This document shows, in pieces, positions 1 to 64,000 of a stretch of 64,000 nucleotides of DNA; the first letter of the stretch is position 1; each line of letters opens with the position of its first letter. Source of the DNA: Brachyhypopomus gauderio (taxonomy: Eukaryota; Chordata; Actinopteri; Gymnotiformes; Hypopomidae); contig NW_027506875.1 in assembly GCF_052324685.1 (NCBI RefSeq), positions 1,913,309 through 1,977,308 on the forward strand, in the 5' to 3' direction. The notes below the pieces were generated by a model. The model was not told where the DNA came from. It ran no database searches and was given only the letters and a program-made list of their open reading frames with translations. Position numbers and translations under genes: made by a program.

Positions 1-426
1 ATTACTGAGATTAATGAGATATCAGTATGATAGTACTTGGGCTCCATCTAGTGGCCAAACACCGAAACTGACTGAAAACAATTGCTCACATGAAACACCA
101 CACAAACGCACACAAAGCTGATCTCAGCATGTGATTTAGTTCTGTGATCTGAATCATTTTGCCAATACACATTATTTTGATCCTTTTGGGCCTTTAGTGC
201 CTCAGTTGAATTGAATGTTTTGTCACATTGATTTACTTATGCATTTTTTCCACTCAAACAGCTTCTATTCACTTTTGGGTCTAAAGGACCTATTGGGCTT
301 CTTTTTGCCTATTGAGGCCAAGAGGCCAATTTGTTGGTCTAAAATACCCTTTGGGCTTTTTTGCCTTTTTTTGTGTGAACCCGCCAATCGCCGCTTGCGG
401 CTATATTTATTATTATTATTATTTTT
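1..426 (+). repeat. Array unit 0 (partial, 3' end only)
   Basis: The window opens inside a unit, at the CCATCTAGTGGCCAAACA block. It runs through the GCCGCTTGCGGC hairpin at about 392-403 into a TTA microsatellite that leads to the next unit. The outer right hairpin arm GGGTTCACACA is missing here. Confidence 0.85.
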
Positions 427-698
427 CTCCGCATAAAACGCATACTGCAGCCTAAACCGTAAGGCCCAGGGAGACCAAACTTGGCAGACTGGTGTAGTCT
501 GTTTGCGGGACCGTGCTTAAGTACAGACACCCAAATTGGCCTGATGGTGGCGCTATAGCGCAGCATTTTGCGTTTGGGTTCATATCTCCCACCCCGTAGG
601 TCGTAGAAACAAAATTCCACTTCAGGTGCATTCCTTGGCTCCAGACAAACAAAAAAGCCTCAAGAACCATTAAGCTCCGCCTACTTAGATTTTTGCTA

Positions 699-716
699 AT
701 TTGCATAATATGCAAA
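699..716. promoter_or_regulatory. Inverted octamer (POU-type) palindrome, once per unit
   Basis: TTTGCATAATATGCAAA at 700-716 has 8-bp inverted arms around one base. The left half contains a perfect ATTTGCAT octamer (699-706). It lies 20-30 bp after a conserved AAGCTCCGCCTACTTAG block and recurs in each unit. POU-factor binding is an inference. Confidence 0.35.
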
Positions 717-1262
717 ACCTACTTTTTCATACTAGTCCCTGGTTTTTCATCTGATCACCACAATCTTGGTGTCAAAATATTCACAAGAATCTCATTATCA
801 AGGAACATCAACAAAACTGTGACATTGGTATACAGTCTGGTTGTCACATGTCAATCAATAGCTCTGAGGCGTGGCCAAATTGACTTCAGCAGCTATATCT
901 CAGCAATGCTTTGACCTATCTTTATGAAAATTTATCAGTTGTTAGGGCACATGACTCAGAGGTCACAGGTCAAAGCTGGCCACGATTGTCCAATAGGGGG
1001 CGCTATAACATGGGGAAATTTGTTTCTCAGAAACCATTAGTCACATCAAGCCCAAACTTTACAGGCGTCATCAGGGGCCCAAGTGGTATCAAGGCACACA
1101 ATGATGACCTCATCACTCAAAAAACATGGCCGCCATGAGCCAATTAATTTTTATTTGAATTAATTGGCCATTTGACAGACTTACCATTGGCCAATCAACA
1201 TGAAACCTCATCACTGTGCATATCCCAGGACTATGTGTCATACTGTGCAGTGTTGAAACATT

Positions 1263-1281
1263 TGGCCACTAGGTGGCGCTA
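1263..1281 (+). promoter_or_regulatory. CTCF-consensus-like site (repeated in the array)
   Basis: TGGCCACTAGGTGGCGCTA agrees with the vertebrate CTCF core consensus at every informative position. Equivalent sites occur at 3225-3243, 5196-5214, 7052-7070, 8925-8943, 10856-10874 (CA instead of GG upstream of CCA), 13453-13471 and 15369-15387, all on the plus strand. A second, slightly weaker match (CCAATAGGGGGCGCTA, 987-1005 in unit 1) recurs in every unit. Binding is inferred from motif only. Confidence 0.5.
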
Positions 1282-2280
1282 TTTGTGAAAATCATGCATA
1301 ACTCCTCCAAATTTTCACTTAGGAACATGCAACTTGTTTCTTTTTATACCTTGCAGTAGACCTGACAACTTTGCAATTACAAGTCCTATTAAAAAATGCA
1401 TACTTTTGTCACATTCATCAATTGTTTGAAAATAGCTCTTTAAGAACTAGTCCTAGGAATTTGATCCAATGATGGCAAAAATGGCATAGGCATAATCTGT
1501 AGACACTGTAGTTAACTAAATATGGAAAAAATGTTGCATTTTTATTTGTCTGATTAGTCAATTTTTCCATTATATCCTTCTGGCCATGCCATAAATGACC
1601 TTTATTGCTATAACTCATAAACCATGTAAGTGATCAACTCCCAATTTGAAAGGCTTTTATACACTGAGGTCCATGTGAGGTAGGCCAAGTTTGGTTCAAA
1701 TTGGCCTGTCGGAGGCGCTACAGTACCCAAAAACCTGAGAAATCATAAAAACTCACGCAGCAATCTTGTTATGCAGAATGCAGACAAGTAATGGGGCTTG
1801 TATGATTCAGATCAATGAGGTCTATAACATTGCAATTACATCTCATAACAAAAAGTGCACTGCCTGACCAGAAATGAACCTTTTAATTCACCAAAATGTC
1901 ATTGCATTACTGAGATTAATGAGATATCAGTATGATAGTACTTGGGCTCCATCTAGTGGCCAAACACCGAAACTGACTGAAAACAATTGCTCACATGAAA
2001 CACCACACAAACGCACACAAAGCTGATCTCAGCATGTGATTTAGTTCTGTGATCTGAATCATTTTGCCAATACACATTATTTTGATCCTTTTGGGCATTT
2101 AGTGCCTCAGTTGAATTGAATGTTTTGTCACATTGATTTACTTATGCATTTTTTCCACTCAAACAGCTTCTATTCACTTTTGGGTCTAAAGGACCTATTG
2201 GGCTTCTTTTTGCCTATTGAGGCCAAGAGGCCAATTTGTTGGTCTAAAAGACCCTTTGGGCTTTTTTGCCTTTTTTTGTG

Positions 2281-2340
2281 TGAACCCGCCAATCGCCGCT
2301 TGCGGCTATATTTAGGGTTCACACACATAGTGTGGGAAAC
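2281..2340. repeat. Unit-terminal nested hairpin
   Basis: The unit end carries TGTGTGAACCC and GGGTTCACACA, a perfect 11-bp inverted repeat. It encloses a second perfect stem GCCGC-TT-GCGGC. A further partial stem follows (GGGTTCACACAC pairing with GTGTGGGAA). The structure recurs at unit ends (for example 4245-4305, 9888-9950, 12510-12570 and 14422-14482). Where the right arm is missing, as at 380-420, a TTA tract follows directly. Confidence 0.75.
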
Positions 2341-2388
2341 CTATTGTTATTGCTCGGATTTTTCTTTCTTATTATTATTATTATTTTT

Positions 2389-4358
2389 CTCCGCATAAAA
2401 CGCATACTGCAGCCTAGACCGTAAGGCCCAGGGAGACCAAACTTGGCAGACTGGTGTAGTCTGTTTGCGGGACCGTGCTTAAGTACAGACATCCAAATTG
2501 GCCTGATGGTGGCGCTATAGCGCAGCATTTTGCGTTTGGGTTCATATCTCCCACCCCGTAGGTCGTAGAAACAAAATTCCACTTCAGGTGCATTCCTTGG
2601 CTCCAGACAAACAAAAAAGCCTCAAGAACCATTAAGCTCCGCCTACTTAGATTTTTGCTAATTTGCATAATATGCTAAACCTACTTTTTCATACTAGTCC
2701 CTGGTTTTTCATCTGATCACCACAATCTTGGTGTCAAAATATTCACAAGAATCTCATTATCAAGGAACATCAACAAAACTGTGACATTGGTATACAGTCT
2801 GGTTGTCACATGTCAATCAATAGCTCTGAGGCGTGGCCAAATTGACTTCAGCAGCTATATCTCAGCAATGCTTTGACCTATCTTTATGAAAATTTATCAG
2901 TTGTTAGGGCACATGACTCAGAGGTCACAGGTCAAAGCTGGCCACGATTGTCCAATAGGGGGCGCTATAACATGGGGAAATTTGTTTCTCAGAAACCATT
3001 AGTCACATCAAGCCCAAACTTTACAGGCATCATCAGGGGCCCAAGTGGTATCAAGGCACACAATGATGACCTCATCACTCAAAAAACATGGCCGCCATGA
3101 GCCAATTAATTTTTATTTGAATTAATTGGCCATTTGACAGACTTACCATGGGCCAATCAACATGAAACCTCATCACTGTGCATATCCCAGGACTATGTGT
3201 CATACTGTGCAGTGTTGAAACATTTGGCCACTAGGTGGCGCTATTTGTGAAAATCATGCATAACTCCTCCAAATTTTCACTTAGGAACATGCAACTTGTT
3301 TCTTTTTATACCTTGCAGTAGACCTGACAACTTTGCAATTACAAGTCCTATTAAAAAATGCATACTTTTGTCACATTCATCAATTGTTTGAAAATAGCTC
3401 TTTAAGAACTAGTCCTAGGAATTTGATCCAATGATGGCAAAAATGGCATAGGCATAATCTGTAGACACTGTAGTTAACTAAATATGGAAAAAATGTTGCA
3501 TTTTTATTTGTCTGATTGGTCAATTTTTCCATTATATCCTTCTGCCCATGCCATAAATGACCTTTATTGCTATAACTCATAAACCATGTAAGTGATCAAC
3601 TCCCAATTTGAAAGGCTTTTATACACTGAGGTCCTTGTGAGGTAGGCCAAGTTTGGTTCAAATTGGCCTGTCGGAGGCGCTACAGTACCCAAAAACCTGA
3701 GAAATCATAAAAACTCACGCAGCAATCTTGTTATGCAGAATACAGACAAGTAATGGGGCTTGTATGATTCAGATCAATGAGGTCTATAACATTGCAATTA
3801 CATCTCATAACAAAAAGTGCACTGCCTGACCAGAAATGAACCTTTTAATTCACCAAAATGTCATTGCATTACTGAGATTAATGAGATATCAGTATGATAG
3901 TACTTGGGCTCCATCTAGTGGCCAAACACCGAAACTGACTGAAAACAATTGCTCACATGAAACACCACACAAACGCACACAATGCTGATCTCAGCATGTG
4001 ATTTAGTTCTGTGATCTGAATCATTTTGCCAATACACATTATTTTGATCCTTTTGGGCCTTTAGTGCCTCAGTTGAATTGAATGTTTTGTCACATTGATT
4101 TACTTATGCATTTTTTCCACTCAAACAGCTTCTATTCACTTTTGGGTCTAAAGGACCTATTGGGCTTCTTTTTGCCTATTGAGGCCAAGAGGCCAATTTG
4201 TTGGTCTAAAAGACCCTTTGGGCTTTTTTGCCTTTTTTTGTGTGAACCCGCCAATCGCCGCTTGCGGCTATATTTAGGGTTCACACACGTAGTGTGGGAA
4301 ACCTATTGTTATTGTTAGGATTTTTCTTCTTTCTTTCTTTCTTATTATTATTATTTTT
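2389..4358 (+). repeat. Array unit 2 (type A)
   Basis: Complete 1970-bp unit with only scattered substitutions relative to unit 1. One change breaks the right half of the octamer palindrome (ATGCTAAA instead of ATGCAAAA). The strong CTCF-like motif is at 3225-3243. Confidence 0.85.
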
Positions 4359-6214
4359 CTCCGCATAAAACGCATACTGCAGCCTAGACCGTAAGGCCCA
4401 GGGAGACCAAACTTGGCAGGCTGGTGTAGTCTGTTTGCGGGACCGTGCTTAAGTACAGACACCCAAATTGGCCTGATGGTGGCGCTATAGCGCAGCATTT
4501 TGCGTTTGGGTTCATATCTCCCACCCCGTATGTCCTAGAAACAAAATTCCACTTCAGGTGCATTCCTTGGCTCCAGACAAACAAAAAAGCCTCAAGAACC
4601 ATTAAGCTCCGCCTACTTAGATTTTTTGCTAATTTGCATAATATGCAAAACCTACTTTTTTAAACTAGTCCCTGGTTTTTCATCGGATCACCACAACCTT
4701 GGGGTCAAAATATTCAGGAGAATCTCATTATCAAAGTTGCTTAAAAACATTTTGAGATTTGCATACAGTCTGGTTGTCACATGTCAATCAATAGCTCCAA
4801 GGCGTGGCCAAATTTACTTAAACAGCCATATCTCAGCAACGCTTTGACCGATCTTCATAAAATTTTAACAGTTGTTAGGGCACATGACTCCGAGGTCATA
4901 GGTCAAAGCTGGCCACGATTGTCCAATAGGGGGCGCTATAACATGGGAAAAACTGTATCTCAGAAACCATTAGTCACATCAAGCCAAAACTTTACAGGCA
5001 TCATCAGGGGCCCAAGTGATATCAAGACACACAATGATGACATCATCACTCAAAAAACATGGCCGCCATGAGCCAATTAATTTTTATTTGAAATAATTGG
5101 CCATTTGACAGACTTACCATTGGCCAAACAACATGAAACCTCACCACTGTGCATATCTCAGGACTATGTGTCATGCTGTGCAGTTTTAAAACATATGGCC
5201 ACTAGGTGGCGCTATTTGTGAAAATCATGCATAACTCCTCCAAATTTTCACTTAGGAACATGCAACTTGTTTCATTTTATTCCTTGCAGTAGACCTGACA
5301 ACTTTGCAATTACAAGTCCTATTAAAAAATGCATACTTTTGTCACATTCATCTATTGTTTGAAAATAGCTATTTACAAACTAGTCATAGGAATTTGATCC
5401 AATTATGGAAAAATTGCTATGACCATAATCAGTAGACTCTGTAGGTAAAAACTGAGTAAAAAAATGTTGGATTTTTATTTTTCTGATTGGTCCATTTTCC
5501 CATTATATCATTGTGGCCATGCCATATATGACCTATATTGCTATAACTCATAAACCATGTATGCAATCAATTCCCAATTTAAAAGGCTTTTATATCCTGA
5601 AGTCCTTGTGAGGTATGCCAAGTTTGGTTCAAATTGGCCTGTCGGGGGCGCTACAGTACCCAAAAACCTAAGAAAACATAAAAACTCATGCTGCAATCTT
5701 GTTATGCAGAATACAGACAAGTAATTGGTCTTGTATGATCCAGATCAATAAGTTCTATAACATTGCAATTGCATCTTATAACAAAAAGTGCACTGCCTGA
5801 CCAGAAATGAACCTTTTAATTCACCAAAATGTCATATTGCATTACTGAGATTAATGAGATATCAGTATGGTAGTACTTGGGCTCCATCTAGTGGCCAAAC
5901 ATCGGAACGGACTGAAAACTATTTCTCACATGAAATACCACACAAACACACACACAAAGCTGATCTCAGCATGTGATTTAGTTCTGTGATTTGAATCATT
6001 TTGCCAATACACATTATTTTGATCCTTTTGGGCCTTTAGTGCCCCAATTGAACATTTTTTTGCACATTGATTTATTTGTGCATTTTTTCCACTCAAACAG
6101 CTTCTTTTGGGTCTAAAGGACCTATTGGGTCTATTGCCTATTGAAGCCAAGTGGCCTATTCGTGTGTGAACCCGCCAATTGCCGCTTGCGGCTATATTTA
6201 TTATTATTATTTTT
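4359..6214 (+). repeat. Array unit 3 (A-to-B mosaic)
   Basis: The first ~270 bp match type A. From about 4660 on the unit follows type B (CAAAGTTGCTTAAAAACATT and later variants) and is almost identical to unit 7 over the B portion. The switch point suggests unequal crossing-over or gene conversion. The strong CTCF-like motif is at 5196-5214. Confidence 0.8.
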
Positions 6215-8077
6215 CTACTGATAAAACGCATACTGCAGCCTAGACCGTAAGACCCAGGGAGACCAAACTTGGCAGGATGGTGTAGTCTCTTTGCGAGACC
6301 GTGCTAAAGCACAGAGACCCACATTGGCCTGATGGTGGCGCTATAGCGCACCATTTTGCGTTTTGGTCCATATCTCCCAAACCGTAGGGCCTAGAAACAA
6401 AATTCCACTTCTGATGGATTCCTTGGCTCAAGCCAAACAAAAAAGCCTCAAGAACCATTAAGCTCCGCCTACTTAGATTTTTTGCTAATTTGCATAATAT
6501 GCAAAACCTACTTTTTTATACTAGTCCCTGGGTTTTTATCGGATCACCACAACCTTGGTGTGAAAATATTCAGGAGAATCTCATTATCAAAGTTGCTTAA
6601 AAACATTTTGAGATTTGCATATAGTCTGGCTGTCACATGTCAATCAATAGCTCCGAGGCGTGGCCAAATTTACTTAAACAGCCATATCTCAGCAACGCTT
6701 TGACCGATCTTCATAAAATTTTAACAGTTGTTAGGGCATATGACTCCGAGGTCACAGGTCAAAGCTGGCCACGATTGTCCAATAGGGGGCGCTATAACAT
6801 GGGAAAAACTGTTTCTCAGAAACCATTAGTCACATCAAGCCAAAACTTTACAGGCATCATCAGGGGCCCAAGTGATATCAAGACACACAATGATGACATC
6901 ATCACTCAAAAAACATGGCCGCCATGAGCCAATTAATTTTTATTTGAATTAATTGGCCATTTGACAGACTTACCATTGGCCAAACAACATGAAACCTCAC
7001 CACTGTGCATATCTCAGGACTATGTGTCATGCTGTGCAGTTTTAAAACATTTGGCCACTAGGTGGCGCTATTTGTGAAAATCATGCATAACTCCTCCAAA
7101 TTTTCACTTAGGAACATGCAACTTGTTTCTTTTTATTCCTTGCAGTAGACCTGACAACTTTGCAATTACAAGTCCTATTAAAAAATGCATACTTTTGTCA
7201 CATTCATCTATTGTTTGAAAATAGCTATTTAAAAACTAGTCATAGGAATTTGATCCAATTATGGAAAAATTGCTATGAGCATAATCAGTAGACTCTGTAG
7301 GTAAAAACTGATTTAAAAAATGTTGGATTTTTATTTATCTGATTGGTCCATTTTCCCATTATATCATTGTGGCCATGCCATATATGACCTATATTGCTAT
7401 AACTCATAAACCATGTATGCAATCAACTCCCAATTTGAAAGGCTTTTATATCCTGAAGTCCTTGTGAGGTATGCCAAGTTTGGTTCAAATTGGCCTGTCG
7501 GGGGCGCTACAGTACCCAAAAACCTAAGAAAACATAAAATCTCATGCTGCAATCTTGTTATGCAGAATACAGACAAGTAATTGGTCTTGTATGATCCAGA
7601 TCAATAAGTTCTATAACATTGCAATTGCATCTTATAACAAAAAGTGCACTGCCTGACCAGAAATGAACCTTTTAATTCACCAAAATGTCATATTGCATTA
7701 CTGAGATTAATGAGATATCAGTATGGTAGTACTTGGGCTCCATCTAGTGGCCAAACATTGAAACGGACTGAAAACTATTTCTCACATGAAATACCACACA
7801 AACACACACACAAAGCTGATCTCAGCATGTGATTTAGTTCTGTGATCTGACTCAATTTCCCAATACACATTATTTTGATCCTTTTGGGCCTTTAGTGCCC
7901 CAATTGAACCTTTTTTTGCACATTGATTTATTTGTGCATTTTTTCCACTCAAACAGCTTCTTTTCACATTTAGGGTCTAAAGGACCTTTTGGGCCTCTGC
8001 CTATTGAGGCCAAGAGGCCTATTCGTGTGTGAACCCGCCAATTGCCGCTTGCGGCTATATTTATTATTATTATTTTT
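6215..8077 (+). repeat. Array unit 4 (type B)
   Basis: 1863-bp type B unit. It begins with TACTGATAAAACGC rather than TCCGCATAAAACGC. It has the B-type AAAGTTGCTTAAAAAC block and the B-type 3' half. CTCF-like motif at 7052-7070. Confidence 0.8.
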
Positions 8078-10009
8078 CTCCGCATAAAACGCATACTGCA
8101 GCCTAGACCGTAAGGCCCAGAGACACCAAACTTGGCAGAATGGTGTAGTCTCTTTGCGAGACCGTGCTAAAGCACAGAGACCCACATTGGCCTGATGGTG
8201 GCGCTATAGCGCACCATTTTGCGTTTTGGTCCATATCTCCCAAACCGTAGGGCCTAGAAACAAAATTCCACTTCTGATGGATTCCTTGGTTCAAGCCAAA
8301 CAAAAAAGCCTCAGGAGCCATTAAGCTCCGCCTACTTAGATTTTTTGCTAATTTGCATAATATGCAAAACCTACTTTTTTATACTAGTCCCTGGTTTTTC
8401 ATCCGATCACCACAAGCTTGGTATCAAAATGTTCAGAAGAATCTCATTATCAATATTCCTGGAAAAAATTGTGACATTTGCATACAGTGTCGTTGTGACA
8501 TGTCAATCAATAGCTCTGGGGCGTGGCCAAATTTACTTAAACAGCTATATCTCAGCAACGCTTTGACGGATCTTCATAAAATTTTAACAGTTGTTAGGGC
8601 ACATGACTCCGAGGTCATAGGTCAAAGCTGGCCACGATTGTCCAATAGGGGGCGCTATAACATGGGAAAAACTGTTTCTCAGAAACCATTAGTCACATCA
8701 AGCCAAAACTTTACAGGCATCATCAGGGGCCCAAGTGATATCAAGACACACAATGATGACATCATCACTCAAAAAACATGGCCGCCATGAGCCAATTAAT
8801 TTTTATTTGAATTAATTGGCCATTTGACAGACTTACCATTGGCCAATCAACATGAAACCTCACCACTGTGCATATCTCAGGACTATGTGTCATGCTGTGC
8901 AGTTTTAAAACATTTGGCCACTAGGTGGCGCTATTTGTGAAAATCATGCATAACTCCTCCAAATTTTCACTTAGGAACATGCAACTTGTTTCTTTTTATT
9001 CCTTGCAGTAGACCTGACAACTTTGCAATTACAAGTCCTATTAAAAAATGCATACTTTTGTCACATTCATCAATTGTTTGAAAATAGCTCTTTAAGAACT
9101 AGTCCTAGGAATTTGATCCAATGATGGCAAAAATGGCATAGGCATAATCTGTAGACACTGTAGTTAACTACATATGGAAAAAATGTTGCATTTTTATTTG
9201 TCTGATTGGTCAATTTTTCCATTATATCCTTCTGGCCATGCCATAAATGACCTTTATTGCTATAACTCATAAACCATGTAAGTGATCAACTCCCAATTTG
9301 AAAGGCTTTTATACACTGAGGTCCCTGTGAGGTATGCCAAGTTTGGTTCAAATTGGCCTGTCGGAGGCGCTACAGTACCCAAAAACCTGAGAAATCATAA
9401 AAACTCACGCAGCAATCTTGTTATGCAGAATACAGACAAGTAATGGGGCTTGTATGATTCAGATCAATGAGGTCTATAACATTGCAATTACATCTCATAA
9501 CAAAAAGTGCACTGCCTGACCAGAAATGAACCTTTTAATTCACCAAAATGTCATTGCATTACTGAGATTAATGAGATATCAGTATGATAGTACTTGGGCT
9601 CCATCTAGTGGCCAAACACCGGAACTGACTGAAAACTATTTCTCACATGAAACACCACACAAACACACACAAAGCTGATCTCAGCATGTGATTTAGTTCT
9701 GTGATCTGAATAATTTTGCCAATACATATTATTTTGATCCTTTTGGGCCTTTAGTGCCCCAATTGAACCTTTTTTTGCACATTGATTTATTTGTGCATTT
9801 TTTCCACTCAAACAGCTTCTTTTCACATTTTGGGGTCTAAAGGACCTTTTGGGCCTCTGCCTATTGAGGCCAAGAAGCCTATTCGTGTGTGAACCCGCCA
9901 ATTGCCGCTTGCGGCTATATTTAGGGTTCACACACATAGTGTGGGAACCCTATTGTAATTGTTAGGATTTTTCTTTCTTCTTCTTCTTCTTATTATTATT
10001 ATTCTTTTG
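8078..10009 (+). repeat. Array unit 5 (B-to-A mosaic)
   Basis: The 5' part is B-like with private changes around 8450. The 3' part from about 9060 matches type A (TTAAGAACTAGTCCTAGG), so the unit is a reciprocal mosaic of unit 3. CTCF-like motif at 8925-8943. Confidence 0.8.
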
Positions 10010-12615
10010 CCCATTTTTTGACCTAAAACGCATTGTGCAGCCTAGACCGTAAGGCCTAGAAACACCAAACTTGGCAAATTGATAATGTATGGTCCAAGGA
10101 CCAGACTCAAGTACAGAGACCCACATTGGCCTGATGGTGGCGCTATAGCACACCCTTTTGTCGTTTGGTCCATATCTCCCAATCCGTAAGTCATAGAAAC
10201 AAAATTCCACTTTTTATGGATTCCTTGGCAAAATTCAATAGGACTATTCATATACAACCATTAAGCTCCGCCTACTTAGATTTTTTGCTAATTTGCATAA
10301 TATGCAAAACCTATTTTTTTATACTAGTCCCTGGTTTTTTATCTGATCACCACAATCTTGGTGTCAAAATATTCACAAGAATCTCATTGTCAATGAATAT
10401 CAACAAAACTGTGACATTGGTATACAGTCTGACTGTCACATGTCAATCAATAGCTCTGAGGCGTGGCTAAATTTACTTCAGCAGCTATATCTCAGCAATG
10501 CTTTGACCAATCTTCATGAAAATTTATCAGTTGTTAGGGCACATGACTCAGAGGTCAAAGGTCAAAGCTGGCCACGATTGTCCAATAGGGGGCGCTATAA
10601 CATGGGGAAATTTGTTTCTCAGAAACCATTAGTCACATCAAGCCCAAACTTTACAGACGTCATCAGGGGCCCAAGTGGTATCAAGGCACACAATGATGAC
10701 CTCATCACTCAAAAAACATGGCCACCATAAGCCAATTAATTTTAATTTTAATTAATTGGCCATTTGGCAGACTTACCATAGGTACATACACATGAAACTG
10801 ACATGGTATGTTCGTGTACACACCCTCTAAGACATACTCATGTTAGAAGGGAATTGCACCACTAGGTGGCGCTATACTAGAAAATCCAGAATTTCTCCTA
10901 CATATTTTCACTTATCAAGAAATGCTTGCACTCATATGATTGTATGCAGAATTCCTAGCAACTTTCTAATTACATGTGCTTTGCAAAAATGTACCACTTT
11001 TTCACTATTATCAAATATATATAACTTGTCATTTTCATACTAGTCCTAGCATTTTAACTCCATCACCTTTAAATCACACCTTGTAATACTCAGCAGACTC
11101 TGAAATGCTAAGATTAGGGAGAAAATCCTAAGGTTTTCACAAATTAATATTTTTCATATGCATCACAATGCTACCATCGTAACACATCAAATTCACAGTT
11201 CAATAACTACGCCATAGTATGTCTGATTGTTATGAAAATTGACATCCACATTCACATGACCATTGTTGTGCTGTGTGCCAAGTGTGAGCCAAATCCGTCT
11301 ACAAACAGCTCTACAGTGAATATTTTCATTTTCCATACTGAGCTGTGCAGGGAGAAGACGAGAGCTGCTCAGCCCACACGCACGTGCCATTCTCGCACAC
11401 GCTGCCCCCCTCCTCCACTCCCCCATCCTTCTAACATTTTACAACCCTTGGGCTCTCCCTCCTCCCTCTCTCTCTTTCACATGCACTCACAAAAACAAAG
11501 GCCTCTCTGGCCTATAGGTTTTACATACACACTAATTCTAGCCATTACTACCAATTACCCAGTGACTAATATACAGATATTTAGCTTCTTTTTTCCACAC
11601 ACCCTCACACATGACTTCCTATATGCTTCATATATACATTTCTCTAGCCATTTCCAACACACTAACTGATATTTAGCTTCATTTTTCCATCCACACTCTC
11701 AACTCTTGCCCTCTATACATCCTGAAATGACATAAGAGAGGACAGAGATATGTAATTCACATTTCACACACAACCTCTATATAACTGCATGCTTTACTTA
11801 TCATCAAAGTCTTGTTAGATACACATTCCTAGTGGCCTCCCTACTATGGGCACAACAGTGATAACATGTCAGAGTAGGGATGAGAACATCATGAACAGGC
11901 AAAGATAAGAATATTTGTGTTATTTTATTGTATAGTAAGCCATCACTCTTTGGTTTGTTTGAGATTCACATGTGACAGATTTTGTCAGCTAAATGAAAAG
12001 GGTTAAAGAGTGGGGTTTACATGTGGGGCATTAACAAGAGCTCTCCTGCTGCTATGTTCACAACTTCTGACAAATTCAGCCAAAGGTATATTTATTTGAC
12101 TAGGCCCCTGGGTCAGTGTGTCAGTGCTTTTAACCTAATCTCAGCATTTGATTTAGTTGTATGGTCTGAATCATTTTGCTAATATCTTCCACACTGTATG
12201 GCCTAGAAACAAAATTCTACTTCAGCTGTATTCCTTTGCTCAAGCCAACCAAAAAAGCCTCAAGAAGCCCTTACTGCATACATGAAAAAACACACAAACA
12301 CACACATACAAAGCTAATCACAGCATTTGATTAACTTCTATGATCTGAATCATTTTGCCATTACATTTTATTTTGATCTTTTGGGCCTTTATTGCCCCAG
12401 TTGAATAATTTTTTGCAAATTACTTTATCTGTCCATTTTTTGGACTGAAGTAGCTTCATATCACTTGTTGGTCTAAAAGACCCTTTGGGCTTTTGTGCCT
12501 TTTTTTGTGTGAACCCGCCAATCGCCGCTTGCGGCTATATTTAGGGTTCACACACACAGTGTGGGAAACCTATTGTTATTGTCGGGTTTTTTCTTTCTTT
12601 CTTATTATTATTTTT
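10010..12615 (+). repeat. Array unit 6 (long, divergent)
   Basis: The first ~730 bp are recognisably the unit. From about 10740 to 12480 the sequence diverges and is longer (total 2606 bp). Part of the divergent block (near 10775-10830 and 11330-11510) resembles unit 9 at about 17180-17450, so it is a shared alternative module. A CTCF-like motif persists at 10856-10874. The unit rejoins the standard terminal sequence and hairpin near 12470-12560. Confidence 0.7.
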
Positions 12616-14531
12616 CTACTGATAAAACGCATACTGCAGCCTAGACCGTAAGGCCCAGGGAGACCAAACTTGGCAGGATGGTGTAGTCTCTTTGCGAGAC
12701 CGTGCTAAAGCACAGAGACCCACATTGGCCTGATGGTGGCGCTATAGCGCACCATTTTGCGTTTTGGTCCATATCTCCCAAACCGTAGGGCCTAGAAACA
12801 AAATTCCACTTCTGATGGATTCCTTGGCTCAAGCCAAACAAAAAAGCCTCAAGAACCATTAAGCTCCGCCTACTTAGATTTTTTGCTAATTTGCATAATA
12901 TGCAAAACCTACTTTTTTATACTAGTCCCTGGATTTTTATCGGATCACCACAACCTTGGTGTCAAAATATTCAGGAGAATCTCATTATCAAAGTTGCTTA
13001 AAAACATTTTGAGATTTGCATATAGTCTGGCTGACACATGTCAATCAATAGCTCCAAGGCGTGGCCAAATTTACTTAAACAGCCATATCTCAGCAACGCT
13101 TTGACCGATCTTCATAAAATTTTAACAGTTGTTAGGGCACATGACTCCGAGGTCATAGGTCAAAGCTGGCCACGATTGTCCAATAGGGGGCGCTATAACA
13201 TGGGAAAAACTGTTTCTCAGAAACCATTAGTCACATCAAGCCAAAACTTTACAGGCATCATCAGGGGCCCAAGTGATATCAAGACACACAATGATGACAT
13301 CATCACTCAAAAAACATGGCCGCCATGAGCCAATTAATTTTTATTTGAAATAATTGGCCATTTGACAGACTTACCATTGGCCAAACAACATGAAACCTCA
13401 CCACTGTGCATATCTCAGGACTATGTGTCATGCTGTGCAGTTTTAAAACATATGGCCACTAGGTGGCGCTATTTGTGAAAATCATGCATAACTCCTCCAA
13501 ATTTTCACTTAGGAACATGCAACTTGTTTCATTTTATTCCTTGCAGTAGACCTGACAACTTTGCAATTACAAGTCCTATTAAAAAATGCATACTTTTGTC
13601 ACATTCATCTATTGTTTGAAAATAGCTATTTACAAACTAGTCATAGGAATTTGATCCAATTATGGAAAAATTGCTATGAGCATAATCAGTAGACTCTGTA
13701 GGTAAAAACTGAGTAAAAAAATGTTGGATTTTTATTTTTCTGATTGGTCCATTTTCCCATTATATCATTGTGGCCATGCCATATATGACCTATATTGCTA
13801 TAACTCATAAACCATGTATGCAATCAATTCCCAATTTGAAAGGCTTTTATATCCTGAAGTCCTTGTGAGGTATGCCAAGTTTGGTTCAAATTGGCCTGTC
13901 GGGGGCGCTACAGTACCCAAAAACCTAAGAAAACATAAAAACTCATGCTGCAATCTTGTTATGCAGAATACAGACAAGTAATTGGTCTTGTATGATCCAG
14001 ATCAATAAGTTCTATAACATTGCAATTGCATCTTATAACAAAAAGTGCACTGCCTGACCAGAAATGAACCTTTTAATTCACCAAAATGTCATATTGCATT
14101 ACTGAGATTAATGAGATATCAGTATGGTAGTACTTGGGCTCCATCTAGTGGCCAAACATCGGAACGGACTGAAAACTATTTCTCACATGAAATACCACAC
14201 AAACACACACACAAAGCTGATCTCAGCATGTGATTTAGTTCTGTGATTTGAATCATTTTGCCAATACACATTATTTTGATCCTTTTGGGCCTTTAGTGCC
14301 CCAATTGAACATTTTTTTGCACATTGATTTATTTGTGCATTTTTTCCACTCAAACAGCTTCTTTTGGGTCTAAAGGACCTATTGGGTCTATTGCCTATTG
14401 AAGCCAAGTGGCCTATTCGTGTGTGAACCCGCCAATTGCCGCTTGCGGCTATATTTAGGGTTCACACACATAGTGTGGGAAACCTATTGTTATTGCTCGG
14501 ATTTTTCTTTCTTATTATTATTATTATTTTT
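12616..14531 (+). repeat. Array unit 7 (type B)
   Basis: Type B unit almost identical to unit 3 from the B switch onward, including the same short ORF at 14045-14233 as at 5788-5976. This implies recent duplication or conversion across non-adjacent units. CTCF-like motif at 13453-13471. Confidence 0.8.
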
Positions 14532-16418
14532 CTCCGCATAAAACGCATACTGCAGCCTAGACCGTAAGGCCCAGGGAGACCAAACTTGGCAGACTGGTGT
14601 AGTCTGTTTGCGGGACCGTGCTAAAGTACAGAGACCCACATTGGCCTGATGGTGGCGCTATAGCGCAGCATTTTGCGTTTTGGTCCATATCTCCCACCCC
14701 GTAGGTCGTAGAAACAAAATTCCACTTCAGGTGCATTCCTTGGCTCCAGACAAACAAAAAAGCCTCAAGAACCATTAAGCTCCGCCTACTTAGATTTTTT
14801 GCTAATTTGCATAATATGCAAAACCTACTTTTTTATACTAGTCCCTGGTTTTTCATCTGATCACCACAATCTTGGTGTCAAAATATTCACAAGAATCTCA
14901 TTATCAAGGAACATCAACAAAACTGTGACATTGGTATACAGTCTGGTTGTCACATGTCAATCAATAGCTCTGAGGCGTGGCCAAATTGACTTCAGCAGCT
15001 ATATCTCAGCAATGCTTTGACCTATCTTTATGAAAATTTATCAGTTGTTAGGGCACATGACTCAGAGGTCACAGGTCAAAGCTGGCCACGATTGTCCAAT
15101 AGGGGGCGCTATAACATGGGGAAATTTGTTTCTCAGAAACCATTAGTCACATCAAGCCCAAACTTTACAGGCATCATCAGGGGCCCAAGTGGTATCAAGG
15201 CACACAATGATGACCTCATCACTCAAAAAACATGGCCGCCATGAGCCAATTAATTTTTATTTGAATTAATTGGCCATTTGACAGACTTACCATTGGCCAA
15301 TCAACATGAAACCTCATCACTGTGCATATCCCAGGACTATGTGTCATACTGTGCAGTGTTGAAACATTTGGCCACTAGGTGGCGCTATTTGTGAAAATCA
15401 TGCATAACTCCTCCAAATTTTCACTTAGGAACATGCAACTTGTTTCTTTTTATACCTTGCAGTAGACCTGACAACTTTGCAATTACAAGTCCGATTAAAA
15501 AATGCATACTTTTGTCACATTCATCAATTGTTTGAAAATAGCTCTTTAAGAACTAGTCCTAGGAATTTGATCCAATGATGGCAAAAATGGCATAGGCATA
15601 ATCTGTAGACACTGTAGTTAACTAAATATGGAAAAAATGTTGCATTTTTATTTGTCTGATTGGTCAATTTTTCCATTATATCCTTCTGGCCATGCCATAA
15701 ATGACCTTTATTGCTATAACTCATAAACCATGTAAGTGATCAACTCCCAAATTGAAAGGCTTTTATACACTGAGGTCCTTGTGAGGTAGGCCAAGTTTGG
15801 TTCAAATTGGCCTGTCGGAGGCGCTACAGCACCCAAAAACCTGAGAAATCATAAAAACTCACGCAGCAATCTTGTTATGCAGAATGCAGACAAGTAATGG
15901 GGCTTGTATGATTCAGATCAATGAGGTCTATAACATTGCAATTACATCTCATAACAAAAAGTGCACTGCCTGACCAGAAATGAACCTTTTAATTCACCAA
16001 AATGTCATTGCATTACTGAGATTAATGAGATATCAGTATGATAGTACTTGGGCTCCATCTAGTGGCCAAACACCGAAACTGACTGAAAACAATTGCTTAC
16101 ATGAAACACCACACAAACGCACACAAAGCTGATCTCAGCATGTGATTTAGTTCTGTGATCTGAATCATTTTGCCAATACACATTATTTTGATCCTTTTGG
16201 GCCTTTAGTGCCTCAGTTGAATTGAATGTTTTGTCACATTGATTTACTTATGCATTTTTTCCACTCAAACAGCTTCTATTCACTTTTGGGTCTAAAGGAC
16301 CTATTGGGCTTCTTTTTGCCTATTGAGGCCAAGAGGCCAATTTGTTGGTCTAAAAGACCCTTTGGGCTTTTTTGCCTTTTTTTGTGTGAACCCGCCAATC
16401 GCCGCTTGCGGCTATATT
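14532..16418 (+). repeat. Array unit 8 (type A)
   Basis: Near-copy of unit 1. Type A 3' signature near 15545 and strong CTCF-like motif at 15369-15387. Confidence 0.8.
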
Positions 16419-17665
16419 GGCAATTATAATTGCTTAGATAATAATCTAAAACTGTAACTACAGCCTACGGCATACATCCTACAACCATGAAACTTGGCAG
16501 AAAGGTGTAGTCTCTTTGCAAGACCGAGCACAAGTACAGAGACCCATATTGGCCTGATGGTGGCGCTATAGCGCACCATTTTGCGTTTTGATCCATATCT
16601 CCCACACCGTAGGTCCTAGAAACAAAATTCCACTTCAGGTGCATTCCTTGGCTCCAGACAAACAAAAAAGCCTCAAGAACCATTAAGCTCCGCCTACTTA
16701 GATTTTTTGCTAATTTGCATAATATGCAAAACCTACTTTTTTATACTAGTCCCTGGTTTTTCATCGGATCACCACAACCTTGGTGTCAAAATATTCAGGA
16801 GAATCTCATTATCAAAGTTGCTTAAAAACATTTTGAGATTTGCATACAGTCTGGTTGTCACATGTCAATCAATAGCTCCGAGGCGTGGCCAAATTTACTT
16901 AAACAGCTATATCTCAGCAACGCTTTGACCAATCTTTATAAAAATTTATCAGTTGTTAGGGCACATGACTCAGAGGTCACAGGTCAAAGCTGGCCACGAT
17001 TGTCCAATAGGGGGCGCTATAACATGGGAAAAACTGTTTCTCAGAAACCATTAGTCATATTAAGACAAAACTTTACATGCATCATCAGGGGCCCAAGTGG
17101 TATCAAGGCACACATTGATGACATCATCACTTAAAAAACATGGCCACCATTCACCAATTAATTGGTTTTGGCCATTTCACAGGCTTTACATAAGTACATA
17201 CACATGAAACAGATATGGTATGTTCATCTACACACCCACACACATCTGAATCATTTTGGCAATATCTCCCACACTGTAGGGCCTAAGCAGAGAACTGCTA
17301 AACCACGCACGCTGGCCATTCTCACACACGCAGAGTGCCCTCCCTTCCTCCACTCCCTCCAGACTCCCCCGTCCTTCGAACAACCTAATGGCGATGCCTC
17401 CACCCCTCTCTCTTTCACATGCACTCACAAAAACACAGGCCTCTCTAAAAAATAAAACGCAAATACACATTATTTTGATCCTTTTGGGCTTTTAGTGCCT
17501 CAATTGAACCTTTTTTTGCACATTGATGTAATTATGCCTTTTTTCCACTGAAACAGCTTCTTTTCACTTTTAGGTCTAAAGGACCTTATGGGTTTCTTTT
17601 TGCCTATAGAGCCCAAGAGGCCTATTCGTGTGTGAACCCGCCAATTGCCGCTTGCGGCTATATTT
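16419..17665 (+). repeat. Array unit 9 (short terminal unit)
   Basis: Starts with a unit-specific sequence (GGCAATTATAATTGC) in place of the TTA tract. It follows the standard unit to about 17150, then switches to the alternative module also seen in unit 6. It ends with the GCCGCTTGCGGC hairpin at about 17647-17658. This is the array boundary. Confidence 0.75.
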
Positions 17666-17760
17666 GTATTTACATTTTCTCTAATTTATTGGGTTTGAAA
17701 AATTTAGGGTTGAAAATGCTGATCTGCTTATTAAACATGATTAAATTGCAATACTATAAA

Positions 17761-17990
17761 TCATACCAACTGGATTGTCTCACGGATATCAAGGTCAGCA
17801 CAATCCTTGATATCTATTGTGGCTTCTTCTGGGGATCCACCAAACAGCACGTGCAGGATTGCTGGACTCATTCCACCTAGGCATGGCCCACTATGCAAGA
17901 ATGAATGACCAATCATTCTGCCAGCAACAATAAAGAAGTCGCTCTCCAAGAGGAACTGGGAAGTGGATGGAATCAAGTGCTCTTTTTCAC
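17761..17990 (-). CDS. HECT-like gene, last visible exon
   Basis: Acceptor TTTTTGTAG. Encodes LLESDFFIVAGRMIGHSFLH and the GGSPEEA loop. The coding part fits a 224-nt phase-0 exon ending at 17767 before GTATGA. If not spliced, translation ends one codon later at TGA. It is followed within ~100 bp by the repeat array. Confidence 0.8.
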
Positions 17991-20900
17991 CTACAAAAAG
18001 AAGAGTTCCTCCAGGAACTTAAAATAAAAAATTCATAATATATATGTGATAATCTAAAAATGTCAGCCATTGGGTACTCAAACAAAAACAGCTATTTTCA
18101 CGTTTGTCAAATCAGACAGGGTTAGTGTATAGGTCTACAGTTTTTTTTTTTTTTTGGCCTTCTAGCCTGGAATTGACATGGATCGAACACAAAAGTACAA
18201 AAGACCTGATACAGAAGTACTGACAGATCAACAAGTGTTTTAAAAAGAGAAATAAAAATATCTGTAAAATAAAATTAAACAGAAAAACAGATTAACTTAC
18301 CAAAACAAATATCAAAACCATTCTGAAGCTTGGACATGGCTGTTGCAAAGAAATGACGAATAACACCATCACCAATTGCTGGATCTCCTGAAAAAAAAAA
18401 TACAATCCACACAGCAATAAACAGAAAATGTAGTTATGAAGATTTGATTATTTGTTAGTGTGGCAATCCCATGGAATAAACTGTCATGTCAATTAAAGAA
18501 CAAACATGTATACCTCTCTATAATATAGACATTCACAATGATTGTTTTTCTGCCTGCTTACAATTGCTTTTACTATGCTTGCAAAATCTTGTCTAATTCC
18601 TGTTATATTAACGTATATTATCACTTATATTGTTCCTTGTAGTTTTGTTTAACAACCTTTACTTTTGTTAGTAAAAGATTTACCCCTCAGTGTGCATGTC
18701 AAAGGAGAAGCCCATTCAACATGAGCCATTTTATAAAATGACAGAATTGCTCTTTCCCTGTCCTCTGCGCTGTCTCTGAGATCCATGGAAAAACTTAGTG
18801 GTTTTCCAGTTGCATGCTTATTTAAAATGTCTTCTTTGAATCTCCTTGCTGCCTCTTTGGGATCTGGCTCTATTTTCCAATCTTAAACAGTTACAAAATA
18901 AAGATACTTACATTAAATCCACATATGTACAAAAACAAATTACTAAAATAAATCATGTCATGTTTGCATTCAATGTAACTGACCGCCTTGCTCTCCAATG
19001 GGATCTAGATCAACGATCTGAGGAGTGGGCACGTGTCCCTGAGGTGTCACTGGGGCTGGCGTAATTGTCTGATGTGGCACATAGACATCTGTGTTGCTGG
19101 TTTCCTGTATTCCTGTACATGAATTCACATGTCCATCTTCACCTTTGGGGGTACTTGCACATTCTGTGGCTACCTCCATCTGTACTTCAACACTACTCTG
19201 CAAACGTCTTGGATAAAAAGGTGATTTTGTTAGTGTATTAATACTTTTTATATAGCAATCTAGTACAACAAAAGGTCCAAAGTGGAATTATTAATATTAA
19301 TAATGTCACGTTGAGGACCCCGGCCCCTCCCTTTTGGGCATGTGTACACGTTGTCCATGTGCTTTGTCTGCGTCTGTGAAACTCCGTGGTGAGGGCTATG
19401 TCGCGTGATAATCTGTCTCACCTGTGAATCGTCTCGTAATCACATGGGGCTAATGTGGTCTGTCTATTTAATGTGCGCTCGCGCAGTGTCCTGTGCTCGT
19501 CGTTGTCTACAGTCTACACGTTGTGTGCGTTGTGTTGCTGTTTCTCGTGCGCTATTGCGCAATATCTGTCTAAAATAAAAGTGACGCCACAAGAGGGATC
19601 CGTGTCTTATCCTTCACCACGACCCCATCGTCACAAATGAGTAATATTAAAATTATAAGTAATATAAGTTAATATTAATATTAGTTATAAGTAATATTAA
19701 AATTTAAATTCAGTTCATTAAAATGAAAACCTCAATAAAAATACCTACATTTTGACCTTTAGAGAGGTAATTATAGAATAAAAAAATAAATAATTTATTT
19801 TTTGTCACAATGTTTAGACAGTCCATATAAGCTGACCAGACAAAAAAAGTAGTCACCTATCAAGTTAGTAGCAAATAGGATACAGCAGATGGGTGATCAG
19901 GCTATAAATAGCTTTGGGGTGCACCAGGTGATTCATAAATTAAAGAGAGGTGGTACAGTGCATTGACCGTCTCATTTGATGTGTGAAAATGGCCTTTGGT
20001 TCACCCAAATGCAGTCACCTCATAAACAGGCCATTATTAGCATCATCTTTGTGACCAACGTTCTACACATCAAACAAGACATTCACTGCACTGTACCATC
20101 TCTTCTCAGTCTATGAATCTGCAGGAGTCTGAAGTTACTCCTGTCCCACATGCAAGGTGACAACTATTTTGTCTGGTAAGCTTAGTTTTTTTTTTTTTTT
20201 ATACAGTTTGCCCTACATGGTTAATCCTACATTCACGTGCACATACAAACATGCATTTTTCATGGTGGTGCACTTCCTATGCCTCATGCCATTTGTCCCA
20301 GGTATGAAAACATATGCCTTGAGCTAAAAAAAAATGTGATGATGTAGCTGTGTACAGCAGTACCTCCTGCACTCATCACTGTGAGCCTTGATTTGTGAAA
20401 AGGGAAATTCTTCTTCACAGGTGACACAATTCTGAGGTGGTCCAACTAGCTCACTACTGCATTCTGGTTGACATACCTACAGAGGAGTTAAAATGTTACA
20501 ATTAATCACAAGTAATGATGATGTTCACAAAGGGAGCAGCAGTTTTAAAGTGAAGAACTTACAGGCTCTATGTTTAGGTTCCTTTGAAGTGGTCGAATGA
20601 AAATGGTGGCATGACCAATCTGGGTCTGTGGATCTTTTAGATGTCTTACATGGTAGCCCTCATTGGGACAGGGGATAAGGCTCAACTGGCGACTTCGAGT
20701 AGTTCCAGAAATCTTGAGCAATTCAAATCCGCCTCCTTGTCGGAGTTTTGGAAATGCAGCTAAAAGGAATTCTCTGAAATCGTGTGGATTTGTCTGACAA
20801 CCTGAAAAGAGAAGTCAGAAAACAAAATGCAAAAAGTGCAGTTTTCAAACTTTCACCTACACAGTTTGGTAACTGTGATGACATACACACCTTTAAATGT

Positions 20901-22338
20901 AAGACGTTTCTCTCGTAATCCTGCAGCGATAAGCTTTTGTTTGGCAAAACGATTGGGGACGAATTCCTCATTTTTGTCCTCAAGACAACAGAAGACATGG
21001 GTGTAAGAACTGAGTTGTGCAGGCACAACAAAGCGCCGATTACTTGTCCTTCTCCCTCCTTGTGTGTAAGGCCCAAACAGTCTTGAAACCTCAGCTAAGT
21101 GAAGAGAAAATGCAATAAGGAAAAATGCTAGCATCAATGCATTAAGGAAGAACAGCTACACATGAATGAAAATTCCTTATTACATATACATTGTAAAATA
21201 TTTTGATAGCTAGCTAAATATATTCGAAATCCATTTTCTTTGTAAGGGGCATGCAGCGTGGTCGTTTGATGCAAAAGAGAAACATACCAGAGTTCAGTAT
21301 TTTAACCTTGAAACATTTATTGAAGCTTACAAAGATATTTGGAGAGGAGCAAAAGTGCACACAGACTATCTGTAGCACACCAAATGCAGCTCTGACTAAA
21401 CTAAGTTCTCACAGTCTTTTGTCTCATCGAGAGCAGCTCCCACCCTCGTTACTCACACCTGCTCTGCCAGTCACACTATATCCTAGCTCAACTATAATCT
21501 TCCATTCAACCTACAATCTAGTTTTCTGCCGAACAATATTACAGTTAAACATTTACTTTATTAATGCATAGTTAGTTAAGCTTATAATAAACATGATGAT
21601 CTTTCATTAAACTTATAATCCGATAGGCGCTACTATATTGGTGATGGTATATACAGGGTTGCCAACTCTCACTCATTGAGCATGAGACACACGCATTTGA
21701 CCGTCTTCACACACTCACACATCAGATTTCACACGCCGAAAAAAATCTAGTTTATTTATCTCAGATCCACATCTATGATTCAATGAGTTACTAGTTCGCT
21801 GTGGCTCTAACCACTGGCGATCGATCGATCGCGATATAACACTTTCGCGTCCATTTTACACCCTCCCCCGCTAACAATTTACACTCGCCAACCCCCTCCC
21901 CCACCCCCCCAGGTTCAAATCTCACTCCAAGTGATCTTGAAAAGTTGGCAACCCTCTGTATATAAGGCCACCTCATCATGTTGGGTTTAATATGTTCGTA
22001 TTTAATGAGCACGTTCCGCTGGGAGTCCAGTTTGTAATCCAGTACCTCTGTAGAAACCTACCGTCCACGGGATGGCGGAGTGTCATGGTCTGTGATAACG
22101 TGGCAGGCGGACTTGGCGCGGTTGCGGTAGCGGGCGGTGCTACACAAAATATTGAACACCAGTAAGCTTGATCAGTTTAGATTAATATGGCAGCCGTTAA
22201 GCTTTTCGTGAATCACTTTAATGTTATTTCTGATCGAAATGTTTATTATACCGAAACAAACAGAAGAAACTTACTGTTTTCAAGCTGGTTTGCAACATCC
22301 CGCAGAAGATCTGCCAGTGGTCTCCCACTTGAAGCCAT
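17761..22338 (-). CDS. G2/M phase-specific E3 ubiquitin ligase-like (HECT family) gene, 3' part missing
   Basis: Eight exons join with matching phases into 451 codons: 22338-22275, 21094-20891, 20801-20563, 20476-20364, 19207-18984, 18881-18684, 18387-18301, 17990-17767. The start MASSGRPLADLLRDVANQLE opens exon 1. Residues ~90-169 form a conserved module typical of this teleost-expanded family. A C2HC zinc knuckle is visible (C186, C189, H201, C205). From about residue 283 the protein enters the N-lobe of a HECT domain (LSFSMDLRDSAEDRERAILS, then GDGVIRHFFATAM and SGPCLGGMSPAILHVLFGG). The C-lobe with the catalytic cysteine is absent. After ETIQL the frame reads Val then TGA at 17761-17763. 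A good donor (GTATGA) lies at the same place, so either the gene is truncated or its last exons lie beyond the repeat array, left of the window. Family assignment is from recall of conserved residues. Confidence 0.8.
18301..18387 (-). CDS. HECT-like gene, exon 7
   Basis: 87 nt. Poly-T acceptor TTTTTTCAG, donor GTAAGT. Encodes GDPAIGDGVIRHFFATAMSK, the N-lobe helix in which HECT proteins carry a GGxxREFF-like motif. Confidence 0.85.
18684..18881 (-). CDS. HECT-like gene, exon 6
   Basis: 198 nt. Acceptor TGTTTAAG, donor GTAAAT. Start of the HECT-related part: RRFKEDILNKHATGKPLSFS and YKMAHVEWASPLTCTLRG. Confidence 0.85.
18984..19207 (-). CDS. HECT-like gene, exon 5 (linker)
   Basis: 224 nt. 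Acceptor TTATCCAAG, donor GTCAGT. Encodes a low-complexity acidic and Thr/Pro-rich linker before the HECT region. Confidence 0.75.
19304..19635. mobile_element. Putative solo LTR (332 bp) in intron 4 of the HECT-like gene
   Basis: Begins TGTCACG and ends GTCACA, the TG...CA form of a retroviral-type LTR. Inside are a TATA-like CTATTTAATG and a polyadenylation-type AAAATAAAAG. Flanks AATAA and AATGA share 4 of 5 bases as a possible target duplication. No internal gag or pol sequence is seen. Gypsy-like origin is a guess. Confidence 0.5.
19828..20184. mobile_element. Long-TIR MITE in intron 4 of the HECT-like gene
   Basis: Inverted termini of ~30 bp (19828-19858 and 20154-20184; AGCTGACCAGACAAAA against AGCTTACCAGACAAAA) flanked by TA. 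A second inverted pair lies inside (GGTGGTACAGTGCATTGACC region with its partner near 20070-20105), so most of the 357 bp folds on itself. The TA flanks suggest a Tc1/mariner-type non-autonomous element. Confidence 0.65.
20364..20476 (-). CDS. HECT-like gene, exon 4 (C2HC zinc knuckle)
   Basis: 113 nt. Acceptor CTCTGTAG, donor GTACTG. Encodes CVTCEEEFPFSQIKAHSDEC, a UBZ/C2HC-like zinc-binding motif with all four ligands present. Confidence 0.85.
20563..20801 (-). CDS. HECT-like gene, exon 3
   Basis: 239 nt. Acceptor CTTTTCAG, donor GTAAGT. Encodes FREFLLAAFPKLRQGGGFEL and LIPCPNEGYHVRHLKDPQTQ, the most recognisable segment of this family before the zinc knuckle. Confidence 0.85.
20891..21094 (-). 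CDS. HECT-like gene, exon 2
   Basis: 204 nt. Acceptor TTCACTTAG, donor GTGTGT. Encodes residues 22-89, including VSRLFGPYTQGGRRTSNRRF and a basic C-terminal stretch. Confidence 0.85.
21654..21958. mobile_element. Non-autonomous hAT-like element, copy 1 (CAGGGTTGCCAAC termini)
   Basis: About 305 bp starting CAGGGTTGCCAACTCTCAC and ending AGTTGGCAACCCTCTG, flanked by TATATA on both sides. Interior shares ACTGGCGATCGAT and TCAAATCTCACTCCAAG with copies at 42500-42818 and 57716-57932. Located upstream of exon 2 inside intron 1 of the HECT-like gene. Confidence 0.7.
22275..22338 (-). CDS. HECT-like gene, exon 1
   Basis: 64 nt from ATG (22338). Encodes the first 21 residues, ends in phase 1, and is followed by the donor GTAAGT. 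Confidence 0.75.
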
Positions 22339-22479
22339 TGCTTAACTGAAGGATAGCGCCACTGAGTAAAGTCACGTAACGATCGAGTTGTAAGAAATCT
22401 GTTGCTTTTGTCTGTTTCGCCGGCTGACCAATCGTACTTTAGAGTGTGGCTAGCACCGCTCACCTCATTAACATACAAA

Positions 22480-22830
22480 TGCAGAAATACAGAAATAAAT
22501 AAATGTGGAAATGTGGAAATACAGGAATAAATGAATAAATAAATAAATGTGGAAATAAATAAATACATGTGGAAAAAAATAAATAAATGTGGAAATAAAT
22601 AAATAAATGGGGAAATAAATAAATAAATGTATAAATAAATATAGAAATACAGAAATAAATAAATAAATATATACATTTATTTATGTATTTAAGGATTTAT
22701 TTGTACATTTATTTATTCATTCATTTATATATTTATGTATTTAATCATTTATTTGTGCATTTATTAATTTATTCATTTATATTTTTATGTATATACTGAT
22801 TTATTTGTACATGTATTTATTTATTCTTAT
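22480..22830. repeat. AAAT/ATTT-rich degenerate tandem tract
   Basis: About 350 bp of AAATAAATGTGG-type repeats that pass into TTTATTTATTCATTTATAT on the complementary pattern. It lies just upstream of the HECT-like start codon. Confidence 0.85.
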
Positions 22831-22839
22831 GTCATTTTT

Positions 22840-23511
22840 TGTCCTCCATAAAAATGACGTAATCGCGGTGGCTCCGCCCGTGGAGAATAAAAAACCCCTG
22901 CAAAACCGGGGAAAGAACATTTTTACCTGACCAGAGACCGTATATATACACACATCAGGCATCAAACGTAAATATGGCTTTGCAGTGTTGTCCGAAACGA
23001 TAGTTAACAAATACGAGCCTCTTGTAATTCCAGGACGAAACATGAGAGAACGTGAAGACGTTAAGATTGGGCGTTTTGAAAATAAACAACTATAAACTAA
23101 TGTGATAAAAAAGCGAATTATTTCGATTCATTTCGAGTATATGTATAAATATTTAACTTAATTAAGTTTAACGTGCTGGGAAATATTGAAATGGACCTTT
23201 AAAGTGACGTACAAGTGCTTTAATTCCACCTTGTATAGGTGTATGAACCCGGCAAACATGACTTTGTCCATCGCGCTGAAGCGCGGTGCGCGCGCGAAGT
23301 TACAAAATTCGAGAGGTGCACGACCTCGCGCAGCGACAGCGCGCGAGGCCCTCGCGCACGGGCGGAGCCTCCGCGATTACGTCATTTTCGCCGCGCGGAC
23401 CCTCGCGCCGCTCGCGTCGCGTCGGCTACTCGACGCGCCGCTTGCGGCGCGAGGGTCCGCGCGGCGAAAATGACGTAATCGCTGTGGCTCCGCCCGTATG
23501 GCTCCGCTGTG
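22840..23511 (+). mobile_element. GC-ended foldback repeat element, copy A
   Basis: Dispersed element related to 52085-52570 (same strand) and 62530-63060 (opposite strand). Shared blocks include GAAGACGTTAAGATTGGGCG, the GTATGAACCC...CAAACATGAC region, and the GTGCACGACCTCGCG region. Copy A lacks an internal ~170-bp segment present in the third copy. Both ends carry GACGTAATCGC followed by GTGGCTCCGCCCG. No coding capacity. Confidence 0.65.
23359..23498. repeat. GC-rich near-perfect inverted repeat
   Basis: An arm beginning near 23359 (ACGGGCGGAGCC, then GCGATTACGTCATTTTCGCC and GCGCGGACCCTCGCGCCGC) is inverted at ~23443-23497. About 39 bp pair perfectly, with a further ~14 bp showing a few mismatches, around a ~30-base loop. 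Both arms include TGACGTAA, a CRE-like core. Confidence 0.8.
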
Positions 23512-24179
23512 GCTCAAGTATATCGTATTCATCAATATATCCATCAGTGTATCATCTCACCCCACTATACTAATGTATGTGTAGACCATGTACCCATCTG
23601 GGGTCTGCTCTCCTGCTCTGCTGCCAGTCTACCCATCAGCCCTTTCTGTAGTGTATTAATACCCCTCTCCTTCTCTGCTGCCTGCCTCCACGGCCTCCTA
23701 AGTGACATTAACTCCTGAAGGAGTCTACTTCTACTTCTATTTGCCATCTTCTCTATGTCTTGTCCCTTTTCCTGCACCCTACCAAACCTCCATATTCATA
23801 GTGACTGTACCTAAATTAAGCAACTTATTCTCTGCTGGTACCAAATTGGGTTATATGCCTTTTCCAGTACTGCACTCCTCACCTTTATGCCTTGTCCACC
23901 TGAGCTTCTCACCTTTATTCTGTCCAACATCTTTTTCTTTTGCCACCTCCATCTCTCCATCGTTCCTGTGATTGACGTCTGGTCCAGCTTCCTGTTTCCC
24001 TCCTCTGTAGCAACATGGGTGCTGATATACTATCATCTGTGGAGTTTAACCTGCAGCCCACTGATGTGAACAACTCTGTACTAAATACGGTTCAAAAAGG
24101 CCCCTGTGTGCCCTCAGCAAAAGCACCTCGTCGAATTTGATGAATCCTCAATCCTCTCAACGATTACCTTCTTCCAGCT

Positions 24180-24180
<1 letters not shown>
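23512..24180. other. Non-coding interval, nothing recognised
   Basis: Pyrimidine-rich unique-looking sequence between the foldback element and the CA microsatellite. No ORF with recognisable similarity and no clear repeat structure. Confidence 0.4.
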
Positions 24181-24249
<69 letters not shown>

Positions 24250-24280
24250 ACACACACACACACACTCACACACACACGCA

Positions 24281-24330
<50 letters not shown>
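24181..24330. repeat. (CA)n microsatellite
   Basis: About 150 bp of CA repeats with a few CT and CG interruptions. Confidence 0.97.
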
Positions 24331-24331
<1 letters not shown>

Positions 24332-24764
24332 TTTCCTTCTCCTGTCATCCTACTTGCCTCTATGTTTAGCTGGTCTGTGGTAGTCACACACCCTTCCCTG
24401 CATCTGTAGCCTCATCCTGTGAGTCATATTCCATATCACAGCTCTGGATGGGCTTCATACACCTGGTTGAACAAACCACAGATGCTGCTGTCTCCTCACA
24501 GCCCACTGGGGTCGTGTCCCCTGTGTCTCTTCAACCTGCCACGATGTCTTTCCACAACTGACAGCTGGCCCGTTCACAGCAGTCAGTGGATTAAACCTAC
24601 AATGGGAGGGATTAATGAGCACTGACTCTTTATAAGTAATTATGATCACTATATTGGGGTTGGGCTGTGTGAGCTGTGCTATAAGCAGTCCTGACCACCA
24701 GGGGGTGCTGAGCTGCACCCTTTACTATCAGGGAGAAATGAGATAAACACATTCTTAAACAAAT

Positions 24765-24956
24765 CTACATTTACATTTTGGGCATTTAGCAGACACTCTT
24801 ATCCAGAGTGACTTTCAAAGTTATGGGAACCAGTTAGCCTTTTTGGCTTGCCCACTGGGGGCTAGGACTCGGCACTTGTAAAGCTGCTTTGTGACAACAA
24901 CTGTTGTAAAAAGCGCTATATAAATAAAATTTGATTGATTGATTGATTGACTTAAA
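24765..24956 (+). mobile_element. V-SINE/L2-like 3' fragment
   Basis: Contains GGGCATTTAGCAGACACTCT-type sequence followed by AAGCGCTATATAAATAAAAT and a (TTGA)n tail, a combination common at the 3' ends of teleost L2-related LINEs and V-SINEs. A fragment with similar GCAGATGGTCTTATCCAAAGC occurs at 46780-46805. Confidence 0.6.
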
Positions 24957-25207
24957 AATACATCCAGGCTTACACCAAACTCACCCTACATATCTAAGAG
25001 CTTTTATATGACCTTACTGACGTCAGTCTAACACCACACACATGTCCTATCTACTGTAGCTACAGCAGTCAGCTGACCACCTAGCAGCCAATGGAGAGCA
25101 AGGGAGAATTCTAGCAAGCCAATCGTTTTCCCTCTCAGAACTGAACTGCTTGTAGAGATAATGGACTGGGAAGATGTGAGAGATTTAATATGAATTAAAC
25201 ATTAATT

Positions 25208-25515
25208 CATAATGTTTGACTGGGGCAGTCATGGCCTGGTGTTAGGGAACTGGTCTTGTGACCGGAGGGCCGTGGGTTCGATTCCCAGACCTGAGGCCAT
25301 GACTGAGGTGCCCTTGAGCAAGGCACCTAACCCCAACTGCTCCCCAGGCACGGGGCTAGGGCTGCCCACCGCTTTGGGCACATGTGATCCACAGCCCCCT
25401 AGTAATCACTAGTGTGTGTGTGTGTTCTAACTGCACAGATGGGTTAAAAGCGGAGGACAAATTTAGATTGCGGTGTAAAAATCACAACTGACAAAATATG
25501 GCACATTAACTTTAC
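25208..25515 (+). mobile_element. tRNA-derived SINE
   Basis: The tRNA-like head has box A-like CTGGTGTTAGGGAACTGG and box B GGGTTCGATTCC. It is followed by a body with CCTTGAGCAAGGCACCTAAC and GGCTGCCCACCGCTTTGGG, and ends in ACTTTACTTTACTTTAC. The head alone would not fold as a functional tRNA, so I call a SINE rather than a tRNA gene. Confidence 0.85.
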
Positions 25516-25639
25516 TTTACTTTACATTAGCTGAACAAAGGAAGCATCTAAAGCATAAAGCACTCGTAACCACGAGTACAGCAAACACAGGGTTTAAATA
25601 CATGAACTAACAGAGCAAAATAAGAACAGGTGGAAACGA

Positions 25640-25807
25640 CACGTCGGGGACAGACAAGTGGGGGACAGACACGTGGGAGACAGACACGTGGGGGACAGAC
25701 ACGTCGGGCACAGACACGTCGGGCACAGACACGTGGGGGACAGACACGTCAGGGACAGACAAGTGGGGGACAGACAAGTGGGAGACAGACACGTGGGGGA
25801 CAGACAC
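25640..25807. repeat. 15-bp minisatellite
   Basis: About 11 copies of GGGGACAGACACGTG with A/T and C/G variants. Many copies contain CACGTG or ACGTCGG. Confidence 0.92.
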
Positions 25808-26072
25808 AATGCAAAACACAGAAGCACAACTAAAACCAGGAAGACCAACACAAGCACAAGAGGGTGTTGCCATGAGAACTACACAGTACTCTATACTGTA
25901 GTAAAGTAAGTAATTATATGCAGTTTGTTTTCTTCATGGCAATATAGAGCCAAATATTGTAATAACAATCATTTGGGAAGTTTATAGCAACATACTTCAA
26001 AGAAAATGTCAACAAACTAATATTTTGAACCTACATATCAGTCTGGGACATTGAGAGAGTGTTTCAGCCTCT

Positions 26073-27451
<1,379 letters not shown>

Positions 27452-29609
27452 TCTGCAGAACTGTACTGATACTCTATAAACACCAGGAGGAAGTTCACTA
27501 CTCCGAGTGGACCGCGTATTAAACGGCTTTAAAAAGTACCGACGGCACTAGCGTTACTAATGTTACTCCCGGATATCAGCAGCGCGTTTGCAAACCAATC
27601 TAAACAATACCTGAGATAAGACCATGTTGTACAGAAGACGTACATTTATTACGCAAAATAGGTGAATAACTGACCGTCCTTTACATGAGGAAGGTAATCT
27701 CAGGTAGTCCGTAGTAACTTCCTTGTTGTAAAAAGCTGGACGTGCCAGTTGGCTGGTTCTACCTGCCCCACCACATTGTTAGTGCACCAGGGGCAAATGC
27801 CATGATGATAATACGTCCTTGAAACCCGTGTGGGAACTCGTGGTGATGTATTACATTACAAGACAGATTCATTGTTTTACACAAAAGTAGTGACCACTTG
27901 AAGCGTACCTGACATAGAATGATTGCTGCTCATGAAACAGGTAAAAGTCTTAATTCTTATTAAATGGCGTGAAGAACCCAAGAGCACAATAAAGACCATA
28001 ATCTGACATACTGACCATCCAGCCCATAATGATCACAAACTCACCCCCCCACAGGGTGAAGGGGGGGGGGGGGGGGTACCGATTAGGTGCTGTACGTCAC
28101 TCGGATCCTGACCAAAAAGGTCAACACCTTGACCCTTTAGTAAAGGTTTTAAATGTATTTTATTGGGTTTCAGTAATGTTTATGAAACATACTGCTTACT
28201 GATATGCTGAAGAGGTTAATATGGTGTGGCAGGTTGCATAACTAGTGTAGATGTCTCTCTGTACAACATGCAAACACTATAAACCTGGTAAGTCCAGAGT
28301 CCTATTGTATGTGCAGATAAGAGAATACATGTGGTATTTTACATCTACAGGCCTGAGTATGCTAATGACGTGCATTTTGTAGTTGTGTTTACAGCTTCTT
28401 AACAGTTTGTGAAGTAAAACTGAAGCCGGATGGTCTATAGACAAAGACCACAAACACTAGATGAAGACTGGAGAGTTTCAGCTGTAAAGCTTGGAGTTTC
28501 AGGAAAGAAATTGGTCATCCAGAGTTATATGAAGGCTGTGTGCAGTCAGAATGACCCGGGGGTCCTCAAAGGAAATAGTGAAGTCCTGTGAGGATCTGAG
28601 ATACCTGGAACGGTTTGTCTTGCTGGGGCTGATCATCAAGTGGTGGGCTGTCATCCAGGAAGTGATGTCAGCCAGACATACTGAGATACACCTGAGTGTC
28701 AGGTGATGGGAGGGAGCGCAGTAGTTCAGTCATTATAGCAGCAACAGCAGAAACCGTAAGACTTGTTCAAGATCTCCCTGGACAACACAACCCGCTTTTC
28801 CCATTTGCCTGTGTTCAACAGGTTCGAGGTCATGTTTACATCATAGACTCATAACAAAGGTTAACTTTACCATTAACTTTAGATGTAATGACCAGTTTAT
28901 ATGTGTCTCATTTTTGCAAACTTTTGCTGACAGGCGTAATATAGAACATTTAAGCTTAGAAACCAGAGATCAGACTTTGGATGTGCCAGTGAGTTCATTA
29001 ATAATTGCTTTTCTGTGCACTCTCTTTTGAAACGCATTCTCAGGTTCACTCACAGTGTCCACTGGTGTCACTGTCTGTTCTGAATGCTGCCTCTGCTTTG
29101 AGTCCTGTTACAGATTTGATTACTCCCAACTTTTCTTGCAACAAGCTGTTTACAGAAATTCCACAGCAGGGGTTTGCAGACTTTGAGATTCAGATTTACA
29201 CACTTTGAGACAAATATGAGGGACAAAACCCAGATGGTGGTGTCAGTCCTACGGTCAGGCCACCACCAGCTCATCTGACACTTCTATAAGTTTGGGTCCC
29301 TCATTTGAAGTTTTATAATTTCACAAATCTGGAGACTTAAACCAGCCGCAGTTTCATTTTTTCAGAAACATCGACCAGATGTTTCTATTGAAAGTGTGGA
29401 ATGTCACCGGCCGTCTGACAAACATTAACTCCAAAATTAATCATTGCAGGGGTCTCACCGATTATTTGTTTTTAAGTGATGTTGAAACAGCTTGAAAGAA
29501 GGGGCGTTGAGGGCTTCACAAGGTGTGAAATTTGTCTCACATTTCCAATGGTACACAGGAAAAGTGCACGTGGAGTGGTTTTGTGAACGACACTGTACTG
29601 CGGTCCGAT
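27452..29609. other. Intergenic region between divergent mfap3 and slc22 genes
   Basis: About 2.1 kb shared upstream region of two divergently transcribed genes. Contains a C/G homopolymer stretch at 28040-28076. No further gene, repeat family or clear promoter motif was recognised. Confidence 0.5.
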
Positions 29610-30023
29610 ATGGGCTTTACTGACCTCCTAAACGAAGCCGGCGGGTTCGGACGTTTCCAGATGATCCACGTGGCTCTGCTCTCAATCCCAGGTCTTCTTA
29701 TGGCCAGTCAGAATTTACTCAATAATTTCACTGCAGGGGTTCCGAGACATTATTGTAATATACCAAATATTACAGCTCTGGCAGCTGCTACTAACACATC
29801 TGTGGCTGAACACAGTGCAGATTCTCTTCTCCCTGCATTCATTCCTCTGGAGAATTCTGCACTGTCAAAGTGCACCAGATATGTTCACGTGCAGTGGCAT
29901 CTTCTTGGTGGAAACACAAGTCATAATGAGGAGCACACCAATCTGACTGAACTTCAGACGACGACCTGTGTTGAAGGATGGACGTACGAAAAGACGGATT
30001 TTCTCTCAACAATAGTGACTGAA
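29610..30023 (+). CDS. slc22a6l: slc22 exon 1
   Basis: Encodes residues 1-138: first helix and the glycosylated extracellular loop, ending STIVTE. Donor GTAAGT. Confidence 0.9.
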
Positions 30024-33000
30024 GTAAGTGTGTGATGGAAGGATTATTTTGTCATGAGGTCTTTAATCTCTGACCTAATTTGGAAAACTATTTCCAAATG
30101 TTTCTGTCACTGGTAATCTGACGCAGCATCCACTGTACTTTAAGACTTAAGGCAGAGCGGAACATTTACAAATCTGTAACTTAATTTCATTGTTAATCAA
30201 ATTACATCATAATATCAAAGGAGATAACATGCTAATTAATATACAATGAATAGTGATAAATTTAAATAGTAATTTGATTTCTGTCATTTGCAGAATGTAC
30301 AGACATTTTAGATTATTATTAACATGAAATATTTAGGGGTATTTATAAATAATTATGAAAGGTTTTTGGTAATATATATTCTTCTATACAATTAATATGT
30401 AATAGTCAATATGTAATATTAATTACATAATATATAATACGCCCTGCTGCTGAAAATGGTCACTGTTGTAGCACGTAGTCAAATGTCGCTCCGCGGGGCC
30501 TTGTTAATAATATGGATATTGTCACGATTGTAAGCACCGTTGTCACTAATATGTGCAGGCAGAGATATTAAAGTTATCAGATTAGGAAATACTGAAAGTG
30601 TTAAGTGGTTGTTTAGTAGTGTAAAATATTTAGCAGTGTAAAATATTGTTTCAGGTTATGGACCACGTTGACTCATAAGGATCAATATCGTATAGACTAT
30701 AACCAGTGGTATAATATCGTGACTATGACCAGTGGTATAATATCGTGTAGGTTATAACCAGAGCTATAATGTGTATGACTAGTGGACAGTGGTAGTTACT
30801 TAATCCCAGCTTGCAAATCGTTTAGCTGTTTATGCACAGCTTCTTAATCCTTAAAGTAAATTCCAGTTTCAGACAGTAAACTGAAGGACATGTTCATCAG
30901 ATGTGATGTAAGAATTGATTCTATTTCATCCTGACATTGTGAATATAAAAAAAATGAGGTGAGATTAAAATCTAATACAATATACGATATTCTTTCAATT
31001 TATTCCAAGTGTACAATTTCATTTCAATAAGAACAATTTTTTGCAGAAATATTTGCCCCCATTTCCATTGCCAGGAAAAGTACTTTTTCTCTCTGGTTCT
31101 TGGTTATTTAACTGAGATCATGGCACATTTAATTATAGTAAATTAATCAGAGGAAGAAATTGCAGGTTTGAGTTTTAATGCGTTTAATTCAAACAATGCG
31201 TTAACAGGGTTCAACTCTCTGTGTGAAGAAAACACTTTAGGCCCATGTTGATAGTACACATCACAACTGGACCATGGTGATAGTACACCTCACAACTGGA
31301 CCATGATGATAGTACACATCACAACTGGACCATGGTGATAGTACACATCACAACTGGACCATGGTGATAGTCAGGGCCGGAGTGGGACACTTTTTCAGCC
31401 CGGGAGTTATATGCCCAAATACTGCCCAATATTATTTTTCCCTCCCAATCGGCCCAAACTAGAGACTGACATGAGCCGGCCCATCGGGAATCCTCCCGAA
31501 TCTCCCGATTAGCCACTCCGGCTCTGGTGATAGTACACATCACAACTGGACCATGGTGATAGTACACATCACAACTGGACCATGGTCATTCTCCGCCATG
31601 GCCACACGGGGGCACTGTAAGGCTAGATAAAACGGCATACTAAATATTTCTAAAAATAAAAAGTAAAATAAAATAAAGTAAACTCAGGATCAGTATCCTT
31701 GTTTCACAACAAAGATTGTTTTCAAGGCTTAGCAGCTAAAGGGAAGAAGAACACAGCCTTAATGACATTACACCCCCGCAACATGAACCCTGTGGTATAT
31801 TCCATCTCCCACCACGAGCCCATGGAGTATTTCATCACCCACTATGAGGTACCAACCCAGATGTAACAGACCCAGAGTGAGACCTCCCACTGAGACAGCT
31901 GTCTTCTCAAAACAAATAAATTTTCTACAGTGAGAATATAATATGGTGTTTGAACAAGATAAGCAAACAACAAATGTCTAGTCATCAATTAGGCTTAATT
32001 TTTTTTTATATTTTAAATTATTATATTTTTTGTTTTTTAAATTATGCTTATTTTGCATGATTTACTGAAAATCCAAAATGTATTCAGCCAAAGACGAGAA
32101 ACCCAAACACAGTCCCAGCCCCAAACACAGTGACCTGCCCACTCTTTTCCTCTTTTGTAAGATTTTGCACTCTGATCTCACTGTTTTTATATTGGAGCAT
32201 TGAGTAGTGTATTTCCATCAGACAAAAGATAAATTTTCAGAATACCAGCAGACCTGACAAAGTTCATGTTGTGGTTTGGGGTGAGGTGTATAAGGTGCAG
32301 GGTGTGGGAGAATTGTGCTGTCATTGTGTTCTGAGCGTCATGTCCTGGAATCATTTCTCTGAGTTTGAATTGTAATGACACACCTGACAACTTTCAGGAA
32401 ACAAGCAGAGTTAGTTTCATTGTCTCTGAGGTATTAGTATTATTGTTAAGTGTTTTAAAACATACTTTGGTTTGGTACAACTGTGTCATCATCCAAACTG
32501 CTAAAGACTCTCCAGACTACTAAAGATCTTCCAGACTACTAAAGACTCTCCAGACTACTAAAGACCACCAAAATGTTCTACAGTAATTAAAACAGAGTTT
32601 AGTTATAATGGACAGTTCTATTATAGTTATGACAGAAGTGTTTTACTGTTGTTATAACAGTATATAACATGTTTCTTAGAACAAAGTGAAATAATTATAT
32701 GTTCTCCTGGACACATATTGCACAGGCTTCATTCAGAGGCAGGAAGAGTCTCAGCAAAAACAAACCTCCATGTGGTCAATGCTGGCGTTTTTAGAGAGCG
32801 CCCCACTAAAATGGTGTCTGTTCTGATAGTGGGATTTGGTGTGCAATCTCCGGCCACTCAAACAGCTCTGCCAGACCATCTACATGGGCGGCGTGCTGAC
32901 AGGTGCAATTCTGTTTGGCGGACTTTCCGACAGGTGGGAACACACACTCTCTGTAGCCTCGCCCACAGTACCCAGTCATTAGTTTTATAATGTTGCTAAA

Positions 33001-36000
33001 ACGTTGTAATACGTTACCTAAAACCACACACAACATGTCAGTCTTCATACAGTATATTGTATGGAGAATCAAACTTAGCTTCAAAACTATGAACATATAT
33101 ATTTTTTATATTCACATCAACTTGTCACAATTTCAAATAACATTTATGTTATTTATGAAATGTTGCTTCCACAAAACAAATGTAGGAAATTGCAACATGT
33201 CAAAGAAGTCTTTCACCATCTAAAGCACTATGTAGTATATACCTGTGCCACTGTTCTGGGATCAGGTCTTCAGTATCAGTAAAGCTTCAGTATTAGTGCT
33301 CTCCTCAGGTTATGAGCTCGTGGTTATCTCTACTCAATTAAATTCAAATTAGCTTTATTGGCAAGACACGTAAAATATATTTTACCAAAGCTGTACATTA
33401 CAAGTTGGTTGAATACATTTATCATTGAAAATATAATACATAAATTGAAAATAACTAATAAACAGAATACCACTTGAAGTTAGGGTTAGGGTTATTTGAA
33501 GTCACATTTTTTTAGAAATTATTATATGTAATAATTTGTAGGAATAAATGAATACATGAAAATAATCAATTAAAAAACCACTCTCTCCTCTCTCACCTGT
33601 CTCTCTTTCTCCTCTCTCACCTGTCTCTCTCTATCCTGTCTCTCTTTCTCCTCGCCATCTGCTGTCTCTCTCTCTGTCCTCAGGTTTGGAAGGAAGGCCA
33701 TGCTGCTTTGGTCATATTTCCAGCTGGCTCTGCTGGGCACCTTCACGGCTTTATCCCCGTCTTACCTGGCCTACAGCATTTTTCGCTTCCTGACGGGCAT
33801 GGCAGTGTCCGGGGTCATCCTCAACTCCGTCTCTCTCAGTAAGTGTCCTGGGTCATCCTCAACTCGGTCTCTCTCAGTAAGTGTCCTGGGTCATCTTCAA
33901 CTCGGTCTCTCTCAGTAAGTGTCGGGGGTCATCCTCAACTCCGTCTCTCTCAGTAAGTGTCCGGGGTCATCCTCAACTCCGTCTCTCTCAGTAAGTGTCC
34001 GGGGTCATCCTCAACTCCGTCTCTCTCAGTAAGTGTCCTGGGTCATCCTCAACTCCGTCTCTCTCAGTAAGTGTCCTGGGTCATCCTCAACTCCGTCTCT
34101 CTCAGTAAGTGTCCTGGGTCATCCTCAACTCCGTCTCTCTCAGTAAGTGTCCTGGGTCATCCTCAACTCCGTCTCTCTCAGTAAGTGTCCTGGGTCATCC
34201 TCAACTCCGTCTCTCTCAGTAAGTGTCCTGGGTCATCCTCAACTCCGTCTCTCTCAGTAAGTGTCTGGGGTCATCCTCAACTCGGTCTCTCTCAGTAAGT
34301 GTCCGGGGTCATCCTCAACTCCGTCTCTCTCAGTAAGTGTCCTGGGTCATCCTCAACTCCGTCTCTCTCAGTAAGTGTCCTGGGTCATCCTCAACTCCGT
34401 CTCTCTCAGTAAGTGTCCGGGGTCATCCTCAACTCCGTCTCTCTCAGTAAGTGTCCGGGGTCATCCTCAACTCCGTCTCTCTCAGTAAGTGTCCTGGGTC
34501 ATCCTCAACTCCGTCTCTCTCAGTAAGTGTCCGGGGTCATCCTCAACTCCGTCTCTCTCAGTAAGTGCCCTGGGTCATCCTCAACTCCGTCTCTCTCAGT
34601 AAGTGTCCTGGGTCATCCTCAACTCCGTCTCTCTCAGTAAGTGTCCTGGGTCATCCTCAACTCCGTCTCTCTCAGTAAGTGTCCTGGGTCATCCTCAACT
34701 CCGTCTCTCTCAGTAAGTGTCCTGGGTCATCCTCAACTCCGTCTCTCTCAGTAAGTGTCCTGGGTCATCCTCAACTCCGTCTCTCTCAGTAAGTGTCCTG
34801 GGTCATCCTCAACTCGGTCTCTCTCAGTAAGTGTCGGGGGTCAGCAAAGGCACACATACACAGAGGTGTCAATTCCAGGTTCAGAAAGTAAAAGTCCTCA
34901 CCAGGATTTTGCTCAGGCTTCCTTGATTGTGTTGATTCCACTAATTTTACCTGTATTGCACTAATTAGAAATTAAAGCAAGCTTGAGCAAAATCCTGGTG
35001 AGGACTTTTACTTTCTGAACCTGGAATTTACACCTCTGCACATACAAGATCCAAATCTGATAGCAAATACAAGTCAAGAACACAGGAAACAGGCAGAAAC
35101 ACAAAGGGCTAAATCTCAGAGAGTAAACACATACACAAAGCAGATTGAACCAGGAGTGCACTGCAGAAATAGCTCTCAGCATGCTATCAAACAGTTGTTA
35201 GCAACACTTCACACTGAGTGTGAGATGGAGCCCTTGTTATATAGGGATGGATAATGAGGGACAGGTGTGAGTTATTGATGAGGGCAGGAGGATCTGAATA
35301 GGTGTCGCCAGGAACTCTGGGGGTTAGAGTCTGTGGAGACATGCAGAGTGACAACTTCATTTAATCATTTGGCTAGAGTAGCTGTTGTCATGCGATTCGA
35401 CCCCAGGAACTCCAATCCCCAGCATGCCCTCTGTCACTGCCCAGCATGCACTGTTTCTCATTATGTATTTGGATCCTGTTTTTGTACTTTTACCGCCTCC
35501 CTGGTTTTGACCCCAGGACTGTTAGACGCAAACAATTTATTAAATAAACCACATTCACGTCCTGCGAGCCTCTATATTCTGACATGCTTCCAGCATTACA
35601 GCTGTAAATTATACTAAATAGTCAAACAAATACATAATAATAATAAAATTAATACACATTTATATAATTTGATTAATGATAGTGACTTCAAAGACTTGAG
35701 TGTCTCAGTAATCCACACTGTTATGTTCATTCTGGTCTTAAATACCTGCCTGTCTAGTCTGGAGCTACTCAGCTGTTAATGGTGTCTTCTGGTGTTGAAG
35801 TGCAGGCAAGACCCAAACCTGATTAAGGCAGGCAGAAAGGGACTACCAGACTAAACCAGTTGAATATTTACATTCACAGTAATACAATGAAAAAATGCAT
35901 TCAGTTTTTAGCTTATTGTTTATTTTTCACTCTCAGTAAGTGAGGTGTGTGTGTGTTTGCAGAGGTGTGTGTGCTAACCCTCTCAGTAAGTGAGGTGTGT

Positions 36001-36890
36001 GTGTTTGCAGAGGTGGAGTGGATCCCCACCAAGTCCCGCACCTTCGTGGGCACTATTTCGTCCTTCTTCTTCACCTTTGGTCAGGTGATCCTTGCGGGCG
36101 TGGCCTACAGCCTGAAGGACTGGCGTCAGCTACATGTGGCCGTTTGTAGTCCATTCTTCATCATCTTCCTGTACAGCTGGTGAGAGAATTAAATCACCAT
36201 GTGCCCTAATCACCCTAGCCCTAATTCTTACCTAAACCCTAACCCTCACCCTAACCCTAATTCTGACCTAAACCCTAACCTGGTTGGTATACCTAACATA
36301 GCCTAACTACTAAGCTAATAAACACAACCCAACTGTTAACCTTACACAACCTAACTGTTAACAGATCTAACACAGCCTAAGTGTTAACCTAACCCAACCT
36401 AACTGATACCCTAACTGTTAACCTAACTAACACAACCTATCTGCTAACCTAACTAACACATTTTAACTGTTAATCTAACTAACACTGCCTAACTGCTGCA
36501 TTCGTATAATCACTAGTCAAAGCGTTACCCTCTATGTGCTTATAGTCAAATGATCATGCCAATGCAAACTGATTATGTCTATATAACATTACAAGATGCT
36601 CTTAATGTAAATGCAGTGTGTTGTCTGGCGTTAGTGTCTTTTTGGTTGGGTGATTTTACTGGTAAGGAACTTGTGTTAGTATTCTGGTGGACAGTTGGTT
36701 TTGAGACTTTTTGAGAGTTTTAGTGCATTTTTGGGGTGAGATTACCTGGGTTGTATAACTGCTAATTTGAAATTATATGAAGCTCTTAGAAACATTGTGT
36801 CATACTGAATGATGCATATAACTAATTCAAAAAACTTGAATGTTGCATTTTCACATTACAAACATGTAAACCAGGCATGTGTGTTTCAAA

Positions 36891-36947
<57 letters not shown>

Positions 36948-39900
36948 TCTCTTGGTGTGTAAAATATCTGCATGTGTGTCCGAGGTGGTACTCAGAGTCG
37001 GCCAGATGGCTCTTGCTGGTGGACAGGCCAGAGGAGGCCCTCCGGCAGCTACAGCGTGTGGCCAGGATCAATGGCAGAGCTGAGATGGCAGACAAGCTCA
37101 GTTTGGAGGTAAGGACCACAATTCACACATCACTTCAAATTCACACATCACTTCAAATGGGAAAGACATGGTGAACCGTTTGGAATTATATAGATTCTTG
37201 CAGGAATGATTTGTAGCATGAGATCTGAGATCTTTATCCAAGTTATAATAAATAAAGACAACACAACATTTCTTGGGGGGGGGGGGGGGGGGGCAGCAAG
37301 GAAATCTGGGGTGACATTGCCCTCCTAGGACCGGCCCAGTTTCTAATTGTATAATTTAAATAGTCAACCACTGGAAAAAAGAACCTTTAAATATAATCTG
37401 GTAGACAGAAAGAGAGACAGACAAAGTTATTGATGTATTTAAAAGCACTTGCATTTGCTGGGAACTGACCTGGACTTCACTTCATTGGTCATTTGTGTGT
37501 GGCTCCAATGTGTTTTACTTCTTTGTTCCATTAAAGCGTTCAACTGGACCTTGTGTTTCTATCCTGCCCCTTTCCCCTCCAGTACACATCACTACATTTC
37601 CTGAAATTAAAGCCAGAATAAGCTTTCATTTGATTAATAAACATATGGTGTAAAATATTTTTGTGACGTCTTCAGCACATCACAAGTCAAAGGCATGCAG
37701 GCCATTAACTGTAAAGGTTTAATGGCCAGAATGAGAATCAAAATCATGTCAATCAAGGGCATCAAAACCAGAGAGTCAGCAAAAGTACAAAAACAGACTA
37801 AAACTCAGACAAAAAACAGTCCAGATAAAAAAAAACAGTAGGCTATAATCTAAGCCAAGTACACAGTATCGAAAGTGCAGGCAATGCTCACAATTTGAGT
37901 GAACAAGTCCAGGTATATATGGGTGTCTGATAATGACAGGCAGGTGGTGCTTAGTAATGAGGGGAGGAGTGGAGTTAGGTGGAGTAGAGCATTCTGGGAA
38001 TCGGAGTTCCTGGGGTTCGGCTGCATGACAGTTTCATTTGTTTGTTTAATAAGAATGCCTTTATTTATTTGTAGGACTTAAAACCACAAAGTCAGATCAT
38101 ATTAAGATATTAGTAAGAAATCCAGATTATTCCAAACTATTTCTCACAGCTGTGAAGCCAACACATGAATGAATATCTTACATAGCCAGGAGATGTAGAA
38201 TCAATGTGGTGTAGGTCAAATCAAATGATCTAACTGGGTTAGATTAACTAAAATATCTGAACTGAAGTAGCTAAATCTTTCCTGTGTAGGTGTTACAGTC
38301 CCATATGCAGAAAGAAGTTCGCTCTCCGAGGACAGTTCACACAGCGTATGACCTGCTCCGGACCCCAGCGATGAGGAGAATCTCCATGTGCCTCTTGGTG
38401 GTCTGGTAGGAACCCTCAAACCACATTCATAATGGACAAATAATACTTAAAAAAACATTTAGAAATAATATTTGTTCCCTCTCAACAGGTTTTCAACCAG
38501 TTTTGCATATTATGGTCTGGCCATGGACCTGCAGAAGTTTGGTGTGAACATCTACCTGATGCAGGTCATATTTGGGGCAGTGGATATACCTGCTAAACTG
38601 GTCGTCTTGGGGATGCTCAGTTTCCTGGGTCGGCGCATGACCCAGGGTCTGTGTCTCCTGGCATCATCGTCTGTGATATTCGCCAACATTTTTGTCCCTA
38701 ATGGTAAAGGAGACATTAGTCTAATCCCAACCCACCTGTTGTTGTTGTCATGTATGTGTTAGACCAAAGATATAATAATGAGAAGACGTGCCTGCACTTT
38801 ATCGAATATAATATATGCCCATCATTAAAGTTGTCATTTTTACATTATTTAATAATAATATATACATTTAATTTACAAAATGTGTCTTAAAGTTGTCCAA
38901 GCTATTCCTCTGTTTCACACAGACATGCAGATCATAAGGACGACCCTCGCTGTACTTGGGAAGGGCTTCACCTCCGCCTCCTTCACCTGTGTCTACCTCT
39001 TCACTGGAGAGCTCTACCCTACCATCATCAGGTCAGTCTCACCTGGGCCTCAGGTGCTGATTAGTAGAGGTAATAATTCTTGATTATTTATAGGCACAAA
39101 ACCAGTATAATAAGTAGATCAGATGGGGTGTAATTGGGCGTAGTGGGGTGTAATGGGGCGTAATGGTGTGTAATTGGGCGTAGTGGGGTGGTATGGGGCA
39201 TAATGGGGTTGTAATGGGGTGTATTAGCATGTAATGGGGTGTAGTGGGGTGTAAATAGGCATAGAGGGGTGTAATGGGGTAATGGGGTGTAATTGGACAT
39301 AGTGGGGTGTAATGGGGTTATGGGGTGTAATGGGGTGTAATGGGGCGTAATGGAATGTAATGGAGTGTAATGGTGCATAATTGGGGCGTAATTAGGGCGT
39401 AATGGGTTGTAGTAGGATGTAATGGGGTGTAATGGGGTAATGGGGTGTAATGGGGTGTAATGGGGTAATGGGGTGTAATGGGGCGTAATGGGGTGTAATG
39501 GGGTGTAATGGGGCGTAATGGGTGTAATGGGGTTAATGGGGAGTAATGGAGTGTAATGGTGCGTAATTGGGGCGTAATGGGTTGTAATGGGATGTAATGG
39601 GGTGTAATGGGGATAATGGGGTGTAATGGGGTTAATGGGGAGTAATGGAGTGTAATGGTGCGTAATTGGGGCGTAATTAGGGCGTAATGGGTTGTAGTGG
39701 GATGTAATGGGTGTAATGGGGTTAATGGGGAGTAATGGAGTGTAATGGTGCGTAATTGGGGCGTAATTGGGGCGTAATGGGTTGTAGTGGGATGTAATGG
39801 GGTGTAATGGGGATAATGGGGTGTAGTGGGATGTAATGGGGTGTAATGGGGTGTAATGGGGCGTAATTGGGGCGTAATTAGGGCGTAATGGGTTGTAGTG

Positions 39901-41641
39901 GGATGTAATGGGGTGTAATGGGGATAATGGGTTGTAGTGGGATGTAATGGGGTGTAGTGGGGATAATGGGGTGTAGTGGGATGTAACGGGGTGTAATGGG
40001 GATAATGGGATGTAATGGGGTGTAATGGGGATAATGGGGTGTAATGGGGCGTAATGGGGTGTAATGGGGATAATGGGGTGTAGTGGGATGTAATGGGGTG
40101 TAATGGGGATAATGGGGTGTAATGGAGTGTAATGGTGCGTAATTGGGGCGTAATTAGGGCGTAATGGGGTGTAATGGGATGTAATGGGGTGTAATGGGGA
40201 TAATGGGGTAATGGGGTGTAATGGTGCGTAATGAGGCTGTTGGTGCTGGTGCAGGCAGACCGGGATGGGCTTCAGCTCCACCATGGCCCGGGTCGGCTCC
40301 ATGGCCGCTCCAGCTGTGCTCATCTTGGACGAGGTGTTTCCCGCTCTGCCCAGTGTGGTATATGGCGGATCTGCGCTGGTGGCTGGTGTCACTGCCTTTC
40401 TGCTGCCAGAAACCCACAGCACCCCACTGCCTGACACCATCCAAGAGGTGGAGGAGAAGTGGTAAGCAGAGATGAATCACTGACTGGGTGGAGATGTATC
40501 ACTGACTGGGTGGAGATGAATCACTGACTGGGTGGAGATGTATCACTGACTGGGTGGAGATGAATCACTGACTGGGTGGAGATGTATCACTGACTGGGTG
40601 GAGATGTATCACTGACTGGGTGGAGATGAATCACTGACTGGGTGGAGATGTATCACTGACTGGGTGGAGATGAATCACTGACTGGGTGGAGATGTATCAC
40701 TGACTGGGTGGAGATGAATCACTGACTGGGTGGAGATGTATCAGTCATTTACCTCCCACTACTCTGGTCACACTTCTCCAGTGTCGTTTTGCCTACCCTA
40801 CGATCACAACACTACTGATCCTTAATCTAATACACCAGAAACTGACCCTTAATCTCATACACCAGGAATTTACCCTTAATCTCATAAACCAGGAACTGAC
40901 CCTTAATCTCATAAACCAGGAACTGACCCTTAATCTCATACACCAGGAACTGACCCTTAATCTCATACACCAGAAACTGACCCTTAATCTCATAAACCAG
41001 GAACTGACCCTTAATCTCATACACCAGGAACTGACCCTTAATATCATAAACCAGGAACTGACCCTTAATCTAATAAACCAGGAACTGACCCTTAATCTCA
41101 TAAACCAGGAACTGACTCCTAATCTCATATACCAGGAACTGACCCATACCTTTCAAGAAACACTTTTTGCATTAGGTCCCATGGCAAAATTAATGATACG
41201 CCCAATTCTATTTAGTCAAAGTATACCCGACTGTGTTCCAGTAATACTCCAGTATACCCGTCTGTGTTCCAGTAATGCTCCAGTATACCCGTCTGTGTTC
41301 CAGTAATGCTCCAGTATACCCGTCTGTGTTCCAGTAATACTCCAGTATACCCGACTGTGTTCCAGTAATACTCCAGTATACCCGTCTATGTTCCAGTAAT
41401 GCTCCAGTATACCCGTCTGTGTTCCAGTAATACTCCAGTATACCCGACTGTGTTCATTTTTCTCTTTCCCATGAGTTTCTCCTACCGTTCTTGCTAAAGT
41501 GATGAAGGAGCTTTGATTCATGGATCATGTTGCATTTGCAGGGGGAAAAGCCGAAGCTGTCAGCCACTGAATGAGGCCATACAGTCAGAGGTGGTGGACC
41601 AGGCTGCAAAAGAACAGGAAGTTCGTTTGACTTTTCTCTGA
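29610..41641 (+). CDS. slc22a6l: Solute carrier family 22 organic anion transporter (OAT1-like)
   Basis: Ten exons (414, 104, 155, 169, 124, 116, 215, 109, 207, 100 nt) join without phase conflict into 570 codons plus stop. The middle exon lengths match the classical SLC22 pattern. The protein starts [17 protein letters not shown] and has a large extracellular loop with five N-glycosylation sequons (N39, N53, N62, N102, N111). It continues with STIVTEWDLVC, the MFS signature GLSDRFGRK (169-177), [34 protein letters not shown] and [17 protein letters not shown]. Such proteins have twelve membrane helices and exchange organic anions at the plasma membrane, commonly in kidney and liver. Residues fit the SLC22A6/A8/A20 group best; exact orthology needs a tree. 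The upstream in-frame TTG-initiated extension was rejected because MGFTDLL is the family start. Confidence 0.88.
31249..31586. repeat. 29-bp minisatellite in slc22 intron 1
   Basis: Units of GTGATAGTACACATCACAAC plus TGGACCATG, interrupted by a 155-bp hAT-like insertion at 31372-31526. Confidence 0.9.
31372..31526. mobile_element. hAT-like MITE, 155 bp, perfect 8-bp target duplication
   Basis: Termini CAGGGCCGGAGTGG and CCACTCCGGCTCTG are inverted with one mismatch in 14. GTGATAGT flanks it directly on both sides (31364-31371 and 31527-31534). It sits inside the 29-bp minisatellite. Confidence 0.85.
32830..32933 (+). CDS. slc22a6l: slc22 exon 2
   Basis: 104 nt, acceptor TTCTGATAG. Reads [20 protein letters not shown] and ends GLSDR; donor GTGGGA. 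Confidence 0.9.
33684..33838 (+). CDS. slc22a6l: slc22 exon 3
   Basis: 155 nt, acceptor TGTCCTCAG. Reads [18 protein letters not shown] through GVILNSVSL. Its last 34 bases plus the first four intron bases form the unit of the adjacent minisatellite. Confidence 0.9.
33805..34842 (+). repeat. 38-bp minisatellite made from the exon 3/intron 3 junction
   Basis: Unit is GTGTCCTGGGTCATCCTCAA then CTCCGTCTCTCTCAGTAA. Donors CA|GTAAGTG recur from 33838 to 34826 with exactly 26 x 38 bp between first and last, hence 27 tandem 5' splice sites. Each unit holds 34 exon-derived bases and GTAA. Single-base variants (CTGGG/CGGGG, TCCGT/TCGGT) distinguish units. CTCTCTCAG in each unit could also act as a 3' splice site. 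Confidence 0.95.
34861..35038. mobile_element. hAT-like MITE with ~60-bp inverted arms and perfect 8-bp duplication
   Basis: 178 bp. Arms start CAGAGGTGT and include TTCCAGGTTCAGAAAGTAAA, and match almost perfectly in inverse. CACATACA duplicated at 34853-34860 and 35039-35046. It lies just after the splice-junction minisatellite. Confidence 0.88.
35388..35583 (+). mobile_element. Possible LTR fragment
   Basis: Sequence from TGTCATGCGATTCGACCCC to TATTCTGACA with an AATAAACC polyadenylation-like site near 35543. No target duplication found, so this is tentative. Confidence 0.3.
35931..36010 (+). repeat. Duplicated donor/acceptor fragments before slc22 exon 4
   Basis: CTCAGTAAGTGAGG followed by TGTGTTTGCAGAGGTG occurs twice, so both the exon 3-like donor sequence and the exon 4 acceptor with its first exon bases are duplicated within 80 bp. 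Confidence 0.8.
36011..36179 (+). CDS. slc22a6l: slc22 exon 4
   Basis: 169 nt, acceptor TGTTTGCAG. Reads [20 protein letters not shown] to FLYSW; donor GTGAGA. A partial copy of the acceptor lies upstream at ~35955. Confidence 0.9.
36215..36290. repeat. Degenerate telomere-like (CCCTAA)n
   Basis: Several CCCTAA and CCTAACC units with interruptions, in slc22 intron 4. The opposite-strand form TTAGGGTTAGGGTTA occurs at about 33480-33494. Confidence 0.6.
36893..36946. repeat. (GT)n microsatellite
   Basis: GT repeat immediately upstream of slc22 exon 5, displacing the normal pyrimidine tract. Confidence 0.95.
36985..37108 (+). CDS. slc22a6l: slc22 exon 5
   Basis: 124 nt. Reads [20 protein letters not shown] and [17 protein letters not shown]; donor GTAAGG. 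The acceptor CCGAG has a poor pyrimidine tract because a GT repeat (36893-36946) lies upstream. Confidence 0.88.
38290..38405 (+). CDS. slc22a6l: slc22 exon 6
   Basis: 116 nt, acceptor CCTGTGTAG, donor GTAGGA. Reads [20 protein letters not shown]. Confidence 0.9.
38489..38703 (+). CDS. slc22a6l: slc22 exon 7
   Basis: 215 nt, acceptor CTCAACAG, donor GTAAAG. Reads [20 protein letters not shown] and [20 protein letters not shown]. Confidence 0.92.
38923..39031 (+). CDS. slc22a6l: slc22 exon 8
   Basis: 109 nt, acceptor TTTCACACAG, donor GTCAGT. Reads [20 protein letters not shown] and [10 protein letters not shown]. Confidence 0.92.
39118..40238. repeat. GTAATGGGG minisatellite filling slc22 intron 8
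   Basis: About 1.1 kb of GGGGTGTAATGGGGCGTAAT-type units with higher-order blocks. It reads open for 450 codons on the minus strand (HYTPLHPIT repeats), which I treat as a repeat artefact. Confidence 0.95.
40255..40461 (+). CDS. slc22a6l: slc22 exon 9
   Basis: 207 nt, acceptor TGGTGCAG directly after the GTAATGGGG minisatellite. Reads [20 protein letters not shown] and ends TIQEVEEK; donor GTAAGC. Confidence 0.9.
40470..40742. repeat. 22-bp minisatellite in slc22 intron 9
   Basis: Unit TGGAGATGTATCACTGACTG plus GG, alternating GAATC and GTATC, about 12 copies. Begins within 10 bp of the exon 9 donor. Confidence 0.93.
40815..41150. repeat. 27-bp minisatellite in slc22 intron 9
   Basis: Unit CTTAATCTCATAAACCAGGA plus ACTGACC, about 12 copies. 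Confidence 0.93.
41219..41455. repeat. 31-bp minisatellite in slc22 intron 9
   Basis: Unit GTATACCCGTCTGTGTTCCA plus GTAATACTCCA, 7-8 copies. Confidence 0.93.
41542..41641 (+). CDS. slc22a6l: slc22 exon 10 (C-terminus)
   Basis: Acceptor TTTGCAG. Reads [14 protein letters not shown] to EVRLTFL, stop TGA at 41639-41641. Confidence 0.85.
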
Positions 41642-41889
41642 GACTGTTCTCTGAGACTATTTTCTGAGACTGGCCTGTAGTCTCACCCTGCACCCTGGTC
41701 CACAGGGCTGTAATTTTCACATCAGATCACATTTGCAGTTTGAGGTGACAAGATATATCATGAAGATTCTTCTGTTAAATTCCAAATCTCTTCAACCACA
41801 GAGGAACATGATGCATTTCTCCATTGTCCTGTTTCAGCAGAACATACCAGCTATTAATGCTACATATGCCAACCAGTACATCCAGTACA

Positions 41890-42020
41890 ACTGATCAGAC
41901 CAGATCAGACCAGCTCCTTTACTCAGACCAGATCAGACCAGCTCCTTTACCCAGCTCCTCAGATCAGATCAGATCAGACCATCTCCTTTACTCAGCTCCT
42001 CAGATCAGATCAGTTTCTCA
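41890..42020. repeat. Short CAGATCAGACCAGCTCC repeats
   Basis: Irregular copies of GATCAGACCAGCTCCTTTAC 250-380 bp downstream of the slc22 stop codon. Confidence 0.75.
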
Positions 42021-42379
42021 GCCAGGAACAGATATCTTGTACCTCTCAGTCACTATTTTAGGTAGTACTGTCTTAAAGGCTCGTTATCTATCTGCAGGTC
42101 TCTCATGTCCCTTGGTCCTGAGTCTGGAGGCATCTGCAGACATCTGTCTTCTTGTCTCCAGGTGTCTCCAGGCTCCTTTGTGATCTGTGTCCTGGCTGCT
42201 CTTTTTGGGTGGCCTTGATTTTTCTTACCTTGTGGGATCCAGGTGATGTGTTGCCATCTAATACTGACAGCCAACGATTCCGAAGCTGCTGACCGCATGC
42301 CATCCTTTGATGCCAAATCCTTAAACACTCTTATCAGCATTTGTGTAGCGGTACAGATTTGTTACAGGGTAGAGCTGCT

Positions 42380-43005
42380 AATCTCAAGGCCTGGTGCAAA
42401 TAATAAGGCCTGGTGCTAATCCCAAACATTGGTGATAATCCAAAGCACTGGTGCTAATCCACTGGTGCTAATGGATGGTGTCGGTCTGCACATATACTGC
42501 AGGGTTGCCAACTCTCACGCATTTGACCGTTTTCACATGCTCTCACGCCACACTTTCGATATCTCACGCCGAAAAAAAAAGCTAGTTTATTTACCTCTGA
42601 TCCATATCTATGATTCAATGAGTTACTAGTTCGCTCTGGCGCCAACCACTGGCGATACATAGATCGCGATATAATAGTTAATTTGTGTCCATTTTACGCC
42701 CCCCCCCCCCCCCCTTCAACAATTTACATTCACCAACCCCCCCGGTAACAATTTACACTCGCCACCTCCTCCTGGTTCAAATCTCACTCCAAGCGATCTT
42801 CAAAAGTTGGCAACCCTGTATACTGTGGCATAATCCCAAGCACTGGTGCTAATCCCCAAACACTGGTGATAATTCCAAGCACTGGTGCTAATCCCCAAAC
42901 ACTGGTGCTAATCCCAAACACTGGTGATAATTCCAAGCACTGGTGCTAATCCCCAAGCACTGGTGATAATCCCAAGCACTGGTGTTAATCCCCAAACCTG
43001 GCCTC
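42380..43005. repeat. ~20-bp minisatellite interrupted by a transposon
   Basis: Units of CACTGGTGCTAATCCCCAAA on both sides of the element at 42500-42818. Confidence 0.88.
42500..42818. mobile_element. Non-autonomous hAT-like element, copy 2 (CAGGGTTGCCAAC termini)
   Basis: Perfect 13-bp inverted termini CAGGGTTGCCAAC and GTTGGCAACCCTG, flanked by TATACTG on both sides. Same family as 21654-21958. Contains a C homopolymer near 42700-42714. Confidence 0.85.
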
Positions 43006-43846
43006 TTCTTGAAAGGACTGGTGCTGTGTGCAGTTACTAACTAACACTGTGAATATCACTATGTCCAGCTAGTCATCCCACCCCTCTCAACACATCAGTG
43101 ACTCTGCATTGGCAACTGCATGGTGGACTGTGTTCAGATGGTGTGGGTTAACCTGAAAAAAGATTGCCACAGGGGTTTTTACAGTTGTTTGTGTCACTGT
43201 AAATCTAAGGGTTTGGCTGCCCAAACATAGCAGTGGTCCTGTTTTCACAAAACTGGTTAGCTAACACAAACTGTGCAAATAATTTGATCTCAGTCTATAC
43301 CCCTGTCAGGATATTTTTGTGGTCTGCTACCTTTGAGAATGTCATTTTGTGTTTGTTAGCAGTACGTTTTTGATGTTTGTGTACTTTACTGCTAATAGAC
43401 AAAACCTGACCCAATTATTGACTTATTGAACTACTGACCCAGATATATATATATCAACCACACTGTCCTGAAATTATTTTTGTTTAGCATATTCATTATT
43501 ATTAGTCAGAAACATTTGACAGAATAGTGTATTTTTATGGTAGCTCTTTTTATTCTGTTTTCATAGACTGAGTAAAATGCAGTTCATGGATACACATAAG
43601 AGTTGTTAAATCTTTGCAAATCATTCTGATAGTTATCAATTTCTTCAATATGAACAAGTAAAATTCATTAATAAATCAAAGGTTAATATAAACAATAATG
43701 CCTTCCATCCTTCTACAATAATCACATCTTAAACTGGTTGTGTATAGTCTGAAACTATAATGTACATTAGCATCCTGATGCTCGAAACTCATTAAGATGA
43801 ACTTATATTCACCCCAGCACAGGAAGTAGGAGAGCCGAGAAAGTGA

Positions 43847-43902
<56 letters not shown>

Positions 43903-44300
43903 ATGACTTCGTACTTTTAGTGTATGAAAATCTCACATTATGTCTATAGCAGGATCAAACCACTAGGGGTCAGAAATAAGACCTGCGACGTAGCTAAACG
44001 GGGAACAATGTACTAACTCGTATTGTGTTATTGTATTTGTATTAACCGGACCTACAGTATTTGTCTCTCTGTTTCTTTCCGTATTGAACGCTGAATACGG
44101 TTTACGGTACTTAATACATTTTAATAATCCCTCTGTACATTGTAATAATCCCGCTGTATCTGACCGCTTTATATATTTTTTGCTCATAAATAGACATAAA
44201 TGTTTAGTAATTGTAGTTTAAGAGCTTTGTAAACACGCGGGCGCCAGTGGAGATGATCGATTATTCGTGGTGTTAAAATCTTCCAAACTCACTTATAATC
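43006..44300. other. Intergenic sequence between slc22 and the ARAP-like gene
   Basis: No gene recognised. Includes a short TA run near 43445 and a (GA)n microsatellite at 43852-43898. Confidence 0.5.
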
Positions 44301-44326
44301 GAATAAAGGCCATTTAGTCGGGCTCG

Positions 44327-44334
44327 TGACGTCA
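44327..44334. promoter_or_regulatory. Perfect CRE palindrome upstream of the ARAP-like gene
   Basis: TGACGTCA about 830 bp before the start codon, in a locally CpG-containing stretch (44230-44370). Candidate promoter element; a non-coding first exon would have to lie between it and 45140. Confidence 0.35.
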
Positions 44335-45157
44335 TCGGAGCGCTGTTCGTCTCAGCGCACAGATTCACATCACGTTTTACGGGGAAAGAATATGTTTGTT
44401 TTTACCATTTTTAATTAACATTCTGAACTTTAGTAACTTACTAAACTACTCAATACCATGATTGAAGGTTCTGCCGCACATATGTTAACGGTTTCGCCTT
44501 CACTACAGTTGTGTTTCTGTGGCAGGTAACTACAGTCCTACCGGTTACACTCTGGAGCTGTTGTGTTTTTTTTTAATGCAGACCAACCCCAAGCCGTCAG
44601 CAAAAAAACACTCAGCGAAACGGGTAAAACAAAGTGGACCGACCGGTTCATCCGAAACAACAAAACTGGATTTAGTCACAATGACATACGAGCACAGTCT
44701 TAATTCCCCCGAGGATCGGCTACTGTAAATCCGACTATCATATGAGCGATTAAGACGGACGTATTTTGTCTATTATTCTAAGCAGGTATGTACTGTGTCG
44801 TGTTTTCTATCTTCATCAATGAGATTATAAGAGTTTCAATTGTTTTTTGGTGTTGCCATACCGTGGCATTTTAGTAAATGTGATGAGGAAGTCACCTTTG
44901 ACCAGAAGTAAGGTGTGTACTGATTTTTAAAATAAGAAACTTGATTTAGTTTTTACATTGTCGTTGTCACTGCAGGACCCCGTTTGAGTTGCCCTTTTAT
45001 TTTTTAGCTATTTGTTTTTCATTTGTAGCCTGTAGTCAGGCTAGTTACATGTGAGGTAATTTTATTTCTGCACATTAAAGCAACTGTAAGTCTAAATGTA
45101 AGAAGTTGTCATTGTTTTTTAACTTCTCTACAGATCTTCACGTCCTCCTGTTCTGAC

Positions 45158-45222
45158 ATGTCTGCTCCAGTTCCAAAGCCACGGGCCAGATATAAGATCT
45201 CAGTCAACCCCTCCACTGAAAG
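45158..45222 (+). CDS. ARAP-like exon 1 (coding)
   Basis: ATG at 45158; exon begins upstream after [28 protein letters not shown]; donor GTGAGC. Confidence 0.75.
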
Positions 45223-46810
45223 GTGAGCAGGTGTCAGAAGTGAGGCAAACCCAAACATCCTAAACACTGTGTTTGTATGACTAATTTTTCTCAGTGTATC
45301 TAAAGGAGGGTCTTTCTGTTTGGTGTGTAGTAATGGTGAGGCAGAAAAACCAGAGGCAAACTGTGGAAATCCTGGAACGATCAGCTCAGGTAAGATGTAC
45401 GACTTACTGCATCCGAAATAGAAGAAACAGCATTTCTGTCGTGTGCGTGTGATACAGACCCCAGACACACTGTGTGCATGTGATACAGACCCCAGACACA
45501 CTGTGTGGGTGTGATACAGACCCCAGTTACACTGTGTGGGTCGTGAGGGTGTGATACGGACCCCAGACACACTGTGTGGGTGTGATACAGACCCCAGTTA
45601 CACTGTGTGGGTCGTGAGGGTGTGATACAGACCCCAGATACACTTTGTGGGTGTGATACAGACCCCAGATACACTGTGTGGGTCGTGAGGGTGTGATACA
45701 GACCCCAGATACACTTTGTGGGTGTGATACAGACCCCAGACACACTGTGTGGGTGTGATACAGACCCCAGACACACTGTGTGGATCGTAAGGGTGTGATA
45801 CAGACCCCAGTTACACTGTGTGGGTGTGATACAGACCCGAGATACACTGTGTGGGATGTGAGGGTGTGATACAGACCCCAGACACACTGTGTGGGTGTGA
45901 TACAGACCCCAGATACACTGTGTGGGTGTGATACAGACCCCAGTTACACTGTGTGGGTGTGAAACAGACCCCAGACACATTGTGTGGGTCGTGGGGGTGT
46001 GATACAGATCCCAGTTACACTGTGTGGGTGTGATACAGACCCCAGATACACTGTGTGGGTCGTGGGGGTGATGCAGACCCCAGTTACACTGTGTGGGTGT
46101 GATACAGACCCCAGACACACTGTGTGGATTGTGAGGGTGTGATACAGACCCCAGTTACACTGTGTGGGTCGTGTGGGTGTGATACAGACCCAAAATACAC
46201 TTTGTGGTTTGTGTGGGTGTGATACAGACCCCAGATACACTGTGTAATTTACACTGCTGTTTATGTTGTGTGGTTCATTTGCCTTTTTTTAACAATCAGT
46301 GTAGTCTAGGCACCTGTCCAGGTGCTCTGATGGTATGATGGTGTATGTGAGATGACCCACATGGCTCACATGGATGTGCTTGAGAATGTTTCCACTCATT
46401 GTGATAACGAACATTGACATTTTACCGCTAATCTAAGAGACATTCCAGCCATATTCAAGACAGTGGCAGGTGACTGACATCATGGGGGTTAGGTCATGTG
46501 AGACAAGGAAAGATGTCAGGCCTGTGTTGTAAGTTAGACGATAAGTGATGTCACAGCATGGGCCGGTTTGTTGTGTTGAACATCTTCCCGTGTGAAGTGG
46601 ACACGGTTCCTGTAGTGACACACTGCACCTCCTGTCTGATCAGGTGTCCTCCATAAACCACAGACGGGATCATGTCTGTTTCTGCTGTGTATAGAGTGTC
46701 TACACCAGCACGCATTTCTCTCTCTGTAGAAACTCTCCCTGTGAAAACCCACTTTTGCCTACATTAATATTATTTACATAATTTGGCAGATGGTCTTATC
46801 CAAAGCTGCA

Positions 46811-46848
<38 letters not shown>

Positions 46849-49800
46849 CACCCTGGAATCTGACCCCATGACCTCACTGTACCAGCCTGCTTCGCCAGGT
46901 GAGCAGGAGCTGTTTCACGGTGCTGTGTTGCTAGGTTACACTGCTGACTCCTTCCTTGTGTGCATTGGTGGGTGTGAGGGCGGTGGGACGGCCCTCAGTG
47001 GGACGGCCCTCAGTGGGACGGCCCTCTGTGGGACGGCCCTCTGTGGGATGGCCCTCAGTGGGACGGCCCTCTGTTGTGAGCGTTTGATGGACCCTGTGGA
47101 CCCCAAGAGTTCTTCAGTTGGAGCTCTTCGTGGGGAAGAGTTCTTCAGTTGGAGCTCTTCGTGGGGAAGAGATCTTCAGTTGGAGCTCTTCGTGGGGAAG
47201 AGATCTTCAGTTGGAGCTCTTCGTGGGGAAGAGATCTTCAGTTGGAGCTCTTCGTGGGGAAGAGTTCTTCAGTTGGAGCTCTTCGTGGGGAAGAGTTCTT
47301 CAGTTGGAGCTCTTCGTGGGGAAGAGTTCTTCAGTTGGAGCTCTTCGTGGGGAAGAGATCTTCAGTTGGAGCTCTTCGTGGGGAAGAGTTCTTCAGTTGG
47401 AGCTCTTCGTGGGGAAGAGTTTTTCTGCTTCCTGCTTTCTACAATCTGTCCTTTGGTTCCTCATAAGCAGTCGATATGAGCTTCAGCGGTGGGACATCTG
47501 AGACGTTCGTCTCTCCCCCTCTCATCCCGCTGACGTCCCTGGATGAAGAGATGAGGACTGAAACCCAGTGCAACTCAGACTCCTCAAGTGATGAGTGTCC
47601 TGTGTCTCAACCCTGCAAATCACCCCAGCCCTCCGCTCCACCTGCCGACCAACACCACGACACTGTAGACAGGAAGTGGGTAGAACTCATTTCTGTTAGT
47701 ATTTTTAAGTTGCTTTTGTATTATGTTGTTGGTAGACTGAACCTTTAACATGCATAATAATGCAATAAAATGTTTAATTAAATTACAAAATTGTTGTTTT
47801 TTTTTCAGTGTACCTCAGGCGAGTGTTGAGGACACCCAGTCAGCACAGCCAATACAGACCAAAACCAAGAAACCACGGTAGGACTCAGCGTGCCAGGGCC
47901 AGATAGGCACTACATACTTCTGGTAGAGTTCTAGTACACCAGTTCTAGTACACAGTTCTAATGCAATTCTAGTTAAAGTTTCCTTAATTACATTATTTTC
48001 TACTGTAAAACAGGGAGGTGAGGTGTGATTTGTTTTTAGAGATGTATCTTCTATATGTGCCACTAGTCCACTTTGGGTGGCATTTTTTAAATGGCTGAAC
48101 AGAATGTTGTTTATTTCTGTAAATGTCCCAGTGGTGATGTTGTGGTCCTGTCCCTGCTGTGGTCCTGTCCCTGCTGTGGTCCTGTCCCTGCTGTGGTCCT
48201 GTCCCTGTTGTGGTCCTGTCCCTGCTGTGGTCCTGTCCCTGCTGTGATCCTGTCCCTGCTGTGATCCTGTCCCTGCTGTGGTTTTCTTTGAAGGTGTCTG
48301 TTTTCTATCTTGCTCTAGTGCTGCCACTATCCGTGTGAGCAGGAGAAAACAAGCGGCACCAGGCTCTGCCAGCAGGGGGAGCTCTCCCAGAGAGAGCGCC
48401 GTGGCTCGCTCCAGCTGGCTGGACTTCTGGAAGGGCCGCAAGTAACTGACGCTCCGTTAATCTGATGTTAATCTGACGTTAATCCGTTAATCTGATGTTA
48501 ATCCGTTAATCTGACGTTAATCTGATGTTAATCCGTTAATCTGCTGCTCCGCTTGGACATGCTGGACACTACACAAGTGTAATATGTTTTTACTCCCTGT
48601 TATCTCTAGGCACAATGTTCTGTGGGCCACCTTTGATGGTCAGGTGATGTCTCTGTGGAAAAAGCGCTCGGTAACTCGCTGAGGCTCTTACTTCTTCTTG
48701 AGATTATTCAACATTATGCAAACCCACTTTTGTGATGGCAGCAAACTCCCACTTTTTCACCGTAGGACAAGTTCACAGAGTACGTCTTCCACGTCTCGAG
48801 CATCTCCAGTGTGCGTTCACAGGACAGAGGGCGATTCTCCATATATTTCCGCAAAAAGCACTTTGAGTTCATGGCTCACAACGAAGGTGACGGCGGTTCC
48901 TCTGTGTTCTGCTCTCTGTCCTCGTCGTGTTCCTGGTTCTCACACCCCCTCTGGTTGCAGCTGTGCAGGAAGGCTGGGTTTCATCGCTACATGCGTCCAG
49001 AGGCCAAGACCCGCCGGCACCACCTGAGCGACACGGCTCTCTGGCGATGAAGGACCAGCGCAGTAAGGTGTACGTCGCCATCTGTGGACACAACCTGTGG
49101 ATCTACAGCAGCAAAGAGGTGCAGAGAGACGTGAGACGCACACGTCCTCATTCACGCCTGCATAGTGGACGATATTTTGATGAGGGAAAACTCAAACGTG
49201 CTGTTTTGATCTTGCGTAATAGGACTTTACATTGGGTCTGGGGATGACCATCGTGTCCATGAATGTGGCATCTGTGAAGCAGACTGGACGCCACAGCTTC
49301 AACCTGATCACACCATATAGAACATTTAAGTGAGTCTTCCTGCATAGTTTGAACCTGATCACACCATATAAAACATTTAAGAGAGGCTTTCTGCACAGTT
49401 TGAACCTGATCACACCATATACAACATGTGAGTCTTTCTGCGCAGTTTTAACCTGATTACACCATATAAAACATTTAAGAGAGTCTTTCTGCACAGTTTT
49501 AACCTGATCACAGCATATAGAACATTTAAGTGAGTCTTTCTGCACAGTTTGAACTGGATCACACCATATACAACATTTAAGTGAGTCTTTCTGCACAATG
49601 TTAGACTGGTCACCTTATAGAGCATTTAAGTGAGCCTTTTACAGCATGATCACACAAGCAAAAGGCAGAGAAGACATGTAGTCAAACATAAACCTCTTCG
49701 TTAAGAGACTGTGCATGAGATTAGTAATTAACTGATGGTTCACCTGTGGTTTATCTGCGATGTTGAGGGAGTGTGTGTGTGGGACAGAGGAGAGAAGGAG

Positions 49801-52800
49801 ATTATTAGATGGGAATTAAGGATGGGAGGGTGGGTAGACATGCAGATAAACAATCTAATATATTGACAGGTAGATAGAAAGATGTAGGAAGAGAGAGAAT
49901 GCGAGTTTAACCTTTAGAATAACCAGTGTGTCACATCTTGGAGGGGTCATCCATCCACATAGAGTGTGGCCAGTGCAATAACATTCTGTCCTGATAGGGA
50001 GTTAGTTAGTGATCGTGATAATCATAGTGATAACGATAGTGACAGTGTTAGTGATGGAGATAGTGTTAGTGATAATCATGGTGATAGTGATTCTGATAGT
50101 GTTAGTGATGGTGATAATCATGGTGATAGTGATATGATAGTGATTGTGTTAGTGACAGTGAATCATGGTGATGGTGATAGTGTTAGTGATAGTGATAATC
50201 ATGGTGATAGTGATGGAGATAGTTTTAGTGATAATGATAGTAATAGTAATAATGATAGTGATATGTGATAGTGATAATCATAGTGATAGTGTTAGTGATA
50301 TTGATGGAGAAAGTGATAGTGATAGTATTAGTGATAATCATGGTAATAGTGTAAGTGATATTGATGGAGAAAGTGATAGTGATAATTATGGTGATACTGT
50401 TAGTGATATTGATGGAGAAAGTGATAGTGTTAGTGATAATCATGGTGATAGTGTTAGTGATATTGATGGAGAAAGTGATAGTGTTAGTGATATTGATGGA
50501 GAAAGTGATAGTGATATTGATGGAGAAAGTGATAGTGATAATCATGGTGATAGATTTAGTGATAGTTGGTACTGGGATGTCAGTCTGAGCACACACACTT
50601 CTCCAGGATTTTTCAAACCAGCTGCTGTTCTAACTGCCCCTTTGCACTCGATTTCAGCTTCTCAGCAGACTCCTCACGAGATCTGGCTGCCTGGCTGGAC
50701 TATCTGAACAAGGTGATCCGCAATGCCCTATCCTGCAGCCAGGTGGCACTGCGCCTTTGGGCCAGTCCATGGAACAAAGTGTGTGGTGACTGCGGCAGCC
50801 CCAACCCAGAGTGGGCTTCCATTAACCTGCTGCTGGTCATCTGTGAAGCGTGTGCAGGTGAGTGGGCGGGGCTAAAACAGAGTGAACTCTCATTAACCTG
50901 CTGGTCATCTGTGAGACGTGTGAGTGGGCGGGGCTGAGTGGGTCCTGCGTGATGTCTTATGTGGTCCTGCGTGATGTCTAATGTGACCTGCGTGATGTCT
51001 AATGTGGTCCTGCGTGATGTCTAATGTGGTCCTGCGTGATGTCTAATGTGGTCCTGCGTGATGTCTTATGTGGTCCTGCGTGATGTCTAATGTGGTCCTG
51101 CGTGATGTCTAATGTGGTCCTGCGTGATGTCTAATGTGGTCCTGCATGATGTCTTATGTGGTCCTGCGTGATGTCTAATGTGGTCCTGCGTGATGTCTAA
51201 TGCGGTCTCTTTTCAGGAATCCATCGCTCTCTGAGTTCTAACAGGTCCAAAGTGCGCAGTCTAAAACTTGACAGTAAGGTGTGGACAGAACCTCTGATTC
51301 AGGTATGTTTAGAGTGACACTAACTAAAACCTCAGAATGTGTCAGCTGTCATTAATGATGTCAAATTGTCAAATAGATGATTATAGATTAATATAAATTA
51401 TTATAGGTATTTGATTCACAAATGATAGAGACAGTGAGATAAATTACGTTATGGAACCGGCTAGGTGCTGCAAATATGAGTGTGTGTGTGGACGTGCTGC
51501 GATGTGTCATTGTGAGTGTGGACGAGCTGTGGGATGTGAGTGAGAGTGTGAGTATGAGTGTAAGTATGATTGAGAGTGTGAGTGAGAATGTGTGTGAGAG
51601 TAAGTTTGAGTGTGAGCGTGAATGAGAGTGTGAGTATGAGTGAGAATGGGTGAGTGTATGTGTGTGTAAGTGAGTGTGAGTTAGAGTGTGAGTACGAGCA
51701 GCCCCGTCGACAGGGGGGGACAACCGGGTCTGTTGTCCCGGGCCCCAGGGCCAGGGGGGCCCATCAATGAGCCCAGCAATTTATTTTTTATTTAAAGTCT
51801 ATAATTTTTAAATAATCTTGAAATCTTTCATTAATATAAAATTCTGTACTCAAAATAAACTCAATGGCTAAAATATATATGTTTTTTTTACCTATCTGCA
51901 TATTTTCCATTAAGTGCATACACCCCCGCATCCCACTGAAAATGGTTTGATCCAGCACCGACCGTAACCGGCTGGTACCCGCACAACAGCGGGAAATACA
52001 GTGGTGGATAGTTAAAGTAAATACAGAAATCTGGAGCGCAGAAAAGAAAGGAAAACATTTACCTGACGAATTTTAATGTTGCATTGTGTTCCAGGTTTGA
52101 AAAGTGCTGGAATTTAGGCTAAAGTACTTGAAAATGCTTGAAATTGTAACTACTTCGTTTCACAACAAATAGCTGTCTGACTGAACAGTTCTCGTGAAGA
52201 CGTTAAGATTGGGCGTTTTGAAAATAAACAACCAATAAATAATGTGATAAAAAGCGAATTATTTCGAGTATATGTATAAATATTTAACTTTATTAAGTTT
52301 AACGTGCTGGAAATTATTGAAATGGACCTTTAAAGTGAAGTACAAGTGATTTAATTCCACATTATAAAGGTGTATGAACCCTGCAAACATGACTTTGTTC
52401 ATTGCGCTGAAGCACGTCGCGCGCGAAGTTACAAAAGTCAAGAGGTGCACGACCTCGCGAATGGACAGCGCGCGAGGCACTCGCACACGGGCGGTGCCAC
52501 TGCGATTACGTCATTTTCGCGCGAACCCTCGCGCCGCTCGCGACGCGTCAAATATAAACCAGTCAGCTGTCAGAAACAGCTTTGATGTGTGGCTATATTA
52601 TATACTATATGACCTAACAGAAGGATTGTCAAATGACGAAATTCAAATGACGTGCGCCGGGGGAAGGGGGGGGCACATTAAACTTTCTTGTCCCGGGCCC
52701 TAGCAAGACTGTCAACGGGCCTGAGTACGAGTGAGTGTGTGTGACAGTGTGAGTATGAGTGAGTGTGAGAGTGTGAGTGAGAGAGTAAGTGTGAGAGAGT

Positions 52801-55089
52801 TAGAGAGTAAGTGTGAGAGAGTTAGAGAGTAAGTGTGAGTGTGAGTTAGAGTGAGTGAGAGTGTGAGTTAGAGAGTGAGTGTGAGTTAGACAGTGAGTGT
52901 GAGTTAGACAGTGAGTGTGAGTTAGAGTGAGTGTGAGTTAGAGAGTGAGTGAGAGTGTGTGTGAGTTGAAGTAAATGTGAGTGTGAGTTAGAGAGTGAGT
53001 GAGTGAGAGTGAGTTAGAGAGTGAGTGTGAGTTAGAGTGAGTGTTAGAGTGAGTGTGAGTTAGAGAGTAAGTGAGAGTGTGAGTTAGAGAGTAAGTGTGA
53101 GTGAGAGTGTGAGTTAGAGAGTGAGTGTAAGTTAGAGAGTAAATGTGAGTGAGAGTGTGTGTGTGAGTGTGTGTGAGTTAGAGTGAGTGTGAGTTAGAGT
53201 GAGTGTGAGTTAGAGTGAGTGTGAGTTAGAGTGAGTGTGAGTTAGAGTGAGTGTGAGTTAGAGAGTAAATGTTAGTGTGAGTTAGAGAGTGAGTGAGTGT
53301 GTGTGTGTGAGTTAAGAGTGAGTGTGAGTTAGAGAGTAAATGTGAGTGTGAGTTAGAGTAAATGTTAGTGTGAGTTAGAGAGTGAGTGAGTGAGTGAGAG
53401 TGTGTGTGTGAGTTAGAGAGTGAGTACGAGTGAGAGTGTGTGTGACAGTGTGAGTGTTTGAGTGAGAGTGTGATTTAGAGAGTAAGTGTGAGAGAGTGAG
53501 TTAGAGTAAGTGTGAGTTAGAGAGTAAGTGAGTGAGAGTGTGAGTTAGAGAGTGAGTGTGAGTTAGAGTAAATGTGGGTGTGAGTTAGAGAGTGAGTGAG
53601 TGTGTGTGTGAGTGTGTGAGTTAGAGTGAGTGAGAGTTAGAAAGTAAATGTGAGTGTGAGTTTGAGTGTGAGTTAGTGTTGGTGTGAGTTAGAGAGTAAG
53701 TGTGAGTGAGAGTGTGAGTTAGAGAGTAAGTGTGAGTGTGTGTGTGAGTTAGAGAGTAAATGTGAGTGAGTGTGAATTAGAGTGTGTGTGTGAGTGTGTG
53801 AGTTAGGAGTGAGTGTGAGTTAGAGAGTAAATGTGAGTGTGAGTTAGAGAGTGAGTGTGAGTTAGAGAGTGAGTGTGAGTTAGAGTAAGTGTGAGTGAGA
53901 GTGAGTTTGAGTTAGAGAGTGAGTGTGAGTTAGAGTAAATGTGAGTGAGTTAGAGAGTGAGTGAGTGTGAGTTAGAGAGTGAGTGAGAGTGTGTGAGTTA
54001 GTGAGTGTGAGTTAGAGAGTGAGTGTGAGTTAGAGAGTGAGTGAGTGAGAGTTAGTGAGTGAGTGTGAGTTAGAGAGTGAGTGAGTGAGAGTTAGTGAGT
54101 GAGTGTGAGTTAGAGAGTGAGTGAGTGTGAGTTAGAGTGAGTGAGTGTGAGTTAGTGAGTTTGAGTTAGAGAGTGAGTGTGAGTTAGAGAGTAAATGTGA
54201 ATGAGAGTGTGAGTTAGAGTAAGTGTGAGTTAGAGAGTAAGTGTGCACTTGCTCTCTGCAGCTCTTCGTGATCTATGGAAACAAAGCAGCCAATAATGTT
54301 TGGGGCCACAACGTCCCAGCAGCAGAGCAGATCCTGCCAGACGCACCACAAGACCAGCGCACAGACTTCATCTGTGCCAAATACCAGAGGGGCCGGTACC
54401 GTCGCCAGCACCCTCTGAGCTACAGTCAGACCCAGCTGAACAAGGTGGGTCCTGGAGCAGCTCGCGCACACGCTTGTTCTCCCGTTCAGTGTGTTCAACA
54501 GGAAACTGTGTGTGTGGCTGTTCCGTTGCGGGTGTAGAGGCTGTGTGAGGTGGTGACTGGGGATGACGTAGAGGAGACGCTGTCTCTGCTGTGTTCGGGG
54601 GCGAAGGTTCTCAACTGCCCCTCAGCCATCACCCTCGCAGAGACCGCCGGCCAGGCGCTGCAGACCGAGCTGCTCCGACACAACGAGTTTGTAGGTGAGA
54701 AGGTCCTGGGATGTTCTGCTCCTTCCACAGTGCTCAAGGGTGATGCTGCCATCATGGTGGTTCAATTGGTCATGAAACATCTGGAGCTCTTTGGTGGTCC
54801 TCCACCTTGATTTAAGTCTTGGCTAATAGATGTGTGTTGTTTTACAGACACGCCCGACTTTGACAAGCAGCGACGACAAAGCTCTCGACACCAGGCAGGT
54901 GAGATTGTCCTGCTGCAGGATTCTGTGGTGTTTTTATTGTTTTTACAGGTGTTAGTTAAATACATACATTCATTCATACATACTTACTGACTTACTGTTA
55001 CTGATCCCAGGGGGGAATACTAGATGTTGTGTGTTTATGTATATTTCATAGTTTAACATGCATATGATGCATTTTCGTTGTCTGGTGCT

Positions 55090-55120
<31 letters not shown>

Positions 55121-58100
55121 TCTGAACAGGACTGGAAGAGCTTCATGGGAAACTGGACGATGAGCGTTTCTTGTTCTCACAGGAGAACGACTCTGCAGCT
55201 TGTGATGTACTTGACCTTAAGGAGGTTATCTCCATATTTGACCTCTCCACAAGGTGAGATTACTACGAGGGCTGTGTGTGTCAACACATGTTTCCAGAAT
55301 TGAATAGACAATACTGGTTGTATGTAGGTTGATTTTTGATCAAAATATGCTACACTCCACATAGGTATGTGTGAGTAAGCACATGAAAGACATTAAGTGT
55401 GTGTGTGTGTGTGTGTGCGCTGCAGGAACACTCATGAGTTTGAGGTCCTCACTCTGACAGACAGTCTGAAGTGTAATTCAGATGCACGAGACTCTCTGCT
55501 CACTCACATGCTGTACATTATCAGGGTATGAACCAACCAGTAAAGCAGAGACACTCTACACACACTCACGCTCTACACACACTCACGCTCTACACACGCT
55601 CTACACACACTCACACTCTACACACACTCACGCTCTACACACTACACATGATCTACATACACTCTACACACACTACACGCACTCTATACACACTCACACT
55701 CTACACATGCTCTACATACTCTACTCACACTCTACATTCTACACACACTACACTCTACATGCTCTCTACACACACTCACACTCTACATGCTCTCTACACA
55801 CACTCTTTACATGCTCTACACCAGGGGTGCCCACAGTTTTCAGCTTGCGAGCTACTTATAAGATGACCAAGTCAGAAAGATCTACCGGGATGGCGGCGAA
55901 CGTAATTTGTTGAGCGGGGGGGGGGGGGGGGGGGGGGGGGGGTGGCGAACGTAATTTGTTGAGTGGATTGCAGATTGGCTACCGTGAATGTCAATCAAAA
56001 TACAACCGTCAGTGCAGATGTGCGATTCATCTACTACTATTTTATGTGACGCGATCTACGCACATTCCTTCGCGATCGACCGACACGTCGGTCGATCGCG
56101 ATCGACGTAATGAGCACCCCTGCTCTACACACACTCACACTCTACACACACACTCTACACACCCTCACTCTCCATACACTGTCTATACACCCTCACACTC
56201 TTTACACTCTCTACACACACACACTCCTCACGGCTCTTCCTCATGGGTCCTCCAGGTGGTGGTGCCGGGGCCCCTGGCAGCTGAAGAGCTGGATGGAGTG
56301 ATGGCCGTGTCCAGACTGTCTCTGCTGGAGGGAGGGCAGCTGCATCACGTGGACGTGTGGGCATCACTCCGGCCGGGGGAGCTGCTGTTCTACCCCTCAC
56401 AGCCCCACGACCTGCAGAGGGCCCTGCCCCTCAGCCCACACACCCACTACAGTGAGGAGCTTCTCTCTGTAGGCCATCTAGAGTCTATAGACTGCATCAC
56501 TGCTACAGTTTATTTTAAAGGATCGCTATGTTGAAATCACGTGTTATGCTGTGGTAAAACAGGAGGTACACCAGACACAACTCAACACGTGTGTTTGAGG
56601 CGTGAACTCAACTCAACAACACGTGTGTTTGAGGCGTGAACTCAACAGCACGTGTGTTTGAGGCGTGAACTCAACAGCACGTGTGTTTGACGCGTGAACT
56701 CAACTCAACAGCACGTGTGTTTGAGGCGTGAACTCAACTCAACAGCACGTGTGTTTGAGGCGTGAACTCAACTCAACAGCACGTGTGTTTGAGGCGTGAA
56801 CTCAACTCAACAGCACGTGTGTTTGAGGCGTGAACTCAACTCAACAACACGTGTGTGTGAGGCGTGAACTCAACTCAACAACACGTGTGTTTGAGGCGTG
56901 AACTCAACTCAACAACACGTGTGTTTGAGGCGTGAACTCAACTCAACAACACGTGTGTTTGAGGCGTGAACTCAACTCAACAGCACGTGTGTTTGAGGCG
57001 TGAACTCAACTCAACAACATGTGTGTTTGAGAACACAGGTCCAGTGCTGGTGCTTCAAAGCTGATGACTGGGTGGTGATGTCACTGTATTAATATGATTT
57101 TATCATTTTGCAGGTCTACGTGCTTCTGAGAACATCATTGAAGTTATCGCAGCAGGAAAGTAAGTGCAGTGCACACGCTCACTCCTCAATGCACACTCAA
57201 TGCAATGCACACATTGACCAGACCCTCCAGAAAGTCGCGATGTTGCGATTTGCAACTACAACGCAACTTCAAGCAAACCCCGCGAATTCAGGGCGGTGTT
57301 GCAACTTCAGCCAATCACCGCAACTTTCCCGCAAATTTGACCAATCACTGATGTCGTATTGATGTGACGTCGACAAACTCCCGCCTTACTTCCGTATATA
57401 CGTTCAAGAGGAGCAGACTGAAAGCAGCATGATCGCGGCAAAAAGAACGGGAAAAGCAGTATCCCGGTACACTACATGAAAGCGGGGATAAACTGTCCAG
57501 ATCCGACCCGCGAATTGATTATCTATGGCCCCCTGGATGATATTTAATTACTATTAGAACCGGCCCGCAGGCCACAGCCGCCCGATGGTGTTTTGCACGC
57601 ACAAACACTACATTCCCCACAATGCAACGGTAGCCCGCGAAGTCACTGCAGCGCACGCAAGTGGCGAGGGTCTGAGATAAAGTTTATAAGTTTAAACTTT
57701 AAACTGAGATAAAGTTTATTTATCTCTGATCCATATCTATGAGTTACTAGTTCGCTCTGGCGCCAACCACTGGCGATCGATCTCGATATAATACTTAATT
57801 TGTGTCCATTTTACAGGCCGCCCGGGTAACAACTTACGTTCGCTAACCCCGCCCCCCCGTCAACAATTAATGTTCGCCACCCCCTCCAGATTCAAATCTC
57901 ACTTCAAGCGATCTTGAAAAGTTGGCAACCCTGAATAAATAGGTAAATAGATAATTAAAATGGACTACTAAATAGAGGAAACCATACAACATTTACTCCC
58001 TATTGTAATGTACTCATAAAAAAGCAAAAACACACCGCAACTTCCATCGCAATTTTTTTGAAAAACACCCGCAACATCAAACATTTTAGCCCGCAACAAT

Positions 58101-61100
58101 CACAAAAAAGGCCCGCGAAATCCTGGTGGGACTGATTGACTCCTCAATGCACACTCAATGCAATGCACACTCCTCAATGCACACTCAATGCAATGCACAC
58201 ATTCACTCCTCAATGCACACTCAATGCAATGCACACTCCTCAATGCACACTCAATGCAATGCACACATTCACTCCTCAATGCACACTCAATGCAATGCAC
58301 ACATTCACTCCTCAATTCACTCCTCAATGCACACTCAATGCAATGCACACATTCACTCCTCAATGCAGTGCACACACTCACTCCTCACACTCACTGCAGT
58401 GCACACATTCACTCCACACACACACACACACACACACTCACTCCTCACACTCACTGCACACATTCACACACTCACTGTTAGTTGCTCCCTCACATCTGAA
58501 TCTGTTCTGAAGCTTTTACCAAACGCTGTTAATGCTAGAGATGAGATCCCTGTAGGACCATTATTATTATTGGTATTATTGCTATTATTATTATTTTAAC
58601 ATGATCTATTTGATTGTGATTTGCTTATTTAAAACGCCTTCAGTTACAAAGGCCTGGTTCAGCTGGTTTACATGAGTGTGTGTATGTAAGGGACACACTA
58701 CGCTTTGGTGTGTGTGTGTATGTGTGTAAGGGATGCAGTTGTAACCGCTCTGTCCTTGCAGGCCACTCTACCTGCAGTTTGAGCGTGAGCATAGCTGCAG
58801 CAGCTGGTACGCCCTGCTGCATAGAGCCGCCTCCAGTGGGAGGAGCCAGCAGCCCTCGCTGTACCGCCTTCCTGCCCGGATGTGTGGCAACGTGCCCCCG
58901 GAGGTGGAGCGATGCATCTCCCACATCACTCTGTATGGTGAGACACCTCACACGCTCACTCTGTATCATCTCCCACATCACTCTGTATGGTGAGACACCT
59001 CACACGCTCACTCTGTATCATCTCCCACATCACTCTGTATGGTGAGACACCTCACACGCTCACTCTGTATCATCTCCCATATCACTCTCTATGGTGAGAC
59101 ACCTCACACGCTCACTCTGTATCATCTCCCATATCACTCTGTATGGTGAGACACCTCACACGCTCACTCTGTATCATCTCCCACATCACTCTCTATGGTG
59201 AGATACCAGCTCAGCTGCTCACACGCTCACTCTGTATCATTTCCCACATCACTCTGTATGGTGATACACCTCACACGCTCACTTTGTATCATCTCCCACA
59301 TCACTCTCTATGGTGAGATACCAGCTCAGCTGCTCACATGCTCACTCTGTATCATTTCTCACATCACTCTGTATGGTGAGACACCTCACACGCTCACTCT
59401 GTATCATCTCCCACATCACTCTCTATGGTGAGATACCAGCTCACACGCTCACTCTGTATCATCTCCCACATCACTCTGTATGGTGAGACACCTCACACGC
59501 TCACTCTGTATCATCTCCCACATCACTCTGTATGGTGAGATACCTCACACACTCACTCTGTATCATCTCCCACATCACTCTCTATGGTGAGACACCAGCT
59601 CAGCTGCTCACACGGGAGGCAGGAGTCTGATTGAGCATGTGTGTATGTAAAAGTGTTTACTGTAGACTGGGCTGTCTTATAGAGCAGGGTCAGAGTTAAG
59701 CCTATAGGGTAGGGTCGGGGTTAACCCGATAGGGTAGGGTCGGGGTTAACCCTATAGATTAGGGTCGGGGTTAACCCTATAGATTAGGGTCGGGGTTAAC
59801 CCTATAGATTAGGGTCGGGGTTAACCCTATAGAGCAGGGTCGGGGTTAACCCTATAGAGCAGGGTCAGAGTTAACCCTATAGAGCAGGGTCAGAGTTAAG
59901 CCTATAGAGCAGGGTCAGAGTTAACCCGATAGGGTAGGGTCGGGGTTAACCCGATAGGGTAGGGTCGGGGTTAACCCGATAGAGTAGGGTCGGGGTTAAC
60001 CCGATAGGGTAGGGTTAGAGTTAACCCTAGATAGAGTAGGGGCGGGGTTAACTCTATAGAGCAGAGTTAGAGTTAACCCTATAGAGTAGGGGCGGGGTTA
60101 ACTCTATAGAGCAGAGTTAGAGTTAACCCGATAGGGTAGGGTTAGAGTTAACCCTATAGAGTAGGGGCGGGGTTAACTCTATAGAGCAGAGTTAGAGTTA
60201 ACTCTATAGAGTAGGCATACAGCAACTATATCAGTGAGTCATGGAGCTGGTCTACAAATCATTCTGATCTGTTACTCATCACACCTCCATTTTAATTGTG
60301 TAAATATGCTGTGTGTGTGTCTCAGGGTTAAAGGTGGACGGTCTGTACCGACGTAACGGAATGGTCACTAAAGTCTCCCAGCTGGTGGAAGAGCTACGCG
60401 CCTCTCCTATGCTGGCCTTTCTGGGCACCAGTGAGATGGAGGTGTTGGATGTGGCTGGAGCACTAAAGCAGCTCCTGCGTAAGGGGTTCCAGCTCATCCC
60501 CCTCACAGACAGGGATGAGTGGGTGCATGCAGCAGGTACAGCAACGGGGCCACGCCCCTAAACACCCACATCACATACGCCAGACTGATGCAGTAGAGCG
60601 CCTATCACAACCTCCGATTCACAACACACACTGTTCGTTAGAGGTGGGTGAAGGTGAGTAGAGGTGGGTAGAAGTGGGTAGCATTTGAAAATGGGACATA
60701 CAGTGAAGAATAAAGACGAAAGATGCTGGCACAGAGTGGCAGGGACAGTAGACCATACCCTAACCCTAGGTCTTTCACGGTATCAGGGATCACTAGGTCA
60801 GTGACGGATTGGCCAGTTGTTGCACAATGACTAGCTGCAGTGTTACAGTGGTAAAGTGTTACAGTAACATATGTCCTACTGTGTCCTCAGCCCACACGCA
60901 AGAGACCCAGCGACTGCCGGATTACCACAGACTGGTGAAGCGCCTTCCGCTAGATAACAGGGCTACTCTAGCGGCTCTGTGTGGTCACCTCTACTTGTAA
61001 GATATAGAAAAACTCTCAATATTATCCAGCTTCTCCGATAGCAGAAGACAGGACTGCAGAGTATTACCTGTGATCCTGGTGTTGCTTCATGTGAAAACCA

Positions 61101-63637
61101 AACTAAACAGGGGACCTCAGAAGCTTCAAAGATTGACTAAGTATTGATACTGGTATTGAGCCTGTGAGTAGATATGAGCCCTTCAGTGCAGTATTGCAGA
61201 ACCAGTGTAACAGAACCACGTCTGCTGCACATCTATGAAATGTAAACAGCAGCTTCACTGACCAAACATCCCTCAACAGACTGTTGACACCTGCACCTCT
61301 TACACACAGTGGTCAGAACTGACTGTATCCAGAACGCACATGCAGCTTGATTGTGGTCAGGCTTGAAATTTAAGTGGTAAAAAAAGGTTATCAGTGTTCA
61401 TGATGGATGTGTGTGTGTGTTCTGGTAGAGTCCAGCTGCACAGTCCGGAGAACCGGATGACGGCTCATAATCTGGCCGTGGTGTTTGTGCCAACGCTGTT
61501 CCAGGAGCTCGCCATGAACACGGACATGGTGCGACTCACCAAAGAGCTGATCATCCATCACACACTCATCTTCCTGGTGAGCACCTAAAACTCTCCCTCC
61601 AGACCCACCGCTACACACCGGCCCACCAGACCAACCGCCCCACCAGACCAACCGCCCCACCAGACCCACCGCCCCACCAGACCAACCGCTACACACCGGC
61701 CCACCAGACCCACCGCTACACACCGGCCCACCAGACCCACCGCTACACACCGGCCCACCAGACCCACCGCTACACACCGCCCCTCCAGACCAACCGACCC
61801 TCCAGACCGACCGCCCCCCCCAGACCAACCACTACACACCACCCCTCCAGACCCACCGCTACACACCGCCTCATCAGACCGACCCCCCCAAACCAACCGA
61901 CCCACCGCCCCATCAGACCCACCGCTACACACCGCCCCCTCCAGACCCACCGCCCCTCCAGACCAACCACTAAACACCGCCCCCTCCAGACCAACCGCCC
62001 CCCCAGAACCACCGCTACACACCGCCCCCCCCCCCCCAGACCAACCGCTACACACCGCCCCTCTAGGGCTGCACGATTAATCGTATTTTTATCGTTATCG
62101 CGATGTGAAGTTTCATGATAAACACATCGAAAGAGCCACGATAACTCCTTGAATAACAGCAAACTCAAATTGCGTTATCCTCGTCCAGCAATAGAGGGAG
62201 CTATTCGCGCTGCAGACTATGATCACGTGACGTAAGTAGGCAAGAGGCAGAGTGAGGCAGAGTTGCCAGGTTCTCGGTTTTCACGCCAAATTGGGCTTGT
62301 TTGAAAATCCAGCCGCGGGTAAAAATTCTGGGGCCGCGGGGTGCGGTTTTTTGGGCTACTTTTGAGTTGGGCTACTGCGGAAGTTACAAGTCAACACTAA
62401 GAATCGATCGCGATATAATACTTAATTTGTCTCCAGTTCACACTCGCAGATTTTGTGCGGAAAGCTTTTGTAGGACCTGGCAACCCTGGAGTGGGGTGAA
62501 CACGCTCATCAGACACGCGATTTGGTTTAAGCCTGGTTTACACTTGATGCGGCGCGAGGGTCCGGGAGGCGAAAATAACGTAATCGCGGTGGCTTCGCCC
62601 GTGTGCAATTGCCTCGCGCGCTGTCGATTCACGAGGTCGTGCACCTCTCGAATTTTGTAAGTTCGCGCGCGCCGCGTCTCGGCGCAATGAGAACAGTCAT
62701 GTTTGCAGGGTTCATACACCTATACAAGGTGGAATTCAAGCACTTGTATGTCACTTTCAAGGTCCATTTCAATAATTCCCAGCACGTTATTGAATTAAAT
62801 ATTTATACATATACTCTAAATGATTCGAAATAATTCGCTTTTTTTATCACATTATTTAATGGATATTTATTTTCAAAACGCCCAATCTTAACATCTTCGT
62901 CCTGGAATTACAAGAGGCTCGTATTTGTTAACGTAATACAAGAGAATTGTTCAGTCAGATATTTGTTGTGAAACGAAGTAGTTACAATTTCAAGCCTTTT
63001 CAAATACTTTAGCCTAAATTCCAGCACTTTTCAAACCTGAAACACAAAGCAACATTAAAATTGGTCAGGTAAAAGTTCATTCCCCTGTATTTGAGGGGTG
63101 TTTTTTTTTATACTACTAGGCCTACATATCGTTTCGGACAACACTGCAAAGAATGTGACACGGCAAGATTAAACGCTTCCGCCGTTCGCGGAGGTTAACG
63201 AGGTGTGCGGAGTCGCTCACTCGTGAAATTATAAACCTAGATTGAATCTATTGTTGAATAAACCTGCAAAATATTTGGAATTATTCTGGATTCATTACAC
63301 AGTAAAAAACAAAACAAATTAACGTGCTGCTGTTCAGAGAGACACTACATTTCTGTATTTTAATCTTAATTTATCGTGGTTCACATCGATATCGGGATAT
63401 CCAACAACGTTATCGCACATCGCAATTCTAGTCCATATCGTGCACCCCTACGCCCCTCCAGACCAACCGCCCCCCCCAGACCCACTGCCCCCCCCCCCCC
63501 GAACCACCGCTACACCCCCCCCCCCCTCAGACCAACCGCTACACACCGCTCCTCCAGGCAAATAATGTAATGTGTTATTAATTCTTTAGAATAAAGAAGA
63601 GGACCCACAGGAGGAAGAAATGATCACCGTCTTCTGA
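45158..63637 (+). CDS. ARAP-like ArfGAP/RhoGAP protein (PH-PH-ArfGAP-ANK-PH-RhoGAP)
   Basis: Twenty-three exons join in phase to about 932 aa. Order: proline-lysine N-terminus ([13 protein letters not shown]), Ser-rich linker, PH1 (~166-250), PH2 (~265-345; [19 protein letters not shown]), ArfGAP zinc finger CX2CX16CX2C (C365, C368, C385, C388) with arginine finger R393, an ankyrin-like segment (~480-530), PH-like region (~550-720), and RhoGAP with arginine R771 (GLYRRNG) and [23 protein letters not shown] proteins inactivate Arf and Rho GTPases at phosphoinositide-rich membranes. The ArfGAP resembles ARAP2 most ([20 protein letters not shown]). Unlike classical ARAPs it has no SAM domain, and it ends 15 codons after the RhoGAP exon, with no RA or C-terminal PH. 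Could be a genuine short paralogue or a model with unrecognised alternative 3' exons beyond the window. Confidence 0.85.
45331..45389 (+). CDS. ARAP-like exon 2
   Basis: 59 nt, acceptor TGTGTAG, donor GTAAGA. Reads [20 protein letters not shown]. Confidence 0.7.
45425..46245. repeat. Minisatellite in ARAP-like intron 2
   Basis: About 820 bp of GTGTGATACAGACCCCAGAC plus ACACTGTGTGG units of ~30 and ~43 bp, the longer with GGTCGTGAGG. Begins ~35 bp after the exon 2 donor. Confidence 0.95.
46815..46845. repeat. (GT)n microsatellite
   Basis: Short GT run after a V-SINE/L2-like fragment at 46780-46805. Confidence 0.9.
46978..47071. repeat. 15-bp minisatellite
   Basis: Six copies of GGGACGGCCCTCAGT or GGGACGGCCCTCTGT. 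Confidence 0.9.
47107..47419. repeat. 31-bp minisatellite before ARAP-like exon 3
   Basis: Ten near-identical copies of AGTTCTTCAGTTGGAGCTCT plus TCGTGGGGAAG, with AGTTC/AGATC variants. 31 bp keeps three frames open, producing spurious ORFs. Confidence 0.95.
47471..47675 (+). CDS. ARAP-like exon 3
   Basis: 205 nt, acceptor CATAAGCAG, donor GTGGGT. Ser/Pro-rich linker including [20 protein letters not shown]. Confidence 0.75.
47809..47877 (+). CDS. ARAP-like exon 4
   Basis: 69 nt, acceptor TTTTTTCAG, donor GTAGGA. Reads [20 protein letters not shown]. Confidence 0.75.
48134..48282. repeat. 17-bp minisatellite in ARAP-like intron 4
   Basis: Nine copies of TGTGGTCCTGTCCCTGC close to the acceptor of exon 5. 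Confidence 0.92.
48319..48441 (+). CDS. ARAP-like exon 5
   Basis: 123 nt, acceptor TTGCTCTAG, donor GTAACT. Basic linker then [11 protein letters not shown], the start of PH1. Confidence 0.82.
48456..48545. repeat. GTTAATCTGATGTTAATCC repeats in ARAP-like intron 5
   Basis: Short irregular repeats beginning ~12 bp after the exon 5 donor. Confidence 0.85.
48610..48670 (+). CDS. ARAP-like exon 6 (PH1)
   Basis: 61 nt, acceptor TATCTCTAG, donor [26 protein letters not shown]. Confidence 0.85.
48766..48886 (+). CDS. ARAP-like exon 7 (PH1)
   Basis: 121 nt, acceptor CACCGTAG, donor [26 protein letters not shown]. Confidence 0.85.
48961..49118 (+). CDS. ARAP-like exon 8 (PH1 end, PH2 start)
   Basis: Acceptor TGGTTGCAG. 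Ends [16 protein letters not shown] at 49118 (donor GTGCAG). An alternative end at 49130 with a stronger donor GTGAGA would add four residues, VQRD, in frame. Confidence 0.8.
49223..49329 (+). CDS. ARAP-like exon 9 (PH2)
   Basis: 107 nt, acceptor GCGTAATAG, donor [26 protein letters not shown]. Its 3' end seeds the following tandem repeat. Confidence 0.88.
49295..49640 (+). repeat. ~51-bp repeat derived from the exon 9/intron 9 junction
   Basis: Seven diverged copies of AACCTGATCACACCATATA, AACATTTAAG, TGAGTCTTTCTGCACAGTTT. The first copy is the real exon end TTTAA|GTGAGT. Some copies keep GTGAGT, others have GAGAG. Confidence 0.88.
49995..50570. repeat. GATAGT-type minisatellite in ARAP-like intron 9
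   Basis: Irregular hexamer-based repeat (AGTGATAGTGTTAGTGATAA) with a higher-order unit containing TTGATGGAGAAAGTGATAGT. Confidence 0.93.
50658..50857 (+). CDS. ARAP-like exon 10 (PH2 end, ArfGAP zinc finger)
   Basis: 200 nt, acceptor GATTTCAG, donor GTGAGT. Contains all four zinc ligands of the ArfGAP domain. Confidence 0.92.
50830..50940 (+). repeat. Duplication of the exon 10/intron 10 junction
   Basis: The exon 10 end (CATTAACCTGCTGCTGGTCA to the donor GTGAGTGGGCGGGGCT) is repeated once in intron 10 at about 50892-50937, where GTGTGAGTGGGCGGGGCT again offers a donor. Confidence 0.8.
50941..51205. repeat. 22-bp minisatellite in ARAP-like intron 10
   Basis: About 12 copies of GTGGTCCTGCGTGATGTCTA plus AT. 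Confidence 0.94.
51217..51302 (+). CDS. ARAP-like exon 11 (ArfGAP)
   Basis: 86 nt, acceptor CTTTTCAG, donor [26 protein letters not shown] with the catalytic arginine. Confidence 0.92.
51699..52723. mobile_element. hAT-like element, 1025 bp, perfect 8-bp target duplication
   Basis: Termini CAGCCCCGTCGACAG and CTGTCAACGGGCCTG match in inverse at 13 of 15. AGTACGAG lies directly on both sides (51691-51698, 52724-52731). Contains foldback element copy B. No transposase ORF. Confidence 0.88.
52085..52570 (+). mobile_element. GC-ended foldback repeat element, copy B
   Basis: Same family as 22840-23511: shares AAGATTGGGCGTTTTGAAAA, GTATGAACC, CAAACATGACTTTGTTC and GATTACGTCATTTTCGC. Nested in the hAT-like element. 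Confidence 0.7.
54262..54444 (+). CDS. ARAP-like exon 12 (ArfGAP end)
   Basis: 183 nt, acceptor CTCTGCAG, donor [26 protein letters not shown] and [13 protein letters not shown]. Confidence 0.92.
54538..54694 (+). CDS. ARAP-like exon 13 (ankyrin-like)
   Basis: 157 nt, acceptor GGGTGTAG, donor [26 protein letters not shown] and [19 protein letters not shown]. Confidence 0.88.
54848..54898 (+). CDS. ARAP-like exon 14
   Basis: 51 nt, acceptor TGTTTTACAG, donor [23 protein letters not shown] linker. Confidence 0.8.
55130..55253 (+). CDS. ARAP-like exon 15 (PH3)
   Basis: 124 nt, acceptor CTGAACAG, donor [26 protein letters not shown] and [13 protein letters not shown]; the first PH strands seem shortened. 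Confidence 0.82.
55426..55525 (+). CDS. ARAP-like exon 16 (PH3)
   Basis: 100 nt, acceptor CGCTGCAG, donor [26 protein letters not shown]. Confidence 0.85.
55556..56222. repeat. CTCTACACACACTCACA minisatellite in ARAP-like intron 16
   Basis: Tandem TCTACACACACTCACACTC units at 55556-55821 and 56123-56222, interrupted by a 301-bp element. Confidence 0.9.
55822..56122. mobile_element. hAT-like MITE, 301 bp, perfect 8-bp target duplication
   Basis: Ends CAGGGGTGCCCAC and ATGAGCACCCCTG. CTCTACAC on both sides (55814-55821, 56123-56130). Contains a ~27-base G run near 55915-55941 and a GATCGACCGACACGTCGGTC palindrome. Confidence 0.88.
56256..56451 (+). CDS. ARAP-like exon 17 (PH-like)
   Basis: 196 nt, acceptor GGTCCTCCAG, donor [26 protein letters not shown] and [20 protein letters not shown]. 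Confidence 0.85.
56567..57030. repeat. 34-bp minisatellite with an E-box in each unit
   Basis: About 14 copies of CACGTGTGTTTGAGGCGTGA plus ACTCAACTCAACAG in ARAP-like intron 17. CACGTG is intact in ~13; the last has CATGTG. Confidence 0.93.
57114..57159 (+). CDS. ARAP-like exon 18
   Basis: 46 nt, acceptor ATTTTGCAG, donor [20 protein letters not shown]. Confidence 0.8.
57165..58465. repeat. CACTCCTCAATGCACACTCAATGCAATG minisatellite, split
   Basis: Units at 57165-57218 and 58135-58400, with CA-rich continuation to 58465, in ARAP-like intron 18. It starts within 10 bp of the exon 18 donor. Interrupted by the element at 57219-58134. Confidence 0.9.
57219..58134. mobile_element. Composite DNA-transposon insertion (~916 bp)
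   Basis: Ends CAGACCCTCCAGAAAGTCGCG and its imperfect inverse ending TCCTGGTGGGACTG (16 of 21). ATTGAC flanks both sides. The interior includes a fragment (57716-57932) of the CAGGGTTGCCAAC family ending AAGTTGGCAACCCTG, so it is nested. Confidence 0.65.
58762..58937 (+). CDS. ARAP-like exon 19 (PH end, RhoGAP start)
   Basis: 176 nt, acceptor CCTTGCAG, donor [26 protein letters not shown] and [17 protein letters not shown]. Its end and donor seed the 52-bp repeat. Confidence 0.9.
58915..59610 (+). repeat. 52-bp repeat built from the exon 19/intron 19 junction
   Basis: Unit CATCTCCCACATCACTCTGT, ATGGTGAGACACCTCACACG, CTCACTCTGTAT. Donors TATG|GTGA occur after 58937, 58989, 59041, 59093, 59145, 59197, 59260, 59312, 59375, 59427, 59482, 59534 and 59586: 13 in all, mostly 52 bp apart. 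Confidence 0.94.
59690..60212. repeat. ~27-bp minisatellite in ARAP-like intron 19
   Basis: About 19 copies of AGGGTCGGGGTTAACCCTAT plus AGAGC with GTTAACCC variation; loosely resembles telomere repeat but with its own period. Confidence 0.92.
60326..60535 (+). CDS. ARAP-like exon 20 (RhoGAP)
   Basis: 210 nt, acceptor GTGTCTCAG, donor [26 protein letters not shown] carries the RhoGAP arginine finger. Confidence 0.92.
60891..60996 (+). CDS. ARAP-like exon 21 (RhoGAP)
   Basis: 106 nt, acceptor GTCCTCAG, donor [26 protein letters not shown]. Confidence 0.92.
61429..61576 (+). CDS. ARAP-like exon 22 (RhoGAP)
   Basis: 148 nt, acceptor CTGGTAG, donor [26 protein letters not shown], conserved RhoGAP core. 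Confidence 0.92.
62064..63450. mobile_element. hAT-like element, 1387 bp, perfect 8-bp target duplication, with nested repeats
   Basis: Ends TAGGGCTGCACGATTAATCG and CCATATCGTGCACCCCTA. CGCCCCTC on both sides (62056-62063, 63451-63458). Inside are a fragment with GGTTTTCACGCC and CCTGGCAACCCTG ends (~62268-62490) and foldback element copy C. No transposase ORF. Confidence 0.85.
62530..63060 (-). mobile_element. GC-ended foldback repeat element, copy C
   Basis: Reverse-strand relative of copies A and B: GGCGCGAGGGTCC, AATAACGTAATCGCGGTGGC, TTTGCAGGGTTCATACACC, CGCCCAATCTTAACATC. It keeps internal sequence missing from copy A. Confidence 0.7.
63590..63637 (+). CDS. ARAP-like exon 23 (C-terminus)
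   Basis: 48 nt, acceptor [24 protein letters not shown] then TGA at 63635-63637. The acidic tail replaces the expected RA/PH parts. Confidence 0.75.
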   Translation, partial: NKEEDPQEEEMITVF

Positions 63638-64000
63638 AATGAAGTGTTCTGAAACGTAGCCAAGAGACTCTCAGCCCTGCGTGCTCAGAACCGGGTCACC
63701 CGTCTGCGTGCTCCTGTGTGATCAGAACCGGGTCACTCTCACTCACGGACATTTAGAAACCTCAGAAAAATTCAGCGCTCAAAATCCCTTTTAATATACA
63801 AGTTGTTACTCATTTGTAAATCGCATGTAGAGCAATAACTTCCTGCTCCTGTAGTCTTGAGGGTAAAATGGTCAATGGTGGGTAGCTGTTCTTTTCAGAG
63901 CGTATCGCACACGTAAGCCACAGCACCACCTGTAATACCGAATCAGTCTGGACAAGCCCGGCCAAACCCTCCGTGATTGGAGGTCACTCACTTTTGCAAC
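63638..64000 (+). other. Probable 3' untranslated region of the ARAP-like gene
   Basis: Follows the stop at 63635-63637. No ORF or repeat recognised, and no AATAAA seen downstream of the stop before the window ends. Confidence 0.4.

Follow-up and report, generated by a model that had tools for sequence, protein, structure and literature searches.

Tandem 5' splice sites in a 38-bp minisatellite at the exon 3/intron 3 junction of slc22a6, and further donor arrays in ARAP1 and GALNT10, in the knifefish Brachyhypopomus gauderio

Results

The slc22a6 gene and its surroundings

The host gene within the window (the whole stretch of 64,000 nucleotides that was analyzed) was identified as slc22a6 of Brachyhypopomus gauderio. 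Its nine coding exons form one frame of 537 amino acids when the first donor of the array in intron 3 (donor 1) is used. The product was compared with the solved SLC22A6 chain 9m8y via phmmer and matched over residues 1-536 with an E value of 5.6e-161. It is 85% identical to the Electrophorus protein named SLC22A6, and the exon 3/4 junction is gapless in the alignments to 9m8y and to 9 fish proteins. The best database match was P0001, named by NCBI as B. gauderio solute carrier family 22 member 6 isoform X2. This predicted model agrees with exons 1-8 found here, including donor 1 joined to exon 4. The coding exons are as follows.

29610..30023, + strand: slc22a6 coding exon 1 (gene model, with 9m8y and fish alignments)
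32830..32933, + strand: exon 2, 104 nt (gene model)
33684..33838, + strand: exon 3, 155 nt, the final 34 nt being array unit 1 (gene model)
36011..36179, + strand: exon 4, 169 nt (gene model)
36985-37108, + strand: exon 5 (gene model)
38290-38405, + strand: exon 6 (gene model)
38489-38703, + strand: exon 7 (gene model)
38923-39031, + strand: exon 8 (gene model)
40255-40461, + strand: exon 9 (gene model)

For SLC22 genes, 155 and 169 nt are typical exon sizes, and on this basis the host intron 3 is probably old. P0001 leaves the family after exon 8, its exon 9 (40251-40461) being translated in a different frame, as from a 4-nt shift at GCAG/GCAG/ACC; the canonical acceptor retains the conserved C-terminal part. 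Two different minisatellites (39123-40233 and 40469-40743) closely flank exon 9. The first ends 22 bp 5' of the exon 9 acceptor, and the second starts 8 bp 3' of its donor. A minus-strand gene, which we take to resemble MFAP3/MFAP3L, lies 5' of slc22a6 at 26073-27547.

A 38-bp minisatellite carries 27 tandem donors

A tandem repeat spanning the end of exon 3 and the start of intron 3 was found via TRF (period 38, 27.4 copies, 97% matches, 0 indels, score 1947). It starts 34-35 nt inside exon 3 and extends into intron 3. The features at this junction and shortly 3' of it are listed below.

33804..34843, + strand: 38-bp minisatellite with 27 complete units plus a partial unit, giving 27 tandem 5' splice sites (TRF, script)
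33839..33844, + strand: donor 1 (GTAAGT), the sole array donor with an in-frame open product (computed products; P0001)
33877..34832, + strand: donors 2-27 at 38-bp intervals, none of them productive because of frame or stop (computed products)
34853..35046, strand not assigned: insertion with inverted ends (34861-35038) and an 8-bp target-site duplication CACATACA, just 3' of the array
35930..36016, + strand: two-copy duplication (about 50 bp) over the exon 4 acceptor, both copies starting with CTCTCAGTAAGTG

The unit consists of the 34-nt end of exon 3 followed by GTAA. Unit 1 is exon 3 sequence and units 2-27 lie in intron 3; A33838 is the final exonic base at donor 1, and G33839 is the first base of the intron. 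The motif CAGTAAGTG is kept in 27/27 full units at a constant spacing of 38 bp, as counted by script, and a pyrimidine tract ending in CTCTCTCAG abuts the donor in each unit. The array is homogeneous and its unit falls within 10-100 bp, as in minisatellites, in the one assembly used. The 27 full units vary at 5 of the 38 columns and are on average 97.3% identical in pairwise comparison. They fall into seven types, arranged as ABCDAAEEEEEEFAEEAAEAGEEEEEB, and the exon copy is of type A. The initial annotation had described a minisatellite cut from an SLC22 exon-intron junction, with homogeneous units that each keep a donor at exact 38-bp steps. This description is borne out, with slc22a6 as the gene; the positions it gave for the 27 donors are those of the last exonic bases.

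None of the 5 variable columns falls within the 9-nt donor motif, an outcome with a chance of 0.24. These five columns give no evidence of selection on the array donors, and intact donors in all units need no selection, since the youth of the array alone predicts them. The array ends at 34843 with a partial 28th unit (GTGTCGGGGGTCA). This edge and the exonic GTGTCCGGGGTCA form a 13-nt near-repeat, identical at 12/13 positions, which may represent a seeding microhomology or simply the last partial unit.

The insertion just 3' of the array is presumably hAT-like. The only other + strand occurrences of the array motif in the 64 kb were at 35934 and 35984, both shortly 5' of exon 4. The start CTCTCAGTAAGTG of the two exon 4 acceptor copies resembles the array unit 1.1 kb upstream. 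A common 13-mer of this kind (35930, 35980) was reached or exceeded in 1/2000 simulations, and among real control stretches 0/240 reached 13 and 4 reached 12. If the upstream acceptor of this duplication were used, 48 nt would be added in frame with no stop, as computed.

Only donor 1 of the slc22a6 array leads to an open product

The product of each of the 27 donors was computed. With donor 1 alone, the product is in frame and open. Use of donor 2 (+38 nt) or donor 3 (+76) causes a frameshift, and the products end after 262 and 295 residues, respectively. With donors 4-27, every product ends after 250 residues (stop at codon 251), including those with additions of a multiple of three. The earlier claim that multiples of three units, and no others, keep the frame is therefore rejected. 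The reason lies in the unit itself: 38 is 2 modulo 3 and one phase reads CAG TAA GTG, so three retained units put TAA in frame.

The acceptor-like CTCTCTCAG, which had been proposed as a possible acceptor, is indeed present in every unit. It does not rescue the frame. The enumeration covered one or two internal introns, for a total of 83,655 paths. Paths with a single internal intron numbered 2,925, of which 972 were in frame by length and 0 of these open; among the 80,730 with two, 26,838 were in frame by length, again with 0 open.

The donors are ordinary in strength

The GTAAGT side of the unit donor is fully paired with U1, and the TCA on the exon side is unpaired. The U1 duplex energy was calculated as -7.5 kcal/mol, within the range of the other 8 slc22a6 donors (-5.3 to -10.3). 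Equal or better pairing with U1 was calculated for 3.5% of the 4,197 remaining GT sites of the window. The donor had been called strong; these values indicate that it is not especially so. Classic work on duplicated 5' splice sites is said to have found that the downstream, intron-proximal site is often favoured. Under such a preference the array would be costly, not neutral.

Four further donor arrays in ARAP1 and GALNT10

The slc22a6 array, first taken to be singular, is accompanied by four further donor arrays nearby, two in ARAP1 and two in GALNT10. B. gauderio ARAP1 (P0121) was mapped to 22 exons at 45158-61576, and two of its donors lie within arrays built from their own exon ends. The two GALNT10 arrays were found in contig C31, left of the window.

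49292..49639, + strand: second donor minisatellite, built from the end of ARAP1 exon 49223-49329 and its donor, 51 bp, 6.9 copies
58915..59596, + strand: third donor minisatellite, built from the end of ARAP1 exon 58762-58937 and its donor, 52 bp, 12.6 copies
L015 about 4968-5858, contig C31, minus strand: GALNT10 exon (VWMCGGRMEDV...SLAR), then a 38-bp array in which 21 GTGAGT donors were counted, donor 1 among them
L016 about 1210-2447, contig C31, about 67.6 kb left of the window, minus strand: end of a second GALNT10 exon running into a 21-bp unit present in 59 copies, with GGTAAGG or similar donors

The 38-bp GALNT10 array sits in the 100 kb left of the window, and the peptide of its exon matches the solved GALNT10 chain 2d7i (E 7e-20). 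The second GALNT10 exon was found by a scan for coding-like exons. In an alignment test for extra junction copies, 3/31 donors of slc22a6 and ARAP1 carried 26, 6 and 12 of them; 0/29 acceptors did, and none was found for the 31 donors in shuffled targets. A diverged two-copy duplication (exon end + GTGAGTGGGCGGGGCT, 50830-50940) was also seen by eye over ARAP1 donor 50857. It falls below the TRF threshold and was not picked up by the alignment test.

Later donors with in-frame open products were 0/4 and 0/12 in the two ARAP1 arrays and 0/20 in the 38-bp GALNT10 array, whose products were computed up to the next exon. When the period is indivisible by 3, a stop comes into frame within about 3 units because GTAAG and GTGAG hold TAA or TGA. 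Although 51 is divisible by 3, the ARAP1 array with this period (49292) stops at once, because its first donor has TGA in phase. In the 21-bp GALNT10 unit, the exon end contributes only 4 nt and the remainder is intron start. The first 8 candidate donors of this array are in frame and open, followed by a stop, and 7/8 of them are GGTAAGG. The 21-bp period keeps the frame, so alternative donors could add 7 residues each.

Placement of arrays relative to splice sites

Over 264 kb, 5/40 checked donors and 0/37 acceptors lie in arrays (Fisher two-sided p = 0.055), in a tally that was not fully blind: slc22a6 exon 3 was given, and one GALNT10 array was found array-first. Without these two cases, 3/38 donors remain in arrays. 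The ARAP1 array at 58915 was also noticed first as an array, and every ARAP1 exon was mapped later. GALNT10 contributed 5 donors and 5 acceptors, the placed part of the gene. Neither CAMK2A (3 donors, 2 acceptors) nor an exon that we take to be NDUFA2-like (1 and 1) had any in arrays. The acceptor count includes arrays above the TRF threshold, and the two-copy duplication at the slc22a6 exon 4 acceptor falls below it.

The window contains 33 merged arrays covering 11,074 bases, and array density is uneven over the 264 kb. With such an array-rich background, an array over a splice site is unsurprising in itself. For the placement analysis, arrays with a period >= 10 and a score >= 100 were taken from TRF; one array end in this list is 18 bp too far (58476 for 58458). 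The first rotation was limited to slc22a6 and 21 arrays; 1/17 splice sites lay in an array, compared with a mean of 2.57. When both genes were rotated, the counts were below random for donors (3/31, mean 8.2) and for acceptors (0/29, mean 7.7). Array starts 0-25 nt past a donor numbered 3 (mean 0.63, fraction 0.03), and array ends 0-25 nt ahead of an acceptor numbered 4 (mean 0.59, fraction 0.002). Within -60 to +25, there were 6 starts around donors (mean 2.09, fraction 0.009) and 4 ends around acceptors (mean 1.96, fraction 0.14).

Under constrained placement, the count of donors inside arrays (3; mean 1.84, fraction 0.27) is not unusual, and it thus shows no special targeting of donors. Four arrays start 1-26 nt past a donor (mean 1.05, fraction 0.016), four end 1-26 nt ahead of an acceptor (mean 1.06, fraction 0.021), and seven start within -40 to +26 of a donor (mean 2.89, fraction 0.012). 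Array edges fall near splice sites more often than expected under constrained placement.

A genome-wide search for three CAGGTAAGT in a row gave 65 + 41 overlapping matches; the reversed control gave 19 + 39. About 18 distinct perfect-donor arrays were counted among the matches listed. Among the 14 inspected by eye, no known coding exon was recognised upstream; L045, with just 31 nt of upstream sequence, offered too little for a judgement, L029 and L043 look exon-like, and L023 sits in an open frame. That perfect-donor arrays as such mark exon junctions is unsupported by these 14. The census was poorly aimed, since the five real arrays do not match its pattern.

Discussion

Origin of the donor arrays

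A probable course of events is suggested by the array's anatomy, by a gene model that stays open, by how each donor affects the frame and by the occurrence of such arrays in two other genes. The array, a young one, would have started as a tandem duplication spanning the exon 3/intron 3 boundary of slc22a6 and grown by slippage or unequal exchange, in a nearly neutral manner. Unit 1 would stay the exon end, and its exon-fused donor alone would yield protein. Units 2-27 would serve as intron filler, to many of which U1 may bind. Transcripts using later donors would be shifted or stopped and presumably removed by nonsense-mediated decay. Frame, homology and the predicted model P0001 suggest that donor 1 is the one predominantly used. 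The same process may have produced the four arrays of ARAP1 and GALNT10. On the simplest account, the region is prone to arrays, and tandem duplications would persist there wherever they are harmless. Donor-spanning arrays would be tolerated because the duplication leaves the first, exon-fused copy intact. An acceptor-spanning duplication would put the copied AG upstream, where splicing meets it first. We infer this asymmetry between donors and acceptors from few cases.

It is unlikely that the array works instead as a functional sink, in which 26 decoy donors would lead to an extended exon 3 and decay, with copy number setting slc22a6 output. The frameshift or early stop behind every later donor and the donor motif in all 27 units would suit such a role. 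According to PMC5389562, multiple U1 occupancy alters 5' splice-site choice, with efficiency unlowered unless the sites are very close, and this would also be in line with it. However, a young array would be expected to have perfect donors in any case (P 0.24). Predicted proteins of about 138-437 aa with an array-encoded tail, which would often be unannotated, were not found (6 candidates, none with E <= 1).

An alternative in which assembly lengthened a shorter real array, either in copy number or in part of its sequence, is quite improbable. Consecutive identical units such as those present here (six of type E, and later five) are of the kind that assemblers miscount. Against this stand the seven unit types in a non-repeating order, which simple stutter would hardly produce. 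In addition, a search of the 796.5-Mb assembly returned, among the matches listed, the window's own locus and L002, an unrelated repeat; L002 is therefore rejected as a second genomic copy of the array. It contains a 32-bp minisatellite at 720-2180, directly behind what we take to be a Tc1-type transposon relic.

A U1-binding platform that would act against premature polyadenylation or for nuclear retention is very improbable: the 27 sites have full GTAAGT pairing to U1, but no sequence feature marks intron 3 as needing such a platform.

Recursive splice sites or newborn introns, with units serving alternately as acceptor and donor, can practically be dismissed: the pyrimidine tract ending in CTCTCTCAG stands at each unit's donor, but AG and GT have one G in common (CAGTAAG), so that acceptor use destroys the donor and joining leaves ...CA/TAAGTG, AGGT is absent from the units, and no one- or two-intron path is open and in frame.

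Comparison with known systems

A minisatellite with multiple donors was reportedly described in human 6-16/IFI6 by Turri, Cuin and Porter in 1995 (Nucleic Acids Res 23:1854). We take the IFI6 unit to be 12 bp, hence frame-keeping. In both cases a tandem repeat with a donor in its units lies at an exon-intron boundary. In contrast, the 38-bp unit of slc22a6 is self-terminating and does not keep the frame, lies in an unrelated gene, and has at least four further such arrays within 264 kb. According to PMC4526556, two downstream repeat units of human 6-16/G1P3/IFI6 are used as donors, giving three mRNA species; later-donor use is thus reported for IFI6, and the predicted slc22a6 model P0001 uses donor 1.

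Tandem duplication also provides new donors and acceptors in the Rogers model of intron gain by AGGT duplication, which PMC4974935 presents together with ATP2A1 (Hellsten et al. 2011) and 24-bp repeats in fission yeast. The slc22a6 unit has AGT and not AGGT, and internal introns, being unproductive, would not restore the coding sequence, so this route is rejected here. The recursive splice sites of Drosophila, for which PMC5126111 gives the consensus (Y)nNCAG/GTAAGT and human sites without it, resemble the slc22a6 units in that an acceptor-like tract adjoins the donor. However, the signals in slc22a6 overlap by one base in place of an AG/GT junction, no donor is regenerated, and recursive splicing is likewise rejected. 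In splicing extracts, 5' splice sites that have been duplicated compete for U1 (Hodson et al. 2012; Eperon et al. 1993; as cited in PMC5389562 and PMC8724738), as donors of the array might; those constructs have few sites, whereas slc22a6 is a natural locus with 27 near-identical ones.

The literature on repeats at splice junctions was surveyed by titles and the starts of abstracts, with few subscription journals covered. Within this scope, neither a region with multiple arrays nor a donor array in slc22a6, ARAP1 or GALNT10 was found among the papers listed. The kind of arrangement is already known from IFI6, and its clustering, its size and the rule linking period to frame appear to be new.

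Significance

Most work on the choice between equal 5' splice sites has used few-site constructs. Here, natural genes of one living species have donor arrays whose unit numbers are 27, about 7, about 13, about 23 and 59. Four of the five are silent by frame or stop, and one is in frame. These arrays would offer a test of 5' splice-site choice, U1 surplus and decay on endogenous transcripts. They also suggest why donor-spanning duplications survive where acceptor-spanning ones may not.

A wider reading is tentative and, on balance, doubtful: in this lineage, donors may act as seeds or refuges for minisatellites, acceptor arrays may be purged, and the period may decide the outcome. If this is true, natural tandem-donor genes would be common in this knifefish lineage. 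Arrays with periods indivisible by 3 would hit a stop inside the donor itself (GTAAG/GTGAG) and would be silent or poisonous. Arrays of 21 bp, such as that of GALNT10, could give an isoform ladder of +7 residues per unit, with protein length following copy number.
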